Shown here: positions 1 through 64,000 of the stretch, one piece after another | How positions within the stretch are numbered: the stretch's first letter is position 1 | Layout of the letters: each line of letters begins with the position of its first letter | From: Chitinophagales bacterium | GTDB lineage: Bacteria > Bacteroidota > Bacteroidia > Chitinophagales > UBA2359 | Assembly (NCBI GenBank): GCA_020628375.1 | Contig: JAHDFD010000004.1 | Coordinates: 1 to 64,000, forward strand | Direction: 5' to 3' | Length of the DNA: 64,000 nucleotides | Translations under genes and position numbers: made by a program | Notes under the pieces: model-generated | Seen by the model: the letters and a program-made list of their open reading frames with translations, nothing else | Told to the model about the DNA's origin: nothing | The model's database searches: none

Positions 1-24
1 GTACTCTGCCTTTTTTTATTTTGA

Positions 25-429
25 GCTGATTTAATAGTTGTCAAAACTCTAAAAGAAACATACACATCAATTAAAACTGAAATTGGTAACACTGTTGAAA
101 GCATTCCCAATATAAATTTCTCAGAAACTAAAGAAATTGGAAGAGTTAATCAAGTTGATCCTTTAAAAATCACGAATCTTAGAATTAGAGGAATGTGGTT
201 ATTACAACAGCCTTTTTCCGTATTCGATTACGTACATGGTTATCAAGAAGATAAAATATTTCAATGTATTGCCTTGGTTCCTACTATTAAGTTTAACCAA
301 TTTTCCCAAAAAAGTATTCAAAATATAAATTCAATAGACAATGGTTTGTCAATAGAAGATGTCAAAGTAAATGATCCGGATAATCCTGTAAGTTTGATTG
401 ATTGTAAACTAATAAAATATGTAATATAA
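25..429 (+). CDS. Unrecognised protein, 5' end uncertain (possible gene remnant)
   Basis: The frame is open from position 25, just after a stop at 22-24, to the stop at 427-429. The first in-frame ATG is at 193, but the open frame before it reads like ordinary coding sequence (residues such as TLKETYTSIKTEIGNTVES), so the gene probably starts further left. A T-rich tract at 11-22 precedes the stop, so a frameshift linking this to a gene running in from the left is possible. The product would be up to about 134 residues, soluble-looking, with no signal peptide or membrane segment. It converges on the ABC permease gene and ends 11 bases from it. I do not recognise the family. Confidence 0.4.
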   Translation, partial: ADLIVVKTLKETYTSIKTEIGNTVESIPNINFSETKEIGRVNQVDPLKITNLRIRGMWLLQQPFSVFDYVHGYQEDKIFQCIALVPTIKFNQFSQKSIQNINSIDNGLSIEDVKVNDPDNPVSLIDCKLIKYVI

Positions 430-440
430 TACTGAAAAAA

Positions 441-1751
441 CTACCCTCGTATCAACCATTTGCCCAATTCTTTGAAGCTTGCCTTCTTTCCAGTCATTAA
501 TATACCCGTTCGGTAAATACGCCCTGCTAACCAGATCGTTCCACATAAACCGGCTATCATGAAAATAACCGATAAAAAGAAGTCGATACTGAAAATAGAT
601 AACCCATAGGCAATTCGGGCAGGCATAATAATCGAGGATGAAAGCGGAATGATACTCGACCAAAAGGCAAGTCCACTATTAGGATTGTCTAGAATTGCTG
701 TAAGAATGAAGAAAGAAATAATGATCGGGAGGGTTACTGGAAAAACGAGTGCCTGAGATTCACTACTATCTTCTCCAACTGCCGAGCCTACTGCTGCAAA
801 CAAAGCAGCGTACAGTAAATAACCTGTAAAGAAGAAAAATAAGAAAGCAAAAATGATCGACTTGATCGGTAAGGCATAAATTTTACCCATCACATCCTGC
901 ATCATCAGCATGGCTTCTTCAGTATCGGGGCTGCTCATTTGATCGGTAGGAATATCAATTGAACCTGCCATGAGTAAGCCTGCGAGAAAGTTAATACCAA
1001 AGCCTAGTACGATCCAGATAAGAAATTGTGTTAAACCGACAAATCCTATACCCACGATCTTACCCGCTAATAACTGAAACGGTCGAACACTCGAAAGAAT
1101 TACTTCGACAATGCGATTGGTTTTTTCTTCCATCACCCCACGCATTACCAAAGTTCCGTAGATGATAATGACCAAATACATGATAAAGCCCATAATACCA
1201 CCAACAGCAGAAGCCAATGCACTACTTACATCATCGGTTTCTTTACCTTCAACTTCTTCCTGAATACTCACACGAATACTTGATAGATCTTTAATAAATT
1301 GCTTATCGATACCCTGGGATTTGATACGCTGATTTTTTATAACCTGTGCCATTTGACGCTCGATATACATTTTACGCCCCATTCCCAAAAGCTTCTCTGA
1401 ATGATAAGTTGCCTCTTTCGGTTGCTCGGCATTCATAGAAGGGATATATAAGATTCCTTCGTATTCTAATTCGGCATATTTTTCTTTCAGTTCTTCATAA
1501 CTATAATTAGATTCCAGCTTGAAAAACAGATTTTCGCGTTCGCTATCCTGAATACGCAGATCCTGAGAGAATAGTCCACTTTGATCGCTAATGGCTACTA
1601 CCGACTTCTCTTTCCCCATGCCAATGAATAAAAACTGAAGGGCAAATAAAAGGATCAAGCCTAAAGGAGCAAGTAAGGTTGTAATAATGAAAGAGCGTTT
1701 TTTAACACGAGACAGGTATTCTCTTTTAATAATCAGCCAGATCTTTTTCAT
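441..1751 (-). CDS. ABC-2 type transporter permease (NatB-like)
   Basis: This is a 436-residue integral membrane subunit of an ABC exporter. It starts MKKIWLIIKREYLSRVKKRSF, the usual start of the Bacteroidota ABC-2/NatB permease group. One N-terminal transmembrane helix (about 22-45) is followed by a large extracytoplasmic domain (about 50-180) and then five or six helices (about 185-425) with the typical segment MRGVMEEKTNRIVEVILSS near 205. NatB-type permeases pair with a NatA ATPase to export ions or small molecules. No ATPase gene is adjacent: the next gene upstream on the strand is a methyltransferase. The substrate cannot be told from sequence. Family assignment is firm, function only general. 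Confidence 0.85.
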   Translation of the reverse strand: MKKIWLIIKREYLSRVKKRSFIITTLLAPLGLILLFALQFLFIGMGKEKSVVAISDQSGLFSQDLRIQDSERENLFFKLESNYSYEELKEKYAELEYEGILYIPSMNAEQPKEATYHSEKLLGMGRKMYIERQMAQVIKNQRIKSQGIDKQFIKDLSSIRVSIQEEVEGKETDDVSSALASAVGGIMGFIMYLVIIIYGTLVMRGVMEEKTNRIVEVILSSVRPFQLLAGKIVGIGFVGLTQFLIWIVLGFGINFLAGLLMAGSIDIPTDQMSSPDTEEAMLMMQDVMGKIYALPIKSIIFAFLFFFFTGYLLYAALFAAVGSAVGEDSSESQALVFPVTLPIIISFFILTAILDNPNSGLAFWSSIIPLSSSIIMPARIAYGLSIFSIDFFLSVIFMIAGLCGTIWLAGRIYRTGILMTGKKASFKELGKWLIRG

Positions 1752-1823
1752 GTATTCAGATTAATTGTGTAGTGAAAATACAACTATTACCCTAAACGTA
1801 GGCTAAAGCTGCTTAAGTTCCAC

Positions 1824-2417
1824 CTAGATAATATTTTTCTTTTCAAAAACAAAAAACAACTCGCTTCCTGCTCTGGGCGGAATAGAGTTATAGCATTCAT
1901 CCAATATTTTCAAATTGAAATATTCTGAAAATAAAATTTCGTATTCTTCTTTTATTCCTCCGAATGGTGGCCCTTGTTTTTCAAAAACCCTGTTGAATAG
2001 TAATCCTGCAATTCTACCTTCAGGTTTTAATAGCTGAAACATTTTCAGTACATAATTTTCACGCAATTCCGGATTCAAAGCGCAGAAAAAAGTCTGTTCT
2101 ATAATGAGATCATATTGTTCCTCATGTTTAAAAAAATCCTGACAAAAAAGTTGTTGCTCTGGAAAATCAGGATTTCTTTCTTTAAAATTCTGAATAGCCG
2201 AGTTAGCCCAATCCAATAAATGAACCTGTGAAAATCCATTCTTAAATAGATACTCTGCTTCGTAAGCATTACCTGCACCAGGAATCAGGATTTTTAGTTC
2301 TTTATTCTCAAGAGAATCAAAAAAATTCCTTAAAGGACTAGATACAGAACCAATATCCCAGCCGATTTCTTCGTTCTCGTAACGATTTTGCCAATATCTT
2401 GAGCTTAATTCATTCAT
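1824..2417 (-). CDS. TPMT-family SAM-dependent methyltransferase
   Basis: The 197-residue product has the layout of the thiopurine S-methyltransferase superfamily. An N-terminal YWQNRYENEEIGWDIG motif (8-23) is typical of this family, and the SAM-binding motif I is LIPGAGNAYEAEYL at about 44-57. An acidic/aromatic motif (EQTFFCAL, about 107-114) sits where the family has EQTFFCALDP. The C-terminal SxxxRAGxELF segment is also conserved. Bacterial members methylate thiols, selenium or tellurium compounds or halides; the real substrate is unknown. Two ATG codons occur at the start and the outer one, at 2417, is used. It is probably monocistronic, divergent from the coiled-coil gene at 2537. Confidence 0.85.
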   Translation of the reverse strand: MNELSSRYWQNRYENEEIGWDIGSVSSPLRNFFDSLENKELKILIPGAGNAYEAEYLFKNGFSQVHLLDWANSAIQNFKERNPDFPEQQLFCQDFFKHEEQYDLIIEQTFFCALNPELRENYVLKMFQLLKPEGRIAGLLFNRVFEKQGPPFGGIKEEYEILFSEYFNLKILDECYNSIPPRAGSELFFVFEKKNII

Positions 2418-2536
2418 TTCTGCACAATTTTTGATTACATTTATTGGATTAATTTTTGTAGCACAATTTACAATATTAATACTTTAAGGTTTTAATGAGT
2501 CAAACGGCAAAATCGAATTTTAATTAAGAACACATT

Positions 2537-3520
2537 ATGGCAGCTAATACAGGTAGAACTCCCTTCTTTATTGTAATCATTTTATTACTCCTGCTGATTA
2601 ATGGTGCATTATTCTATTTTAATACACAAGGCGATATAATAATTGAAGAGCAAACTGAAACTATTAAAAAGTACAGCGATGATATTGCAGCCAAAAAGAA
2701 ACAGCTGATCAAACAAAAGGCGAGGATAGATTCTCTTTCTCAACAAGCTGGTATCAGCGATAGTTTACGATTAACGATGGAGGCAAAAGCCGATGAGTTG
2801 AATACGGTTATTAATTCATTGAACAAGAAAAATAATTTCAATAAACGGAAACTGGATGAAGCACAAAATCAAATCAATTACTTCACTTCACTTGTCGATA
2901 ATTTTGAATTACAGATTGGAAGATTGAAAAAGGCAAATGAAGATATGTCTGAACAAATACGTGTTGAACAAGAAGACAATCTACGTTTGGTGCAGGAAGT
3001 TGAAGAGAAAAAAGCCGATATTCAAACGCTTCAACAAGAGAAAGAAGAAGTGATCACCGAAAAAACACAATTGAGCGAAGCCAAAGAAATGCTGGAGGAA
3101 AAGGTTCAAATTGCCTCTATTCTTCAGTTGAGCAGAAATTATATAAAAGGTTACAAAACCAACAGAAGAGGCAAGATCGTTTATACAGAAAAAGCCAAAA
3201 AGACAGAACGTTTAGAAGCTTGTATCGAAATCATGCCTAATCCACTTGTTCAGGATGGCCCGGAAGATTTCACTATTGTTATAACAAACGCTAAAGGAAA
3301 AGTAATTCCTGAAAGTACGAATGGTAAAGGTGGTTTTACTTCTGTAAATGGGGAAAATCGCAGATATACCGATATAATGACTGCCGATTATAGCACTAAG
3401 AAGAAAGGTTGGTTCTGTGGTAATTGGGTAGAAGAATCTAAATTTTCTTCCGGGAAATATACTTTAGAAGTTTTCTACAAAGGAAATAGAGTTGGGTATA
3501 GTGAGATGGTTTTGGATTAA
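2537..3520 (+). CDS. Membrane-anchored coiled-coil protein with C-terminal beta domain
   Basis: This is a 327-residue protein of unknown function. Residues about 9-28 (FFIVIILLLLLINGALFYF) form one hydrophobic helix. They are followed by a long Glu/Lys/Gln-rich coiled coil (about 35-190) and a folded C-terminal domain (about 195-327) of mixed beta character with two cysteines and the ending YKGNRVGYSEMVLD. The topology suggests an inner-membrane anchor with a rod and a periplasmic head. Homologues in Bacteroidota are usually annotated as hypothetical, sometimes misnamed as chromosome-partition proteins because of the coiled coil. The gene stops one base before the end of the convergent MazG-like gene. 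Confidence 0.75.
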   Translation: MAANTGRTPFFIVIILLLLLINGALFYFNTQGDIIIEEQTETIKKYSDDIAAKKKQLIKQKARIDSLSQQAGISDSLRLTMEAKADELNTVINSLNKKNNFNKRKLDEAQNQINYFTSLVDNFELQIGRLKKANEDMSEQIRVEQEDNLRLVQEVEEKKADIQTLQQEKEEVITEKTQLSEAKEMLEEKVQIASILQLSRNYIKGYKTNRRGKIVYTEKAKKTERLEACIEIMPNPLVQDGPEDFTIVITNAKGKVIPESTNGKGGFTSVNGENRRYTDIMTADYSTKKKGWFCGNWVEESKFSSGKYTLEVFYKGNRVGYSEMVLD

Positions 3521-3521
3521 T

Positions 3522-3794
3522 TCAGGAATTATTGAGCTCGTTCCGTTCAAGGCTTTCTAACATCGCAAGCGTAACCGCTGCAGTTTGGATCAACTCTTTT
3601 CTGTAGTTGAGTAAACTTTGCTCTGTCTTATCCTTATGTTTAAAGTGATATTCAAGTGCTTCTTTACTCACCTCCCCTACTTCTTCCATTAGTATAGCCA
3701 TCCACTCAACAGGATTATGGTTTTGTTCACCCCATTTCTCGTCTTGACGGTTTCGTTCGTTAACGATCTCTTCAATGATACTAGCTCTTTTCAT
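3522..3794 (-). CDS. MazG-like nucleotide pyrophosphohydrolase family protein
   Basis: A 90-residue all-alpha protein. The helix motif EEVGEVSKEALEYHF (37-51) carries the EExxE metal-binding pattern, and a second acidic helix (RKELIQTAAVTLAMLESLE, about 65-83) matches the second half of the MazG/dUTPase-like NTP pyrophosphatase fold. The N-terminal IVNERNRQDEKWGEQNHNP segment is typical of phage and bacterial MazG-like proteins. The expected reaction is hydrolysis of a (d)NTP to the monophosphate and pyrophosphate, a housecleaning role. The exact nucleotide is unknown. It is a single gene, tail to tail with the coiled-coil gene. Confidence 0.75.
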   Translation of the reverse strand: MKRASIIEEIVNERNRQDEKWGEQNHNPVEWMAILMEEVGEVSKEALEYHFKHKDKTEQSLLNYRKELIQTAAVTLAMLESLERNELNNS

Positions 3795-3863
3795 ATCGTT
3801 GTTTTATTCATACAATTTAAAAAATATTTCACCGTATATATTTCAAATTGTATTAGCCAAATT

Positions 3864-4715
3864 TCACGCAATAACCAATCCCCGTTTATGCAGAAAGAAA
3901 GCAAGAATGAACCACACCCCCATCATTACAGACATTGCTCCGGCTACAGAGCCATCTAGTACTACCGCAAGATAATACCCAGTAATTGCCGATAAAATAC
4001 CAAAGCCACAAGCCAATAATATCATAGTATTCAGCTTATTGGTCAATAAATAGGCGGTTGCCGGTGGTGCAACAAGAAAGGCAATTACCAATACTGCCCC
4101 AACCGATTCGAAAGCGATAACAGTAGTTGCAGAAACAGCGGCCATCAACATATAATGCCAGCGGGTAGTTGGTACACCAATAGAATCGGCATATTCCGGA
4201 TCGAAAGTAGTAAGGTATAAACCTTTATAACCGATTACAACAAAGGCAATAACGGCTAAGAACAATACACTTAATGACCAAAGCGGAATAGGAATATGAT
4301 CGAGAAAAGTACCTGTATCTGCTAATATCAATGGAATGGTTATCATTTCACCATGTAATACACAATCCTGATCGAGATGGACATTTTCGGCATAAGCAGC
4401 GATCATGATAACACCAATAGCAAAAAGGAATGTAAAAGCCAAACCTATTGCAGCATCGCCTTGTACTCCTGCTTTTTTAGTGAATAACTCTATCAGAAAA
4501 GTACAAAAAACGCCCATTAATACCGCCCCTGATAGCATGAATAAAGAAGGTTCTGCTGTTCCGGAAATCAGAAATGCAATTACGATACCCGGCAGTACAG
4601 CATGAGAAATAGCATCACCTACCATCGACATTTGTCGTAGCACCAGAAAACAGCCAAGCATAGCGCATGGAAGCGCAACCAAAATTCCTGTTAATATGAT
4701 AAAAAATGCATCCAA
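3864..4715 (-). CDS. Mn/Zn/Fe ABC transporter permease (ABC-3 family)
   Basis: An integral membrane subunit of a divalent-metal importer of the ZnuB/MntB family. The product has about nine hydrophobic helices and the conserved sequence LRQMSMVGDAISHAVLPG near the N-terminus, followed by a SIGVPTTRWHY loop and the C-terminal helices. I place the start at a TTG (4715), giving LDAFFIILTGILVALPC and 283 residues. The longer frame to 4763 also begins with TTG, and its extra 16 residues are encoded by a repeat, so they are unlikely to be translated. Neither a matching ATPase nor a solute-binding protein gene lies nearby, and the upstream neighbour is gcvH. Confidence 0.85.
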   Translation of the reverse strand: MDAFFIILTGILVALPCAMLGCFLVLRQMSMVGDAISHAVLPGIVIAFLISGTAEPSLFMLSGAVLMGVFCTFLIELFTKKAGVQGDAAIGLAFTFLFAIGVIMIAAYAENVHLDQDCVLHGEMITIPLILADTGTFLDHIPIPLWSLSVLFLAVIAFVVIGYKGLYLTTFDPEYADSIGVPTTRWHYMLMAAVSATTVIAFESVGAVLVIAFLVAPPATAYLLTNKLNTMILLACGFGILSAITGYYLAVVLDGSVAGAMSVMMGVWFILAFFLHKRGLVIA

Positions 4716-4729
4716 GCTTTTTGTTTTAT

Positions 4730-4815
4730 GATTGATAAGTGATAGTTGATAAATGATGAACAATGATTGACGAAATGATCATCTTATCAATAATCGTTCA
4801 TCAACTATCAATCAT
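4730..4815. repeat. Degenerate heptamer repeat with imperfect inverted repeat
   Basis: The stretch 4732-4780 reads as seven degenerate 7-base units of the type TTGATAA/GTGATAG/ATGATGA. The sequence at 4799-4813 (ATCAACTATCAATCA) is an imperfect inverted copy of 4730-4751, so the whole segment can fold as a hairpin. It lies between gcvH and the metal permease on the transcribed minus strand and may act as a weak terminator or spacer. The unit resembles the clean heptamer array at 48150-48212. Confidence 0.55.
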
Positions 4816-4820
4816 ATAAT

Positions 4821-5207
4821 TTATACTCCAAGTAGTGTTTTATAGGCTTCCACATCCATTAATTCATCTAAGTCAGCAAAATCATCTGGTTTGATCTTTA
4901 TCATCCATCCTTTTTCATAAGGTGATTCATTTGCCCAAGTAGCATTATCTTCATCCAACAGTTCTTCATTTACCTCTACAATTTCACCTGTAAGCGGCAT
5001 AAACAATTCTGATACTGTTTTAACGGCTTCAACGGTTCCGAATTCATCACCTTTTTCTAGGGTTTCGCCCATTGTCTCTATTTCGACGTAAACGATATCA
5101 CCTAATTCTTTCTGAGCAAAATCGGTAATACCTACTATTATCAGATCATCTTCTATACGTACCCATTCATGATCTTCAGTATATTTTAATTCAGGAGGAA
5201 AATTCAT
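4821..5207 (-). CDS. gcvH: Glycine cleavage system H protein
   Basis: This is the lipoyl carrier protein of the glycine cleavage complex. It shuttles the aminomethyl group between the P, T and L proteins in the cytoplasm. The start LKYTEDHEWVRIEDD, the ITDFAQKELGDIVYVE segment and the lipoylation site GTVEAVKTVSE are all present; the lysine is residue 63 from the chosen start. The ATG at 5207 (MNFPPELKYT) is preferred to an upstream in-frame TTG at 5216 because H proteins normally begin this way. At 128 residues it has the normal length. gcvP, gcvT and lpd are not in the window. No glycine-riboswitch-like structure is evident upstream. Confidence 0.97.
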   Translation of the reverse strand: MNFPPELKYTEDHEWVRIEDDLIIVGITDFAQKELGDIVYVEIETMGETLEKGDEFGTVEAVKTVSELFMPLTGEIVEVNEELLDEDNATWANESPYEKGWMIKIKPDDFADLDELMDVEAYKTLLGV

Positions 5208-5296
5208 TGGATTCAATTAATTGATTATAAATTCCAAATTTAAACTTAGCTATTAAAAGAATGGTAGTTTTATGTGTTTTTACAGTATAAAAAAGA

Positions 5297-5332
5297 AAAA
5301 GCCGACAACTCATTAAGAGTAAATCGGCTTTT
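5297..5332 (-). terminator. Rho-independent terminator of the sigma-factor module
   Basis: The arms AAAAGCCGA and TCGGCTTTT are perfectly complementary around an 18-base loop, and on the minus strand they are followed by a T-rich run. It sits 28 bases after the stop of the small periplasmic protein gene and closes the sigma/anti-sigma/sensor operon. Confidence 0.75.
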
Positions 5333-5360
5333 GGACTTGGAAAACTTTTATCATATTATA

Positions 5361-5786
5361 CTATTCTAGTTTACCGCCATTTTTAAGGATCTCTGCTAGT
5401 TTCTTACGGAAATCTTTTAACGATTTCATTACTGCATCAACCTTATTCTTTGGCATTACTTCAAGATACTTGTCATAGTACTCATCTTTCAAATCTGCTC
5501 TTGCTCTGTCAGTTTCTGCACCTGAACCAGACTCACTTCCTTTGATTGCCCTCTTTTTTCTAAGGTACTCTTCATAAAGGGGCCAAAATTTGGTTACCTC
5601 ATCTGGAGTCATACCAGATTCAGTAATCACGAAAGAACGCTTTAGAGCCTCAACACGCTCTTTTGATTGTGTTTGCTCTTTCTTAGATTTTTCAGGTGCA
5701 AGTGAACTAGGTGGCTGTGCCATTATTGAACTTGTTCCAAAAATGAAAAGAGAAGCTATTACGGTTATAAGCATTTTTATTTTCAT
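5361..5786 (-). CDS. Small periplasmic protein, 'sensor of ECF-type sigma factor' type
   Basis: A 141-residue exported helical protein. The ATG at 5786 gives a clean signal peptide (MKIKMLITVIASLFIFGTSS, cleavage near IMAQ). The longer frame from 5831 overlaps the upstream gene and spoils the signal peptide. The mature protein has the RVEALKRSFVITESGMTPDEVTKFWPLYEEY pattern known from Bacteroidota proteins annotated as sensors of ECF sigma factors, distantly like Spy/CpxP helical hairpins. It ends in a Lys/Glu-rich helix. It is the third gene after the sigma factor and the anti-sigma-like membrane protein, so a role in sensing envelope state is inferred. No biochemical function is established from sequence. 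Confidence 0.75.
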   Translation of the reverse strand: MKIKMLITVIASLFIFGTSSIMAQPPSSLAPEKSKKEQTQSKERVEALKRSFVITESGMTPDEVTKFWPLYEEYLRKKRAIKGSESGSGAETDRARADLKDEYYDKYLEVMPKNKVDAVMKSLKDFRKKLAEILKNGGKLE

Positions 5787-5811
5787 GGTTTGTTCAATTT
5801 TTTTTAATTGT

Positions 5812-6768
5812 TTACAAAATATCATTTTCATAGTAGTCTTTCAATGCGTTTATATCAATATCATTTAATTCGTTTCCATCATACCACTGATAATCAGCAT
5901 CGAATACTCCTGAAGCTGCAAGTACAGCATCTTCATCAAAATCTTCAGCATTATCTAAAACATAAGCACGAATTTCAGACTGATCCAACTTTTGAATTTC
6001 GCTTGACAGATCGAATGAAGCAATAGCAGATGAATTATCAGGACCAAAGAAATTAATTCCCAGAAAAAGAAGCATAACTGCTGCGGCTGCTACACCTCCC
6101 CATCTTTTAATGGTTCTGATTAAACCTCCTTTGGAAGCGTCTGGTGCATCTTCTGTTTCGTTTGCACGTTCCGGGTTCAGCTGAATAACTTTCGTATCTT
6201 CAGTTTCTTCCTGAGCAATACGTTCTTTCAGTCGAGCTTCAAAGTCTTTAAAATAACCATCTGGTAATTCAAAACCTGTGCTTTTACTGCTACTAAGTGT
6301 TTCAGAAGCTTCAGCCTGTACATTGGCAACTATTCTTTCAGTTAGTGTTTCAAAATAATTCTCAGGAACCTGAAAGTTATTTTCCTTAGTCAACTCATAC
6401 ATTAAAGGAGCTGCTGCTTCATCTTCTATCTTAGCCCATAAGTTGTTCTCAAATTGCTCAAAGTAATTTTGAGGCACCTTAAAAACTTCTGATGCTTTAT
6501 AACGCTTATCTAAACTAAGCTCATCGGTATTCAGTCCTTCTATTGTTGTTTTTAACCTTTGTGGAAACTCAGCGAAGTAATTATCGGGTAAACCCAGACC
6601 ATCTGCATCCGGTAATTGAATGCTTGGTTCCCTATCTAAATCTTGCCAAACATCGGTATTTGCTTTAAAATATTCAGCAGGTACTTTAAAGCTGTTTGTT
6701 TTAGCAATTTTAGCTAAGTTGGGAGCTAAGGCTTTTAATTCATCTAATATGTTATTGTTTTTCCACAT
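5812..6768 (-). CDS. Anti-sigma-factor-like membrane protein with five 'P-x-x-Y-F' motifs
   Basis: A 318-residue protein encoded 49 bases after the ECF sigma gene. The cytoplasmic N-terminal part carries five repeats of an aromatic motif of the form F-x-[VL]-P-x-x-Y-F, at about residues 27-34, 59-65, 96-103, 132-139 and 166-173. Each is followed by an amphipathic helix. One transmembrane helix (VAAAAVMLLFLGINFFG, about 226-242) is followed by an acidic periplasmic tail of about 75 residues. Position and topology suggest that it holds the sigma factor at the membrane, as anti-sigma proteins do. No classical zinc-binding anti-sigma motif is present. The function is inferred from context. Confidence 0.7.
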   Translation of the reverse strand: MWKNNNILDELKALAPNLAKIAKTNSFKVPAEYFKANTDVWQDLDREPSIQLPDADGLGLPDNYFAEFPQRLKTTIEGLNTDELSLDKRYKASEVFKVPQNYFEQFENNLWAKIEDEAAAPLMYELTKENNFQVPENYFETLTERIVANVQAEASETLSSSKSTGFELPDGYFKDFEARLKERIAQEETEDTKVIQLNPERANETEDAPDASKGGLIRTIKRWGGVAAAAVMLLFLGINFFGPDNSSAIASFDLSSEIQKLDQSEIRAYVLDNAEDFDEDAVLAASGVFDADYQWYDGNELNDIDINALKDYYENDIL

Positions 6769-6817
6769 TTTGTTATCAAGAAGGAACGAATTTCAGATAT
6801 TTAAAATTCCCAAAAGT

Positions 6818-7363
6818 TTAATTTCCTGTTAAAAATTTTTCAATCTTCTTTACGGCATGATGATAAGATGCTTTAAGTGCACCGACAGAGGTATCCAAGA
6901 CTTCAGACATCTCATCATACTTCATTTCATCATAATAACGTAAAAGGAATACTTGTTTCTGTTTTGCAGGAAGTGTTTCAATTGCTTCCTGTAAGCGAAT
7001 TTGTATTTCATCACCATCGAAGTATGGATCGGAAGTAAGTGTTGCTCCCAAATCATAATCATCTGTTTCGAGTGGCGTAGAAGAAGTACGTTTTTTCTTA
7101 TTCAGGAATGTCAGGCTTTCATTGGTAGCAATTCTGTACAACCAAGTATATAGCTTTGAGTTTCCCTGAAAATTAGCCAGATTACGCCAAACTTTAACAA
7201 AAGTATTTTGTAAAACGTCGTCGGCATCATCGTGGCTAACCACCATACGACGAATATGCCAGTACAAGCGTTCCTGATAGGTTTGCACTAACATAGAAAA
7301 CGCTTTTTCTTTGGTCTCTGGTTTTGCAAAAGAACCTAAGATTTCCTCATCAGAATATTCCAT
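6818..7363 (-). CDS. ECF-type RNA polymerase sigma factor
   Basis: The 181-residue product is a group IV sigma factor that directs RNA polymerase to stress or envelope promoters. Region 2 contains ADDVLQNTFVKVWRNL (about 47-62) and the -10-binding segment FQGNSKLYTWLYRIATNESL. Region 4 is the helix-turn-helix LPAKQKQVFLLRYYDEMKYDEM with the VGALKASYHHAVKKIEKFL end. It is first in a three-gene operon with the membrane protein and the periplasmic sensor-like protein, an arrangement common in Bacteroidota. Target genes are not identifiable here. Confidence 0.93.
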   Translation of the reverse strand: MEYSDEEILGSFAKPETKEKAFSMLVQTYQERLYWHIRRMVVSHDDADDVLQNTFVKVWRNLANFQGNSKLYTWLYRIATNESLTFLNKKKRTSSTPLETDDYDLGATLTSDPYFDGDEIQIRLQEAIETLPAKQKQVFLLRYYDEMKYDEMSEVLDTSVGALKASYHHAVKKIEKFLTGN

Positions 7364-7459
7364 AATTGCGTTATTGAGCTTTTGTTATTGACAAAGGTAA
7401 TATTTTGCATTGCATTAACTGGATTTTCAACGATTTTACTCACCTTTAGCGTATATAAA

Positions 7460-8647
7460 TTAAGCATTTAGTTCGCAAATAGCGAGCCAAGCCATTAAAC
7501 CCACTCCTGTTTTAAATGCTTCTTCATCAATATTGAATGTAGGTGTATGTAAACCCGATGTAATACCTTCAGCTTCATTGCGAATACCCAATCGATAAAA
7601 GCATCCCGGAATTTCGTGGCTATAATAGGCAAAATCTTCAGCTCCCATCCTTAATGGTAAATCTTCTACTCTTGAATCTCCTAAAAACTCTTTTGCATAA
7701 GAACGACAACGTTCTGTAAGTGCTGGTTCATTTATGAGATGAGGATAGCCTACGTTTATTTGTACATCAACACTTCCTCCACAGGCTTCGGCAGTTGAAC
7801 TAGCTATTCTTTTAATATGTTCGTGTGCTTCATATCGCCAGTCTTCTTCTAAGGTGCGGAAAGTACCATCAATTTTTACTGCGTCAGGAATGATATTATT
7901 ATAACCTCCAACCGAATTTATTTTCCCAAAAGAAAGCACTGTTGGTGTTGACGGAGGTGCTAAGCGACTAACCACCTGTTGTAATGCTACAATTATGTGT
8001 GAAGTCATCAGAATTGGATCAATAAAGTTTCGTGGCGCGGCTGCATGTCCTCCTTTGCCATGAACGGTCATAAATATTTCATCGGCACTTGCCATATATT
8101 TTCCGGAAGCAAAGCCCACATTTCCAACATCCATTGGTGGATGTACGTGCTGCCCGATAATAATCGTTGGCTCAGGGTTTTTAAGTACTCCCTCTTTTAT
8201 CATTAAAGAAGCTCCTCCCGGAAATTTTTCTTCAGCAGGTTGAAAAATACATTTTATAGTTCCTTCAAATTCCTCTTTTAATTCGTTCAGAATTTTAATA
8301 ACTCCCAGAAGGTTAGCAGTATGTGCATCGTGTCCACAGGCGTGCATTATACCTTCGTTCTTAGATTTGTAAGGCAAATCATTCGCTTCGGTAATAGGCA
8401 GTGCATCTATATCGGCACGTAAGGCGATCACCTTTTTTTCTGGATTCTTTCCTTCAATTTTAACCACGATACCATGTCCTGCAAAATTGTCGATATAAGG
8501 CACACCAATCTCATCGAGTTTTTGCTGAATAAACTGAGCTGTTTTTTCTTCATAAAATGATAGCTCAGGATTTGCATGTAAATGTCTGCGTATAGCTACT
8601 ACTTCTTCAAAATATTTTTCTGAAAGTATTTGTATTTTTTGTTTCAT
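7460..8647 (-). CDS. M20-family amidohydrolase (N-acyl amino acid / IAA-amino acid hydrolase type)
   Basis: A 395-residue cytosolic metallopeptidase of the M20D group. These enzymes cleave the amide bond of N-acyl or conjugated amino acids using two metal ions. Visible motifs are RRHLHANPELSFYE (20-33), ALRADIDALPITE (75-87), the metal motif HACGHDAHT with Cys104, His106 and Asp107, FQPAEEK with the catalytic glutamates, GGHAAAPRNFIDP in the dimerisation domain, and the late MGAEDFAYY. Length is normal. It starts 6 bases after the CPBP protease gene, so the two are co-transcribed. The natural substrate is unknown. Confidence 0.93.
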   Translation of the reverse strand: MKQKIQILSEKYFEEVVAIRRHLHANPELSFYEEKTAQFIQQKLDEIGVPYIDNFAGHGIVVKIEGKNPEKKVIALRADIDALPITEANDLPYKSKNEGIMHACGHDAHTANLLGVIKILNELKEEFEGTIKCIFQPAEEKFPGGASLMIKEGVLKNPEPTIIIGQHVHPPMDVGNVGFASGKYMASADEIFMTVHGKGGHAAAPRNFIDPILMTSHIIVALQQVVSRLAPPSTPTVLSFGKINSVGGYNNIIPDAVKIDGTFRTLEEDWRYEAHEHIKRIASSTAEACGGSVDVQINVGYPHLINEPALTERCRSYAKEFLGDSRVEDLPLRMGAEDFAYYSHEIPGCFYRLGIRNEAEGITSGLHTPTFNIDEEAFKTGVGLMAWLAICELNA

Positions 8648-8653
8648 GTTAAT

Positions 8654-9571
8654 CTAATTAATTTCTGTTTGCCTGAACTGTTTTCTGAACATAAAGGCTG
8701 TTAAAGTTAAAAGTAAAAGAGAACCCATAGCTGTCATAAAAAGTATTTCATCTTCAGGCATTCCATTGGCTTCACTTGCATCGAGTACGCCCATATAAAC
8801 GGCAACAACCAAGAATCCATTATTTATAAAATGCCCCAGAATAGGGAACCATAAATTCTTACTCCAGTAAAAAAGGTACCCCAAATAAATCCCTATCACC
8901 ATACGAGGAAAAAACCCATAAAATTGTAAATGAATGGCACTGAAGATAATTCCAGTTACAATAATTGCTATATGTGGATTTTTAACTACTTTATATAATG
9001 ATTTTTGGAGCGCGCCCCTAAAAAGCATCTCTTCAGCTATTGCAGGTGTTACAGCCATTACAATAAGATTTATAAGAAGATCGCCAAAGTTATCCATCTT
9101 CAGAAATGCCTCTGTCATTTCGGCTAACTGATCTTCACTTTGTTTCATCCAGGTTTCCAATCCTGCTAAAAAATCGGGCAATTGCATTTCCATATTCATC
9201 TTGCCCAACCACGAAATAAAAGGGAATGAGCATAAGATTACCAGAACTGTTAACATGCCCCCCCCAAACCACTGTTTTGCTGTAGTTTTCGGAAACATAC
9301 CCAAATAGCGCATTCCTTTGGGATTTTGCAGATAAGCGTACAAAAGTGCAGGGAAGACAAAAATGGAAAGTTGTGAAATTATTTGAATAAATTTCAGGCC
9401 GTTCAAGTGTTCATAAAAGGTTTCATCTACAGAATCGAAAGCGGTTAGTGGCATACCCAAAGCTAACATAGACAACATCGTTAGTAAGGATACCAAAACA
9501 ACTCCACTAAGAATGCAGGCACAAAGAATTAAAAATTGTACAAAAGGATGTTTATCGGAAATATCTGACAT
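8654..9571 (-). CDS. CPBP-family intramembrane metalloprotease
   Basis: A 305-residue membrane protein with about eight hydrophobic helices. The signature of CAAX-protease/bacteriocin-processing (CPBP, Abi) enzymes is present: EEMLFRG with Glu180, Glu181 and Arg185, a following IIFSAIHLQF with the first histidine, and GHFINNG near residue 249 with the second histidine and asparagine. These residues bind the metal and act within the membrane. In bacteria such proteins process peptides or act in envelope maintenance. The gene is the first of a two-gene operon with the M20 hydrolase. The substrate is unknown. Confidence 0.88.
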   Translation of the reverse strand: MSDISDKHPFVQFLILCACILSGVVLVSLLTMLSMLALGMPLTAFDSVDETFYEHLNGLKFIQIISQLSIFVFPALLYAYLQNPKGMRYLGMFPKTTAKQWFGGGMLTVLVILCSFPFISWLGKMNMEMQLPDFLAGLETWMKQSEDQLAEMTEAFLKMDNFGDLLINLIVMAVTPAIAEEMLFRGALQKSLYKVVKNPHIAIIVTGIIFSAIHLQFYGFFPRMVIGIYLGYLFYWSKNLWFPILGHFINNGFLVVAVYMGVLDASEANGMPEDEILFMTAMGSLLLLTLTAFMFRKQFRQTEIN

Positions 9572-9680
9572 ATTGCTTATTTTCTGAATTCAGACGAAAA
9601 CAAACTGATAAAGTTAGTACAGTGGAATTTAGTAATGGGAAATTATTGGAGTATTGAACCAATTATTTCGGGGATTTTGG

Positions 9681-9722
9681 GTTTGAGAAATGAGGTTTGA
9701 GAAATGAGGTTTGAGAAATGAG
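9681..9722. repeat. Three perfect 14-bp tandem repeats
   Basis: The unit GTTTGAGAAATGAG occurs three times back to back (9681-9694, 9695-9708, 9709-9722). It opens a 474-base gene-free stretch (9572-10045) between two leftward genes. The rest of that stretch holds a family A element and a further inverted repeat. No ORF of note is present. Confidence 0.85.
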
Positions 9723-9737
9723 AATTTACATAATTAA

Positions 9738-9889
9738 CCTAAGCTGCGATAATCTCAACTGTCAACAGTACAATAGTCCACTGTCCACAAAAAAACATTA
9801 TAATCGTAAAGAGTAAGGTTTTGTGGTCTGTAGTCTGTTAAACAGTCGTCTATATACAAAAATGTCTTTATACATCGCAACTTGAATTA
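9738..9889. repeat. MITE-like element, family A, copy 1
   Basis: This element of about 152 bases is nearly identical to 44581-44735. It has terminal inverted repeats: CCTAAGCTGCGATAA at the left, and TACATCGCAACTTGAATTA at the right, whose complement contains AAGTTGCGAT. Inner segments also pair, for example GTCCACAAAA with TTTTGTGGTC, so the element folds into one long imperfect hairpin. It has no ORF. This is the layout of a miniature inverted-repeat transposable element or a structured repeat. Confidence 0.75.
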
Positions 9890-9898
9890 ATTAGACTT

Positions 9899-10019
9899 TA
9901 TCACGCTTTTTAACTACTTAAATTTATCAACTTTTCTACGGTAATTAAAATGCTATAATTTCAGGTATCCATATACTCAAACTTTATTAATCAAAATCGG
10001 TAGATAAAAAAACGTGATA
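9899..10019. repeat. Inverted repeat pair, possible degraded element
   Basis: TATCACGCTTTTTAA at 9899-9913 is an imperfect inverted copy of GATAAAAAAACGTGATA at 10003-10019, about 90 bases apart. The segment follows family A copy 1 directly and ends just before the stop of crtZ. It could be a remnant of another small element. Nothing coding lies inside. Confidence 0.35.
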
Positions 10020-10045
10020 TTCTTTAATTCAGGCAAAGTATTCAA

Positions 10046-10486
10046 CTATGGTTGATATTTTTTCTTTGCGTACAAAAAGCCAAATGCCTCACTATCTTCT
10101 TTTTCCTGATGCTTATGGTGCATCTTATGCGCTCTTATCAATCGTTTCAGATAATTACTATCTGTTTTAAACTTCAGCTTTATTCTTCTATGGATTATTA
10201 CATCGTGTAAAATGAAGTAAATAATTCCATAAAGCGTAATGCCAACACCAATCCATAACGAAAAATGTTGTTTTTCGATACCATAGTATATCAATAATGC
10301 TGCTGGTATTATGTAAATGATAATAATCAAGTCATTCCATTCGAACAAACCCTTACGAGGTGTATGATGGCTTTTATGTAAAAACCATAATGGTCCGTGA
10401 AGTAAATATTTGTGTTTAAACCAGGCAAATGCCTCTGTTACTACTATGGTTATTAACACAATTCCGAGATTAAGCAACCAATTCAT
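10046..10486 (-). CDS. crtZ: Beta-carotene hydroxylase (CrtZ-type)
   Basis: A 146-residue membrane di-iron hydroxylase that adds 3-hydroxyl groups to the ionone rings of beta-carotene to give zeaxanthin. The histidine motifs of the fatty-acid-hydroxylase superfamily are present in order: HKYLLH, HKSHH, HDVIIHRR and HKMHH. Four hydrophobic stretches carry them. The ATG at 10486 (MNWLLNLGIVLITIVVTEAFAW) is the usual start; the longer frame to 10537 adds an unlikely 17 residues. It stands alone here; crtB, crtI and crtY are not in the window. A yellow-orange carotenoid is inferred. Confidence 0.9.
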   Translation of the reverse strand: MNWLLNLGIVLITIVVTEAFAWFKHKYLLHGPLWFLHKSHHTPRKGLFEWNDLIIIIYIIPAALLIYYGIEKQHFSLWIGVGITLYGIIYFILHDVIIHRRIKLKFKTDSNYLKRLIRAHKMHHKHQEKEDSEAFGFLYAKKKYQP

Positions 10487-10623
10487 TTTATTTCCGTATG
10501 AAAACTTAATAAGGAATACTGAATAGGTTTTGTTCAAATCTTTTCAATGTTCTTAGATCAGCTTAACGCTTACCCTCACTTTTGGCTATTGTTTTAATAG
10601 CATTTTTACAAAATCTGAATATA

Positions 10624-13269
10624 ATGATTCGTATATATATTTTTCTTACACTTTTCTTTTCGTGTCTGAACTTATTTGGTCAGATCGTTCACTTACCCAA
10701 TAATCCCGATTATGTTTTAAATGTAAAAGATGCACCTTTTGGTGCTGCAGGTGATGGAGTTACCGATGATACACAGGCTATACAGTCTGCAATTTATGCC
10801 AGTTTAACCGGAGACAGAACAAAAATCGTTTTTATCCCCAAAGGAACTTATGTGATAAGTGCTCCTTTGCAGTTAGCTTTTCCAGATGGCAGCCCAGCAC
10901 CTAGTGGTCCATGGATAAAAGGAGAAAGTGAATTCAGTACGATTTTAAGAGTGCCTGATAACGCTGTTGACTTCATGACTGGTATTAACAATGAATACAA
11001 GGGTGTGATGGAAGTACCCTGTGAAGGACCAGAGCAATTATATCAGCATAAAAACATTCAGAATTTCACAATAGACATTGGAGCTAATGACCAGGCATGC
11101 GGTATAAAAATGTGTGGACAAACGAATTTGATAAAGAGTGTAAGAATTAAAGGAAAAGATACAGGAGCCGGAATCATCTTAGGAAATGCGAACGTACCTA
11201 GCAATGCCCTTATTCTTCGTTCAGAGATCAGGAATACAGATATAGGTGTTTTTTGTTTTAATGAATTAAGTAACTATACCATTTCTGAGTTAGTAGAAAG
11301 AAATGTAAAAACGGGTTTAAAAATTGAAAGTGCAACAGTTAGTATTGATAATTTCAGTTATATAGATGGTAGCAGAACAGCTATAGAGGCACTTGATCCT
11401 TCTTCCAACTTCAGTATAGTGAATAGTACATTTACTTTTCAACCAAGTACCGAATCTGAATTATTCACTTTTTATAATTTTTATGCTAGAGATGTTCATT
11501 TATTGAATGCACCTTTAATATCAACGCCAAACCTTTACGGTCTATTTGATGGTGATACAACCCATATAGAGGAAATCTATTCTAGTCAACTATTCAAAAG
11601 CCAGGAAGGTGATTTACAAGGAATGTTAAGACTTCCTGTAAAGCTATCGCCAAGAATTCATTATGATCCGAATATGAATAATTGGGTAAATGTAGAAGAT
11701 TTCGGTGCAATTTGTTCTGATGATATAGATGATGCTGTTGCTATACAAGCAGCAATTGATTTCGCGGTGGCAACCGGTAAAACTACAGTTTATTTTCCGG
11801 GATGTGGATTTTCTGAGACAGATGTTTATCTGATAGAAGATCAATTCATTACGATCAGTGGGAATGTCAATCACTTGATCGGTTTAGGTAATGCTTGCTT
11901 TAAGGGCAATGGCTTTTTATTAGATGACACTTATGCCGAAACAATTTCATTCCAACATATGTATGGTGTATTCAACAGATTAAGTATTGAAAATTCAGAT
12001 ATAAACAGAACAATTGTTTTAGAAGACATTGTTGGAACGGCACTCAACACCGACAATGGAGCAATTTATATGAATAACTTCAGTGGTAATATCAATATCA
12101 GTAACTCCTTTTCAGAAAATTATGGCAGAGCCATCAACACATACTTCTACGATGATGAAGATTTTGCTTTGGAGGGTGTTGTTAATATTGTAAACCAAGG
12201 CGGAAGTTTATGGTTATCGGGTGTAAGAAATGAACAACCTAACTCGGTAATGGCTACCATAGCAGGTGGTGCAAGTGAATTACTGGGTGGCATGGTTTAT
12301 CTGGATAGTATTAATGTAGATCCAATTTTATTTTTTACCGATGATGCAGAAACAACTATTGCCAACTTTCAGGTAAGAGGTTTAGCAGGCAATGGTGGTA
12401 CTTCTCATTTTGTAATCGATTTTGAAAATGGGGTAAATGTTGGGAATATGATCGCTTCTGATGCACAAGTAAACGATGCTATTGTTGTTTATTCTGATGC
12501 CGATGATCTGAAATGTGCTCCTGACGGAACGCCATGTGGTGATGGGAATCCATATTCAGCAAATGATATGTATATCGATTGTGAATGCAGAGGGCAAGAT
12601 ATTCAAATGAACATCAGAGCATTACTCGAAGGCTTTTATATGGAAAATACCAGAGAAATGAGTTCTGATATCAATCAGAAACATTTATTACCTAGTTTTC
12701 AGCCTTTCAAAGACGCTCCTTTCTTCTATAATGGTAGTGAAGCAAATTTTGACATTCCTCTTTATGTAAGTGACTGGATCTTATTAGAGTTAAGAAGTGC
12801 GATCAATCCTGAAATCGTTACTTATCGTCAGGCTGGTTTCATTACGGTTGATGGATATGTAGTTGATTTTTCAAGTAGTGCCGAAGGTTTGGTTTTCCCT
12901 GGACTTCCAAACGGTGATTACTATTTTGCACTCTACCATAAAAGCCATTTACCCGTCATTACTAAAGAACCAATTACTATCAGTCCTGATCAGATCGATT
13001 TTGTTGATCTGAGAAATGAAGCACTTTTAGATGGTTTTGAACCCATAACAGCATTAAACGGTACGAATTTTAAGGCTATGTATGCCGGTGATTTCGACCA
13101 AAATGGCTTAATAAATAACCTAGATTATAATATTTGGCAAGGAGAAAATTCATTAGTGAACTCTTATGTACCACAAGATGCCGATGGAAACGCAATCGTG
13201 AACAATCTGGACTATAATTGGTGGGTTAAAAACAGAAGTAAAGTCGGGCCAGAGTTAATTCATAAATAA
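10624..13269 (+). CDS. Secreted pectate-lyase-3-like beta-helix protein with dockerin-like C-terminus (paralogue 1)
   Basis: An 881-residue secreted protein; the ATG at 10624 gives the signal peptide [20 protein letters not shown]. Two segments match the start of the pectate_lyase_3 right-handed beta-helix domain: [20 protein letters not shown] (about 35) and [20 protein letters not shown] (about 355). A Cys-rich linker ([15 protein letters not shown]) follows, then a beta-sandwich module with DWILLELRS and YHKSHLPVI. Last come two dockerin-type calcium loops, [12 protein letters not shown] (823-834) and [12 protein letters not shown] (852-863). The protein probably binds or cleaves a polysaccharide outside the cell. 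It is the first of three tandem paralogues; no T9SS A-type domain is seen. Confidence 0.8.
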
Positions 13270-13348
13270 ACTTCTGACTAAGTACATTTTACTGAGCATT
13301 CCATTTTGCTAAATAACGATTTTAATAACTCCACAAAAAAAATTGAAT

Positions 13349-15997
13349 ATGCACGCTTTAAAACGAATATTACTTACTGTTTTTGGGGTATTTATTATAA
13401 ACTCTGTTTATGGACAAACCATTCAATTACCAGACAACGATCTGTATGTATTAAATGTAAAAGAGGCGCCTTTCAATGCAAAAGGTGATGGTATTTCAGA
13501 TGATACGCAAGCAATTCAGGCAGCAATATATGCAAGTCTTGAAGATGGAGGAACCAAAGTCGTTTACATCCCGAATGGAAATTATTTAATTTCTTCTTCC
13601 CTACAATTATCAATGAGCGATGGTAGCCCTGCAAGATATGGACCATGGATAAAAGGCGAGAATAAGTTTTCAGTTAAAATATTACTTCAAAATGCGAGCT
13701 CTGCTTTTTCTTCTAACGACACTACTGCCCTATTCGGAATGATGGAAGTACCTTGTGAAGGTAATTCTCAACTACATGAACATAAATCTATCGAAAATAT
13801 CAGTTTTGAATTAAATGATAACCCTAATGCCTGCGCCATTAAAATGTGTGGTCAGACAAGTATGATAAAACATGTTCGCATTAATGGAAAAGGGAATGAA
13901 TTAGGAATAGCGCTGGGTAATGAGCAAATTCCTAGTAATGCCTTGGTATTAAAGTCTGAAATTTCGAATTGCAAAACAGGTATTCAATGTATTAATGAGC
14001 ACAGCAATTATACGCTTTCGGAAGTAAGTTGTAGAAGTATTGGTACAGGTATTCTGATAAAAGAAGCTAATGTAAGTATTGACAATTTCAATTATCTCGA
14101 TGGCTTGGAGGCAGGTATTCTGGCAGATGATGGCAAGGCTACTTTTAATGTTGTCAATAGTACTTTCACTTATAATACCAACAACTCATTTTTGTTCACT
14201 TTTTCAAATTTTTATGCACGCAGTATCAATCTATTGAATCTTTCATTTCAGATACCCGATAATTTATTTGGCACTTTTAACGAAGCAGGAAATATAATTG
14301 AGGAAACTTATTCAGCCGAAGTATTCAAAAGTCAGGAAGGTGATCTTGATGGGATGTTACGTATTCCAGTAAAAACAAGTCCAGATATCGAATATGATGA
14401 GAATATCGACAATTGGGTAAATGTGGCGGACTTTGGTGCTGACTGTACCGATGATATTGATGATTCTGAAGCAATACAGAATGCTGTTGATTTTGCTGTT
14501 TCCAATAACAAAACAACCATTTACTTTCCGGGATGTGCCTTGAATGGTACGGATGTGTATATAATGGAAGATCAGTATGTAACACTATCGGGAAGTATAA
14601 GCCATGTTATTGGTTTGGGATACGCAAATTTGAAAGGAAATGGTTTCATATTGAACAAGACCTATTCAGATGAAATTAGTTTTCAGCATTTATACGGTAC
14701 GTTCAACCGGTTGAGCATAGAAAACTCCGATGTAAAAAGAACTGTGCTTATAGAAGATGTAACCGGAACAGGATTAACTACGGATAATGGTTTTACCTAT
14801 CTGAATAATTTCGCCGGCACTATAAGCATTACCAATCCATTTTCGGAAACGTATGGTCGTGCCATTAACACTTATTTATATGATGAAGATGTAGCCAATG
14901 AAGGAATAGTGAACATTGTTAATCAGGGTGGAACATTATGGCTTTCGGGAGTTCGAAATGAACAACCCAATTCGGTTATGGCCACTGTAGCTGGTGGAAG
15001 AAGTGAGTTGCTTGGTGGTATGATGTATATATGGCATGAGGCTGCCGATCCTATTCTTTTCTATACCGATGATGCAGAAACAACAATTGCTAATTTCAGA
15101 ATGGGCGGTTTAGCGGCAAATGGTGGTGTTTCACAACTAACGGTCGATTATGAATTCGGAGAAATTGTAGGCGGAATGTTATACACCGACACTCAAATTC
15201 CCAATAATATTGTTGTTTATTCTGACGCAGATGCCATTGTTTGTCCGCCTGATGGTACCGCTTGTAATGATGGAAATATTTACACTTCAAATGATCTTTA
15301 TTTAGACTGTACTTGTCAGGGCAATGTAGTTCAGCTAAGAATGCGTGCATTACTCGAGGGCTTATTCGATGCAAGTACCGGAACAATGACTACTATTTCC
15401 AATCAACAGCAAATTATTCCAAATACACAACCATTCAATAAAGCCCCATTTTACTACGGTGGGTCAGAAGCCAATTTCAATATACCCTACTATATATCAG
15501 ATTGGGTATTGGTACAATTAAGAAGTAAAAATGATCCTGAACAAATTCTATATCAGAAAGCTGCATTTATAGCATTCGATGGGAGTATTCTGGATGTTTT
15601 CAGCATAACAGATGGAATCGTATTTCCGGGATTGCCTGTTGGTGAATATTATGTTGCCTTATTCCATAAGAGTCATTTACCGATTATTACACAAAATGCT
15701 ATACCTATAGGTACTGGAATGGTTAACTTATTGGATCTTTCAGATGAATCTCAGATTGGGGGTTTTGATCCACTTACAGCAGTACCTAATTACCTGAATC
15801 AGGCGATGTATGCTGGTGATTTTGATCAAAATGGTATAATCAATAATCTGGATTACAATATCTGGGAAGATGAAAATACAGCAGTGAATATTTACCTTTC
15901 ACACGATGCAGATGCCAATGCCATCATTAATAACCTGGATTATAACTGGTGGGTGAAAAACAGAAGTAAAGTTGGTGCTGCTACTCTTCAAAAGTGA
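13349..15997 (+). CDS. Secreted pectate-lyase-3-like beta-helix protein with dockerin-like C-terminus (paralogue 2)
   Basis: An 882-residue paralogue of the preceding protein, with the same domain order. The ATG at 13349 (MHALKRILLTVFGVFIINSVYGQ) is preferred to an in-frame TTG at 13343. The first beta-helix start is KEAPFNAKGDGISDDTQAIQ, the second NWVNVADFGADCTDDIDDSE. Then come the CPPDGTACNDGNIYTS linker, the beta-sandwich module with DWVLVQLRS and FHKSHLPII, and the loops DFDQNGIINNLD and DADANAIINNLD. It looks closer to paralogue 1 than to paralogue 3; for instance the '[10 protein letters not shown]' rung occurs in 1 and 2 only. It starts 79 bases after paralogue 1. Exact activity is unknown; the canonical catalytic residues of polysaccharide lyases cannot be assigned by eye. 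Confidence 0.8.
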   Translation: MHALKRILLTVFGVFIINSVYGQTIQLPDNDLYVLNVKEAPFNAKGDGISDDTQAIQAAIYASLEDGGTKVVYIPNGNYLISSSLQLSMSDGSPARYGPWIKGENKFSVKILLQNASSAFSSNDTTALFGMMEVPCEGNSQLHEHKSIENISFELNDNPNACAIKMCGQTSMIKHVRINGKGNELGIALGNEQIPSNALVLKSEISNCKTGIQCINEHSNYTLSEVSCRSIGTGILIKEANVSIDNFNYLDGLEAGILADDGKATFNVVNSTFTYNTNNSFLFTFSNFYARSINLLNLSFQIPDNLFGTFNEAGNIIEETYSAEVFKSQEGDLDGMLRIPVKTSPDIEYDENIDNWVNVADFGADCTDDIDDSEAIQNAVDFAVSNNKTTIYFPGCALNGTDVYIMEDQYVTLSGSISHVIGLGYANLKGNGFILNKTYSDEISFQHLYGTFNRLSIENSDVKRTVLIEDVTGTGLTTDNGFTYLNNFAGTISITNPFSETYGRAINTYLYDEDVANEGIVNIVNQGGTLWLSGVRNEQPNSVMATVAGGRSELLGGMMYIWHEAADPILFYTDDAETTIANFRMGGLAANGGVSQLTVDYEFGEIVGGMLYTDTQIPNNIVVYSDADAIVCPPDGTACNDGNIYTSNDLYLDCTCQGNVVQLRMRALLEGLFDASTGTMTTISNQQQIIPNTQPFNKAPFYYGGSEANFNIPYYISDWVLVQLRSKNDPEQILYQKAAFIAFDGSILDVFSITDGIVFPGLPVGEYYVALFHKSHLPIITQNAIPIGTGMVNLLDLSDESQIGGFDPLTAVPNYLNQAMYAGDFDQNGIINNLDYNIWEDENTAVNIYLSHDADANAIINNLDYNWWVKNRSKVGAATLQK

Positions 15998-16091
15998 TAC
16001 GAGCACAAATATTCTGACTAAAATACTGTTTCGCAAAAGCAGGGAAATACGTAAACCCTTGATTTTATGGCAATTGGCTGAATTATTGCTG

Positions 16092-16099
16092 TAATTTTG
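16092..16099 (+). promoter_or_regulatory. Candidate Bacteroidota -7 box for paralogue 3
   Basis: TAATTTTG matches the TAnnTTTG consensus of the primary Bacteroidota sigma factor and lies 24 bases before the ATG at 16124. A TTG occurs about 15 bases further upstream, somewhat closer than usual. It suggests paralogue 3 can be transcribed separately from the first two. Confidence 0.45.
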
Positions 16100-16123
16100 C
16101 ACGTTCTATATTGAATAACGATT

Positions 16124-18796
16124 ATGTACTTTTATACAAGAATATTACTATTTATAAGCTTATTAAGCTTTAGTTATATAAACACCTTTGGACAAAACAT
16201 CTACTTACCTAATGATACCTCTTGTGTTATTAATGTAAAAATGCCACCTTTCAATGCGACTGGAAATGGTTTTACTGATGACACTGAAGCGATACAAGCA
16301 GCAATCTATGCAAGTATTGGTGGTGAAAACTCAAAAGTAGTTTATTTTCCTGAAGGGACTTATTTAATTTCTGAACCTTTAAACTTAGGCTTGCCTGATG
16401 GAACTTCTACCGTTGCAGGTCCGTGGTTAAAAGGTGAAAGTCAATATAGTGCCGTATTAAAAATTGATGATGGTAATAGCGCATTTGAAAGCGGAATCAG
16501 TGATGAATATATTGGTATTTTAAATGTAAGCTGCAATAATCCTTTCATTCCATTTGCCGGTCATAAATCAATTGAAAACATCGGTTTTTACTTAGGGAAT
16601 AATGCAACTGCCTGTGCTATCAATATGTGTGGGCAATCGAACTTCATTAAGAATGTAAGGATAAAAGGAGAAGGTGTTGGTGCCGGAATTTGTTTAGGAA
16701 ATGAACAGTTCAGCAGTAGTGGTTTAGTAATGCAGACAACCTTAAAAAATACCGATGTTGGTATTTATTGTTCTAACGACCTTAGTAATTATACACTAAC
16801 TGAAGTACTTTGTATAGGATTGAATGATGGTATAGTATTAGATGAAGCAATGGTATGTATCGATAATTTGGTAGCGCTTGAAACAAGAGGCATTGGTATT
16901 AAAGCATTGGATACACTTACCAATTTCAGTATTTTGAACAGTACATTTCAATTTACTGAAGCAGCAAAACAAAGCGGAAATATTTTTTCCTACCATAACT
17001 TCTATGCAAGAAATATCAACTTGGTAAATTCACCAACAATAACAGCAACTAGCCCGATATATGGTGTATTTGATGGAGACACTACCAAAATAGAAGAATT
17101 ATACACTGCTCCTGTTTTTAAAAGTCAAAGTACAGATTATGAAGGCATGTTGGGTATTCCAATAAAGACTTCTCAGCGTACTTTGTATGATAGTAATATG
17201 GACAACTGGGTAAGTGTTGCAGATTTTGGCGCTGACCCGTCTGATAACCTTGATGATTCTGTTGCGATACAAGCTGCTATGGACTTTGCAGCTGATAATG
17301 GAAAAACAACGGTTTACTTTCCAGGGTGCGGACAGTTCAGTGGAGAATCTTATAAATTAATAAACCAATATGTTTCTATAAGAGGAACCGTTGAAACGCT
17401 TATTGGTTTGGGATATGCCTATATTGAAGGTAATGGCTTTATTGTGAATCAGAATGTTTCTCCTGCATTTACTTTCAAGCATTTGTATGGTTTGAATATA
17501 AATGCGCCTGTAACTTATGAGAATTTTGATGTGAATAAAACGGTCGTATTTGAGGATACAGGTGGTATTGTTTTAGTTTCGGGAAGCGGAACTGCTTTTG
17601 TGAATAACCATACTGGCTTTATGGGAAATGCTAATGCTTTTTCTGATGTTTACGGTAGAAGCTTAAGTAATTATTTACTCAACCCGGCCGATTATTCAGA
17701 AGGTTATATAAGTCTGGTAAATCAGGAAGGAAGGATGTGGCTATCAGGTGTAAGAGCTGAGCATCCATATAGTATTCTTGCCAGTATGAACGGTGCAAAA
17801 ACAGAGATAGTTGGTGGTTTGGTGATGCCTAATTATTTACCAGATGCTCCACCTTTATTCATTACTACAGAATCAGAAATGACCATTGCTAACTTTAAAG
17901 TAAGAGGTTTGGCCGCCAATGGTGGAACACAACAATATACATACGATCTTCAACAAGGGGTTAATGTTGGAAATATGTTCCATACAGATGCTGCAATTCC
18001 AAATACTATTGTAATTTACTCTGATGCTGATGGTCCTGATTGTCCACCTGATGGTACAGCTTGTGATGATGGAAACCCCTTTACTACTAATTCAGTCTAT
18101 CAGAATTGTGAATGTGTTGGACAAAAGGCGCAGTTAAGTATTAGTGCTTTATTGGAAGGTTTTTATAATACTGAGGTTGGAGAAATGACTACTGAATTAA
18201 ATCAAGCACGTCTTTTACCACAAACACAACCGTTCAATACTTCCCCCTTTAACTATACAGGAACAGAAATTAGTGCTTTTATTCCTCCATTTGTTGTAGA
18301 TTGGGTATTGGTAGAATTAAGAAATGTAAATGATCCTAATATCGTTATGTATCAACGTCCTGCCTTTCTTTCTTTAGATGGAAGAATAATAGATATTGAA
18401 GGTTATGCGCTCGGAACTACTTTCCCCGGCTTGCCTGGTGGTAATTATTATGTGGCGCTTTATCACAAAAGTCATTTACCCATTATAACAAAAGAACCAG
18501 TGAATTTAAATAATACTGAAACCGCCTATATCGATATGACTTCAGATCTTAATGTAGAAGGTTTTCAGCCATTAACCGATTTGGTTGGTAGTGGCTTTAA
18601 AGCACTTTTTGCAGGAGATTTTGACCAGAATGGTTTAATCAACAATCTGGATTACAACCTTTGGTTATCAGATAATTCAGCAGTTAATGAATACCTTCAG
18701 CAAGATGCCGATGGTAATGGTATAATCAACAACTTAGATTATAACTGGTGGATCAAGAACAGAAGTAAAGTTGGTGCACCTGTACTGCATAAGTAG
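16124..18796 (+). CDS. Secreted pectate-lyase-3-like beta-helix protein with dockerin-like C-terminus (paralogue 3)
   Basis: The 890-residue third member has an N-terminal signal peptide (MYFYTRILLFISLLSFSYIN, cleavage near TFGQ). The two beta-helix starts are KMPPFNATGNGFTDDTEAIQ and NWVSVADFGADPSDNLDDSV, each followed by an AIQAA(I/M) helix and the VYFPG strand. The linker is CPPDGTACDDGNPFTTN; the beta-sandwich module carries DWVLVELRN and YHKSHLPII; the terminal loops are [12 protein letters not shown] and DADGNGIINNLD, both fitting the dockerin calcium-loop pattern. It is the most diverged of the three and has its own upstream promoter-like box. A partial family B repeat begins 15 bases after its stop. 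Confidence 0.8.
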   Translation: MYFYTRILLFISLLSFSYINTFGQNIYLPNDTSCVINVKMPPFNATGNGFTDDTEAIQAAIYASIGGENSKVVYFPEGTYLISEPLNLGLPDGTSTVAGPWLKGESQYSAVLKIDDGNSAFESGISDEYIGILNVSCNNPFIPFAGHKSIENIGFYLGNNATACAINMCGQSNFIKNVRIKGEGVGAGICLGNEQFSSSGLVMQTTLKNTDVGIYCSNDLSNYTLTEVLCIGLNDGIVLDEAMVCIDNLVALETRGIGIKALDTLTNFSILNSTFQFTEAAKQSGNIFSYHNFYARNINLVNSPTITATSPIYGVFDGDTTKIEELYTAPVFKSQSTDYEGMLGIPIKTSQRTLYDSNMDNWVSVADFGADPSDNLDDSVAIQAAMDFAADNGKTTVYFPGCGQFSGESYKLINQYVSIRGTVETLIGLGYAYIEGNGFIVNQNVSPAFTFKHLYGLNINAPVTYENFDVNKTVVFEDTGGIVLVSGSGTAFVNNHTGFMGNANAFSDVYGRSLSNYLLNPADYSEGYISLVNQEGRMWLSGVRAEHPYSILASMNGAKTEIVGGLVMPNYLPDAPPLFITTESEMTIANFKVRGLAANGGTQQYTYDLQQGVNVGNMFHTDAAIPNTIVIYSDADGPDCPPDGTACDDGNPFTTNSVYQNCECVGQKAQLSISALLEGFYNTEVGEMTTELNQARLLPQTQPFNTSPFNYTGTEISAFIPPFVVDWVLVELRNVNDPNIVMYQRPAFLSLDGRIIDIEGYALGTTFPGLPGGNYYVALYHKSHLPIITKEPVNLNNTETAYIDMTSDLNVEGFQPLTDLVGSGFKALFAGDFDQNGLINNLDYNLWLSDNSAVNEYLQQDADGNGIINNLDYNWWIKNRSKVGAPVLHK

Positions 18797-18810
18797 TTAA
18801 CTCAAGTTTT

Positions 18811-18864
18811 AAGTAGTCGGAAAAAAGTTTCTTAATAGTTCTTTTGGAAAAAAATTTGATTTAA
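18811..18864. repeat. Partial MITE-like element, family B
   Basis: The sequence starting AAGTAGTCGGAAAAAAGTTT at 18811 matches the left half of the full elements at 29413 and 33952 for about 54 bases, then diverges. Only one terminal repeat is present, so this is a truncated copy or a solo end. It lies between paralogue 3 and the convergent SDR gene. Confidence 0.7.
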
Positions 18865-18932
18865 AATTATGTCAGTTTGTTTTGCGAACCGTGGACCGTC
18901 AAAACTTTTGACAGCACATATTTCAAATTCCC

Positions 18933-19736
18933 TTAGTTTTCATTCAGCACATCTTTCGTTTTTTCGATCAATGTATTGATGGCAACTTTATTGGTTCCTG
19001 CCGGATGAATAGTTCCAAAAGCTCCACTATCGTTATCATAGTATTTCCCTGATGCGTCTTTGTGTTTTTCTGATATAGATAAATCGTAAAGTATATCGGT
19101 ACCTTTATCGGCAGAAGACCAGATTTGTCCAAATCCTTCTCTAACCATTTTTGTGTTTAGTAATGATCCCGGATTAACGGCTATAACGTTTAAATCACTT
19201 TCATTTTCGGCTAAGTAGATACTCCACATCGTGAGCGCTAATTTACTCTGTGCATAGGCTTCATGGGTGGATACTTGTTGCTCGCCCGCAAGTACTTCCA
19301 TAGAAACAGCCGATTGTGCTGCCGAACTTAAATTGATGATCCTAGAAGCTGTTCCTTTTTTCAGTAATGGTAACAATGCATGAGTTAACACAAATGGCGA
19401 AAAGTAATTAACCGCAAAACGAATATCAAAATTATCATTCGTTGTTGTTTGGCTACTTTTGTAAATACCTGCATTATTGATAAGTACATCAATTTTTTGT
19501 AATTCGTTATTCACTTGTGCTGCCATTTTTCTGACTTCATTAAGGTCTGAGAAATCAGCTATAAATCCTTTTATATTTTCATTTTTTGAAACTTTACCTA
19601 TTTCAGCGATCACACTATCCAGTTTTTCAGAATTTCTTCCGTGCAGGTAAATTTCATGCCCTTCTTTTGCCAATTTCACCGCTAATAATTTTCCGATACC
19701 ATCGGTACTTCCTGTTATTAAAATCGTCTTGTTCAT
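18933..19736 (-). CDS. Short-chain dehydrogenase/reductase
   Basis: A 267-residue classical SDR with the nucleotide-binding motif TGSTDGIG (8-15), the NNAG motif (about 87) and the catalytic YAQSK pair (about 161-165) with an upstream serine in INLSSAAQS. It reduces or oxidises an alcohol/carbonyl substrate with NAD(P). The pattern HGRN after the second strand suggests an NADP preference. It follows the LLM oxidoreductase gene by 2 bases, so the two form an operon, perhaps for detoxifying or modifying a small carbonyl compound. The substrate is unknown. Confidence 0.9.
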   Translation of the reverse strand: MNKTILITGSTDGIGKLLAVKLAKEGHEIYLHGRNSEKLDSVIAEIGKVSKNENIKGFIADFSDLNEVRKMAAQVNNELQKIDVLINNAGIYKSSQTTTNDNFDIRFAVNYFSPFVLTHALLPLLKKGTASRIINLSSAAQSAVSMEVLAGEQQVSTHEAYAQSKLALTMWSIYLAENESDLNVIAVNPGSLLNTKMVREGFGQIWSSADKGTDILYDLSISEKHKDASGKYYDNDSGAFGTIHPAGTNKVAINTLIEKTKDVLNEN

Positions 19737-19738
19737 TT

Positions 19739-20707
19739 TTATTTCTCTATTGTTTCGTTATGAAAATCCGGTAATACTTTAACGGCTAATTCTTCAAGTG
19801 TTTTTTCTATATTCCTGTAATTGAAGCGAAGATTTATAGCCACATGATTAACACCTATATTCTGAATACTATTAAAATACTCGATCAAGTAGTTGGCTCC
19901 AATTCGGAAGCCTAATTGAATTGACTGTGGTTTAAAGTCATCGTCTTCTTCTAATATAATGTATAAAGGTTGCATAAATGGCCTGTCAAAATCGTGGTAT
20001 TTTTTTATTTCATCACGCCAATTATTAATTGTATAAACTTGCTGCATGTTCGGTCTTGGATAATACATCCACCCATCGCCATGTTCGGCATTCCATTTTA
20101 TCGTTTGTCTGCTTGAACCAGTAATTAACATTGGAATTTTAATTGAACTTGGTTTGGGTAATACATCTGCTTGTCCATTTAACACTCCAAAACTATTGTT
20201 TTTTAATATTGGAAAATCATTTTGTGCCTTACGAATATAATCAAAAGCATTTCTGAATAACTCTCCTCTCTTATCAAAATCAATATTCATGGCAGGATAT
20301 TCTGAAGGTCGATCACCTGAAGCCACGCCCATTATTAAGCGACCTTTCGATAATTGATCTAAGGTAGCAGCAGATTTTGCCACATGAACAGGATGATGTA
20401 AAGGGAGCGCAATACTCGCAATTCCCAAGGCAATTGAGTTTGTTTGTCCGGCAAGAAACCCCAAATAGGTGAATGGATCAAAAGTTTGTCCGGCATCGCC
20501 GAATGAAGGCACATTGAATGGTACATCTCGTACCCATATTGCTTTAAAACCCAATTCTTCGACCAAACGCACCCTTTCTAAATGATGCATCATGGCTGGA
20601 ATAACACTCTGGCTATAATTTTCAATAGGTACAACAACACCTAAACTCAATTTCTGAGATTTGAAAACGCTATTATACCCACTATTTATCTGTTCAAACT
20701 CCCTCAT
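19739..20707 (-). CDS. LLM-class flavin-dependent oxidoreductase (luciferase-like, BA3436-type)
   Basis: A 322-residue TIM-barrel flavoenzyme of the bacterial luciferase family. The segment AIWVRDVPFNVPSFGDAGQTF, and then GRLIMGVASGDRPSEYPAMN with RGELFR, match the luciferase-type subfamily I know as TIGR03571. Members use reduced FMN or F420; in Bacteroidota FMN is expected. The reaction and substrate are not known for the subfamily. It is first in the two-gene operon with the SDR. A REP-containing repeat lies directly upstream of its start. Confidence 0.88.
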   Translation of the reverse strand: MREFEQINSGYNSVFKSQKLSLGVVVPIENYSQSVIPAMMHHLERVRLVEELGFKAIWVRDVPFNVPSFGDAGQTFDPFTYLGFLAGQTNSIALGIASIALPLHHPVHVAKSAATLDQLSKGRLIMGVASGDRPSEYPAMNIDFDKRGELFRNAFDYIRKAQNDFPILKNNSFGVLNGQADVLPKPSSIKIPMLITGSSRQTIKWNAEHGDGWMYYPRPNMQQVYTINNWRDEIKKYHDFDRPFMQPLYIILEEDDDFKPQSIQLGFRIGANYLIEYFNSIQNIGVNHVAINLRFNYRNIEKTLEELAVKVLPDFHNETIEK

Positions 20708-20723
20708 AACAAACTACAATATA

Positions 20724-20855
20724 TAGTAGACCTTATTACGAAAATTATTGTAAAGTCAGTTCGACAAGCTCACTGACCGCATAAATTCGGAAGCTGAGCG
20801 CAGTCGAAGCTTCTTATTAAAATGCCATAATCCGTTTTCGTAATAAACTCTAGTA
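20724..20855. repeat. MITE-like element, family C, enclosing REP-type hairpins
   Basis: The inverted repeats TTATTACGAAAA (20733-20744) and TTTTCGTAATAA (20835-20846) are perfect over 12 bases and extend imperfectly to about 21 bases on both sides. Between them lie two small palindromes: GTCAGT...ACTGAC (from 20755) and GAAGCT...AGCTTC (from 20790). The latter holds the REP-like core GCTGAGCGCAGTCGAAGC. The element sits between two leftward genes and has no ORF. Confidence 0.7.
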
Positions 20856-20894
20856 AATATAAAGCGATTTAGCACACTTTCAAATTATGCTTAT

Positions 20895-22622
20895 TTACCT
20901 CAACTTCAGAAACTTTCCTTTCTGAAATTCACCACTGTCGAAAAATAATTCGTACACATAAATCTGATTAGGATATAAGTTGTTTATAGCTATTTGTTGA
21001 TTAGTAGTTGTTACCTGCTGCTCTTTTACAAGCCTACCCTTCATATCTGTAATTCGTAGTATGTACGGATAGTTAGATGCTTCTATATTAAGGATATCTT
21101 TTGCTGGATTGGGATAAACTAATACTTCATGCTCAACTCCTGTTTCGGAAGTGGTTTCTATATCATTTACTTTTACAAATATACTTGCTGAAGCTAGTTC
21201 ATTTTCGCTGTCTGTTACTTCGTAATTCAGTTCAAAAACGCCCAATTCTGATCCAGAAAATTCGGGACACCAAATATCGGTATCATTCAGAAATTCTGTA
21301 GCTCCTGACCATTGGTGGGTGTAGGTATTGCTTCCCCCATAAGGTATAGGATTTAAAGTGATACTTTCATATAAATCGATCTCTAAGGTATCTTGCTCAA
21401 AGAAAGCATTCAATGGTAAATATTCGTTACCAAGACTATCGACTTTCAGCAGCCATATTTCTTCATTTTCAGGTTCAAAGCCTCGTGTCCAGCCACCCAA
21501 TAAAAGACCTCCATCGGGAGTTGGCTCAACGTCTCTTATATATTCTTCCGGTTGATCTGCCAAGCATTTATAACGTTTCTCCCAAAGCATATTAAAGGCA
21601 CTGTCTAATTTCATTACATAAGCAAAGCTAATACCTTCTTCTGTCCATAAGTATCCACCGGATAAAAAGGTGCCGTCGGGTTGTTCAATAGTACAAAGGT
21701 TATAGCTTCTATCAATATCGTCTCCTGCTGCTGCATAAATTTCTTGGTGAATTGTTTCTCCTGTTGTTTTATCCAATTTTAAAATCGCTCTTTGGGGGCT
21801 CAAACCATAATAGTATAAGGTACTTAGTAAAATATTTCCATCTTGTGTTTCACAGGTATATTTATGTCTGTAACTATTATTGAATTCCTTAGACCATATT
21901 ATTTCAAAATCTTCATTCAAATAATATATTTTATAACCTTCAAATCCAACAACACTACTATGTATCGATGTACCTATCAAGATCTCACCTGTAGATAATA
22001 TATCTATTTCTTCACCTTCTGTTCTGTAAATGGTGTCTCTTATACTAAATTCATTTATGGTAAGTCCCTCAAGGTCAGTTTTAATTAAAATATTATCAAA
22101 ACTACCAACTTGATTTAAATCCATACCAAGACCTAAGATTAATAATTCATCTGCATCATTAACCTCTAAATATCCGAGGCTTATATATTCAAAGTCGCTT
22201 TGTGGCTCAAAACTACTTAATAACTCTCCATCATTACTAAATATATGTACATACATTTTTGTTCTCCAAGATGAAACTTCAGGAAAGAATGAGTCTGATT
22301 GTAGAGTTTCCAAAAAAACCAATAAAGAATCTGAAGTCATTGCAACTTGTTTATGATAATGTTTAACACCATCATGCCCTAAAAGTGCCACCTTAGTCTG
22401 CCAATGTAAATGACCATATTTATCGAAATAAGCAATTCCGGTACTATCGCCATCATAATAAAAAGAAGCAATATAATCTCCATTGTCAAGAACTTCGATA
22501 TCCTGAACACCTTCAGTTATTCCAGATTCTCCAAAATTGAAAGGAAAATTATACACAGTCTGCCCATATAGAGCAGACTGTGTTAATATTAAAAAGCATA
22601 TTACTTTTAATATATTTTTCAT
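20895..22622 (-). CDS. Secreted protein with beta-propeller-like repeats and T9SS type A sorting domain
   Basis: A 575-residue exported protein. The signal peptide is MKNILKVICFLILTQSALYG. Residues about 25-400 are repeated beta blades of the form 'GDILLSTLYYYG...AILKLDKTTGE' and 'DGTFLSGGYL...FAYVMKLDSAFNMLWEKRY', resembling delta-60/propeller repeats. A possible Ig-like segment follows (about 410-490). The C-terminal sorting domain is clear: VYPNPAKDILNIEASN near 507 and the ending QKGKFLKLR. Type IX secretion would place it on the surface or outside the cell. Its ATG overlaps the stop of the upstream S8-type gene by 4 bases, so translation is likely coupled. The function is unknown. Confidence 0.85.
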   Translation of the reverse strand: MKNILKVICFLILTQSALYGQTVYNFPFNFGESGITEGVQDIEVLDNGDYIASFYYDGDSTGIAYFDKYGHLHWQTKVALLGHDGVKHYHKQVAMTSDSLLVFLETLQSDSFFPEVSSWRTKMYVHIFSNDGELLSSFEPQSDFEYISLGYLEVNDADELLILGLGMDLNQVGSFDNILIKTDLEGLTINEFSIRDTIYRTEGEEIDILSTGEILIGTSIHSSVVGFEGYKIYYLNEDFEIIWSKEFNNSYRHKYTCETQDGNILLSTLYYYGLSPQRAILKLDKTTGETIHQEIYAAAGDDIDRSYNLCTIEQPDGTFLSGGYLWTEEGISFAYVMKLDSAFNMLWEKRYKCLADQPEEYIRDVEPTPDGGLLLGGWTRGFEPENEEIWLLKVDSLGNEYLPLNAFFEQDTLEIDLYESITLNPIPYGGSNTYTHQWSGATEFLNDTDIWCPEFSGSELGVFELNYEVTDSENELASASIFVKVNDIETTSETGVEHEVLVYPNPAKDILNIEASNYPYILRITDMKGRLVKEQQVTTTNQQIAINNLYPNQIYVYELFFDSGEFQKGKFLKLR

Positions 22623-25600
22623 TCTTTAATGATTTTGTGTGAGTGAATGGTGTAACCTTTTGCATCTTTTAAAAGAACGAAATACATTCCGGATATTAGT
22701 TCTGAAAGATCAATTGGTGTTCCTGATATAAAGATATACTTTCTAATGACTCTTCCATTCAAATCGATAATATTTATTTCACTAATAGCTTCATTAGCTG
22801 TATCAATATATAATTCATTTAAAACTGGATTGGGGTATATTTCAATATCAGACTTTAATAACTCAGTGTCATTTTCTCCCCTCTTATTTACTGGATCAAT
22901 ATATTCTGCTGCATTTAAAATAGGAGCAAAGTAGGGCTTAGTCTCTATTGTTGCCAATATCGTTTTAGCTTCTTGACCTATCGCATCTTTTCCGAAAGCT
23001 AACCTTTTCAATACTTTGAGTTCTTGCTGATCCAAGTCTTTCCATTCCTGCGCCTTCAATCCGCGCTGAATTTTTACTTCATTGATCGCTCGTTTTCTGC
23101 ATAGGTAATTCCATTGTTCTTCTGAGTATGAATTTTCCGATAGATCATCCATCAAATTCCTTGATGCTTCATACGCTCCAATTTTCAAATAAAGATCGGC
23201 TAACTGTAAATCAAGTTTAAAAGTATTACTATTCCCCTCCAACAAATCGATAAATTCTTCTATGGCAGTCTTTCCCTTATTAAAACTCCCAACAGTACCC
23301 ATATTAAGACAATTTGAAGCTATATAATTCATTAATAGAATTTGTTCATGTTCAAGTTCTTCTAATTCCATTTTCCACTGTACTAATTCTGTCGGTTCTT
23401 CACATGGAGGTGTAATAGTTGTCGGTCTTACAGGTCTTATTCCATCAATCATCGATCCTCCAACAAATTTGTCTCTTTTAAGGCTTGTTTGGGGTTGTAA
23501 ATTCCAAGGCGTTGCTATAGTCGGCTCATTTACTTGTGTACATTCATTTTCCTGAATCAATGATGATAAGTTAGCTATCTGAGTAGTAATAAATGTCAAA
23601 TCATTTTGTTTAGCTTCACATACTTCTGATGTTGGAGCTTCCAAACCTGAATAACTTTGTGTACAAAAACTATCGTCATCATATTCGTAGGGCGATTGAC
23701 ATATATCGTTATAGTAATTATCAATATTATTACTTATTGGTGCAAAAATTGTATTTGAATAATCTTCATCAATAATATATTCATCGGTAAAAGCGCCTGT
23801 ATTAGAGAAGATGTGTTTATTCAAACTTGCATTAGTATTGAAATCCATCCATCTATTGAAGAATAATTCGACATCACAATAATTTTCTAATTTATAAGCA
23901 TAATTACCCGCATCTTCATTTACATGCCTTAAAACAGTCCATGCAGAAAAATCATGCGATACTTCCCCATTACTAGCAAATTCGTTTTCTCTGACTTTTA
24001 TAGCTGAAGTTCCATTTTGGTGTTGATACCCAATATCTGTACGATCAAATATATTACAAGCGATCAGGTCATAACTTGTATTACCATCTGCATCTGAGAA
24101 GAAATTCTGCGTACCATTATAACCTCCACGCGGGTCGGCAATTAAGCCATAACTTGTTCCTGAAGCGTTTGCTACTGCTCCTGCAAATACATTCTCTGAT
24201 ATTCTGCCAAAATCGAATTTAGACATATACAATCCGAAAGTAATTGGGGAGACTTCAGATGAAATATCTGAAAAAACAGGATCGCTTAGATATTGAGCCT
24301 GTGTTGGACTCGTATGCAATAAATCCGGTATTTCTAAAAATTGATTTCTTTCTATTACATCTCCATAATAGCTACCCGTTATGTAAATTCCTTTTTCAAC
24401 ATTATTCAGGAAATTATCAGCGATATAATTAGGTGCTTCACTTATATTCAATATTTGTGCTGTTGCATTATCTGTATAAGGTCGGCTTATGAAAACGCCA
24501 TTCACTAAGCTTTCAAAATTCGATCTTTCTAATTGTATTTTAGTATCAACAGCATAAATTCCATTACTTTTTGTGGTTAAGTTTGGAGCATTTTCCATGG
24601 TAATATCTTCAATCTTCAATTCATTTGCATTGCTGATCTTAATTCCATAATCTTCACCTCCTCGATAAAAGTCTGCATATCGAATGGAAGAATATCCGTT
24701 GCCGTTACTTCCAAGTCCACAACAGCTAGTATAGTCAATATGAATATCTACTAAATTTTTGTTGAATGCTGAACGTCGTTGGTTATCGGCTAGTGAATTA
24801 TCTTCGATAGCATTTCCAATAATAACGATACCATCTTTTTCTCCTATGCCTGCATCAATAGCAATAACTGCTTTTTCGATCAAGGCTTCATTATATACAT
24901 CTATAAGCCCAAGATTCGTTGCTACTGTTTCATGATTTCCATTTGCGTTTATACCCAATACACCTTTTGGAATTCCATTTATTATGATTTCCTGATTATT
25001 GGCGTAATCATCATATATTCCAAATTCGCTATGATTACTGTTACCTCTGACTTCTATTCCTTGCCATAAATTTTCACATGCTGTTAAAGTCGCATTATTC
25101 CTTATGGTTAAATAGGCATTTTCATGAACGATTATTTTTGAATTGGGTGTAAATTGTAGGGTAATTCCATCTACTATCAGTCTTCCATAAACATTAATGA
25201 TTCCATCAACTTCTACTACTCCCGTATTATTGACATCAAAGCTAGTGAGCGAATTGGCACCCCAACTTACTTGTTCTCCAATAAGTATATCTGTTGTTGT
25301 ATTACAATCAGCACATATATCAAATCCTGCATTTACATTTATTGGTTCAGAATCAACTGAACAACCAAAAGCGCCAAACACTTTAGCGTAATAAACTCCA
25401 TTGGCATTCACCTCAAAGTTTTCTGCTTCTGTTATTAAATTGTCGTTTTCATCGTACCATTCTATATAGTAATTATCGCCATAAGCCGCTAAATTGGCAA
25501 TACTCAAAACAGAACTTTGAATGCCACAACTTGTACTTTCTCCAATTATACTTTCTATGATCGGAATTTCATCTACACTGTTAAAAATGACTTCAAAAGC

Positions 25601-28600
25601 ACCCTCAAATTCACAGTCTCCCATGGTTACTGTAAACTCATAATTTCCTGCTGCATTTGCCGAAAAATTATCTATCAAAAAGAAATTATCATTGTTTGTA
25701 TCTACTGTTGGTGTTGATATACCTGAAGGTAATTGTGTCCAGTGAATATTATCGATACTTGCTCCATTTGTATTGAAATGTATGTATAAAGTTTCATCAT
25801 TCACACAATGGTTAATAGTAGGATTATAAGTCATATTTGCTTTTGTAATCTGAAGGTTCAAAACCGCAGGAGCAAGATTACATTCACCTTCGACTGTCAT
25901 TTCATAATATCCACTTTCTTCGAGGTTTACAGGAAAATTACTGAAAGGAATACTTGCATAGAAAGTCCCATCTTTATAAATACTGATCGTATTGGTGTTA
26001 TTTCCAGAAAGATTCACTAATTGTGATGGGTAGTTGTATTGATTCGTTGAAGGATTGAATTCATTATAATACACCTGAGGATTCAACTCATAAGTGTTAC
26101 AATTATTGATATTCTGCTGAAAATCATTTTCAATAAAAATAAAATATAATTCATCACTTTGATGGGGATTAATACTTACTGTTTTCTGAATAGTATAACA
26201 CTCGTACTCTATTGTTACCAAACATTCGTAATTAGTAAGGCTTTCTATTTCACTACCTGTTATTTGTGCATAATTTCCCGATTCGCCTATACACTCCCAA
26301 ATTACAGCATTTGGTTGAGGAATAGATTCGCTATGATCCAAACCTATGGTAAATTCACTATTCAAATAATCATCGCTATCAAGCACACAAATATTACTTG
26401 AATAAAATTGAAAATCATTTTCTGTAACTTGCTCGTAAACATTTAAGGTTATTGATTCAGTTAACAATGTTCCATTATTAAAAAACTCGGCTTTCAATTC
26501 TGTTTGAGCATCAATATTTATGGTAATACATGGTTGATTATTCAGAGAAGCTAAATGAATATTATTTTCATACCATTTGATCGTACTATTTGCATCTATA
26601 TTCACAGCATCAGCAACACAAATTTCGATATCACTATCAGCACAAACATAGGCATTATTACTCAATCCCTGAATTTCAAATAGTAATGGATAAATATTAA
26701 TGGTTTCGGTAAACATACAGCCTTCAGCAGTAATTGCTGTCAGAACAATATGGCTATCAGCGTCAGAAACGGCATGAGTAAAATTTTCGTTATGATAAGC
26801 TGTAACGATGCTGTTATTTTCATTATAAACCTCCCACAACCATGAACTGATCATAGTATTCGGATTAGTGAAATTTGGTGCGACATCAATATTGGATATA
26901 GACTGTCCAACCGGCTTGGTGATTTCAGTATTCAACTGAATATCTTCGTATTCAAAGCTTAATACATGTTCATACTCGCATACATTGGCACCACTTTCAT
27001 CTTGAACATAAACGATCAATTTTATCGTTATACCTGAATTGGGGGCAGTTGTTTGTAATATTGCACTGATCTCGTCGTTCGTTAAGCTTAAATCTTTATT
27101 ACATACTGAATTGGGTGAACAAAGTGAATACCAGTTGCCATTTTCCAGATATTGCCAGTCAAATGCATCTATATTTCCCGATACATTTACTGTTAAATCA
27201 TCGTTTGAGCATAGTGTCGTTTGGCTTGGTGTAATTATAACTTCAGGTTCAGGTATTACATTCACTAATACTTGATTACAACCACTTACATTAATATTCG
27301 GATCGGTTGAATTAAATTCATAAATAGTAGTTTGAAGCGGAGCAACAGTTGGTGCAACTGAGTTTACATCATCAATATTCACAAAAGGACTCCATTGAAT
27401 ATTTTGTAAGGTATTGGGTTCTACACCTAAGGTTATGGCGTCTCCCTGGCAGATGGTGGTTTCGGTGAAACTTGGATTAAAAATATCAGGCTCTTCCTCT
27501 GAAACACTAGCTCCTGAAACAATCAAAGAATAATCCTGCTGTCCATTTCCAATAGTAAAAACTTGACCATTATCAGCATAATCGAAGTTCAATAGTTCAT
27601 CTTTATGCCAAATTTCCAAAATGTATTTACCAGCTTCTACTTCTTCAGGAAATAAATATACTTGCTCTATATTATCCAAGTCATTAGTAATATCAGGATC
27701 TCTACTGGCAATATGAAAATCTAAACCACTATCCATATTAGGATTGAGTTTCCAAACTCCATATTCACTACCTTCTTCACCAAGACAGTCCGCTTTTATA
27801 AGTTTAATATCCAGGTCGTTCACCAGAGCATTTTCACTTGTTGGAAAAGCACCTGAAGGATCAGCGGTTATATCAGAACCGGGAACATCATTCCATACAA
27901 TCGTTATCTTGAGTTCTTCTTGGCTTGCAAATTCATCTATTGATAAATAATAAGTATGTTTTTCCTCATTCTGTAAAGTGTTTTCAAATATTATTTGTTC
28001 GGTATCATTTTCAGCTATTAAATGTGCTGCTTTAGATACATCAATTGTTCCCCAACCGCACCTATAATTAGGACCATAAGGTATATCACTTTCAAAAATT
28101 TCATCATATTCGCAAAAACTTGCTGTATGAATAATAATTCCTTTCATAGTTGATGAAAGTGGTGTCGAAGAATTGTATGTTCTATTGCTATAATTATTCC
28201 ATTGTTCATGTAATAAAGCCGCCGTGCCAGCAGCTGTTGGCGAACACCAAGAGGTTGTTGCATTATGTGAGCCGTTCGTGCTAAATCCAAGTACATCAGG
28301 TTTTATCCTTCCATCAATAGTAGGTCCTGCTGATTGATGACCGACATTTACTGGAAGAATGGCTTCATCATTCGCTGTTTGAGCACCTACAGACAAACTA
28401 TTTTTATATGAGCCTGCTCCACAAATATTATAGTATCTTTTATAATCTATATTATTGAACGAATTATTAATGTATTCACATCCACCCGGAACACCTTGTT
28501 TATTCCCTGCTGCTGTACATAGTAAATGGTATTTTTCTTCATGTAGTATCCTATCTCTGTATTCATCATAATTGTTACAACCAAATTGCATCGCCATATT

Positions 28601-29308
28601 TGCAATTAGCAAACCATTTGAAGCTTCACATTCCCATTTATCAGTATAGTTATTGTAAAACTTGACCTTAGCCAATGGTGCAATACCTCTTTTATATTCT
28701 ACATATTCGAACTGCCCGTTTACTAGTTTGTAATCTTGTCCGAATCCGGCAGCATTATTACCAACTGTACCATAATGGAAATCAAAGCCACTTCCCCAAG
28801 ATGTTCCTACATTATATGAAAGGGTATTTTCCTCACAGTAAATATATCCATCTTCCTGAATAACTTTACAATCAACCATATTACTTTGGTCATCATCACA
28901 ATAATTCTGAAAAGGTAATCCACAACCAGATTCATCATCTTCGACTATTCTATAATTTCCTTCACAATCCATAAATCCAGCAGCTTCATCACCAGTTTTA
29001 TAGAATCCTCCATCGTACATTAATCCTCTGTAATGAAAATCTCGATTATTTGAACAATCTATACAAAAATTTGAAAAATCAAATCCACTTGTGTTTTCAA
29101 AAATCCCGATGGTAATATCTTTTCCTGTTAAATTAAAATTTGAATTAGCTCCCGGATATACATCACAAGCCTGCATAAGACGATGAATATTGTTTTCTTC
29201 ACAAATATTATCGTACCCCAGACACTCATAATAATCGGTATCCTGTGCATAAATGAGTTTCGTTAAAAAAAGGAAATAAAACAATGGTAGAAAAAGTGGC
29301 TTTTTCAT
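22619..29308 (-). CDS. Giant S8 subtilisin-like protein with Ig-like, beta-helix and T9SS domains
   Basis: A 2,229-residue secreted protein. Signal peptide 1-21. An S8 peptidase domain (about 55-430) shows His178 in DFHYGTVGNNAAG, Asn269 in AAGN and Ser353 in NATTSWCSPTAAG. At the usual catalytic Asp the sequence is ITIGIFENTSGFD, so Glu71 appears to replace it. A jelly-roll domain (about 435-595) follows, as in KP-43-like proteases, then several Ig-like segments (about 600-1300). A parallel beta-helix region (about 1330-1800) starts after CADCNTTTDI. Last come a helical segment and the T9SS A domain (IYPNPVLNELYIDT). It is first in an operon with the secreted protein downstream. A family B element lies about 100 bases upstream. 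Confidence 0.85.
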   Translation of the reverse strand: MKKPLFLPLFYFLFLTKLIYAQDTDYYECLGYDNICEENNIHRLMQACDVYPGANSNFNLTGKDITIGIFENTSGFDFSNFCIDCSNNRDFHYRGLMYDGGFYKTGDEAAGFMDCEGNYRIVEDDESGCGLPFQNYCDDDQSNMVDCKVIQEDGYIYCEENTLSYNVGTSWGSGFDFHYGTVGNNAAGFGQDYKLVNGQFEYVEYKRGIAPLAKVKFYNNYTDKWECEASNGLLIANMAMQFGCNNYDEYRDRILHEEKYHLLCTAAGNKQGVPGGCEYINNSFNNIDYKRYYNICGAGSYKNSLSVGAQTANDEAILPVNVGHQSAGPTIDGRIKPDVLGFSTNGSHNATTSWCSPTAAGTAALLHEQWNNYSNRTYNSSTPLSSTMKGIIIHTASFCEYDEIFESDIPYGPNYRCGWGTIDVSKAAHLIAENDTEQIIFENTLQNEEKHTYYLSIDEFASQEELKITIVWNDVPGSDITADPSGAFPTSENALVNDLDIKLIKADCLGEEGSEYGVWKLNPNMDSGLDFHIASRDPDITNDLDNIEQVYLFPEEVEAGKYILEIWHKDELLNFDYADNGQVFTIGNGQQDYSLIVSGASVSEEEPDIFNPSFTETTICQGDAITLGVEPNTLQNIQWSPFVNIDDVNSVAPTVAPLQTTIYEFNSTDPNINVSGCNQVLVNVIPEPEVIITPSQTTLCSNDDLTVNVSGNIDAFDWQYLENGNWYSLCSPNSVCNKDLSLTNDEISAILQTTAPNSGITIKLIVYVQDESGANVCEYEHVLSFEYEDIQLNTEITKPVGQSISNIDVAPNFTNPNTMISSWLWEVYNENNSIVTAYHNENFTHAVSDADSHIVLTAITAEGCMFTETINIYPLLFEIQGLSNNAYVCADSDIEICVADAVNIDANSTIKWYENNIHLASLNNQPCITINIDAQTELKAEFFNNGTLLTESITLNVYEQVTENDFQFYSSNICVLDSDDYLNSEFTIGLDHSESIPQPNAVIWECIGESGNYAQITGSEIESLTNYECLVTIEYECYTIQKTVSINPHQSDELYFIFIENDFQQNINNCNTYELNPQVYYNEFNPSTNQYNYPSQLVNLSGNNTNTISIYKDGTFYASIPFSNFPVNLEESGYYEMTVEGECNLAPAVLNLQITKANMTYNPTINHCVNDETLYIHFNTNGASIDNIHWTQLPSGISTPTVDTNNDNFFLIDNFSANAAGNYEFTVTMGDCEFEGAFEVIFNSVDEIPIIESIIGESTSCGIQSSVLSIANLAAYGDNYYIEWYDENDNLITEAENFEVNANGVYYAKVFGAFGCSVDSEPINVNAGFDICADCNTTTDILIGEQVSWGANSLTSFDVNNTGVVEVDGIINVYGRLIVDGITLQFTPNSKIIVHENAYLTIRNNATLTACENLWQGIEVRGNSNHSEFGIYDDYANNQEIIINGIPKGVLGINANGNHETVATNLGLIDVYNEALIEKAVIAIDAGIGEKDGIVIIGNAIEDNSLADNQRRSAFNKNLVDIHIDYTSCCGLGSNGNGYSSIRYADFYRGGEDYGIKISNANELKIEDITMENAPNLTTKSNGIYAVDTKIQLERSNFESLVNGVFISRPYTDNATAQILNISEAPNYIADNFLNNVEKGIYITGSYYGDVIERNQFLEIPDLLHTSPTQAQYLSDPVFSDISSEVSPITFGLYMSKFDFGRISENVFAGAVANASGTSYGLIADPRGGYNGTQNFFSDADGNTSYDLIACNIFDRTDIGYQHQNGTSAIKVRENEFASNGEVSHDFSAWTVLRHVNEDAGNYAYKLENYCDVELFFNRWMDFNTNASLNKHIFSNTGAFTDEYIIDEDYSNTIFAPISNNIDNYYNDICQSPYEYDDDSFCTQSYSGLEAPTSEVCEAKQNDLTFITTQIANLSSLIQENECTQVNEPTIATPWNLQPQTSLKRDKFVGGSMIDGIRPVRPTTITPPCEEPTELVQWKMELEELEHEQILLMNYIASNCLNMGTVGSFNKGKTAIEEFIDLLEGNSNTFKLDLQLADLYLKIGAYEASRNLMDDLSENSYSEEQWNYLCRKRAINEVKIQRGLKAQEWKDLDQQELKVLKRLAFGKDAIGQEAKTILATIETKPYFAPILNAAEYIDPVNKRGENDTELLKSDIEIYPNPVLNELYIDTANEAISEINIIDLNGRVIRKYIFISGTPIDLSELISGMYFVLLKDAKGYTIHSHKIIKE

Positions 29309-29412
29309 AATATAAAAATTTTGGTTAATGAAAAACCAACTTTTATGTTACAAAGCAAGCATGGTGAATACTGAAGCACTTGGTGTAAAATGGTGGTGCA
29401 ACAAAAACATTT

Positions 29413-29572
29413 AAGTAGTCGGAAAAAAGTTTCTTAATAGTTCTTTTGGATATTTTTTTGATTTACTGCGTCAAAAAAGACTCAAATATTTTAATATTCT
29501 TCGTGTTTTTTCCTTGTCTATCAAAAAAATCTCTCAACTAAACATTATAAAGAAATTTCTACACACCTACTT
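29413..29572. repeat. MITE-like element, family B, full copy
   Basis: A 160-base element with imperfect terminal inverted repeats: AAGTAGTCGGAAAAAAGTTTC at the left, and at the right GAAATTTCTACACACCTACTT. The whole sequence is a long imperfect palindrome; GATATTTTTTTGAT also pairs with ATCAAAAAAATCTC. It is about 90% identical by eye to 33952-34111. It fills much of the 414-base gap between the S8-type gene and the Crp-like gene. The rest of that gap holds nothing I recognise. Confidence 0.8.
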
Positions 29573-29722
29573 AATTCATGGTGATGCGTGTGTACATAAT
29601 AGTTAGTGAGGCTGCTAAGTTATGCTTATTTTTCTAATTTCAAAATATAATCAGAAAATTTCTTAGTGTGGGGAGATAATAATTTTCTATAAATCATGTA
29701 TAAATAAAATAAAGTACGAGAC

Positions 29723-30313
29723 TTGATAGATTTACAAAAAATAAACGAATTATACCACTTCGATCAACACATTGATTTTGAAGATATACAAATAATTTTA
29801 CAGCTTGCTCAAAGAGAGCACTTTGAAAAAGGTACTTATTTACTCGAAATAGATTCGATGCAGAAAAAGGCCTTTTTTATCGAAAAGGGCTTATTAAGAG
29901 CCTTCACTATCGATCATAAAGGCGATGAAGTTACCACACTTTTAAGGTGGGAAAATCAATTTATGGTTGATACAAAAACCATTTTGTTCGACATGCCTTC
30001 CAGTATTTACATTGAAGCACTTGAAAACACCATTACCTATTCGATGGATATAAGAGAAGTGCAACAATTAGTTTCAAATGATCTAAAATTACAACACGTT
30101 CGCAACCTTGTTTTACGAGCTGAATTAATTAAGGCCTACCAAAGAATTGATTCCTTTATTTTAAATTCTGCTGAAGAAAGGTATTTGGCGTTTATAGATA
30201 GGAACCGTGAAGTATTGCACCGAATACCTGATAAATATATCGCAAATGTATTGGGTATAACGGCAGTTTCATTGAGCAGAATAAGGAAGCGGATGGCAAA
30301 CAGAAGCGAATAG
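29723..30313 (+). CDS. Crp/Fnr-family transcriptional regulator
   Basis: A 196-residue regulator with an N-terminal cyclic-nucleotide-binding-like beta-barrel (about 15-120, including FEKGTYLLEIDSMQKKAFFIEKGLLR) and a C-terminal helix-turn-helix (IPDKYIANVLGITAVSLSRIRKRM, about 168-191). This single-HTH shape is typical of the many Bacteroidota Crp-like proteins of unknown ligand. The frame starts at TTG 29723; no in-frame ATG lies nearby upstream, where a stop occurs at 29705. It converges on the GH3 gene and shares a hairpin terminator with it. A link to the glycan locus is possible but not shown. Confidence 0.85.
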   Translation: MIDLQKINELYHFDQHIDFEDIQIILQLAQREHFEKGTYLLEIDSMQKKAFFIEKGLLRAFTIDHKGDEVTTLLRWENQFMVDTKTILFDMPSSIYIEALENTITYSMDIREVQQLVSNDLKLQHVRNLVLRAELIKAYQRIDSFILNSAEERYLAFIDRNREVLHRIPDKYIANVLGITAVSLSRIRKRMANRSE

Positions 30314-30322
30314 TTTTAATAC

Positions 30323-30376
30323 CTGACACCACCCACCTTGAAGAACTTTAAAGTCTTTCAAGGTGGGTGGTGTCAG
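30323..30376. terminator. Bidirectional hairpin terminator
   Basis: The arms CTGACACCACCCACCTTGA and TCAAGGTGGGTGGTGTCAG are perfectly complementary over 19 bases. On the right an A/T-rich run follows. It lies between the stops of the convergent Crp-like gene and bglX and probably serves both. Confidence 0.88.
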
Positions 30377-30385
30377 ATAAAAAAT

Positions 30386-32635
30386 TTATTTCCATTCAAA
30401 AGAATCGCTCAATCCTTCTAGTGAACTGGTTCCGACCATTACATCGAAATCACCAGGCTCTACTACAAAATCTCCGCGATTATTATAAAAACCCAATTCT
30501 TTTTCGGTTAGTGTGAAATTAACCGTCTTGTTCTCTCCTTTTTTAAGGAATATTTTCTCGAAGCCTTTTAATTCTTTTACGGGCCTTGAAACACTTGCTA
30601 CTTTGTCTCTGATATAGAGTTGAACTACTTCAGAACCATCATAATTACCTGTATTTTTCACATTGACGGAAACCTGAATATTATTACCATTGTTCACAAC
30701 TTTCATATTATCATAGGCAAAATCAGTATAACTCAAGCCGTAACCAAAAGGATACAAAGGAGCATTGGTTTCATCGGTATAGTGTGACCAGAAAACAAGA
30801 TCGATCGGGCCAGGGCGACCAGTGTTCAGATAATTATAATAAATAGGCACTTGTCCTTCTGTACGAGGGAAAGTCATCGTTAATTTTCCACCCGGAATAT
30901 TATCACCAAAAAGTGTTTCAGCAATTGCATTTCCGCTTTCTGTTCCCAATTGCCATGTTTCTAAGATCGCAGGAATATTTTCAGCTTCCCAATCGATCGT
31001 TAACGGACGACCATTCATTAAAACCAAAATTATATTCTTATTTACTTTATAAACTTCCTTCAGCATTTTTTTCTGCAAACCTGGTAAGTCTAAATTCGCA
31101 CGGCTTCTACCTTCTCCACTTTGATAACCATGTTCTCCTAAAACCATTATTACTACTTCAGATTTTTTTGCTAGAGCCACTGCTGCATCGATCCCACTTT
31201 TATCTGTATTATTTACTTCCACTTCATGAAGAAAATCTTCGGCTTTCAGAAATATATCCACGCCTTTTTCATAGCTGTAATTATCTGTATATTTTTTAAA
31301 TCCTTCCAAAAATGAAACAGCGGTATTATTATCTGTTCCTAAACGCCAGTTCCCTAAAGGACTGTTATCTTCATCGGCTAATGCACCAATGATTGCAATG
31401 TTCTTTTGCTTTTTATCCAATGGTAATAAATTTCCTTCATTCTTTAATAAAACAATAGATTTCTTTGCCATATCAAGCGCAGCTTTCTTATGATCCGGGT
31501 GGTATAATAATTCCTTTTCTTTTTTGGTATCACAATACTTATAAGGATCATCGAACAATCCTAATTCAAACTTCACTTTTAAGATACGTGCTGCTGCATC
31601 ATCGATCAATGCTTCTGCAACAGTACCTTCTTCAACTGCTTCTTTCAAATGACCAACATAGGCATAAGATTCCATATCCATATCGCAACCTGCATTTGCT
31701 GCAATAATTCCTGCATCTTTCAGGTCTTTTGCAAAACCATGTGCCTGCATTTCAGATATTGAACCCCAATCAGAAACCACAAAGCCATCGAAATTCCATT
31801 TACCTTTTAATATATCTCTTTGAAGAAAATCATCGCCGGTTGCCGGAATACCATTCAGGGTATTGAAAGCATTCATAAAGGTACGGACATTCGCATCGAT
31901 ACAAGCCTGAAAAGGAGGAAGTAACACGTTGTACAGAGTAGAAGTACCCACATCAACAGCATTATAATCTTTTCCTGATTCAGCGAAGCCATAACCTACA
32001 AAATGCTTTGCACAAGCTGCCAGTGTATTATCATCACTAAGGTCTTTTCCCTGAAAACCTTTCACTCTTGCCTTTGCTACTTCACTTGCCAAATAAGGGT
32101 CTTCTCCTGCTCCTTCCATTACCCTTCCCCATCGGGCATCACGAGAAATATCGACCATAGGAGCAAAGGTCCAATTCAAGCCTTCGGCACTTGCCTCGAT
32201 AGCGGCAATACGAGCTGCATTTTCCATTGCATCCAAATCCCAGCTAGCAGATTCTGCCAATGGTATCGGAAAAACTGTTTTATGACCATGAATAACATCG
32301 AAACCGAATATCAATGGAATACCCAAACGTGATTCATTAACTACCATTTCCTGTAACTGACGAACATTTTTGACTCCTCTTACATTTAAAACAGAGCCAA
32401 CTTTACCACTTTTAAGTGCATCATACTTCCATTTTGCTCCATCTCCATCTTTGGGTGCAGGACCAGTAAAATCCCAGAAGCCATTAAGTTGAACCATTTG
32501 CCCGATCTTCTCTTCCAAGGTCATCTTCTTCAACAACTTCTGAACTTTAGTATCTATATCTTTCTGAGCAGATACATTCAGGCATATAAAACTTAATGAG
32601 AGTAGTATAAATTTTAAGCAATTATTTTTAAACAT
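30386..32635 (-). CDS. bglX: Glycoside hydrolase family 3 beta-glucosidase
   Basis: A 749-residue exported GH3 enzyme that releases glucose from beta-glucosides. Signal peptide MFKNNCLKFILLSLSFICLN, cleavage near VSAQ. The GH3 N domain (about 30-365) has the KHFVGYG motif (210-216) and the nucleophile Asp289 in GFVVSDWGS. The C domain follows (about 395-600, with GEHGYQSGEGRSR), and a fibronectin III-like domain closes the protein (about 660-735). Order and length match periplasmic BglX. It is last in the glycan locus after GH16, where it would hydrolyse the oligosaccharides GH16 releases. No secretion sorting tag is seen, consistent with a periplasmic location. Confidence 0.93.
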   Translation of the reverse strand: MFKNNCLKFILLSLSFICLNVSAQKDIDTKVQKLLKKMTLEEKIGQMVQLNGFWDFTGPAPKDGDGAKWKYDALKSGKVGSVLNVRGVKNVRQLQEMVVNESRLGIPLIFGFDVIHGHKTVFPIPLAESASWDLDAMENAARIAAIEASAEGLNWTFAPMVDISRDARWGRVMEGAGEDPYLASEVAKARVKGFQGKDLSDDNTLAACAKHFVGYGFAESGKDYNAVDVGTSTLYNVLLPPFQACIDANVRTFMNAFNTLNGIPATGDDFLQRDILKGKWNFDGFVVSDWGSISEMQAHGFAKDLKDAGIIAANAGCDMDMESYAYVGHLKEAVEEGTVAEALIDDAAARILKVKFELGLFDDPYKYCDTKKEKELLYHPDHKKAALDMAKKSIVLLKNEGNLLPLDKKQKNIAIIGALADEDNSPLGNWRLGTDNNTAVSFLEGFKKYTDNYSYEKGVDIFLKAEDFLHEVEVNNTDKSGIDAAVALAKKSEVVIMVLGEHGYQSGEGRSRANLDLPGLQKKMLKEVYKVNKNIILVLMNGRPLTIDWEAENIPAILETWQLGTESGNAIAETLFGDNIPGGKLTMTFPRTEGQVPIYYNYLNTGRPGPIDLVFWSHYTDETNAPLYPFGYGLSYTDFAYDNMKVVNNGNNIQVSVNVKNTGNYDGSEVVQLYIRDKVASVSRPVKELKGFEKIFLKKGENKTVNFTLTEKELGFYNNRGDFVVEPGDFDVMVGTSSLEGLSDSFEWK

Positions 32636-32677
32636 GAGAAGTGGGTTTGTGTATTAATAAGAATTATTTATAAAAAA

Positions 32678-32725
32678 TTCCCAGCACCCTGTCAAGGCTA
32701 AAAGTCCCTGACAGGGTGCTGGGAA
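32678..32725 (-). terminator. Rho-independent terminator after the GH16 gene
   Basis: The 17-base arms TTCCCAGCACCCTGTCA and TGACAGGGTGCTGGGAA are perfectly complementary. On the minus strand the hairpin is followed by a T-run. It lies 14 bases after the GH16 stop and separates GH16 from bglX, implying that bglX needs its own promoter or read-through. Confidence 0.88.
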
Positions 32726-32738
32726 ATAAAGTTTTAAA

Positions 32739-33902
32739 TTACTGGAAAACACGGACATAATCGACTACCATACGCTGAGGAAAAACAGTTGCCGATGAAG
32801 GGGCTCCCGGCCAGTTTCCACCAACAGCAACATTCATTATAAAAAAGAAAGGTTCGCGCAACTCATCGAATTGGCTTTCACTAGTATTGATGATGTGATA
32901 CTGATTATTATCGAGTAGCCATCTTATACTATTTTCATCCCATTCTATAGAAAACACATGAAATTCCTCCGTAAAATCACCACTTGATAAAACAGTACTT
33001 CCTTCGTAAGATGCATGTTGTCCATTACTTTGCCAGTGTACGGTTCCATAAACTTTATTAGGTTGATGCCCCAATAACTCCATGATATCGATTTCACCAC
33101 AAGCGGGCCATCCAACTGAAGAAAACTGGCTTCCCAGCATCCACAGAGCAGGCCAGATTCCTTGTCCTTCTGGTAATGCGGCACGTATATCTACTCTTCC
33201 GTATTTGAAATCAAAGGTATTCGCTGACTTCATTCTGGAAGAAGTATAATTTCTGCCACCTACAAACTCTTCACGTGCTTCGATAACCAATTTACCATCT
33301 ATGGTATAAGCATTATTTTGGGTGTAGTACTGCCATTCGTTATTTCCCCATCCATTATTACCGGTTCCGGTTTCAAAAGTCCAGGTATCGGCAAGCACCT
33401 GATCGTCGTCGAATTCGTAAGACCAGATCAGCTCACGGTCGGGATATGATTCTGGCGACATATATCCTGTTGCAGGAATAAATCCACCTTCCGAATCATC
33501 ATTACGAATTACAATTTCTGTTGAACTTTGTCCAATAATTACATTGGTTGCTGAAGTAATTTCCACAAAGAATGATTCATTAGCTTCTGCTTCTTCATCA
33601 CCATATATCTGAACAGGTATCTGAACGGTTGCTGTTCCGGCAGCGAATGTTACCGGCAGATCGTCTAATGCTTCATAATCTTCTCCTGCCTTTGCACCTC
33701 CATCGCGTGTTCTAAGTGTTATACTTACAGGCAGATCACTTTCTTCAGATAGCCTTATATTCAAAAAAAGTGGTGCAGTTGTATTTCCTTCATCTACCGA
33801 CATAGCTTCTACACTTACAACGGGTGTTCCATTACTTCCTGAATCATCTTTACAGGCGCTTATGCACCAACAAAAACATAGAAGAAAAATGATCTTTTTC
33901 AT
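32739..33902 (-). CDS. GH16 endo-beta-1,3-glucanase (laminarinase-type) lipoprotein with Calx-beta domain
   Basis: A 387-residue lipoprotein. The ATG at 33902 gives a lipobox CISAC with the lipid-bearing Cys17. A Calx-beta-like domain (about 28-136) ends in IVIRNDD. The GH16 catalytic domain (about 155-387) contains GEIDIMELLG with nucleophile Glu270, Asp272 and acid/base Glu275. The Met insertion (E-x-D-x-x-E) is typical of the laminarinase branch. Nearby WPALWML and the ending DYVRVFQ also fit. It would cut beta-1,3-glucan such as laminarin at the cell surface. It is in the susC/susD locus, upstream of bglX. A family B element sits 49 bases upstream of its start. Confidence 0.92.
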   Translation of the reverse strand: MKKIIFLLCFCWCISACKDDSGSNGTPVVSVEAMSVDEGNTTAPLFLNIRLSEESDLPVSITLRTRDGGAKAGEDYEALDDLPVTFAAGTATVQIPVQIYGDEEAEANESFFVEITSATNVIIGQSSTEIVIRNDDSEGGFIPATGYMSPESYPDRELIWSYEFDDDQVLADTWTFETGTGNNGWGNNEWQYYTQNNAYTIDGKLVIEAREEFVGGRNYTSSRMKSANTFDFKYGRVDIRAALPEGQGIWPALWMLGSQFSSVGWPACGEIDIMELLGHQPNKVYGTVHWQSNGQHASYEGSTVLSSGDFTEEFHVFSIEWDENSIRWLLDNNQYHIINTSESQFDELREPFFFIMNVAVGGNWPGAPSSATVFPQRMVVDYVRVFQ

Positions 33903-33951
33903 AATAAACTGTTTTGCAAAAATCAAATAAGAGCTTGTTTGAATTTCTATT

Positions 33952-34111
33952 AAGTAGTCGGAAAAAAGTTTATTAATAGTTCTTTTGGATATTTTTTTGA
34001 TTTACTTCGTCAAAAAAGCCTCAAATATTTTAATATTCTTCGTATTTTCTACTTGTCTATCAAAAAAATATCTCAAGAAAACATTATAAAGAAATTTCTA
34101 CACGCCTACTT
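33952..34111. repeat. MITE-like element, family B, full copy inside the glucan locus
   Basis: A 160-base copy with the same length and ends as 29413-29572 (AAGTAGTCGGAAAAAAGTTT at the left, GCCTACTT at the right). It lies between the GH16 gene and the PKD lipoprotein gene, in the same orientation relative to the downstream leftward gene as the copy at 29.4 kb. No ORF and no clear target duplication are visible. Confidence 0.8.
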
Positions 34112-34131
34112 GAAAAGATATATTTTAAAAA

Positions 34132-34173
34132 AATGGACGATACTCAATGAAAAATCATTAAATGTCGTCCATT
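34132..34173 (-). terminator. Hairpin after the PKD lipoprotein gene
   Basis: AATGGACGA (34132-34140) pairs perfectly with TCGTCCATT (34165-34173), with an inner AATGA/TCATT pairing. On the minus strand an A/T-rich run follows. It lies 23 bases after the stop of the PKD gene and probably ends the susC-susD-PKD transcript. Confidence 0.65.
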
Positions 34174-34196
34174 ATAAAACTAATTTACAAGCTTGT

Positions 34197-35936
34197 TTAT
34201 TCTACAGATTCTAATTCCATAGTCCACCAAGCGGTACCATCACCTGCAATATCAACTGCTATGGTCATTTTTGAAATACCTGGTGCAGAAGCAAAATCAA
34301 TTACCTGATAGGTTATTTCTGAAGGAATATTCACATCGGCACAGCTTACTTCTCCACCGTTGAAACCTTTATTAAAACCAAGGAATGCTCCCTGACCACT
34401 TACTGTGATCGTAGCACCAATACCTTCACCTGCCACAGAATAAGCATGGTTTCCTGAAGCGTAAGCTTCAAAACCAGCAGATAAATCGCCTTCATCGATA
34501 CAAGCAACTGGTCCACAAACAAAGTCATCAGCAAAAACATCTCCTTTAGAATCATAGTTAAAATCTCCATTATCGAAGAAAATAAATTCATCGTCCATTT
34601 GACATCCTCGATCTGCGAAAATATCAAACTCAGCACCTGCTGTCCACCAGCTTCCATCTCCGGCGCCTGGACCAACATAGTAAGGTGTACTTCCTGAAAG
34701 TGTCCACGCTTTACCATCTGCTGAACTTATTGCCGACGCAGAAAACTCTTCTGAACCAATAATGATCGTTTGAGTAGCTGTAGCTGTAAGACCGTTATCG
34801 TCGGTAACCGTAAGTGTTACGGTATATTCTCCTTCTGCTGCATAAGTGTGTACAGGACTTTCATCTGTTGAAGTTGCTCCATCACCAAAATCCCAGAAGT
34901 AAGATGTTGCATTACCTGAGAAATTATTGAAAGTGTATGTTAAGCCATCGGCACTATAATTAAAGCCAGCTGTTGGCAATGATGTTGGAATTTCAGGTAA
35001 ATTAGATTCATCATCATAGCTAACAAGGAAGAATGTCCAGGCACCACTACCATCCAATAATTCAATTGCAATATGTAATGAATCAGCAACTTCCCCTTCT
35101 ACCAGGTTCAATATTCTGTAAGCTTTTGATTGTTCAGGAATACCACTATCTCCTAATTCTGTTTTATTGGCTAAACCAATATAAGCTCCAAGTCCATTCA
35201 ATACTAAGCTATTCGTTGTTGATTCGTATTCGTAAGTGTAATCACCACCATTACCGAAAGCTTCAACAGAACTTCCATTAGAAGCAGTTAAAGTTTCTGT
35301 TGATTCGTCAAAACAGCCACCCGGATTATCGGCTAACCAGCCTCCAAATTCTTGTTCATCGATATATAGTGTATTGTTAGAGTCGAATTCAAAAGTACCG
35401 TCTGCGTGGAAAGTGTATTTATCATCTAATACACAAGGACGATCGCCCAATGGAGCAATACCACCAAGATTCCACCATTGTACATCACCTGCTACCGGTC
35501 CGATTCCCAGAGCAACACCTTCACGTTGTAGATACCATGTTTTACTGCTTGTTCCAGATAAAAGTTGTATTTGTCCTTCTGCAGAAACTAAAGTTATTGA
35601 TTGTGTTTGTGTTGAAGATTCTCCGTTTCCGGTAACTGTTAAACTTACTTCATAAGTTCCAGCTTCAGCATAAGTATGCGTTGTAGAAATTTCTGAAGAG
35701 GTGTTACCGTCACCAAAATTCCAGACATGTGTTTCAGCATTATTAGAATAGTTCAGAAAATTAACTTCCAAACTATTATCACTAGACACATTGTATTGGA
35801 AACTTGCAACTGGAGAGGTACTTTCTCCACCTCCATCATCGTCTTTCTTACAACCAGAATTCAACACTATGCCCAATAAGGCAACTAGTATTAATGTCCA
35901 TCTTGTATGGAACATTAGTTGTGTTAGATTTTTCAT
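34197..35936 (-). CDS. PKD-domain surface glycan-binding lipoprotein (SusE/F position)
   Basis: A 579-residue lipoprotein (lipobox LNSGC, Cys about 29) encoded directly after susD. It contains two similar halves, each a PKD domain (about 40-115 with HVWNFGDGNTSSE; about 325-400 with YFWDFGDGATSTDE) followed by an all-beta module. Those modules share the order 'W-x-L ... G-x-G...WW ... DD(K/E)(Y/F)xF...G-x-F-x-x-(D/Y)(S)', consistent with an internal duplication. Aromatic residues are abundant. In beta-glucan loci of marine Bacteroidota, PKD lipoproteins at this position bind laminarin at the surface. The role here is inferred from architecture and position. Confidence 0.82.
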   Translation of the reverse strand: MKNLTQLMFHTRWTLILVALLGIVLNSGCKKDDDGGGESTSPVASFQYNVSSDNSLEVNFLNYSNNAETHVWNFGDGNTSSEISTTHTYAEAGTYEVSLTVTGNGESSTQTQSITLVSAEGQIQLLSGTSSKTWYLQREGVALGIGPVAGDVQWWNLGGIAPLGDRPCVLDDKYTFHADGTFEFDSNNTLYIDEQEFGGWLADNPGGCFDESTETLTASNGSSVEAFGNGGDYTYEYESTTNSLVLNGLGAYIGLANKTELGDSGIPEQSKAYRILNLVEGEVADSLHIAIELLDGSGAWTFFLVSYDDESNLPEIPTSLPTAGFNYSADGLTYTFNNFSGNATSYFWDFGDGATSTDESPVHTYAAEGEYTVTLTVTDDNGLTATATQTIIIGSEEFSASAISSADGKAWTLSGSTPYYVGPGAGDGSWWTAGAEFDIFADRGCQMDDEFIFFDNGDFNYDSKGDVFADDFVCGPVACIDEGDLSAGFEAYASGNHAYSVAGEGIGATITVSGQGAFLGFNKGFNGGEVSCADVNIPSEITYQVIDFASAPGISKMTIAVDIAGDGTAWWTMELESVE

Positions 35937-36009
35937 TTTTTGTTAGTTTAATGTTTAACTTAAAAGATTTTTATTAATTACTTTCTATTTGGGTTTTGGT
36001 TTTACTATA

Positions 36010-36027
36010 GACGTTATATATAACGTC
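36010..36027. promoter_or_regulatory. 18-bp perfect palindrome between susD and the PKD gene
   Basis: GACGTTATATATAACGTC is a perfect palindrome in the 212-base space between susD and the PKD lipoprotein gene. It could be a protein-binding site or a small hairpin in the leader of the downstream gene. Confidence 0.45.
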
Positions 36028-36034
36028 TCCACCT

Positions 36035-36096
36035 CGACAAGTATCAGCCTCCACAAGTCAGTATCAACAAGTGTCAGTCTACACAAATATCAGTCT
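36035..36096. repeat. Four degenerate 14-16-bp tandem repeats
   Basis: Units of the type CAACAAGTGTCAGTCT occur four times: 36035-36050, 36051-36064 (two bases shorter), 36065-36080 and 36081-36096. They lie in the untranslated space downstream of susD. No function is evident. Confidence 0.6.
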
Positions 36097-36148
36097 TCAA
36101 ATCTATAACAGTTTTTCCTCTCATTTAGACCTGTTATTACTATTCTTT

Positions 36149-37816
36149 TCAGAACAAGCTTGCATCGGGATATTCAGTAAGATTAGGAGCAACTGATAAT
36201 TCTTCTAAAGCAATAGGTAACCATAAATGTTTATCAGAAAAGTTGGCTGCTTTTTCATCAGAGAACAAATCAGCAGATGCACGTCCTGAACGAACAAGAT
36301 CGTACCAACGATCTCCTTCCATAGCAAATTCAGCACGACGTTCATACCATATTTGCTCAAGCAGGCTCCAGTTATTATTACTCATTGATTCTTGTGTAGT
36401 AATAAAATCACCATTGTTATCGCCTGGCCCTGCCGCACGTTCTCTAACTATATCTATATACTCCATTGCCATTGCATCACTTCCACTACCTCGGTGTAAA
36501 GCTTCGGCTAACATTAATAATACATCAGCATAACGAATAATATACGTGTTACCATCTTTTGTTAAGTCCAATGTTCCTCCGTTAACATTAATAGCATCTA
36601 CTTTAATAGTATCCTCACCTTCTACAATTTCTCCACCATTATATAATTTATAGTTTGCATATTTCTCCTGAAAGAAACCCGTGTAATCTAACAGATTATT
36701 TTGTGTCAAATCAATCACCACATCACATGATTTTCCTGAAGCAACAATTTCACTATTCAATTCTGCAACTGTAGTAATGGCTACATCACGGCGATAGGTA
36801 TCGTCGCTTTTGAAATGGTTGTATAACTTTTCGGTAGGCAGCATGAATCCCCAACCAGCGGTATAATCAGGGTGATTATCACATAAACCTCGAATTCCGC
36901 AAAGTTGAATAATACCGTTTCCATCGATTCCTTCAAACCAAACCCAGTCACTTGGAAATAAATTGCTATGTTGTGCTTCGAATACTGATTCTGTTTCAAG
37001 ATTTTTTACACCAAAACCAAACAAACTCTGAAAATCATCTTCTAATTGATAAACTCCTGAATCAACTACTTGTTGAAGTGCCTGTGCTGCCAAATCGAAT
37101 TTTGCAGGATCATCGCCATCCATGTCTGCCCAGTATAAGTAAGCTTTCCCCAATAAAGCCAGTGCTGTTCCTCTACTTGCTCTTCCAGCTTCTGCCGAGC
37201 TCAGGCTTTCCGGTAGTATGGCTGCAGCTTCTTCGAGATCGGTTGTAATTGCCTCAAAAACTTCATCCATTGTATTTCTTGACAAATCACTTTCTCCCGG
37301 AGCCAACAAAGTAGTAACTACCGGAATAGGACCAAAGTGTTTAAATAATTCGAAGTGATAATAAGCTCTTAAGAATTTTGCCTCTGCTTTATATCTGTCA
37401 ATCAATTCCGATTCTACTCTTGCATTTTCCAAAACCGTATTCGCTCTGAAAATACCAATATAATTTCTTCGATAAATAGGATGAACTACCGTATTGGTAT
37501 TGGTATTGGTAAAATCATCGAATTCTTGCCAGCCGGGCTGATCGTTATTCGATTGATCACCACCTGCATTCGCATTATCGGAACGTATTTCTCCGTACAT
37601 AACATAAGAGATCCACTGTCCGAATGCCATTGACCAACCAATAGGATCGTAAGCTGAAACAGTTGCAGCAAACACCTGTTCTTCGGTTATAAAAAAGTTA
37701 CTCGATAAATATTCATTTACCGGCTCAACATCCAATATGCTCTCACTGCATCCAGTTGGCAATAAACTTAAACAAGTTAAGAAAAAAAGTTGTACCGAAA
37801 TTATTTTCTTTTTCAT
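36149..37816 (-). CDS. SusD/RagB-family nutrient-binding lipoprotein
   Basis: A 555-residue surface lipoprotein (lipobox LPTGC, Cys about 23) that binds glycan and forms the lid of the SusC porin. The N-terminal ESILDVEPVNEYLSSNFFITEEQVFAA stretch is typical, as are YRRNYIGIFRANTVLENA, KAEAKFLRAYYHFELFKHFGPIPV, and the C-terminal IWYERRAEFAMEGDRWYDLVRSG. TPR-like helices frame the ligand-binding face. It follows susC by about 80 bases. The glucan specificity is inferred from the neighbouring GH16 and GH3 genes. Confidence 0.95.
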   Translation of the reverse strand: MKKKIISVQLFFLTCLSLLPTGCSESILDVEPVNEYLSSNFFITEEQVFAATVSAYDPIGWSMAFGQWISYVMYGEIRSDNANAGGDQSNNDQPGWQEFDDFTNTNTNTVVHPIYRRNYIGIFRANTVLENARVESELIDRYKAEAKFLRAYYHFELFKHFGPIPVVTTLLAPGESDLSRNTMDEVFEAITTDLEEAAAILPESLSSAEAGRASRGTALALLGKAYLYWADMDGDDPAKFDLAAQALQQVVDSGVYQLEDDFQSLFGFGVKNLETESVFEAQHSNLFPSDWVWFEGIDGNGIIQLCGIRGLCDNHPDYTAGWGFMLPTEKLYNHFKSDDTYRRDVAITTVAELNSEIVASGKSCDVVIDLTQNNLLDYTGFFQEKYANYKLYNGGEIVEGEDTIKVDAINVNGGTLDLTKDGNTYIIRYADVLLMLAEALHRGSGSDAMAMEYIDIVRERAAGPGDNNGDFITTQESMSNNNWSLLEQIWYERRAEFAMEGDRWYDLVRSGRASADLFSDEKAANFSDKHLWLPIALEELSVAPNLTEYPDASLF

Positions 37817-37897
37817 ATTGCTGAGTTTGAATAATTGTACATATAGTTTAACAATGAAATGCTATTCACTGTTTATCTTAGTAAATTCTAATTGCTT

Positions 37898-40800
37898 TTA
37901 GAAAGTTATGGTTAATCCTCCACCAAACGATTTATTATTCGGGTAGAAGCCTTTATCAATACCAGTATCCAGTATCCAGCCATTCGTTCCAATATCGGGA
38001 TCGAAGCCTTCATAACCTGTAATGGTTAATAAGTTATTTGCAGTAAAGTAAATTCGTAGTCCCTGCATCTTAATTTTGGAAATAATAGATTTAGGTAAAC
38101 TATAACCCACCTGTAAATTTCTCAATCTTAGGAATGAACCATCACTAAGATAGAAGTCTGACGGACGTTGGTTATTATTTACATCATTTGAAACCAATCG
38201 CGGATATTCGTCGCTTGGATTTAGTGGTGACCAACTGTCGAGCCAGAAATCCTGATAATTGGTAAAAGTTATATCCGATCTTTCATAAGTTCTATATATC
38301 TGATGTCCTATCTGAGCAGCGAATATGGCACTTAGATCAATACCTTTAAATCCTGCATTCAGTGAAAGTCCAATAATATGTTTTGGCCAAGGAGAACCGA
38401 TATCAGTAATATCATCACTATTGATTTCTCCATCGTTATTGGTATCTACAAATCGGATATCACCTGGTTGTGCATTTGGTTGTAAAGGAATACCATTACT
38501 GTTAATATGACTGAACACTTCTCCCTGAGACTGAAAGATACCATCGGTTACATAGCCTACAAAATGCCCAACAGGAAAATCTTCAGTCATACGTGTAATC
38601 GGTGTATTTCGTACCGGCCAAGACCAACCTTGTATAAAACCGCTTTCTCCGGCAACTTTTATTACTTTATTTTTGAAATGCGTATAGGTAAGGTTCGTAT
38701 TCAAAGTAAAATCACCTGCTCTTAAACGATGCCCCAATGCCAATTCAATTCCCTGATTACGTATTTCTCCTAAGTTACTTGTAGGATTATTGGTTGCTCC
38801 GATATAGCCCGGAATAATTTCCTGCATAAGCAGATCTTTGGTTGTTTTACGATAAAAATCAGCTTCAAAGTTTACTTTTCCATCGAAGAACTCCATTTCT
38901 ACACCTATATCGATCTGTTCGCTTTCTTCCCACTTCACATCAGGATTAGGAGGTGTTGCCAAGGCAGAACCATAATTAAGTGCCTGATCCTGTCCGAAAG
39001 GATAAGTAAATACATTTTGAATGGTTGCTGCATAGCTTAAAGCCGGAATCCTGTCATTTCCGTTACGTCCCCAACTCACTTTAACTTTCAAAAAGTCTAA
39101 GACATTGTTTTCCGGGAAGAAAGGCTCTTTACTAACGACCCATCCGGCAGAGAAAGAAGGGAAGATTCCCCAACGATTATTTTCTCCGAAATTAGAAGAA
39201 CCATCACGACGTAAAGTTGCCGTGAACAAGTATTTTTTCTTAAAATCATATCTTACACGACCGAAATAAGATAATAAACGATATTTAACATCGCCTGTAC
39301 CATAAGAAAGTTCTGTTGTATCTGCTCCGGCATTAACATATTGCCAGTTATCATCGAATTGTACTGCTTCTGGAATATTATTACTGGAGCCTCCGGCAGA
39401 TTCCCCGGTATATCCTCGGTAAGATGTTCCTAATACAAAATCGGTGTTGTGTATATTCTTGAAAGATTTATTGTAGTTAAAATAGTTTTCTAGTTGAACA
39501 GACTGATTAATACCATAACCCTGAGAAACCCCATTTTGTACATTTATGAATGAAGGGTGAAACTCATAAGCCGGTGTAAAACTTCTGAAATTGAACCAAC
39601 CTAATTCCAAACCGGCATCAGATCGGAAAGTAAGTCCTTCGATCGGACTTATTTCGAGATATACATTTCCTTTTACCTGATCGGCATGCCCATTACCATT
39701 GGCAAGGAATAAACGGCTAAGGGGATTAATGTATTCTTTTTGCACCCATCTTGACTGTTCAAAACCGTATTGTTTATCTTCATTATAAACACCTGTAATC
39801 GGATCGTAAGCAAAGGCATCTGAAATTACAGAGCCAAAAGCATTGTTTACGCCAATATTTGAATTTTCAGTTCTGTTGAAGAATATGTTCTCTCCAACTT
39901 TAATGTATTTATTGATCTCTTTTTCGGAATTAACACGCGCTGAATAACGTTTGTAATTTGATTTTTCTCCACCAATAACACCATTCTGATCCCAGTATTC
40001 AAGAGAAAGGAAAGCATTTTTCGTTGTTGCTGAGATTCTGTGGTTTTGAATAAGTGCCGGTTCAAAAATAACATCCATCCAATCTGTATTTGGAAGCCCT
40101 TCTGTTCCTGCCTGCGGAAAACCTAGTGCATCTAAAGAGGCTAACTGGTTACTATTGGCAAATTTTTCACGTGTGAGGGTGATATAATCATCAGTATCTA
40201 ACATTTTAGGCAACCTCCACGGATTCGATATAGAAGTAAAACCATCGTAAGTTATGTTTCCACTTCCTTCTTTTTTTCCTTTTTTGGTTGTTACAATTAC
40301 CACTCCATTAGCGGCTCTTGCTCCATAAATAGCGGTTGAGGCTGCATCTTTTAAAACATCTACCGATTCGATATCACCTGGTGCGATATTATCAAGATTG
40401 AAAACCTGTAGTCCATCTACGATATACAAAGGTGAATTATCGCCATTCGTACTTACCCCACGAATGAGTAATGTTTTCGATGCACCTGGCTGACCTGAAG
40501 ATTCATTTACAACTAAACCTGTTACTTGCCCTTCGAGCGCTGTACTTACATCCTGTACTTTAAAGCCTTCAATATCTTTTGCTTCTATTTTAGAAATGGC
40601 ACCCGTAGAAACTTTCTTTTCCTGACGACCATAGCCAATAACGACAAATTCTTCGAGTAATTGAGCATCGCTAGATAAACGGATATTCTGCACTCCAGCA
40701 TTCTGAACAATGTGTTCTTTGGTGATATAACCAACATAAGAAATCACTAAGGTATCATTGATGGCTACATTCCTGATCTGGAATCGACCATCGATATCTG

Positions 40801-40963
40801 TAGCAGCACCATTATCGGTATTTTTTACAATGACAGTTGCACCAATGAGCGGTTCATCCGTTTCGTCGATAATAATTCCTTCAATGTCAATTTTCTGGGC
40901 AAAAGCAGTAAGGGAAGTAAAGAGTAGCATTAAGCCCCAATACAGTCTGAATTTACGATGCAC
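37898..40963 (-). CDS. SusC/RagA TonB-linked outer-membrane glycan transporter
   Basis: A 1,021-residue TonB-dependent porin. Signal peptide MHRKFRLYWGLMLLFTSLTA (cleavage near FAQ), carboxypeptidase-like regulatory domain (about 25-100, IIIDETDEPLIGATVIVK), TonB-box-like region with EEFVVIGYGRQEKKVSTGAI, plug domain with TLLIRGVSTNGDNSPLYIVDG, then the 22-strand barrel. It imports oligosaccharides captured by SusD using TonB energy. The frame starts at GTG 40963, which preserves the Lys/Arg-rich start of the signal peptide. It is first in the leftward locus. Confidence 0.96.
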   Translation of the reverse strand: MHRKFRLYWGLMLLFTSLTAFAQKIDIEGIIIDETDEPLIGATVIVKNTDNGAATDIDGRFQIRNVAINDTLVISYVGYITKEHIVQNAGVQNIRLSSDAQLLEEFVVIGYGRQEKKVSTGAISKIEAKDIEGFKVQDVSTALEGQVTGLVVNESSGQPGASKTLLIRGVSTNGDNSPLYIVDGLQVFNLDNIAPGDIESVDVLKDAASTAIYGARAANGVVIVTTKKGKKEGSGNITYDGFTSISNPWRLPKMLDTDDYITLTREKFANSNQLASLDALGFPQAGTEGLPNTDWMDVIFEPALIQNHRISATTKNAFLSLEYWDQNGVIGGEKSNYKRYSARVNSEKEINKYIKVGENIFFNRTENSNIGVNNAFGSVISDAFAYDPITGVYNEDKQYGFEQSRWVQKEYINPLSRLFLANGNGHADQVKGNVYLEISPIEGLTFRSDAGLELGWFNFRSFTPAYEFHPSFINVQNGVSQGYGINQSVQLENYFNYNKSFKNIHNTDFVLGTSYRGYTGESAGGSSNNIPEAVQFDDNWQYVNAGADTTELSYGTGDVKYRLLSYFGRVRYDFKKKYLFTATLRRDGSSNFGENNRWGIFPSFSAGWVVSKEPFFPENNVLDFLKVKVSWGRNGNDRIPALSYAATIQNVFTYPFGQDQALNYGSALATPPNPDVKWEESEQIDIGVEMEFFDGKVNFEADFYRKTTKDLLMQEIIPGYIGATNNPTSNLGEIRNQGIELALGHRLRAGDFTLNTNLTYTHFKNKVIKVAGESGFIQGWSWPVRNTPITRMTEDFPVGHFVGYVTDGIFQSQGEVFSHINSNGIPLQPNAQPGDIRFVDTNNDGEINSDDITDIGSPWPKHIIGLSLNAGFKGIDLSAIFAAQIGHQIYRTYERSDITFTNYQDFWLDSWSPLNPSDEYPRLVSNDVNNNQRPSDFYLSDGSFLRLRNLQVGYSLPKSIISKIKMQGLRIYFTANNLLTITGYEGFDPDIGTNGWILDTGIDKGFYPNNKSFGGGLTITF

Positions 40964-40981
40964 TTTTCTATAATTTTAAAC

Positions 40982-40989
40982 CAAATTTA
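40982..40989 (-). promoter_or_regulatory. Candidate -7 box for the glucan locus
   Basis: On the minus strand TAAATTTG matches TAnnTTTG and lies 18 bases before the GTG of susC. No TTG is seen at the ideal upstream distance, so the call is tentative. Confidence 0.35.
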
Positions 40990-41252
40990 AAAATAGGTGA
41001 ATTTAATCAGATACAACTATAATTCAGTAAATTAATATATTTTTTGTTTAAGAAAACTGTACTCCAAGTAAATATTCTTTAACAGACGCCTTTCTCAATT
41101 CAAAAAAATGAAAATGAAACTTTATGTAAACAACTCTTATATGACAAAAAATTCCAACTCACCGAGTTTCAGGTATCCGTTGGCCCGGAGACACAACGAT
41201 GGTAAACAAATGTAAGTAGTATGACTCTAAATGAGTTGTCAGAGAGAAACTA

Positions 41253-43934
41253 CTAATAGTCTTTGGTTTTCAATTCGCGAATATTATCAGCAGGGGTTAA
41301 TTTAACAAGCTTGGTCTTAGGTTCACCGACGGGCAGCGTAAAAGAGAATGTTGAGCCATACCCTTCTTCAGATTCGATGAAAGTTTCCCCTTCGTAATGA
41401 TCGATTATTCTTTTGCAAGTAGCTAAACCAATACCACTGCCTTCATACTTAGAGCTCGGATTAAATCGTCTGAATAATTCAAATAGTTTTGGTATATTTT
41501 CATCAGATATTCCTATTCCATTATCGGTAATGTTTATTCTGTAATATCCTTTTTCTTCAGCAGGTTCACCAATAATTTTAATAGACGGTGTAATACCAGG
41601 TTTTTGGAACTTCAGGCTATTGCCAATAAAATTCTGGAAAAGCTGTGCTATTAATTCAGGATGCCCTTTAACTGAAGTAAGTTTATCTACTTCAATTTTG
41701 GCATTTTTTTCGAGTACAACACTTGCCAGACTATTCTTTACTTTTTCGACTATTTCATTCAGGTTTACATTTTCTGATGCTGGTAAATTTTTGTCGATTT
41801 TTGAGAATTTAAGCAGTGCATTGATCATTTTCTGAAGACGATCGGCATCGTTGTTTATAAATTGAAAATATTCCAGATCCGTTTCATCAAGTCGATCTTT
41901 GTTTTTGCGCATTAACAGATCACTGAAGCTAGAAATAGACCGCAGTGGTGCTTTAAGATCGTGTGCTGCCACCGAAGCAAAGTTTTCAAGTGAAACATTT
42001 GCTTCTTTAAGTTTCTGATTGGCATTTTCATAATCTTTATTTATTACTTTCAGTTGCTTATTCACATCTTCGAGCTGAAAGTTAGCACTCCCTAATTGTT
42101 TGTTAGAATCTTCGAGCTGAAGATTTAGTTCTGATAATTTTTTATTATTTCTACTTTTCCATCTCAGATTGCGATAGGTAAAGATAATTCCTCCCAAAAG
42201 TGATAGTGCCAATAAGCCTAAGAAACCCAGTTGTGCTGTTCTTTGCTTTCCTTTTTCTTGAAGTATATTTATAGAATGATCTTTGTTCAGCATTTCTTTT
42301 TCGTAAGTATAAAATGCCTGAAGTTTAGATATTTGCTTCAGTTTTGCAGCATTGAAAAGCGTATCCTGAATGGCTTTATTTTCTTCGTGATATTTAAGTC
42401 CTTCCTCAAAATTCCCTACACTTTTATAGGCCTGATGTAAGCACTGGCAATTATTACCAAGCAGTTCTATATGTTTGATCTCTTTAGCTATTTCATACCC
42501 TTTCTTACAGCTATCTATTGCAGCCTCATATTTATTTTCTATAGTTAATAGCTTACCAATATCAGCATAGTTCATTGCCTGAAAAGATTGTTTTGAAAGA
42601 TCTAATGAGCGATCGTGGCTAGATTGGTAGCTGATTTGAGCATTATTCAAATACTTATAGTCTGTATTTATATCGCCTATTAAATTTAAGTTGCGTATAA
42701 TATCATCAACAGCATTTAACTGATCACATATTTCATTACAGTTTTCTATATCTTTAATAGCTTTTGAAGGCTTTTTTTCTTCGAGATACAGTTTTGCTCT
42801 ATTACTGTGTATTCTAGCTTGTTCTTTTAATAGCTTATTTTCTTTAGCGATCTTAAATCCTTTTTTAAATGTTTTATGTGCTTCTTCAAATTCTTTTACC
42901 GAAAGATTAAGAATTGCCATTCCTGTATAACTATCAACTTGTCTTTTCTTATCATCTATTTTTTCTGAACGCTTTAGTGCTTCCAAATGGTTTTCCAGGC
43001 TTTGCTGAGTAATTCCTACTATTTGAAATATTTCACCTATTCCATTTTTAGCGTCGATAAAGCACGTATCACTTTTTACCTTTTCTGCCTCATCTAGCCA
43101 ATCTTCTCTGAAATCGAGTGCATCTTCATACAGATCGTAACCAAAGAAAAAATTACCTGCTTCGCTGTATGCTTGCATTTTTTTCTGAATATTTTCGGCA
43201 TTAGCTATAAAGTCTTCATGAATTTTTCTGGCTTTTTCAGGTTCCTTATTTTTAATATAGGCATGTGCTAGCTTTTCTCTAAGATCTTTTAATTTCTCTT
43301 TATCTTCAGATGCTTCCGCTTCCTTTTCAGCCAGTAAATAATTTTCTACAGCTAGCGATGGAATCGCATTTTTCGATTTACTGTAAAAATCTCCTAGTTC
43401 TTCCGGCGATAGTTCTTCATTCTCTGTTTTGTTAACAAGCTGCTCATTAGTCTTTAATTCATGATTTGCTTCTTTAGCCTTTTGAATACCTGAATTATCA
43501 GACTTCTTATTTATTAAATCCGGGCTATTAGATGATGCTGATCTTTGAGGCTTTGTTTCACTTGTTTTGACTTTGTTACGCTTATTATTTTCAACAACTT
43601 TATTCCTAGCGTTATTTGCTTTTTCAGCACCTGCATTATCTGTGGAACTTTGTGAACGCAATGCTTTTAATCGAACTAAGCCTAATTCATTTCCAGTTTG
43701 TTGTGCTTTTTGAATACTCACCTCCAGAAATTCGGTAAGAAAAGGATGTTTATGCTGATACATATATTTACCTATGACAAAGGCAGTATCAGCGTTACTA
43801 GTAAATTTGAATATCTCTTTTTTCGAGGTAGATTTTATTTGTTCTACTTCAAAGGTGGTGAATTGAGCAAAGCTATTAAAGGATATGTTCAACAACACAA
43901 ACAAAAGAGCGACCGTAAAGTTAAAAAATTTCAT
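41253..43934 (-). CDS. TPR-containing membrane sensor histidine kinase
   Basis: An 893-residue kinase. A signal peptide (MKFFNFTVALLFVLLNISFN) leads to a large extracytoplasmic region with a Lys/Asn/Ser-rich linker (about 100-170) and TPR helices (about 180-540). One transmembrane helix (570-588) and a coiled coil (about 600-650) lead to the HisKA H-box ASVAAHDLKAPLRSI with His658 and a complete ATPase domain (N-box NFIGNSLKF, DNGIG near 805, GSGIGLATCKRI). It autophosphorylates on His658 and passes phosphate to a response regulator, none of which is in the window. It lies 289 bases upstream of susC on the same strand, so it could sense nutrient state, but that is only a positional hint. Confidence 0.9.
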   Translation of the reverse strand: MKFFNFTVALLFVLLNISFNSFAQFTTFEVEQIKSTSKKEIFKFTSNADTAFVIGKYMYQHKHPFLTEFLEVSIQKAQQTGNELGLVRLKALRSQSSTDNAGAEKANNARNKVVENNKRNKVKTSETKPQRSASSNSPDLINKKSDNSGIQKAKEANHELKTNEQLVNKTENEELSPEELGDFYSKSKNAIPSLAVENYLLAEKEAEASEDKEKLKDLREKLAHAYIKNKEPEKARKIHEDFIANAENIQKKMQAYSEAGNFFFGYDLYEDALDFREDWLDEAEKVKSDTCFIDAKNGIGEIFQIVGITQQSLENHLEALKRSEKIDDKKRQVDSYTGMAILNLSVKEFEEAHKTFKKGFKIAKENKLLKEQARIHSNRAKLYLEEKKPSKAIKDIENCNEICDQLNAVDDIIRNLNLIGDINTDYKYLNNAQISYQSSHDRSLDLSKQSFQAMNYADIGKLLTIENKYEAAIDSCKKGYEIAKEIKHIELLGNNCQCLHQAYKSVGNFEEGLKYHEENKAIQDTLFNAAKLKQISKLQAFYTYEKEMLNKDHSINILQEKGKQRTAQLGFLGLLALSLLGGIIFTYRNLRWKSRNNKKLSELNLQLEDSNKQLGSANFQLEDVNKQLKVINKDYENANQKLKEANVSLENFASVAAHDLKAPLRSISSFSDLLMRKNKDRLDETDLEYFQFINNDADRLQKMINALLKFSKIDKNLPASENVNLNEIVEKVKNSLASVVLEKNAKIEVDKLTSVKGHPELIAQLFQNFIGNSLKFQKPGITPSIKIIGEPAEEKGYYRINITDNGIGISDENIPKLFELFRRFNPSSKYEGSGIGLATCKRIIDHYEGETFIESEEGYGSTFSFTLPVGEPKTKLVKLTPADNIRELKTKDY

Positions 43935-44115
43935 ATTCGTAGAAGTTTTTGATCTTGTTCAGCAAGTATTTATAATACCCATTCATTGATATTGGAACAA
44001 TTACAAAATATTACGATATATGAAATATATTGTTTCAAATAACATAGTAATTCAATCAGGTTCATCCAATTTATGAACAGCCTTATTTTTAACGCATTGC
44101 TAAGCATGTAAAGGC

Positions 44116-44123
44116 TAACTTTG
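44116..44123 (+). promoter_or_regulatory. Candidate -7 box for rbfA
   Basis: TAACTTTG matches TAnnTTTG, with a TTG 16 bases upstream (44097-44099 region) and the rbfA ATG 23 bases downstream. Spacing is slightly short but otherwise fits a Bacteroidota promoter. Confidence 0.5.
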
Positions 44124-44146
44124 TAGTCTGTTATAATTTTATATAA

Positions 44147-44557
44147 ATGTTTGAAGAATCCAGAAGACAACAACAAGTAGGTAAGATAATACAACGTTTC
44201 TTAGCCGATATTTTCACCATTCGTGGAATGGAATTGGCGGGTAGTGGTGCCATGCTTACGGTGAGTTATGTAAGAATGACCAGAGATTTAAAAATAGCCC
44301 GAGCTTATATAAGTATTTTCAATGCAGAAGATAAGCAACTTGCAATGAAAAATATTGAAGGTAATATTTACTCGATCAAAAAAGATTTGGGGAATAAGAT
44401 CAGAAATAAAGTGCGTAATGTTCCAGAGCTTGAAATTTATCTTGATGACACTTTAGATGAAGTGATGAAGTTAGAAGATATTTTCGCGAAGATCAAAGAG
44501 GAAAGGTCTGCAAAGCCGCCAAATGAAAACTTTTCTGAAGATGATTATAAAGCATGA
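44147..44557 (+). CDS. rbfA: 30S ribosome-binding factor A
   Basis: A 136-residue KH-like protein that binds the 30S subunit during late maturation of 16S rRNA and aids growth in the cold. The order RRQQQVGKIIQRFLADIF (6-23), LTVSYVRMTRDLKIARAYIS (about 43-62) and the end KIRNKVRNVPELEIYLDDTLDEVMKLEDIF matches RbfA. Length is normal. A family A repeat element lies between it and the next gene. Confidence 0.95.
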   Translation: MFEESRRQQQVGKIIQRFLADIFTIRGMELAGSGAMLTVSYVRMTRDLKIARAYISIFNAEDKQLAMKNIEGNIYSIKKDLGNKIRNKVRNVPELEIYLDDTLDEVMKLEDIFAKIKEERSAKPPNENFSEDDYKA

Positions 44558-44580
44558 ACAACTAAGCGTATGTTTAGATA

Positions 44581-44735
44581 ACCTAAGTTGCGATAAATCT
44601 CAACTGTCAACAGTATAATAGTCCACTGTCCACAAAAAAACTATTATAATCGTGAAGCGAGGTTTTGTGGTCTGTGGTTTGTTAAACAGTCGTCTATGTA
44701 CAAAAAAATGTCATTATACATCGCAACTTGAATTA
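44581..44735. repeat. MITE-like element, family A, copy 2
   Basis: About 155 bases matching 9738-9889 almost throughout, with the differences including a few small indels. The ends CCTAAGTTGCGATAA and TACATCGCAACTTGAATTA contain a perfect 10-base inverted repeat AAGTTGCGAT/ATCGCAACTT. Inner arms pair as in copy 1. It lies between rbfA and the DUF6427 gene and has no ORF. Confidence 0.8.
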
Positions 44736-44766
44736 GATAATTAAAAATAGAATTAATCGACATAAA

Positions 44767-45780
44767 TTGTTTTCCTATCTTTTCAAATATAAAGAACGCT
44801 TTCCCTTTTTTCTGTTGTTTCCATTGTGGCTGCTAATTTGCCACGTGAACTTAATATTTATTGGCTCTGAATCTGGATTATATGGAGCGTCGTTTTTCGC
44901 GTTATTTGGTCAATTGCGTTTTCTCTTTGAATTACCTTTCTTTTCTGTTGCGCTATTCGCTTCTATTTTATTGTTTCAGGCATGGTTGATCAATTATATA
45001 TTTCAGGAAAACCAGATTACACCGAAGCAATCGTACCTTGCATCTGCTTTTTATGTGCTACTAGTTGGCTTATTGAATAACTCATGGATGTTAAGTCCGG
45101 CATTCATCGCTACAACTTTCGTTATACTCTGTTTACACAACTATTTCCAGAGCTATAATAATCGTTCATTCTCTCCTCTGTTCAATTCGGGGTTTTATAT
45201 AGGTATTGCCAGTATTATTTTCCCACCATCAGCATTGCTGTTACTAGCTGTTTTTGTTGCTAATTTTTTTGTACGATTGTTCAGTATTAAAGAGTGGGTT
45301 GCTAGCTTTATAGGCTTTGTTATTCCTATTTATTTATTTGGTGTGGTCTTATATGTAAGCGACTCTTTGAATTTATGGTTGGAACAGATGCAAATATCAT
45401 CTTACTTCACCTTCAAACTACCTTCATTGAGCAGTAGTACTGAGTTAATTACCATATTATTCATAGCTATCAGTTTGATTTTCTCTATCTATAAATTTCA
45501 ATATTTATACCTGCGTTCATCGATAGAAGAGCGCAACAAGATCAGTATTTGTCTTTACTTTCTAACTGTTAGTTTAGAAATTGCCTTTCTGTTTGGCGCA
45601 ATCTGGTCTCAAACTTTGTTATTATCACTGCCTACTATTTCCATTTTAATGGCTTATGGTGTTTACCATACCGAAAATTTACTTTTTGCTGAATGGTTGC
45701 CTTTAAGTTTACTTGCAGTCGTTTTATTTTTGCATCATTTAAGTGAATACTTTTCCTTTTTAGAATTCTTCAATTTTTAA
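44767..45780 (+). CDS. DUF6427-like integral membrane protein
   Basis: A 337-residue protein with about ten hydrophobic helices and few charges. It resembles the Bacteroidota family annotated as DUF6427 (N-terminal '[18 protein letters not shown]', a helix pair after '[13 protein letters not shown]', the 'INYIFQEN' loop). Function is unknown. The frame starts at TTG 44767, and no in-frame ATG lies close by. It ends 2 bases before purQ, so the two are co-transcribed, an arrangement I expect only for convenience rather than pathway. Confidence 0.65.
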
Positions 45781-45782
45781 CT

Positions 45783-46484
45783 ATGAAATTTGGTGTTGTT
45801 GTTTTTCCCGGTTCTAATTGTGATAGAGATACGATACATGTGCTGAAAAATGTGATGCAACAAGAGGTAAAAGTTTTGTGGCATAAAGAAACAGATCTAT
45901 CTGGTTTTAATTCTGATGATTGTATTGTTTTACCTGGAGGATTTTCTTACGGCGATTATTTACGTTCTGGTGCAATAGCTCGTTTTTCACCAATTATGCA
46001 ATCGGTAATACAATTTGCAAATGAAGGTGGTAAAGTTTGGGGAATCTGTAATGGCTTTCAGATCTTATGTGAATCGGGTTTATTACCGGGTGCTTTACTA
46101 CACAACGATAATGAAAAATTTATTTGTAAGAATATTTACCTGAAAGCTAAACATAATAATGCCGCAATTACCCAAAACATAGATACCAATAAAGCATTAA
46201 AAATTCCTATAGCACATGCTGAAGGTCGTTTTTTTGCTCCACCGGCCATGTTGCAAGAAATGGTCGATAATGAGCAAATTCTTTTTGAATATTGTGATGC
46301 TGCCGGCAATGTAACCAGCGAAGCAAATCCCAATGGATCGATCAATAATATTGCAGGAATTTGTAATAAAAACCGAAATGTGTTCGGAATGATGCCTCAC
46401 CCGGAAAGAGCTTCAGAGGCAGTACTGGGTAACGAAGATGGAAAGGTGCTTTTTGAATCTTTATTGGCGATGAATCATGCATAA
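45783..46484 (+). CDS. purQ: Phosphoribosylformylglycinamidine synthase, glutaminase subunit
   Basis: A 233-residue class I glutamine amidotransferase that supplies ammonia to PurL for converting FGAR to FGAM in purine synthesis. The start [20 protein letters not shown], the nucleophile in [14 protein letters not shown] (Cys about 90), and the catalytic pair in [10 protein letters not shown] are present. Length is typical of stand-alone PurQ, so a separate PurL and PurS are expected elsewhere. A hairpin terminator follows immediately. Confidence 0.96.
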
Positions 46485-46487
46485 AAC

Positions 46488-46521
46488 AAAACCTGTCAGA
46501 TTTTGAAATTTGACAGGTTTT
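46488..46521 (+). terminator. Rho-independent terminator after purQ
   Basis: AAAACCTGTCA and TGACAGGTTTT are perfectly complementary around a 12-base loop, followed by a T-rich tract. The convergent DUF5606 gene ends 14 bases further on and may share it. Confidence 0.85.
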
Positions 46522-46534
46522 GAAATTCTTTTTC

Positions 46535-46954
46535 TTATTCTTCTTTATTTTCTTCACTTGGCTCTTCAAGATCGACCAGGTCATTTTCTTTCAGTTCACC
46601 ATACCAACGAACAAGTTTCTTCATATCGCTGAAATAAACCCTGTCTTTATCGTAATTCGGTAATATGATCCCCATGTATTCCTCTAAAATATTTTTAGGT
46701 TCTTTAGGGCTTGGTACTTCCGTTCCATCTTCATTTTTAAACATACTTTGAAAAACTTCTTTCAACGGTACACTATCTCCATCATCGGTATAGATCGAAA
46801 TGTTCTCGATCATTGAAAATATATGTGTGCGTGCAGAAATAAATTGTTTTTTATTTGTTGATAGTGATCTCACCAACAAACCATTATTTCGTTGACCAAC
46901 CATTTCAAACAGTCCTGACTTACCGTTTACCGAAATTATTTTACTTAAATCCAT
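46535..46954 (-). CDS. DUF5606 family protein
   Basis: A 139-residue cytosolic protein conserved across Bacteroidota. The N-terminal MDLSKIISVNGKSGLFEMVGQ and FISARTHIFSMIENISIYTDDG stretches define the DUF5606 family, an SH3-like small beta fold followed by helices and an acidic tail. Function is unknown. It is a single gene, convergent with purQ and divergent from the aldo/keto reductase. Confidence 0.85.
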   Translation of the reverse strand: MDLSKIISVNGKSGLFEMVGQRNNGLLVRSLSTNKKQFISARTHIFSMIENISIYTDDGDSVPLKEVFQSMFKNEDGTEVPSPKEPKNILEEYMGIILPNYDKDRVYFSDMKKLVRWYGELKENDLVDLEEPSEENKEE

Positions 46955-47074
46955 TATCTAAATTTAGAGAGATGCAAAAAGGTGCGAAATTAAAAAACTA
47001 TTCATTCTTTAGCACTATTTATTACTTTCCTTTAGCGCATTTTATTTTTGTATTACTTGAAACAATTAGTTGTT

Positions 47075-47082
47075 TACATTTG
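47075..47082 (+). promoter_or_regulatory. Candidate -7 box for the aldo/keto reductase gene
   Basis: TACATTTG matches TAnnTTTG and lies 19 bases before the ATG. A TTG occurs about 15 bases upstream of it. Confidence 0.45.
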
Positions 47083-47101
47083 TAAGCTTTAAAAAACAAA
47101 G

Positions 47102-48136
47102 ATGAAATATTCAAAATTAGGAAATACTGATTTAGAAGTTAGTAAAATATGTTTGGGTACAATGACTTTTGGTGAGCAAAATTCAGAAGCCGACGCCCAT
47201 GAGCAATTAAACTATGCCATTGAACAAGGTGTGAACTTTATTGATACCGCAGAACTTTATGCAGTTCCTTCTACTGAACAAAACAGTGGTTTAACCGAAA
47301 AATATATTGGTAGTTGGTTAAAAGACCGTAGCGACAGGGATAAAATCATTATTGCGACAAAAGTAGCAGGACCTTCTACAGGTTTGAAATATATAAGTGA
47401 AAATTTAGGATTCAGCAAAGAACGTATTCTGGAAGCTGTTGATGGTAGTTTAAAACGTTTACAAACCGATTACATTGACCTTTATCAGCTGCACTGGCCA
47501 GAACGCCGTTCTAATATGTTTGGTGTAATGAACTATAAGCACTGGTCTGAATGGGAAGACAATTTCCTGGATATTCTTCAAACAATGAAGGAATTGGTAG
47601 ATGCTGGAAAGATCCGACATTTTGGTATTTCAAATGAAACTCCCTGGGGACTGAATAATTTCTTAAAAAAAGCCGAACAACACAATTTACCACGTTGTAT
47701 GAGTGTTCAGAATCCGTACAGTTTGTTAAACAGAACTTATGAAATTGGCTTGGCAGAAATCTCTATAAGAGAAAAAGCAGGTTTATTAGCCTATTCGCCG
47801 ATGGCATTCGGTTTATTGAGTGGTAAGTACCATAAGAAAACAGATACAGCCGCTTCTCGATTGAATAAGTTTAAGAATATGGCAAGATATAGTAGTCAAA
47901 ATTGCTATGATGCTACTGCTAAATATCTCGAAATTGCTGAAAAGTATGATCTGAGCTTAGCTCAAATGTCGTTGGCATTCATCAATCAACAATTATTTAC
48001 AACCAGTAATATTATTGGTGCTACGACTATGAAGCAATTAAAAGAAAATATTGCCAGTATTGACATTGAACTTTCTGCCGATGTTCTTAAAGAAATAGAC
48101 GCTGTACATAGAGAATTTCCGAATCCAGCACCTTAA
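47102..48136 (+). CDS. Aldo/keto reductase (Tas-like, NADPH-dependent)
   Basis: A 344-residue TIM-barrel oxidoreductase. The N-terminal LGNTDLEVSKICLGTMTFGEQN, FIDTAELYAVPS with the catalytic Asp and Tyr, the lysine in IIIATKVAG and the histidine in LYQLHWPERRSNMFG follow the E. coli Tas pattern, including its long loop before the conserved His. The C-terminal NIIGATTMKQLKENI is the cofactor-phosphate-binding part. It reduces aldehydes or ketones with NADPH; the physiological substrate is unknown. Tandem repeats follow its stop. Confidence 0.92.
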   Translation: MKYSKLGNTDLEVSKICLGTMTFGEQNSEADAHEQLNYAIEQGVNFIDTAELYAVPSTEQNSGLTEKYIGSWLKDRSDRDKIIIATKVAGPSTGLKYISENLGFSKERILEAVDGSLKRLQTDYIDLYQLHWPERRSNMFGVMNYKHWSEWEDNFLDILQTMKELVDAGKIRHFGISNETPWGLNNFLKKAEQHNLPRCMSVQNPYSLLNRTYEIGLAEISIREKAGLLAYSPMAFGLLSGKYHKKTDTAASRLNKFKNMARYSSQNCYDATAKYLEIAEKYDLSLAQMSLAFINQQLFTTSNIIGATTMKQLKENIASIDIELSADVLKEIDAVHREFPNPAP

Positions 48137-48149
48137 GATTATTTATGGA

Positions 48150-48212
48150 TGATGGATGATGAGTGATGGATGATGGGTGATGAGTGATGAGTGATGGGTG
48201 ATGAGTGATGGG
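48150..48212. repeat. Heptanucleotide tandem array, nine units
   Basis: Nine adjacent 7-base units, each TGATGGA, TGATGAG or TGATGGG, run from 48150 to 48212. The unit length is not a multiple of three and no real gene covers it, so it is an intergenic satellite. The degenerate repeat near 4.7 kb has a related unit. Confidence 0.9.
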
Positions 48213-48218
48213 CATAAC

Positions 48219-48300
48219 CGAAGCAGGTTGCTGAGCGCAGCCGAAGCAGGTTGCTGAGCGTAGCCGAAGCAGGTTGCTGAGCGTAGCCGAAGCAAGGTTG
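48219..48300. repeat. Tandem REP-like array, 23-bp unit
   Basis: Three adjacent 23-base units (48219-48241, 48242-48264, 48265-48287), plus a partial fourth to 48300. Each contains GCTGAGCGYAGCCGAAGC, the same core as in the family C element near 20.79 kb with one base changed. There are no spacers between units. Confidence 0.9.
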
Positions 48301-48322
48301 ATAGGTTTACTAAAAACAATGT

Positions 48323-49810
48323 GTGAGTAGCATACAGAAACAAAGTATTTTATTCAGTTTATTCTCCTATGCAGGGGTTGTGCTCGGATTTATCACGACT
48401 ATTCTTTTATATCCTAAAGTCCTTTCTGTTTCAGAATACGGATTGGTTAATTTCATTATTGTTGCCAGTAGTTTATTGGGAATAGTGGGGCAGGCAGGAA
48501 TGCCTTCTACTGTTATCAGGTTTTTTCCCTATTTCAAAAACAAAGCAAGTAACCATGGAAATTTACTGAGTTTTGTTTTACTTGGGACTTTTATTGCCAG
48601 CACCTGTTCTCTATTTCTGACATTTCTACTCGAAAATACTGTCATTCAAATATTCAGTGAAGAAGAAAGCGTTGCTTTATCTCAGAAATACTATTGGCTT
48701 ATTTATGCCATGATGCCATTTCTTGCAGCTTTCAACCTCCTTTGTTCTTATTCTTTTAACTTTCAGAAAACAGCTATTACTGCATTTTTTCGTGATGTAT
48801 TTATAAAGTTAGCGACCATATTCTTATTGGTAATTTGCTACCTTGAAATTATTAACTTTGATTTATTCATACGTGGGTTGACCTGTGCTTATTGGCTTCA
48901 GACCCTTGGTATGATCATTTACCTGAATTATATAGGAGAATTCAATCTTTCGTTTGACTTTTCTGCAATTTCCTCTAGTAAATTAAGAGAAATATTTCGT
49001 TATTCATCTATTACGATGCTTACCGGAAGTACGCTGTATTTAGTAAACTCTATTGATCAGATCATGGTAAGTTTCTTTTCTGATAACCAATTAGCTGATG
49101 CTGGTGTTTTCAGGGTTTTCTTTTACTTAGGTGTTGTTATTTCTGTTCCTTACAAAGCCTTATTAGCTTCTTCTATGTCTGTAATTTCGGTGGCATTCAA
49201 AGAAAATAATCTGAATCAGATTGCGAGTTTTTATAAGCGCACTTCTCTGATAATGATCGGCATTGGTGTATTTTTATTCATAGCGGTTGTGGTTAACCTT
49301 GATAATATCGTAGCCTTTATCGGACCTGAATATGAAGCCGGAAAATTCGTAGCCGTTTTTATAGGTTTGAATGCCTTATTCAACATTGCATCATCTGTAA
49401 ATGGTGTTATTATTTCGCAATCAAAAATTTACCAATACGACCTTTACCTTAACCTGGGCTTAGTAGTGTTCAATGTTATTCTGAATTATTTTCTTATAAA
49501 AACCTACGGATTGGTGGGTGCTGCAATTGCCACGTGTATCACTGGTGTTTTGTATAATGTACTCAAGGTAATTGTCGTTCAATGGAAATTCAAAATGCAG
49601 CCATTCTCTTACCAATCTTTGTTGTTGATTATTTTGGGGATGGCAACATTGGCATTAAATACGATTATTCCCAATCTTTCCAACTGGTTTTTCGATGCTA
49701 TTTATCGCACTATTATCCTTGCTTTGGTTTATGGTGGAATTTTACTTTATTTCCAACTTGTACCAGACTTGAATAATACGCTAAAGAAAGTATTCAAAAG
49801 AATTGGATAA
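48323..49810 (+). CDS. Polysaccharide/lipid-linked sugar flippase (Wzx/MATE-like)
   Basis: A 495-residue membrane protein with about 12-14 helices of the polysaccharide-biosynthesis (Wzx, MVF) superfamily, with features such as FSYAGVVLGFITTILLYPK (13-31) and the conserved IDQIMVSFF loop near 240. Such proteins flip undecaprenyl-linked oligosaccharides across the inner membrane for O-antigen or capsule assembly. The frame begins at GTG 48323, just after the repeat arrays; an ATG four bases earlier is closed at once by a stop. It may supply surface-polysaccharide export, but a polymerase is not adjacent. Confidence 0.85.
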   Translation: MSSIQKQSILFSLFSYAGVVLGFITTILLYPKVLSVSEYGLVNFIIVASSLLGIVGQAGMPSTVIRFFPYFKNKASNHGNLLSFVLLGTFIASTCSLFLTFLLENTVIQIFSEEESVALSQKYYWLIYAMMPFLAAFNLLCSYSFNFQKTAITAFFRDVFIKLATIFLLVICYLEIINFDLFIRGLTCAYWLQTLGMIIYLNYIGEFNLSFDFSAISSSKLREIFRYSSITMLTGSTLYLVNSIDQIMVSFFSDNQLADAGVFRVFFYLGVVISVPYKALLASSMSVISVAFKENNLNQIASFYKRTSLIMIGIGVFLFIAVVVNLDNIVAFIGPEYEAGKFVAVFIGLNALFNIASSVNGVIISQSKIYQYDLYLNLGLVVFNVILNYFLIKTYGLVGAAIATCITGVLYNVLKVIVVQWKFKMQPFSYQSLLLIILGMATLALNTIIPNLSNWFFDAIYRTIILALVYGGILLYFQLVPDLNNTLKKVFKRIG

Positions 49811-49823
49811 TGCCTTAAAACAA

Positions 49824-50306
49824 CTATTCTTTATTACTGATTTTATTGATAAGTTGCGTGCTTGAATGCCCCTTTTTAAAAGGAATCATAACTACTTCAC
49901 CTCCATTAGTTTCAACAAAATCATTTCCTACTATTTCTGATTTCTGATAGTCTCCTCCTTTGGTAAGCACATCTATTTCGATAGTCTGTATCAATGCCTC
50001 AGGTGTATCTTCTTCAAATAGTGTTACCGCATCGACATAAGTTAAAGAAGCTAATAGTTCTGCTCGGATTTGCTCATTTTTTACAGGTCGATCCGATCCT
50101 TTTAAACGTTTTACAGAATTATCATTATTCAGGCCTACAACAAGCCTGTCTCCCAATTGCTTAGCTTCACGTAACAGATGTAAGTGTCCTTCGTGTATTA
50201 TATCGAAGCAACCATTTGTAAACACAATCCGATCTCCTTTCATCTTCCAGGAAACAATACGATGCTTAAGGGTATTGAGGTCTAGTATTTTTTTTCGTAA
50301 ATCCAC
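49824..50306 (-). CDS. rfaE2: D-glycero-beta-D-manno-heptose 1-phosphate adenylyltransferase
   Basis: A 160-residue nucleotidyltransferase that makes ADP-D-glycero-beta-D-manno-heptose for the lipopolysaccharide inner core. The motif IVFTNGCFDIIHEGHLHLL holds the HxGH active site, and the end VMIPFKKGHSSTQLINKI is typical. I choose GTG 50306, which gives VDLRKKILDLNTL as the usual N-terminus. A longer frame begins at GTG 50342 and overlaps the upstream gene by 4 bases; it would add 12 residues. It is the stand-alone adenylyltransferase, corresponding to the second domain of HldE. It follows the YeeZ-like gene. Confidence 0.93.
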   Translation of the reverse strand: MDLRKKILDLNTLKHRIVSWKMKGDRIVFTNGCFDIIHEGHLHLLREAKQLGDRLVVGLNNDNSVKRLKGSDRPVKNEQIRAELLASLTYVDAVTLFEEDTPEALIQTIEIDVLTKGGDYQKSEIVGNDFVETNGGEVVMIPFKKGHSSTQLINKISNKE

Positions 50307-50338
50307 TCTATAAATGTAAAGTAGTCTGAACGAAAATA

Positions 50339-51172
50339 TCACATTTCACAAAATACTTTTTCAAGATCAGGGTATTTCATTTTGTATCGCAAGATCCGTT
50401 TAATCTTTTTATTCGATATAATTCGATTCGGATAAGAATTTTCTTTACTGAAAATAGCCGGTGGTCGTTCGAGTGCCAGAGTAGCGAAAGTATAGAATTG
50501 TCTTCGGCTTGGATGTTTATCAGAAGTTAAATTATACACACCTCCCCACCGTTCTAAACGATACAATTCAGCAATAATATTAATTACATCCTCTCTGTGG
50601 ATCAGATTAACAGGTGTAAAAGCCCCTTTCTGTTTCTTTTCAAAGGAGAAAAACTTACCCGGATGACGATCAGGCCCGACCATTCCGCCAATACGAAGTA
50701 TTGTTGTCTTTAATTTTTTTTCAGCCTGAAACATTTTTTCTGCTTCTATTAATGCTTTTCCTCTATTAGTTACCGCATTCAATGGACTCGATTCTGTAAT
50801 TTCTTCATCAGAATTACCATAAACCGAGGTTGAACTTGTGAAAATGATAAATTTCACATTAGCCTCTTTAATGGTCTTAATGATCTGTTCGATCCTTTCT
50901 AAAAAAGCAGTTCCATCTCCATTTTTTGGAAATGAAGGTGGAATATTTACAATTACAGAATTTGTATCAAAAAAATCCTGTGATAATCGTCCTTGTAAGT
51001 GTGGATTAAAGGTAAGAATATAAGGTTCTATGCCTTTATCGTACAGGAAAAAAGATTTTTCCTTCCTTGTTGTTGAGCCTTTGATGTGGTAACCAACATT
51101 TTTCAATCGTTCCCCAAGTGGTAAACCAAGCCAGCCACACCCCAGAATACTAATGGTTCTAATGGTCTTCAT
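50339..51172 (-). CDS. NAD(P)-dependent epimerase-like protein (YeeZ type)
   Basis: A 277-residue extended SDR. The N-terminal ISILGCGWLGLPLGERL carries the G-x-G-x-x-G dinucleotide-binding loop in the YeeZ style. FIIFTSSTSVYGNSDEE, with the catalytic serine/threonine and Tyr, and IHREDVINIIAELY are also typical. YeeZ-family members are related to nucleotide-sugar epimerases but their substrate is unproven. It is first in an operon with rfaE2, which hints at an envelope-sugar role but does not prove it. Confidence 0.82.
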   Translation of the reverse strand: MKTIRTISILGCGWLGLPLGERLKNVGYHIKGSTTRKEKSFFLYDKGIEPYILTFNPHLQGRLSQDFFDTNSVIVNIPPSFPKNGDGTAFLERIEQIIKTIKEANVKFIIFTSSTSVYGNSDEEITESSPLNAVTNRGKALIEAEKMFQAEKKLKTTILRIGGMVGPDRHPGKFFSFEKKQKGAFTPVNLIHREDVINIIAELYRLERWGGVYNLTSDKHPSRRQFYTFATLALERPPAIFSKENSYPNRIISNKKIKRILRYKMKYPDLEKVFCEM

Positions 51173-51391
51173 TCACTTTCTTTTCCTTCTAAAATGTTCA
51201 TAATAGGAATAAAAAAGAGTGCGGAGATTTCGATGCAAAACTATTATTAAATACATATATCCTGTTAGCATAATATACATATTTTTTTGTTACATTCAAT
51301 ACTTATACATACATAAATTAGCTTCTAACATTCAAAATAGCTTAAAAAAATAGTGGCAATTCATTTAGAATAGATAGTAAAATTCCCACTA

Positions 51392-52357
51392 TCAAAGCAG
51401 GTCGTGTAAGTGTATCATGCCTATATAATGTTCATTTTCAGCAATTAACAACTGGCTTATGTTATTTTTTTCCATTATTTGCAGAGCTGAATAAGCGGTT
51501 GTTTCCGGGTGTATTTTAACAGGATTTGCACTCATAATATTCTTCGCCTTTAAGCTGTTTATAGCATTCAAATTCCCCATCATTCTTCTCAAATCGCCAT
51601 CTGTAATTATTCCAACAAGTCGATTTTTGGCTAAAACGGCGGTAGCGCCCATTCTTTTTTGGCTTATTTCAAGAATAACTTCGGCAATAGTTGCATCAAT
51701 TGGAACTTGTGGTTTGCCGTTCTTTGTATAAATTTTCTCAATATCCAAGTGTAATAGCTTTCCTAATGTTCCTGCAGGGTGGAATTTCCCGAAATCGTTC
51801 GCTTTGAAACCTCTTAACTCTGCTAAACACAATGCAAGTGCATCTCCCATTGCCAACTGTAAACAACTACTGGTTGTGGGTGCCAGATTATTTGGGTCTG
51901 CTTCTCTTTCCATGGGTAGAAAAATAGTATGATCGGCTATTTTTGTTAAGCTAGCTCTTTCATTTGAAGTAAAAGTAATGGATGGTATTTGATTATCTTT
52001 AGCAAAATTTATTAGTTCTATAATTTCTGGTGTGTTCCCACTTTTGGAAAGTGCGAGAATTATATCATTTTTCATAAGCATTCCCAAATCGCCATGTAGT
52101 GCATCGGCAGCATGCATAAAAGCCGAACTAGTACCTGTTGAATTAAAAGTTGCACATATTTTCTGTGCTATTAAAGCACTTTTTCCAATTCCAGTGACTA
52201 TTATCCTTCCAGAACAGTCAAACAAAAGCTTAACTATTTCCGTATAATTAGGCGGTAAACTCTTACTAAGCTTTAATATGGAAAGTGCAGTAATCTGAAG
52301 GCTGTTTTCTGCTCTGAAAATTATGCTTTTTTCTTGCTTGGTTAATTGATTTTGCAT
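51392..52357 (-). CDS. kdsD: D-arabinose 5-phosphate isomerase (KpsF/GutQ family)
   Basis: A 321-residue enzyme that interconverts ribulose 5-phosphate and arabinose 5-phosphate, the first step to Kdo. The SIS domain (about 40-175) contains RIIVTGIGKSALIAQKI and HGDLGMLMKNDIILALSKSG. Two CBS domains follow (about 205-321, including MGATAVLAKNRLVGIITDGDLRR). A promoter-like box lies upstream. The divergent recQ neighbour is a common arrangement in Bacteroidota. Confidence 0.95.
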   Translation of the reverse strand: MQNQLTKQEKSIIFRAENSLQITALSILKLSKSLPPNYTEIVKLLFDCSGRIIVTGIGKSALIAQKICATFNSTGTSSAFMHAADALHGDLGMLMKNDIILALSKSGNTPEIIELINFAKDNQIPSITFTSNERASLTKIADHTIFLPMEREADPNNLAPTTSSCLQLAMGDALALCLAELRGFKANDFGKFHPAGTLGKLLHLDIEKIYTKNGKPQVPIDATIAEVILEISQKRMGATAVLAKNRLVGIITDGDLRRMMGNLNAINSLKAKNIMSANPVKIHPETTAYSALQIMEKNNISQLLIAENEHYIGMIHLHDLL

Positions 52358-52400
52358 TATCTTAAGGGTTCGTAATTTTACCTTGACTTATATCAGACCG

Positions 52401-52408
52401 CAAAATTA
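52401..52408 (-). promoter_or_regulatory. Candidate -7 box for kdsD
   Basis: On the minus strand TAATTTTG matches TAnnTTTG, 43 bases before the kdsD ATG. No well-spaced TTG is seen upstream. Confidence 0.35.
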
Positions 52409-52542
52409 AACTTGGTCAATTTCTGACTAAATAAAAAATTTAACACATGCTTTGAATGCACTAAGTCTAACTTTCACATTGTTTCGGAAAGCCTACTTAA
52501 TTATGCAATTGAAATAGTTTTAATTGAACAAATTTACACTCA

Positions 52543-52562
52543 TTATCTTAATATTAAGATAA
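52543..52562. promoter_or_regulatory. 20-bp perfect palindrome upstream of recQ
   Basis: TTATCTTAATATTAAGATAA is a perfect palindrome about 50 bases before the recQ start, in the divergent space shared with kdsD. It could be a regulator-binding site; being pure A/T-rich, chance is not excluded. Confidence 0.4.
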
Positions 52563-52612
52563 AAAATAAAAAGCTAATTTATAGCTAATTCTAATAACGA
52601 ATTTATACGTAT

Positions 52613-54829
52613 ATGCAAGTTGCAGCGACATTAGATCTCGATAAAAACTTAGAAAAGTACTTCGGATTTAAGCAATTCAAAGGACAACAGAAAGAAATCA
52701 TTGAAAATATATTAGCAGGTAGAGATACGCTGGTAATCATGCCAACCGGAGGTGGAAAATCACTTTGTTACCAGCTACCTGCCATAATGAATGAAGGAAC
52801 TGCAATAATTGTTTCTCCACTTATTGCATTAATGAAAAATCAGGTTGATCTAGTAAGAGGTTATTCCAGTAATGACAGCATAGCTCACTTCATGAATTCA
52901 ACCTTAAGAGCGGCTCAGCTCAAAGAAGTAAAACAAGATTTACTTGATGGTAAGACTAAATTACTCTATGTTGCTCCGGAAACACTTAATAAAGAATCGA
53001 CTATTGAATTCTTACGTCAGTTAAAAATTTCTTTTGTAGCAGTTGATGAAGCGCATTGTATTTCAGAATGGGGACATGATTTCAGACCGAAATATCGAGA
53101 AATAAAAGATGCAATTAAAGCAATTAAAGAAGAAACACCAGTAATTGCACTTACTGCCACTGCTACCCCTAAGGTTCGTTACGATATAATGAAAACATTG
53201 AAAATGAAAGATGCAGACCTGTTTCTTTCTTCTTTCAACAGAGATAATCTATACTACGAAATACGTGCTAAAAAAGACAGAGATGCTACCATTAAAAACA
53301 TCGTTCAATTCGTGCGTCAGCATAGTGGCAAATCAGGTATTGTTTATTGCTTAAACAGAAAAACAACAGAAGACTTAGCTGAAACACTTCAGGTAAATGG
53401 TATTAAAGCTGCTGCTTATCATGCTGGTTTAGATTCTGGAACACGCTCTAATGTTCAGGATATGTTCCTGATGGAAGATGTTGATGTTATTTGCGCTACA
53501 ATAGCTTTCGGAATGGGGATTGATAAGCCTGATGTTCGCTTCGTTGTTCATTTTGATATTCCAAAAAGTTTAGAAAATTACTATCAGGAAACCGGTCGTG
53601 CCGGTCGTGATGGATTGGAAGGTATTTGTGTTGCTTATTTCAGCCATGATGACATTAATAAAATGGATAAGCTATTAAGCAATGACCAAAAATCGGTAAA
53701 AGAACGTGAAATAGGTGGTCAACACCTCAGCGAAATTGTTGCTTATTCTGAGTCTGCATCTTGCAGAAGGAAATTTTTGCTTCACTACTTCGGGGAAGTT
53801 TTTGATGAAGATAAATGTGAAAAAGGCTGTGACAACTGCGCTAATCCTTTGCCATTGGTAGATGCTACAGATCATGTTAAAATGACATTGGAAGCTGTGC
53901 AATCTTTAGGAGACTCTTACAACATAAAGTATATTGTAAACTTTATGGCTGGTTCGCGCAGTAAAGAAATAAATGCAAATAAACACAATACCCATAAACT
54001 ATTTGGTTTAGGGAAAGAGCAAGATAAGTCTTACTGGAATTCTGTAGTTAGAAGAACTTTATTAGACGGTTATCTAGATAAGGACATCGAAAACTATGGT
54101 ATCATTAAAATGTCAAAGTCTGGTCTTGACTTCATGGAAAACCCTACCAAAGTAGAACTAGCACTTAACCGCGATTTTAAAAATACTGATAATAATATTG
54201 AGGTTAACTCGGGTGGTGCCGGTGCAGCTTTAGACGACAGGCTTTTTAAAATGCTGAAAGACTTACGTAAAAAAGAAGCTAAGCGTCGAAAATTACCTCC
54301 TTTCGTTATTTTTCAGGATGCCTCGCTTTCTGACATGGCAACAAGTTATCCGGTAACAAAAGAAGAACTAGCAAATATTGTTGGTGTAAGTCAGGGTAAG
54401 GCTGTAAAATTCGGGCGTGCATTCTTAGAATTAATTGCGGAATATGTTGAAATAAATGAAATTGATCGTCCGGCTGAATTCGTTACAAAACAAAAAGCGA
54501 ATAAGTCGAAAACCAAGGTTCAGATCATTCAGAATATAGATAAAAAAATACCACTGAATAATATTGCTGAAAGCTTGAATTACGACCTTGAACAGTTATT
54601 TCAGGAAATAGAGGTTATTATTGCTTCAGGTACTAAATTGAATATCGATTATTTCATCAATGATTATTTGGATGAAGATCAGCAGGAAGAAATTTACGAA
54701 TACTTCATGGAATCTGAAAATGAAGTACTCGACCTGGAATTAGCGCTTAAGGAAATCGATGATGAAGATTATACCTTAGATGATATGCGTATGATGAAGG
54801 TGAAGTTTCTGAGTGAGGTTTCGATGTAG
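52613..54829 (+). CDS. recQ: ATP-dependent DNA helicase RecQ
   Basis: A 738-residue 3'-to-5' helicase acting in recombination and replication-fork repair. Walker A is [14 protein letters not shown] (near 44), the DExH box [17 protein letters not shown] (near 142), and motif VI is [12 protein letters not shown]. The zinc-binding cysteines lie in [13 protein letters not shown] and CEKGCDNC; the winged-helix RQC part follows, then an HRDC domain (about 540-620). A C-terminal extension of about 110 residues with acidic helices follows the HRDC. This full-length layout is common in Bacteroidota. Confidence 0.97.
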
Positions 54830-54857
54830 TGCTTTCTTAAAGTAAGAAATGAACAAT

Positions 54858-54893
54858 AAAACCCTGTAACATTTAGAACATGTTACGGGGTTT
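54858..54893 (+). terminator. Rho-independent terminator after recQ
   Basis: AAACCC-T-GTAACAT pairs with ATGTTAC-G-GGGTTT with one mismatch, followed by GTTTTTT. It lies 29 bases after the recQ stop. Confidence 0.85.
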
Positions 54894-55200
54894 GTTTTTT
54901 AAAGGCATACTTTGTTGGTTTGATATCAGCATTCCATCGCTAAAGTCTTTCTGACTCATAACAGACATACTAATACAAATTTAAAAATTAAAAAACGTAT
55001 AAATTTTCGTGTCATATTGAGCGCAATGTAATGAAGCCGAAATATAGACACCTCCCTATTTTTTGAGGGATGACTCGTATGTTGTGCTTAATTTGATAGT
55101 GGTTCACGCTCTCATAAATGTACGATATATTAAAGTTAAAATTGTATAATACAATTTATATTGATTGCAGCGTTATCAAATTCAAGCTCATTAATAAAAA
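54894..55200. other. Gene-free stretch with a degraded REP-like sequence
   Basis: Nothing coding is visible. At 55011-55045 a sequence with GAGCGCAATG and GAAGCCGAA resembles a decayed form of the REP core found near 20.8 and 48.2 kb. It is followed by a small hairpin (TCCCT...AGGGA, about 55053-55070). Near 55140, AATTGTA/TACAATT forms a short inverted repeat. Confidence 0.4.
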
Positions 55201-55231
55201 ACCCCACAATATTCAGAAAACATTGTGGGGT
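55201..55231 (-). terminator. Rho-independent terminator of the secreted-protein pair
   Basis: ACCCCACAAT and ATTGTGGGGT are perfectly complementary, and on the minus strand a T-run follows. It lies 27 bases after the stop of the gene at 55258. Confidence 0.88.
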
Positions 55232-55257
55232 ATATATTTATAGAAAGAATTCTAAAA

Positions 55258-57105
55258 TCAGAATCCTCCACCATTTGCATCACATGACCTTATTATTGTG
55301 AATGAACATTCAGCACTCGAAGCATCACAACCATCGGCATCTGTTACTGTATAAGTAAGTGTATAGGTTGCGCCTACAAATAAACCTGAAGGATCTAACT
55401 GATCGTTGCTTACATTTGCAGCAGCTGTTCCTGTCCAAACACCTCCCGGAACAGAAGGGCTTAAATCAACTAAACCACCACAAAGATCTACATTTCCACT
55501 TGGGCAAGTAACCGTTGCATCTGGTAAAGCATTTAAAACAATGTCGAAATCCAATTCAGTTGTACATACTGCATCATTAGCATCAATGTTTGTACCTACT
55601 GGATTATCTGGTGTAAATTCCGCAGTAATTGTATAGATACCAGCACCTACACCCGGATCGAACTGATTACCAGTAACGCCTGTACCAGAATAAGCAAATG
55701 AACCACCGAAAGGCCCTAAACCTCCAGGGTTATCGTTTGTTAACATAGCATCTAAAGTTACCGGAGCGGCATCACCAGCACAGACATTATCTAAATCAAC
55801 CATGAAAGCAATTATTGGATAATAACAGGTATTAGAAATAGATGTTGCGTTACTTCCATCTTCTAACTCAACCGTAATTGGCGCTCCTGTTGTACAATTA
55901 ACAAAATCAACTGTATAACCTACCGCATCTATATGATCGAAAGAAAAAGCATAAGAACTTGTTTGAGCATCAATTGGTGTTTCCATGAATGGGAAATGTC
56001 CACTTCCATTTGCAGGGCTTGAAGGATTACTTATACCTGTTGAACTTGAAGCAGCACAAAGATCCAAACCAGGTATTCCTTCTACTGTGATCAATTCACT
56101 GAAAGTTCCATCACCTGCTCCATTCTCTGATTGATCATCATTACAAGAACATGGATCTGACGCTGTAATTTCAGGAGTACATGTTTCTGTTTGAACAGTA
56201 ACCATATCACCGATCAGAATCGTACAATCTGCTACCGGATCGTAAGATGAAATTAAAGTTATTGTTTGGTCTGTTGTAACATTATTCAAAGTTACTGAAC
56301 CTTCTCCCGCACCATCTAATGTTGCTGTCATAGGTGCACCACCATTAACAGAGAATGTTACTTCCTGACCAGGAAGACCTGTAAAGTCGAATATTGCATC
56401 TGTACCCGCACAAATTAATGCATCAGCATCATTAGCAGCCAACATAGCTTCCTCGCAACAAACAATTTTCTGAGCACAACATCCACTAGACAGAAAATCC
56501 TGATTATAACAACCATCGTTTGAGAAATCAGAAATATTTCCACCCACTGCCGGAATTGTACTTGGCGGATCGGTACTATCATAGGAAAGCGCGTAGATAA
56601 AATAATCACCTACTGCCTCATCTGTACCAAAATTTCCAGTCATATTTGAATCTAGAATTACACCACTGGCATCAGCCATGTAATAAACCAACACATCTCC
56701 TCCTCCGGGCGTATAAGTTGCAGAAATTTCATCTTCTTCGCATAAGCATTCTAAGGCAATGATCGATCCCATAAAGTTGTTAGTACAACCTCCTGTAATA
56801 GTTGAAGGATCAACACCCACTGCCGGAATAGGTGTTGGAGGATCAGCAGGATCATACATAAAGTGCATGACCTCTGTTATAGTACCTAAGCCTTGACCTG
56901 TAATTACGACAGGACCTGGACCAGCAACGACCTGATCTATATTTCCAGCTGCATCCAATACAAGATATGACTCAACATATCCACCTGTATTACCTGAATT
57001 ACTCAGACTGAAGTCACAAGTTTGTCCGTAGAGACTTGCCCCTAGGAAAAGTGTCATCAGCAAGCTAAGGAACTTTAAATATTTATATTTTATATTATAT
57101 TTCAT
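55258..57105 (-). CDS. Secreted Ig-like, Cys-rich protein of unknown function
   Basis: A 615-residue exported protein. The ATG at 57105 gives the signal peptide MKYNIKYKYLKFLSLLMTLF (cleavage near SLYGQ); the longer frame to 57183 overlaps the upstream gene and is unlikely. The body is a chain of beta-sandwich segments with many cysteines, including CAGTDAIFDFTGLPGQEVTF (shared in form with the neighbour) and a VTYTVTDADGCDASSAECSF end. Two N-terminal segments share 'DPADPPTPIPAVG'/'DSTDPPSTIPAVG' strings. The protein ends at RSCDANGGGF without a T9SS type A sorting domain. Function unknown; surface or extracellular location is inferred. Confidence 0.75.
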   Translation of the reverse strand: MKYNIKYKYLKFLSLLMTLFLGASLYGQTCDFSLSNSGNTGGYVESYLVLDAAGNIDQVVAGPGPVVITGQGLGTITEVMHFMYDPADPPTPIPAVGVDPSTITGGCTNNFMGSIIALECLCEEDEISATYTPGGGDVLVYYMADASGVILDSNMTGNFGTDEAVGDYFIYALSYDSTDPPSTIPAVGGNISDFSNDGCYNQDFLSSGCCAQKIVCCEEAMLAANDADALICAGTDAIFDFTGLPGQEVTFSVNGGAPMTATLDGAGEGSVTLNNVTTDQTITLISSYDPVADCTILIGDMVTVQTETCTPEITASDPCSCNDDQSENGAGDGTFSELITVEGIPGLDLCAASSSTGISNPSSPANGSGHFPFMETPIDAQTSSYAFSFDHIDAVGYTVDFVNCTTGAPITVELEDGSNATSISNTCYYPIIAFMVDLDNVCAGDAAPVTLDAMLTNDNPGGLGPFGGSFAYSGTGVTGNQFDPGVGAGIYTITAEFTPDNPVGTNIDANDAVCTTELDFDIVLNALPDATVTCPSGNVDLCGGLVDLSPSVPGGVWTGTAAANVSNDQLDPSGLFVGATYTLTYTVTDADGCDASSAECSFTIIRSCDANGGGF

Positions 57106-57149
57106 TATATCTAATCTTTTTAAGGTTAATAAATTAAATCGACTAGACA

Positions 57150-58424
57150 TTATTTCGACCATGTTCCGTTTGGAATTACACATTCAGCTTCAGGGCATTC
57201 TGGTAATGTTACTACTATAGGAGGGGTAACACATCCACCTGGATCACTTTGAGATTGCACAACAATAGTTATTGGGCCAGCAGTAGTAGGACCGACAACC
57301 GTTGCAGCGATAGGAGAACTCATTCCGCTTCCGATAATAACTCCGTTTGTTTGATCGAATACTTCATAAGTAGTTGGCGTATCTGAATCATTGAATGAAA
57401 CATTGAATATTGCATCATCACCTGCACAAATTGGTGTGCCTGCTGTTGCCCCTGCCGATAAACAACATAGAGATGTACAAACAATATCATAATTGAACGT
57501 GAAACATCCTCCAGATATTGAGCCTCCAATCTGGTTAAGATCAATTGTATGACTTATACCTGTTTGCAGATCTGCATCATCGTTACATAAAGAACCTGTA
57601 CCATAAGAACAATTACCACAACCGTCTTCTTCCCATACACTTATGCCACCTAAAGCAATTGATGTTTGTCCAGCTGGTATTGTACCAAAATCGATTGTTT
57701 CAGTTCCTGCACAATTTTCATTGGCTGCCGAGACTGTTGTATTTCCTGAATCTTCCACAGAAAACTCATATACTGTTCCATTTATCTCAATTGCCGCTTC
57801 AACAGTGGAAGTCACATCTCCATCACAACCACCTGCATCTACAGAAGTAAATATGATTTGAACATCATTAGAACAATTAGTTGGATCACAAGGAGGTGGG
57901 CAATCTACTGAATAATTAAAGATATAACAACCAGAAGCAAAAGAACCTGTTGCTTGGGTGATATCTACATTAACAGTACCTAAATTAGCCAAGTCTGCAT
58001 CATCATTACATAAGGAACCAGTACCATACTCACAATCTCCGCAACCATCTTCTTCCCATATATCAATAGTTACAGGAACCATAGTTGAGCCACCTGCTGC
58101 ACCAATACCGACTGTTGTTGAGTTAGAACAACCGTTTACTAAATCAGCATCCGAAAGCACATAAACTCCAGGAATAGCATTCGCTCCTAAAGCATTACCA
58201 TCTGCTGAATTAGATGGAGCGAAAACTAGTACATTTCCATTGATCGATATTGTAGGTTCTAATGTATTATCAAGTGTTGGATCACCATCACAACCTCCTA
58301 AAATCTCTACACTTTCAATAGTAACTTCCACATTCGGGGAATTTGCATCACATTGAGCAACTGCCTTATTTACAGAAATAATGCTCAAGAAACAGCATAT
58401 TAAAAAAAGTATCTGTTTTTTCAT
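57150..58424 (-). CDS. Secreted protein with two Cys-rich 'WEEDGCG' repeats
   Basis: A 424-residue exported protein; ATG 58424 gives MKKQILFLICCFLSIISVNK with cleavage near AVAQ. An in-frame TTG at 58430 is ignored. Two repeats of about 145 residues begin near VEVTIESVEILGGCDGD and VQIIFTSVDAGGCDGD. Each contains WEEDGCGxCxYGTGSLCNDD with conserved cysteines and acidic residues, perhaps calcium-binding. An Ig-like segment (ICAGDDAIFNVSFNDSDT) related to one in the downstream protein follows. The end PECPEAECVIPNGTWSK is short and has no T9SS type A domain. It is first in the operon with the gene at 55258. I do not recognise the repeat. Confidence 0.75.
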   Translation of the reverse strand: MKKQILFLICCFLSIISVNKAVAQCDANSPNVEVTIESVEILGGCDGDPTLDNTLEPTISINGNVLVFAPSNSADGNALGANAIPGVYVLSDADLVNGCSNSTTVGIGAAGGSTMVPVTIDIWEEDGCGDCEYGTGSLCNDDADLANLGTVNVDITQATGSFASGCYIFNYSVDCPPPCDPTNCSNDVQIIFTSVDAGGCDGDVTSTVEAAIEINGTVYEFSVEDSGNTTVSAANENCAGTETIDFGTIPAGQTSIALGGISVWEEDGCGNCSYGTGSLCNDDADLQTGISHTIDLNQIGGSISGGCFTFNYDIVCTSLCCLSAGATAGTPICAGDDAIFNVSFNDSDTPTTYEVFDQTNGVIIGSGMSSPIAATVVGPTTAGPITIVVQSQSDPGGCVTPPIVVTLPECPEAECVIPNGTWSK

Positions 58425-58513
58425 AATCAAAAGTTTTATATAAAAAAATTAACTTAAACGCCACTTATACAAAGCTAACGAACAATATCAACATAGCAAA
58501 AGATAGACGACAT

Positions 58514-60145
58514 TTAATTGAGCGATCGAAGGTTTTCTACTGCTTTTGTTCTATTTGGATTGAGATTTATCACTTTTTGATAATAAAGTTTAGCTTTTAC
58601 TATATTTCCGACCTGATGGTACGAAGCTGCCAGGTTAAATAGTGCATCTTCAAAATTAGGGTTAGACTGAACCGCTTTCAATAAATACTCTATTCCTTTT
58701 TCAGGGTTATTTTCATACCTGGCAAGAATGACTCCATATTTATTATTAGCTGAAGGATAGTCAGGAAAAATGGTTATGGCTTCAAAAAAAGCTTGCTTTG
58801 CATTATCAAGTAATTGCTTATCAGTTTTACCTTCTCTTATGTATTTGAATAATAACTGTTCAGCATAGAGATATTGTACTTTGGCTGACTTTCTATTTTT
58901 ATTTGCATCTTTTCCAAAAAGTGTTATTCGATCCTTCCAATCGGCATTACGCTCAATAGTTTTAGGGATATACAATCCCAACAACACAAATAAGTATAAA
59001 TATACTAAACGATTTCCCAGAACTTTAAACCCAGCTAAGACAACTACTAATGCCCATGATAATAAAATCCCCCCAAAAGCGATTCGATCTGCTACTATTC
59101 CAGGAACAAAAGCAACTAAATTTGATACCAAGAATAAATTTATCAATAAGAGTGCGAGTGGAATAAATAATTTATTCTTTTTAAAAAAGCAATAAACAAA
59201 ACCTACTATTGCCAATAATGCAGTAACAAGTGCCAAAAAAGTTTTTGGTTTCCATGTTTCTAAAATATTAAGCGCATCATAGCCATAATAACAAATCAGG
59301 TTTTGAGGATAAATTAAATTTTCAATATAGAAAAAATTAGACTCCAGAAACATAGAAACTCTTGATAAGATATTATCTTCATAAGGGATTGGATTTTCTA
59401 TAAATTGATTAGGTCTTGCATAAGCATCCATTACGAAGTGGGTAAATGAGTAAAATAATATTACCATAAAACAAAGTGCTATACTTATTTCTACTATTCG
59501 CTTATTGATTTTGAATTCATTTACACTATAAATTACCAATGGGATTAATGCTCCAAATGGTGCAGCGCTTATCTTTGACATAAGGCTTAATAGGAAAAAC
59601 ATGACACATATAATAATATACTTGTATTGTTCCATCTTAACGTATTTAATTGCATATAAATATGCTCCTAAACAAAAAATGAAGCTAAATAAATGGTCTC
59701 TGTTTTTCAAACTACAGACTACCTCAGAACTAAATGGATGAGCAAGATATACTAAACAAATCATTAATGATACTGCAATCCCTAATTCTGAATTTCTGAG
59801 ACAATAAAATAACAATACTATGCTTATAACAAACAAGATCAAGTTAATCAGATGTGAAACTTCTGGATTTTCTTTAAATAGTTGATATTCCAGAGCGAAA
59901 CTAGCTTTTACGATTGGACGATAATCTAGACCTTTTTCATTATAGATAATATAATAGGAAGAAAATATTTCAGGTAATCCTTTTAATCCCTTTTTTACTT
60001 GTTCATTATCCTCTACAACATATTGGTCATCCATATTATAGTGATGATTTAAAGTGTTGCCATAAATACAGAATATAGTTAATACTAATACGATTATAGC
60101 TATTATATTTCCACTTAATCTATTTACCAATTCTGATGTATTCAT
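58514..60145 (-). CDS. Multi-spanning GT39-like membrane protein with C-terminal TPR repeats
   Basis: A 543-residue protein with about eleven hydrophobic helices (from about 17 to 400) and then TPR-type helices (about 410-540, with ANNKYGVILARYENNPEKGIEYL and ALFNLAASYHQVGNIVKAKLYY). The first periplasmic loop has HHYNMDDQYVVEDN, resembling the acidic loop of PMT/TMTC-type protein O-mannosyltransferases, which use lipid-linked sugars. That suggests a glycosyltransferase role, but the acidic motif alone is not proof. It sits at the edge of the surface-sugar gene cluster. Confidence 0.7.
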   Translation of the reverse strand: MNTSELVNRLSGNIIAIIVLVLTIFCIYGNTLNHHYNMDDQYVVEDNEQVKKGLKGLPEIFSSYYIIYNEKGLDYRPIVKASFALEYQLFKENPEVSHLINLILFVISIVLLFYCLRNSELGIAVSLMICLVYLAHPFSSEVVCSLKNRDHLFSFIFCLGAYLYAIKYVKMEQYKYIIICVMFFLLSLMSKISAAPFGALIPLVIYSVNEFKINKRIVEISIALCFMVILFYSFTHFVMDAYARPNQFIENPIPYEDNILSRVSMFLESNFFYIENLIYPQNLICYYGYDALNILETWKPKTFLALVTALLAIVGFVYCFFKKNKLFIPLALLLINLFLVSNLVAFVPGIVADRIAFGGILLSWALVVVLAGFKVLGNRLVYLYLFVLLGLYIPKTIERNADWKDRITLFGKDANKNRKSAKVQYLYAEQLLFKYIREGKTDKQLLDNAKQAFFEAITIFPDYPSANNKYGVILARYENNPEKGIEYLLKAVQSNPNFEDALFNLAASYHQVGNIVKAKLYYQKVINLNPNRTKAVENLRSLN

Positions 60146-60188
60146 TTGTTACATTCTTCAGAAAACAAAATAAATCAAATTTCCTCAA

Positions 60189-60956
60189 TTATCTACTCTT
60201 TTTGTAATTTAGTAAAGGTGTAAATAAGAAAACATGATCATTTCCGACATGTATCATTCCATCTTTCACACATGACTTTTGGCTATGATAGTTTTCAATT
60301 CGTACCCCATTTATTGACCATTCTATATTATGTTCTAAACAATATTTATATCTTAAGATTCTTAAATCGTCAAAAACTCCTTGCCCCCTATATTCTGGAT
60401 GAACAGCTGCCATAGAAGAATCCAGCTCGCCATTTTGATTAATTAACATACTTACCACGCCCAGATATTTATTATCTTTTACAATACAATCTAACCAGGC
60501 TTTTTCACTATTATAATTATTTAAATAAAACTCTGTAAGGCTATTACATTCCTGCTCTTTAGATAATATTTTCTTTAGAAAAGGGTTCTTATAATATCCA
60601 AGTGGATCATTAAGAAATGCACTATAAATCAATTGCTTTATTATATTTCTATTAGTGTCATCATATCTTAAAACCTCAAAAGCTTTATTTTTGAATTCAG
60701 GTAACTTATTTTTCAAGCAATTAAATCTATAATTCAGAATACTCCCTGCATAGGAGAAAGGAACATTTAAATCATACAAAAGATTTACAATATTCAAGTG
60801 TTTTGCGCTGCACTTTAATCTAAGTACATCTAAACTATCAACGGTTATAACTTTTTTAATATTTTCGATTTCATTTAGATTATCAGTAATCGTATATCTG
60901 CCAATTCTTAAACCGAGTAATTTACTTTCTTGCCCCGAAAAAAAATATCCTTCCAT
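60189..60956 (-). CDS. GNAT-family N-acetyltransferase-like protein (WecD/RffC-like)
   Basis: A 255-residue protein. The C-terminal half has the GNAT acetyl-CoA-binding pattern in AAVHPEYRGQGVFDDLR (about 183-199), preceded by the strand LGVVSMLINQNGELDSS and followed by NGVRIENYHSQKS. The N-terminal half (1-120) is the extra domain seen in sugar N-acetyltransferases of the dTDP-fucosamine (WecD/RffC) kind. It would acylate the amino group of a nucleotide-linked 4-aminosugar. The nearby WecE-type aminotransferase supports this, though the match is distant. Confidence 0.7.
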   Translation of the reverse strand: MEGYFFSGQESKLLGLRIGRYTITDNLNEIENIKKVITVDSLDVLRLKCSAKHLNIVNLLYDLNVPFSYAGSILNYRFNCLKNKLPEFKNKAFEVLRYDDTNRNIIKQLIYSAFLNDPLGYYKNPFLKKILSKEQECNSLTEFYLNNYNSEKAWLDCIVKDNKYLGVVSMLINQNGELDSSMAAVHPEYRGQGVFDDLRILRYKYCLEHNIEWSINGVRIENYHSQKSCVKDGMIHVGNDHVFLFTPLLNYKKSR

Positions 60957-60983
60957 TGTACCTTTTCGATTTATTTTTAATAA

Positions 60984-61889
60984 TTAAAAAATGGTTTTTT
61001 CAGCAATGATGTAAGTTGGAACTCTGAATAAATTACAATATTTTCTAAGTACGATACTTATTAACAAAATTGAAATTAATATACTTAGTATAAAAGAAGT
61101 GAAAAGGAAAATAAAAAGAACCAATATATTTTGAAAGAAAAGGTAAGTATTAGTACCTATGACTATAAGCATAAATATCAGTAATGACAGATAAATCACC
61201 GATCTTTTTTTTAAAAAAAAGTAGTCAGGATATATCTTAATAAAAAGTACCAATTTTTTAAAAAAATTATACCCTGATTCACTATTAATATTAATTCTTT
61301 TACCAACTTCTATACTTCCAATCAATTTTTTAGGAATTAAATCTATAAGAAGCACATCAAAATGATATGTTTTTTGATGTGCTTCTTTTGAGATCAACAA
61401 TTCATTGTTTTTGAAAATTTTAAAACTTGACATTTGTTGAGTTGAAAGTAGAAAAAAAACAAATTTATTCCTATAGGAATTTAAAAATTGATTGAAGAAA
61501 CTATTATATCGCTCATCTACTGGTATGCCGTAAACTAATTTTAATTTTTGTTCCTTCATGTAATTCAACAACTTTATAATATCTTTAGTTTTATACTCAA
61601 TATCATCGTCAATTGTAATAATGTATTCCCCTTTTGCATGTAAAATACCACATTTTGTAGCAATAAGTTGTCCATAATTCTGACTAAGCCTAATTCCTTT
61701 TATAAATTTATACTGCTTACTTAAATCACATACACATTTCCAAGTATTATCTCCACTACAATCTTCTACAAGGATCAACTCAAAGGATTCACCTATCTGT
61801 TGCATCACTAGAATAAGTTCATCAATCAAAGCTTTAAGTGTTTCTTCACTTCTGTAAACAGGTATAACTATGGAATAAATAGTATTCAC
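60984..61889 (-). CDS. Family 2 glycosyltransferase (membrane-associated)
   Basis: A 301-residue GT-A glycosyltransferase. YSIVIPVYRSEETLKALIDEL (5-25), ILVEDCSGDNTW, the metal-binding TIDDDIEY (about 95-102) and IRLSQNYGQLIATKCG are standard. Two hydrophobic helices near 225-280 anchor it, as in GT2 enzymes that load sugars onto polyprenyl phosphate. The donor sugar is unknown. The frame starts at GTG 61889. It precedes the GNAT gene on the same strand and is divergent from the dioxygenase gene. Confidence 0.85.
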   Translation of the reverse strand: MNTIYSIVIPVYRSEETLKALIDELILVMQQIGESFELILVEDCSGDNTWKCVCDLSKQYKFIKGIRLSQNYGQLIATKCGILHAKGEYIITIDDDIEYKTKDIIKLLNYMKEQKLKLVYGIPVDERYNSFFNQFLNSYRNKFVFFLLSTQQMSSFKIFKNNELLISKEAHQKTYHFDVLLIDLIPKKLIGSIEVGKRININSESGYNFFKKLVLFIKIYPDYFFLKKRSVIYLSLLIFMLIVIGTNTYLFFQNILVLFIFLFTSFILSILISILLISIVLRKYCNLFRVPTYIIAEKTIF

Positions 61890-62007
61890 TTATATACTAG
61901 CAAAGATTTATAATTTTCATCAACTATAGCAAAATAATGATAAAATGAAAATTTATTTCCGATGATTGAATATTTTCGTAGCACAAGAAACAATAATATA
62001 GAAATTT

Positions 62008-62787
62008 ATGTTTAATGAAGGTAAACACCTAAAGGAATTGGAATCAAAGGGATTTGCTTTAGTTGAAGGAGTCTTCTCTTCTAAGTATATCACTCAATTA
62101 CGAAAAGAAGTTTTTAAAGGTATTGAAAAAGAAAATGATTATCATAAGAGTACCGATTATCATACTTTTGGTGCAATCACATGTCCCCCTATCTATGGAG
62201 GAAAATTTATAACTATTTTTTCAGATGTAAATTTCCTTGCTCCTTTTAATTCGATATTAGGTGATGAGTGTATTATTTACACAACTACAACTTCTTGTAT
62301 TCCACCCAATAAAACAATCTCCACATGTCGTATCCATGTTGATTCACCTCGTGTTATTCCCTCTTATCACACTATGATTGCAGCTATGGTTTTACTTGAT
62401 GACTTTACTTTAGAAAATGGAGCTACTGCGTTCTTACCTTTTTCACAAGAAGAATTGGAAAAACCATCTGACGAATATTTTTATAATAATGCTGAACGCC
62501 TAATTGGAAAAGCAGGGGATGTTTGTTACTTTAATACAAGGGTCTGGCATGCTGGTATGCCAAACCATTCCAAACAATGGCGTTGTGCCTTCCTTGTGGC
62601 GATGATCCGTCCCTGGATGAAACAACGAATAGACATACCAAGAGCTATGGAAAATGCTGGCATACTGGAAAAAGACATCGATCCAATAGCTGCTCAAAAA
62701 TTAGGATTTTGGGCACAAGTTCCTGCTAATTACGATGAATTCTTTGCACCACCTGATAAAAGAAAATTCAAACAAAAAATCGTATAG
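62008..62787 (+). CDS. Phytanoyl-CoA dioxygenase (PhyH) family protein
   Basis: A 259-residue Fe(II)/2-oxoglutarate-dependent hydroxylase-like protein. The metal motif is RIHVDSPRV (His-x-Asp, about 110) and the second histidine is in FNTRVWHAGMPN (about 183); the 2-oxoglutarate-binding Arg follows in KQWRCAFLV. Related enzymes hydroxylate fatty acids, amino acids or sugar derivatives. It ends 15 bases before the WecE-type gene, so the two are probably co-transcribed and the substrate could be a sugar intermediate or its acyl group. That link is inference. Confidence 0.85.
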   Translation: MFNEGKHLKELESKGFALVEGVFSSKYITQLRKEVFKGIEKENDYHKSTDYHTFGAITCPPIYGGKFITIFSDVNFLAPFNSILGDECIIYTTTTSCIPPNKTISTCRIHVDSPRVIPSYHTMIAAMVLLDDFTLENGATAFLPFSQEELEKPSDEYFYNNAERLIGKAGDVCYFNTRVWHAGMPNHSKQWRCAFLVAMIRPWMKQRIDIPRAMENAGILEKDIDPIAAQKLGFWAQVPANYDEFFAPPDKRKFKQKIV

Positions 62788-62802
62788 CCCTACCTTTGAA
62801 AG

Positions 62803-63939
62803 GTGAAGCGAATCTATTTCAATCATCCATACACAACCGGGAACGAAATTGGTAATGTTCAACAGGTTGTTAAGAATGGAAAATTCTCTGGAAACGGTGA
62901 TTTTACCAAGGCTTGCGAACAGTTTTTCGAACAACGATACAATTTCCCTAAAACACTTATGCTCAGTTCTTGCACTGCTGCTCTGGAAATGTGTGCATTA
63001 TTAATCGACTTTCAGGCTGGTGATGAGATCATTATGCCATCTTATACCTTTGTTTCCTGTGCCAATGCTTTTGCCTTACGTGGTGCAAAGATCAAGTTCG
63101 TTGACTCTTGCTATGATAATCCCAACTATGACTATGAGCAATTAGAAAGTCTGATCACGCCCAAAACCAAAGCTATTCTTGTTATTCATTACGCAGGAAT
63201 AGCCAATGAAATTGAACGACTTCAGACCTTATGTAAGGATAAAAATATTTACCTTATCGAAGATGCTGCCCATGCCATTGATGCATTTTCTGAGAACAAA
63301 TCGCTTGGTAGCTTTGGCGACCTGTCCACTTTTTCGTTCCATGAGACTAAAAATATTCACTGTGGAGAAGGTGGATTATTGGTCATTAATAATCCTCAAT
63401 TTATCGAACTTGCCGAAATCATAAGAGAAAAGGGAACCAACAGAAATGCTTTCAATAAAGGAATAGTAGATAAATATACCTGGGTTCACTTGGGTTCCTC
63501 TTATGTCGCTTCAGAACTGAATGCAGCTTTTTTATTAGCGCAACTAACACAGTTAACTAGCATACAGGAAAGAAGAATTACTATATGGAAAAAGTATTAC
63601 GATTTACTCAAACCACTTGGTATTTCCAACAAAATTCAATTGGCTCCTGAAGCGCATTATGATAAAAGTAATGGACATATATTTTATCTTATTTGCAGCA
63701 ATATCGAGGAACGTGATGCTTTATTGAATCATCTTCGTAGTTTTAACATCAATGCGGTCTTTCATTATCAGGCACTTCATGCCTCTAACTTCTTTACCGA
63801 AACTTTAAAACAAGAAAGAAAAACTTTGGTTAATGCTGAAAAATTTACTGACTGCCTGATCCGTTTGCCGTTACATCTTTATTTAACCGACACAGATATA
63901 GAATTTATTTGTGGGAAAATCAATGAGTTTTTTATCTAA
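62803..63939 (+). CDS. wecE: dTDP-4-amino-4,6-dideoxygalactose transaminase
   Basis: A 378-residue PLP aminotransferase of the DegT/DnrJ/EryC1 family, WecE/RffA branch. It transfers an amino group to dTDP-4-keto-6-deoxyglucose to give dTDP-Fuc4N. The start RIYFNHPYTTGNEIGNV, with FSGNGDFTKACEQFFEQ and LMLSSCTAALEMCALL, is typical of WecE, and the PLP lysine is Lys183 in TFSFHETKNIHCGEG. It begins at GTG 62803 and follows the dioxygenase gene. Length is complete; the stop lies before the end of the window. Confidence 0.92.
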   Translation: MKRIYFNHPYTTGNEIGNVQQVVKNGKFSGNGDFTKACEQFFEQRYNFPKTLMLSSCTAALEMCALLIDFQAGDEIIMPSYTFVSCANAFALRGAKIKFVDSCYDNPNYDYEQLESLITPKTKAILVIHYAGIANEIERLQTLCKDKNIYLIEDAAHAIDAFSENKSLGSFGDLSTFSFHETKNIHCGEGGLLVINNPQFIELAEIIREKGTNRNAFNKGIVDKYTWVHLGSSYVASELNAAFLLAQLTQLTSIQERRITIWKKYYDLLKPLGISNKIQLAPEAHYDKSNGHIFYLICSNIEERDALLNHLRSFNINAVFHYQALHASNFFTETLKQERKTLVNAEKFTDCLIRLPLHLYLTDTDIEFICGKINEFFI

Positions 63940-64000
63940 CCTATTTTTGAGTATGTTTAAATTTCTGGTAGTGGTTCATATTGAGTGATTTTTTTATTTT

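Follow-up and report, generated by a model that had tools for sequence, protein, structure and literature searches.

Three tandem genes with GH55-like bodies

The window analyzed here is a stretch of 64,000 nucleotides of Chitinophagales DNA. Its open reading frames include three genes arranged head to tail on the + strand that encode proteins of 881–890 residues, in agreement with a sequence-only reading of the same DNA that had placed three tandem proteins of this size at 10624–18796. Proteins 1 and 2 share 48–49% identity with protein 3 over the full length. For protein 1, the ATG at 10624 was taken as the start; a TTG start at 10582 lies upstream of it and gives an 895-residue reading. Along each protein, the β-helices are followed by a linker with four cysteines and then by a C-terminal module. 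The features are as follows.

10624..13269, + strand: protein 1 (881 residues); signal peptide, GH55-like double β-helix, Cys linker, C-terminal module
10717..11397, + strand: protein 1, first β-helix segment (PF12708, residues 46–272 of the 895-residue reading; GH55 match as well)
12514..12588, + strand: protein 1, Cys linker (4 Cys)
12592..13083, + strand: protein 1, β-sandwich half of the C-terminal module
13084..13266, + strand: protein 1, dockerin-like half (loops 13090–13125 and 13177–13212)
13343..15997, + strand: protein 2 (884 residues); signal peptide, GH55-like double β-helix, Cys linker, C-terminal module
15242..15316, + strand: protein 2, Cys linker (4 Cys)
15320..15811, + strand: protein 2, β-sandwich half
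15812..15994, + strand: protein 2, dockerin-like half (loops 15818–15853 and 15905–15940)
16124..18796, + strand: protein 3 (890 residues); signal peptide, GH55-like double β-helix, Cys linker, C-terminal module
18041..18115, + strand: protein 3, Cys linker (4 Cys)
18119..18610, + strand: protein 3, β-sandwich half (the structure model was made of this protein)
18611..18793, + strand: protein 3, dockerin-like half (loops 18617–18652 and 18704–18739; a helix directly behind each loop)

All three proteins match PF12708 (Pfam) in two stretches. This retains the two pectate-lyase-3 segments that had been proposed for each protein, but the closest solved bodies are not pectate lyases. A profile built from the bodies of the three proteins and one outside homologue (L074) matched two GH55 β-1,3-glucanases, 5m5z at E 1.4e-14 and 3eqn at E 9e-12; each helix of these structures contains one aligned stretch. 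The two tandem β-helix segments shared with these enzymes are both covered by the profile, and the two-stretch match relates the tandem double β-helix to solved GH55 enzymes. However, the good alignment is limited to the start of each helix, and the catalytic glutamate of the second helix lies beyond it. With GH55 as the closest solved sequences, the bodies are better called GH55-like than pectate-lyase-like. This reading fits the surroundings of the trio, because a β-glucan-type utilization locus is located ∼12 kb downstream in the window (30386–43934), where GH3, GH16 with Calx-beta, a PKD protein, SusD, and SusC are followed by a TPR histidine kinase. The Cys-rich linker, likewise suggested before, carries four cysteines in each protein; in another protein that carries the module, the stretch preceding it is matched by the NCBIfam repeat NF033662.

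Structure of the C-terminal module

The AlphaFold2 model of the module, calculated with an alignment of 78 members, has a pLDDT of 92 and a pTM of 0.86 and displays a β-sandwich with two loop-helix units behind it. About 220 C-terminal residues are thus predicted with high confidence to form one domain, in which an Ig-like β-sandwich packs on a duplicated F-hand pair. Both the β-sandwich and the paired F-hands had been anticipated from the sequence, and both are present in the model. A full-length prediction based on four sequences scored poorly (pLDDT 46) and was discarded.

The sequence-only reading had assigned two loops of the form DxDxNGxxNxxD to each protein. All ligands are indeed present in six of six loops, but the exact string is found in only four, as the second loops of proteins 1 and 2 deviate from it (in protein 2, the loop reads DADANAIINNLD) while keeping the ligands at positions 1, 3, 5, 9, and 12. 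Two 12-residue loops, ligands at these five positions, and a helix behind each loop, all seen in the module, are the features of a dockerin, and judging from their sequence, both loops probably bind calcium.

In the PDB, the ten best fold matches are either X-module–type II dockerin pairs from Clostridium thermocellum or longer scaffoldin chains in which such pairs occur (E 6e-5 to 4e-4, rmsd ∼5, TM 0.58–0.64 relative to the length of targets consisting of the pair only). Identity is 13–14%, and the likeness in fold does not imply homology. An isolated dockerin superimposes with an rmsd of 1.8 over 54 columns, and the module shows a dockerin sequence resemblance to 8x39/8x3a. No significant match to the module was found in a viral fold library, and no match was found in plasmid records.

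Similar to the X-module–type II dockerin pairs (PDB codes 2b59, 5k39, and 4wi0), the module consists of an Ig-like sandwich followed by a C-terminal pair of F-hands. In cellulosomes, the X-dockerin pair anchors the complex to cohesins of the cell envelope, and the X-module is thought to stabilize the dockerin (PMC5141474). Whereas CipB possesses a 23-residue linker with a small helix between the loops (PMC5141474), the loop-to-loop spacing of the module is 29 residues, and a third helix is not predicted in between. The module further differs from these pairs in its low identity to them, in the lack of a cohesin above the cut-off in the genome, and in residing on 40 separate proteins instead of a scaffoldin.

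Neither Pfam nor NCBIfam holds a model for the module, and no description of this domain was found in open-access papers. Dockerin_1 (PF00404) is weakly matched by 21 of the 78 members (best E 9e-5), and no place in the genome reaches its curated cut-off of 22.9 bits. The dockerin-like modules known outside cellulosomes (GC-type, NF041540) resemble the module in having C-terminal dockerin-like loops in organisms without cellulosomes; the single match of the module to NF041540 is weak and, as a sequence match, not significant (E 0.085). We know of no sandwich that is an obligate partner in those modules.

Spread of the module and exchange with known sorting domains

The three copies recognized before are correct, but the module is far more widespread. 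The C-terminal 219 residues of protein 3, used as the query against the whole genome (3.30 Mb in 41 contigs; completeness 69%), returned 43 places at E ≤ 0.001, which open reading frames resolve into 40 full-length copies, including the trio, and two truncated ones. The module is not a product of chance, since it recurs at 37 other genomic places at E 1e-34 or better and since 34–40 of the 40 paralogues keep each of the five ligand positions in both loops. N14 and W16 behind each loop are invariant in these 40. Paralogues share 59% identity in the dockerin-like half versus 33% in the sandwich, the former being higher in 776 of 780 pairs, as would be expected if a single partner were shared by all copies. 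Of the truncated copies, one (G000:C33:22296–23669) is devoid of the dockerin-like half, and the other (G000:C21:101109–101312) comprises this half only.

The bodies of the carriers are unrelated and mostly other than carbohydrate enzymes. They include M43, M60, and reprolysin-type peptidases, a sulfatase, a metallophosphatase, GH16 and CBM6 proteins, DUF11 repeats, and rhodanese, LVIVD, and Reeler proteins, among others, and their N termini resemble signal peptides by eye. About eleven carriers are located on a single 63-kb contig (G000:C9), for which no type A matches are listed. In 38 of the 40 copies, the protein stops within 10 residues past the module. The remaining two have tails of 22 and 24 residues and are 258-residue proteins built of nothing but a signal peptide and the module. 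These two proteins (L046, 2345–3121 and 4163–4939, on G000:C33) bear a 20-residue Cys-containing tail (KKDCPYC) and could possibly act as free competitors or adaptors.

One genome per species was scanned, which yielded 79 loci. Loci with a named group belong to Saprospiraceae, Chitinophagales, Spirosoma, Fibrella, Phaeodactylibacter, and other Bacteroidota. The C-terminal position is nearly strict: 146 of 155 distinct closed module ORFs stop within 17 residues past the module, and five of the other nine reflect alignments that ended early in divergent loops. A true exception is L104 (2287–5208), the sole carrier whose module is internal; a segment that by eye resembles a YHYH domain follows it. 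Divergent members across the phylum have the two loops at the extreme C terminus, often ending in ...VP.

The module also excludes the known sorting domains of the type IX secretion system (T9SS). Local models derived from confirmed A and B tails were applied to 2,850 ORFs taken from the loci, some of which overlap. These ORFs gave 204 readings of the module, 71 of type A, and 6 of type B, and none combines the module with a type A or B domain. When 64 carriers were compared with NCBIfam, the type A and type B models each had at most one possible match: neither was among the families matched by two or more carriers, and families with a single member were covered up to the first 25. Consistent with the earlier statement that a T9SS A domain is missing, no type A or B domain occurs in the trio, and no hidden sorting domain emerged, as the T9SS sorting models of NCBIfam match none of the 78 members. 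A match to TIGR04183, which defines type A, was found neither for the trio nor for the 78 members. In the same genome, type A is matched 145 times and type B 17 times, alongside at least 40 copies of the module.

Homologous proteins carry either the module or a known tag. L104, with the module, and L150, with TIGR04183, are 55% identical over 495 residues. L084 and L134, which bear a divergent module, have their N-terminal halves in common with L085 and L087, which bear TIGR04183. A further carrier, at C9:191–2923, shares its N-terminal domain with L127 and L147, which have TIGR04131. Carriers are assigned to the “choice-of-anchor” families B and V of NCBIfam, where the module fills the variable slot; we take the family name to reflect that members bear different C-terminal sorting signals. 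Within a phylum sample, TIGR04312 proteins have tails that are type A, dockerin-like, or not evident as a tag. One choice-of-anchor B protein (L200, 1432–3762) possesses a terminal dockerin-like pair with cysteines (GDFNSDGVRNVADFLQLLGEFSCN...) and no evident sandwich.

The module thus shares the general features of T9SS sorting domains, being C-terminal on Sec-exported proteins, present once per protein, and interchangeable, and its general role as an interchangeable C-terminal sorting or anchoring tag is well supported. Such a genome-wide tag, which replaces type A and B domains on homologues, supports the original suggestion of a calcium-dependent attachment or secretion signal; the module may serve secretion, anchoring, or both.

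Possible partner and route of the carriers

Three types of T9SS tags, A, B, and C, are known (PMC10202324, PMC12618676). The module occupies the same C-terminal slot as types A (TIGR04183), B (TIGR04131), and C (ChiA), likewise on signal-peptide proteins with diverse cargo, and is swapped with types A and B. In contrast to the T9SS C-terminal domains, it is longer (∼220 residues), contains two calcium loops, and has X-dockerins, not T9SS domains, as its best folds.

The type B C-terminal domain usually has a neighboring PorP/SprF gene. The module showed neither a TIGR04131 match nor an adjoining PorP/SprF gene, and its behavior is unlike that of type B, because all six PorP/SprF-like genes of the genome lie away from every carrier, leaving no linked shuttle, yet one of them adjoins a type B gene on contig C36. 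On contig C21, sprA, a gene of the T9SS translocon, precedes a module carrier by ∼1.9 kb, with an unrelated ORF in between; this proximity could be due to chance.

The module profile (cut-off E ≤ 1e-6) was run against an evenly drawn set of 296 Bacteroidota genomes and detected the module in 42 of them, which represent 37 of the 140 genera. Each of these 42 genomes also contains sprA and type A proteins, whereas the module is found in none of the 68 sprA-negative genomes. The naive probability of this association is 6.5e-6, although the sprA-negative genomes listed are mostly of one family, which makes it statistically weak. The co-distribution is consistent with a link to T9SS but falls short of proof. 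The genome studied here has the most module copies found, and some genomes have an apparently single copy among about the best 10 candidates scored per genome.

As the sequence-only reading had stated for the window, cohesins are missing, here on a genome-wide search with the Pfam cut-off. Across the draw, cohesin families at E ≤ 0.01 occur in 28 of 42 module-bearing genomes versus 74 of 254 others, with the kinship of the genomes ignored, and are absent at this threshold from 14 of the 42. Because no cohesin exceeds the Pfam cut-off here and because of this occurrence in the draw, a requirement of the module for a classical cohesin is not supported; a diverged receptor may serve instead. Four sub-threshold cohesin matches in the genome were considered and not claimed as a receptor, the domain on C30 resembling the N terminus of a carrier by eye. 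That protein (L042, 1378–2217, on G000:C30) comprises 279 residues with a signal peptide, the weakly cohesin-like domain, and a type A sorting domain, and is conceivable as a surface receptor. Another protein (L039, 1132–3321, at about 72.8–76.2 kb on G000:C35) combines an internal dockerin-like loop pair, a weak cohesin-like stretch, and a type A domain; loop pair and stretch may possibly form an intramolecular pair. Genome-specific co-evolution of the docking half was not adopted, as identities within and between genomes are similar; this comparison is biased, the outside loci having been fetched by a docking-half pattern.

On balance, we slightly favor the module being a C-terminal sorting or anchoring tag of Bacteroidota that is probably linked to T9SS. 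A carrier would enter the periplasm via its signal peptide, and the tag would then fold and bind calcium. The duplicated conserved face (NN-D-[YF]N-x-W in both repeats) would be recognized by one common partner, most likely a T9SS component or a protein linked to T9SS, that passes the carrier through the outer membrane or holds it there, with cleavage or anchoring as possible fates. The trio would accordingly represent three GH55-like, β-glucan-degrading enzymes placed at the cell surface or outside the cell. T9SS sorting is the likelier branch, because the module replaces export tags and because the carriers show no evident alternative route across the outer membrane. It is opposed by the fact that dockerins, to which the fold is akin, are attachment rather than secretion modules, and also by the mid-protein module of L104, the apparently single-copy genomes, and the lack of a linked shuttle gene. 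The more specific proposal, that the module represents an additional class of T9SS signal, a calcium-loaded X-dockerin-like domain whose duplicated F-hand face is recognized by a conserved T9SS component, is tentative.

The main rival, which we consider rather unlikely, is docking independent of T9SS, where the module in the presence of calcium plugs the protein into a receptor of the outer membrane or matrix after export by another route. It would account for the type II X-dockerin pairs among all top ten folds, the resemblance to 8x39/8x3a, the enrichment of cohesin families in module-bearing genomes, and the duplicated, strongly conserved face, which is reminiscent of dockerins with two binding modes. 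However, the genome richest in copies has no cohesin above the cut-off, a third of the module-bearing genomes lack even weaker matches, the identity to X-dockerins is low, and the replacement of type A and B domains would leave the carriers with no known outer-membrane route. Calcium-stabilized sandwich domains are common in secreted enzymes, and a structural or ligand-binding accessory domain that confers stability or binds glycans could also explain the two 258-residue proteins, as free binding proteins, and the internal copy of L104. Such a role without sorting seems improbable given the near-strict C-terminal position on unrelated cargo, the exclusivity with sorting domains, and the concentration of conservation in the last 60 residues. 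The F-hand loops and fold might finally be taken for a degenerate cellulosome-type dockerin acquired with cellulosomal genes, but intact ligands in nearly all copies, carriers that are mostly not carbohydrate enzymes, the lack of a cohesin above the cut-off, and the spread over 37 genera make a remnant highly implausible.

Even if the module should prove to be an anchor only, it constitutes a widespread domain for which Pfam and NCBIfam have no model. As a further T9SS signal, it might offer a way for extracellular calcium to trigger folding, release, or retention of the carriers, and dockerin-like domains in bacteria without cohesins would gain a concrete role. Prediction of T9SS secretomes relies on type A, B, and C tags. 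If the module is a further tag, a large group of secreted and surface proteins escapes such predictions in lineages that employ it.
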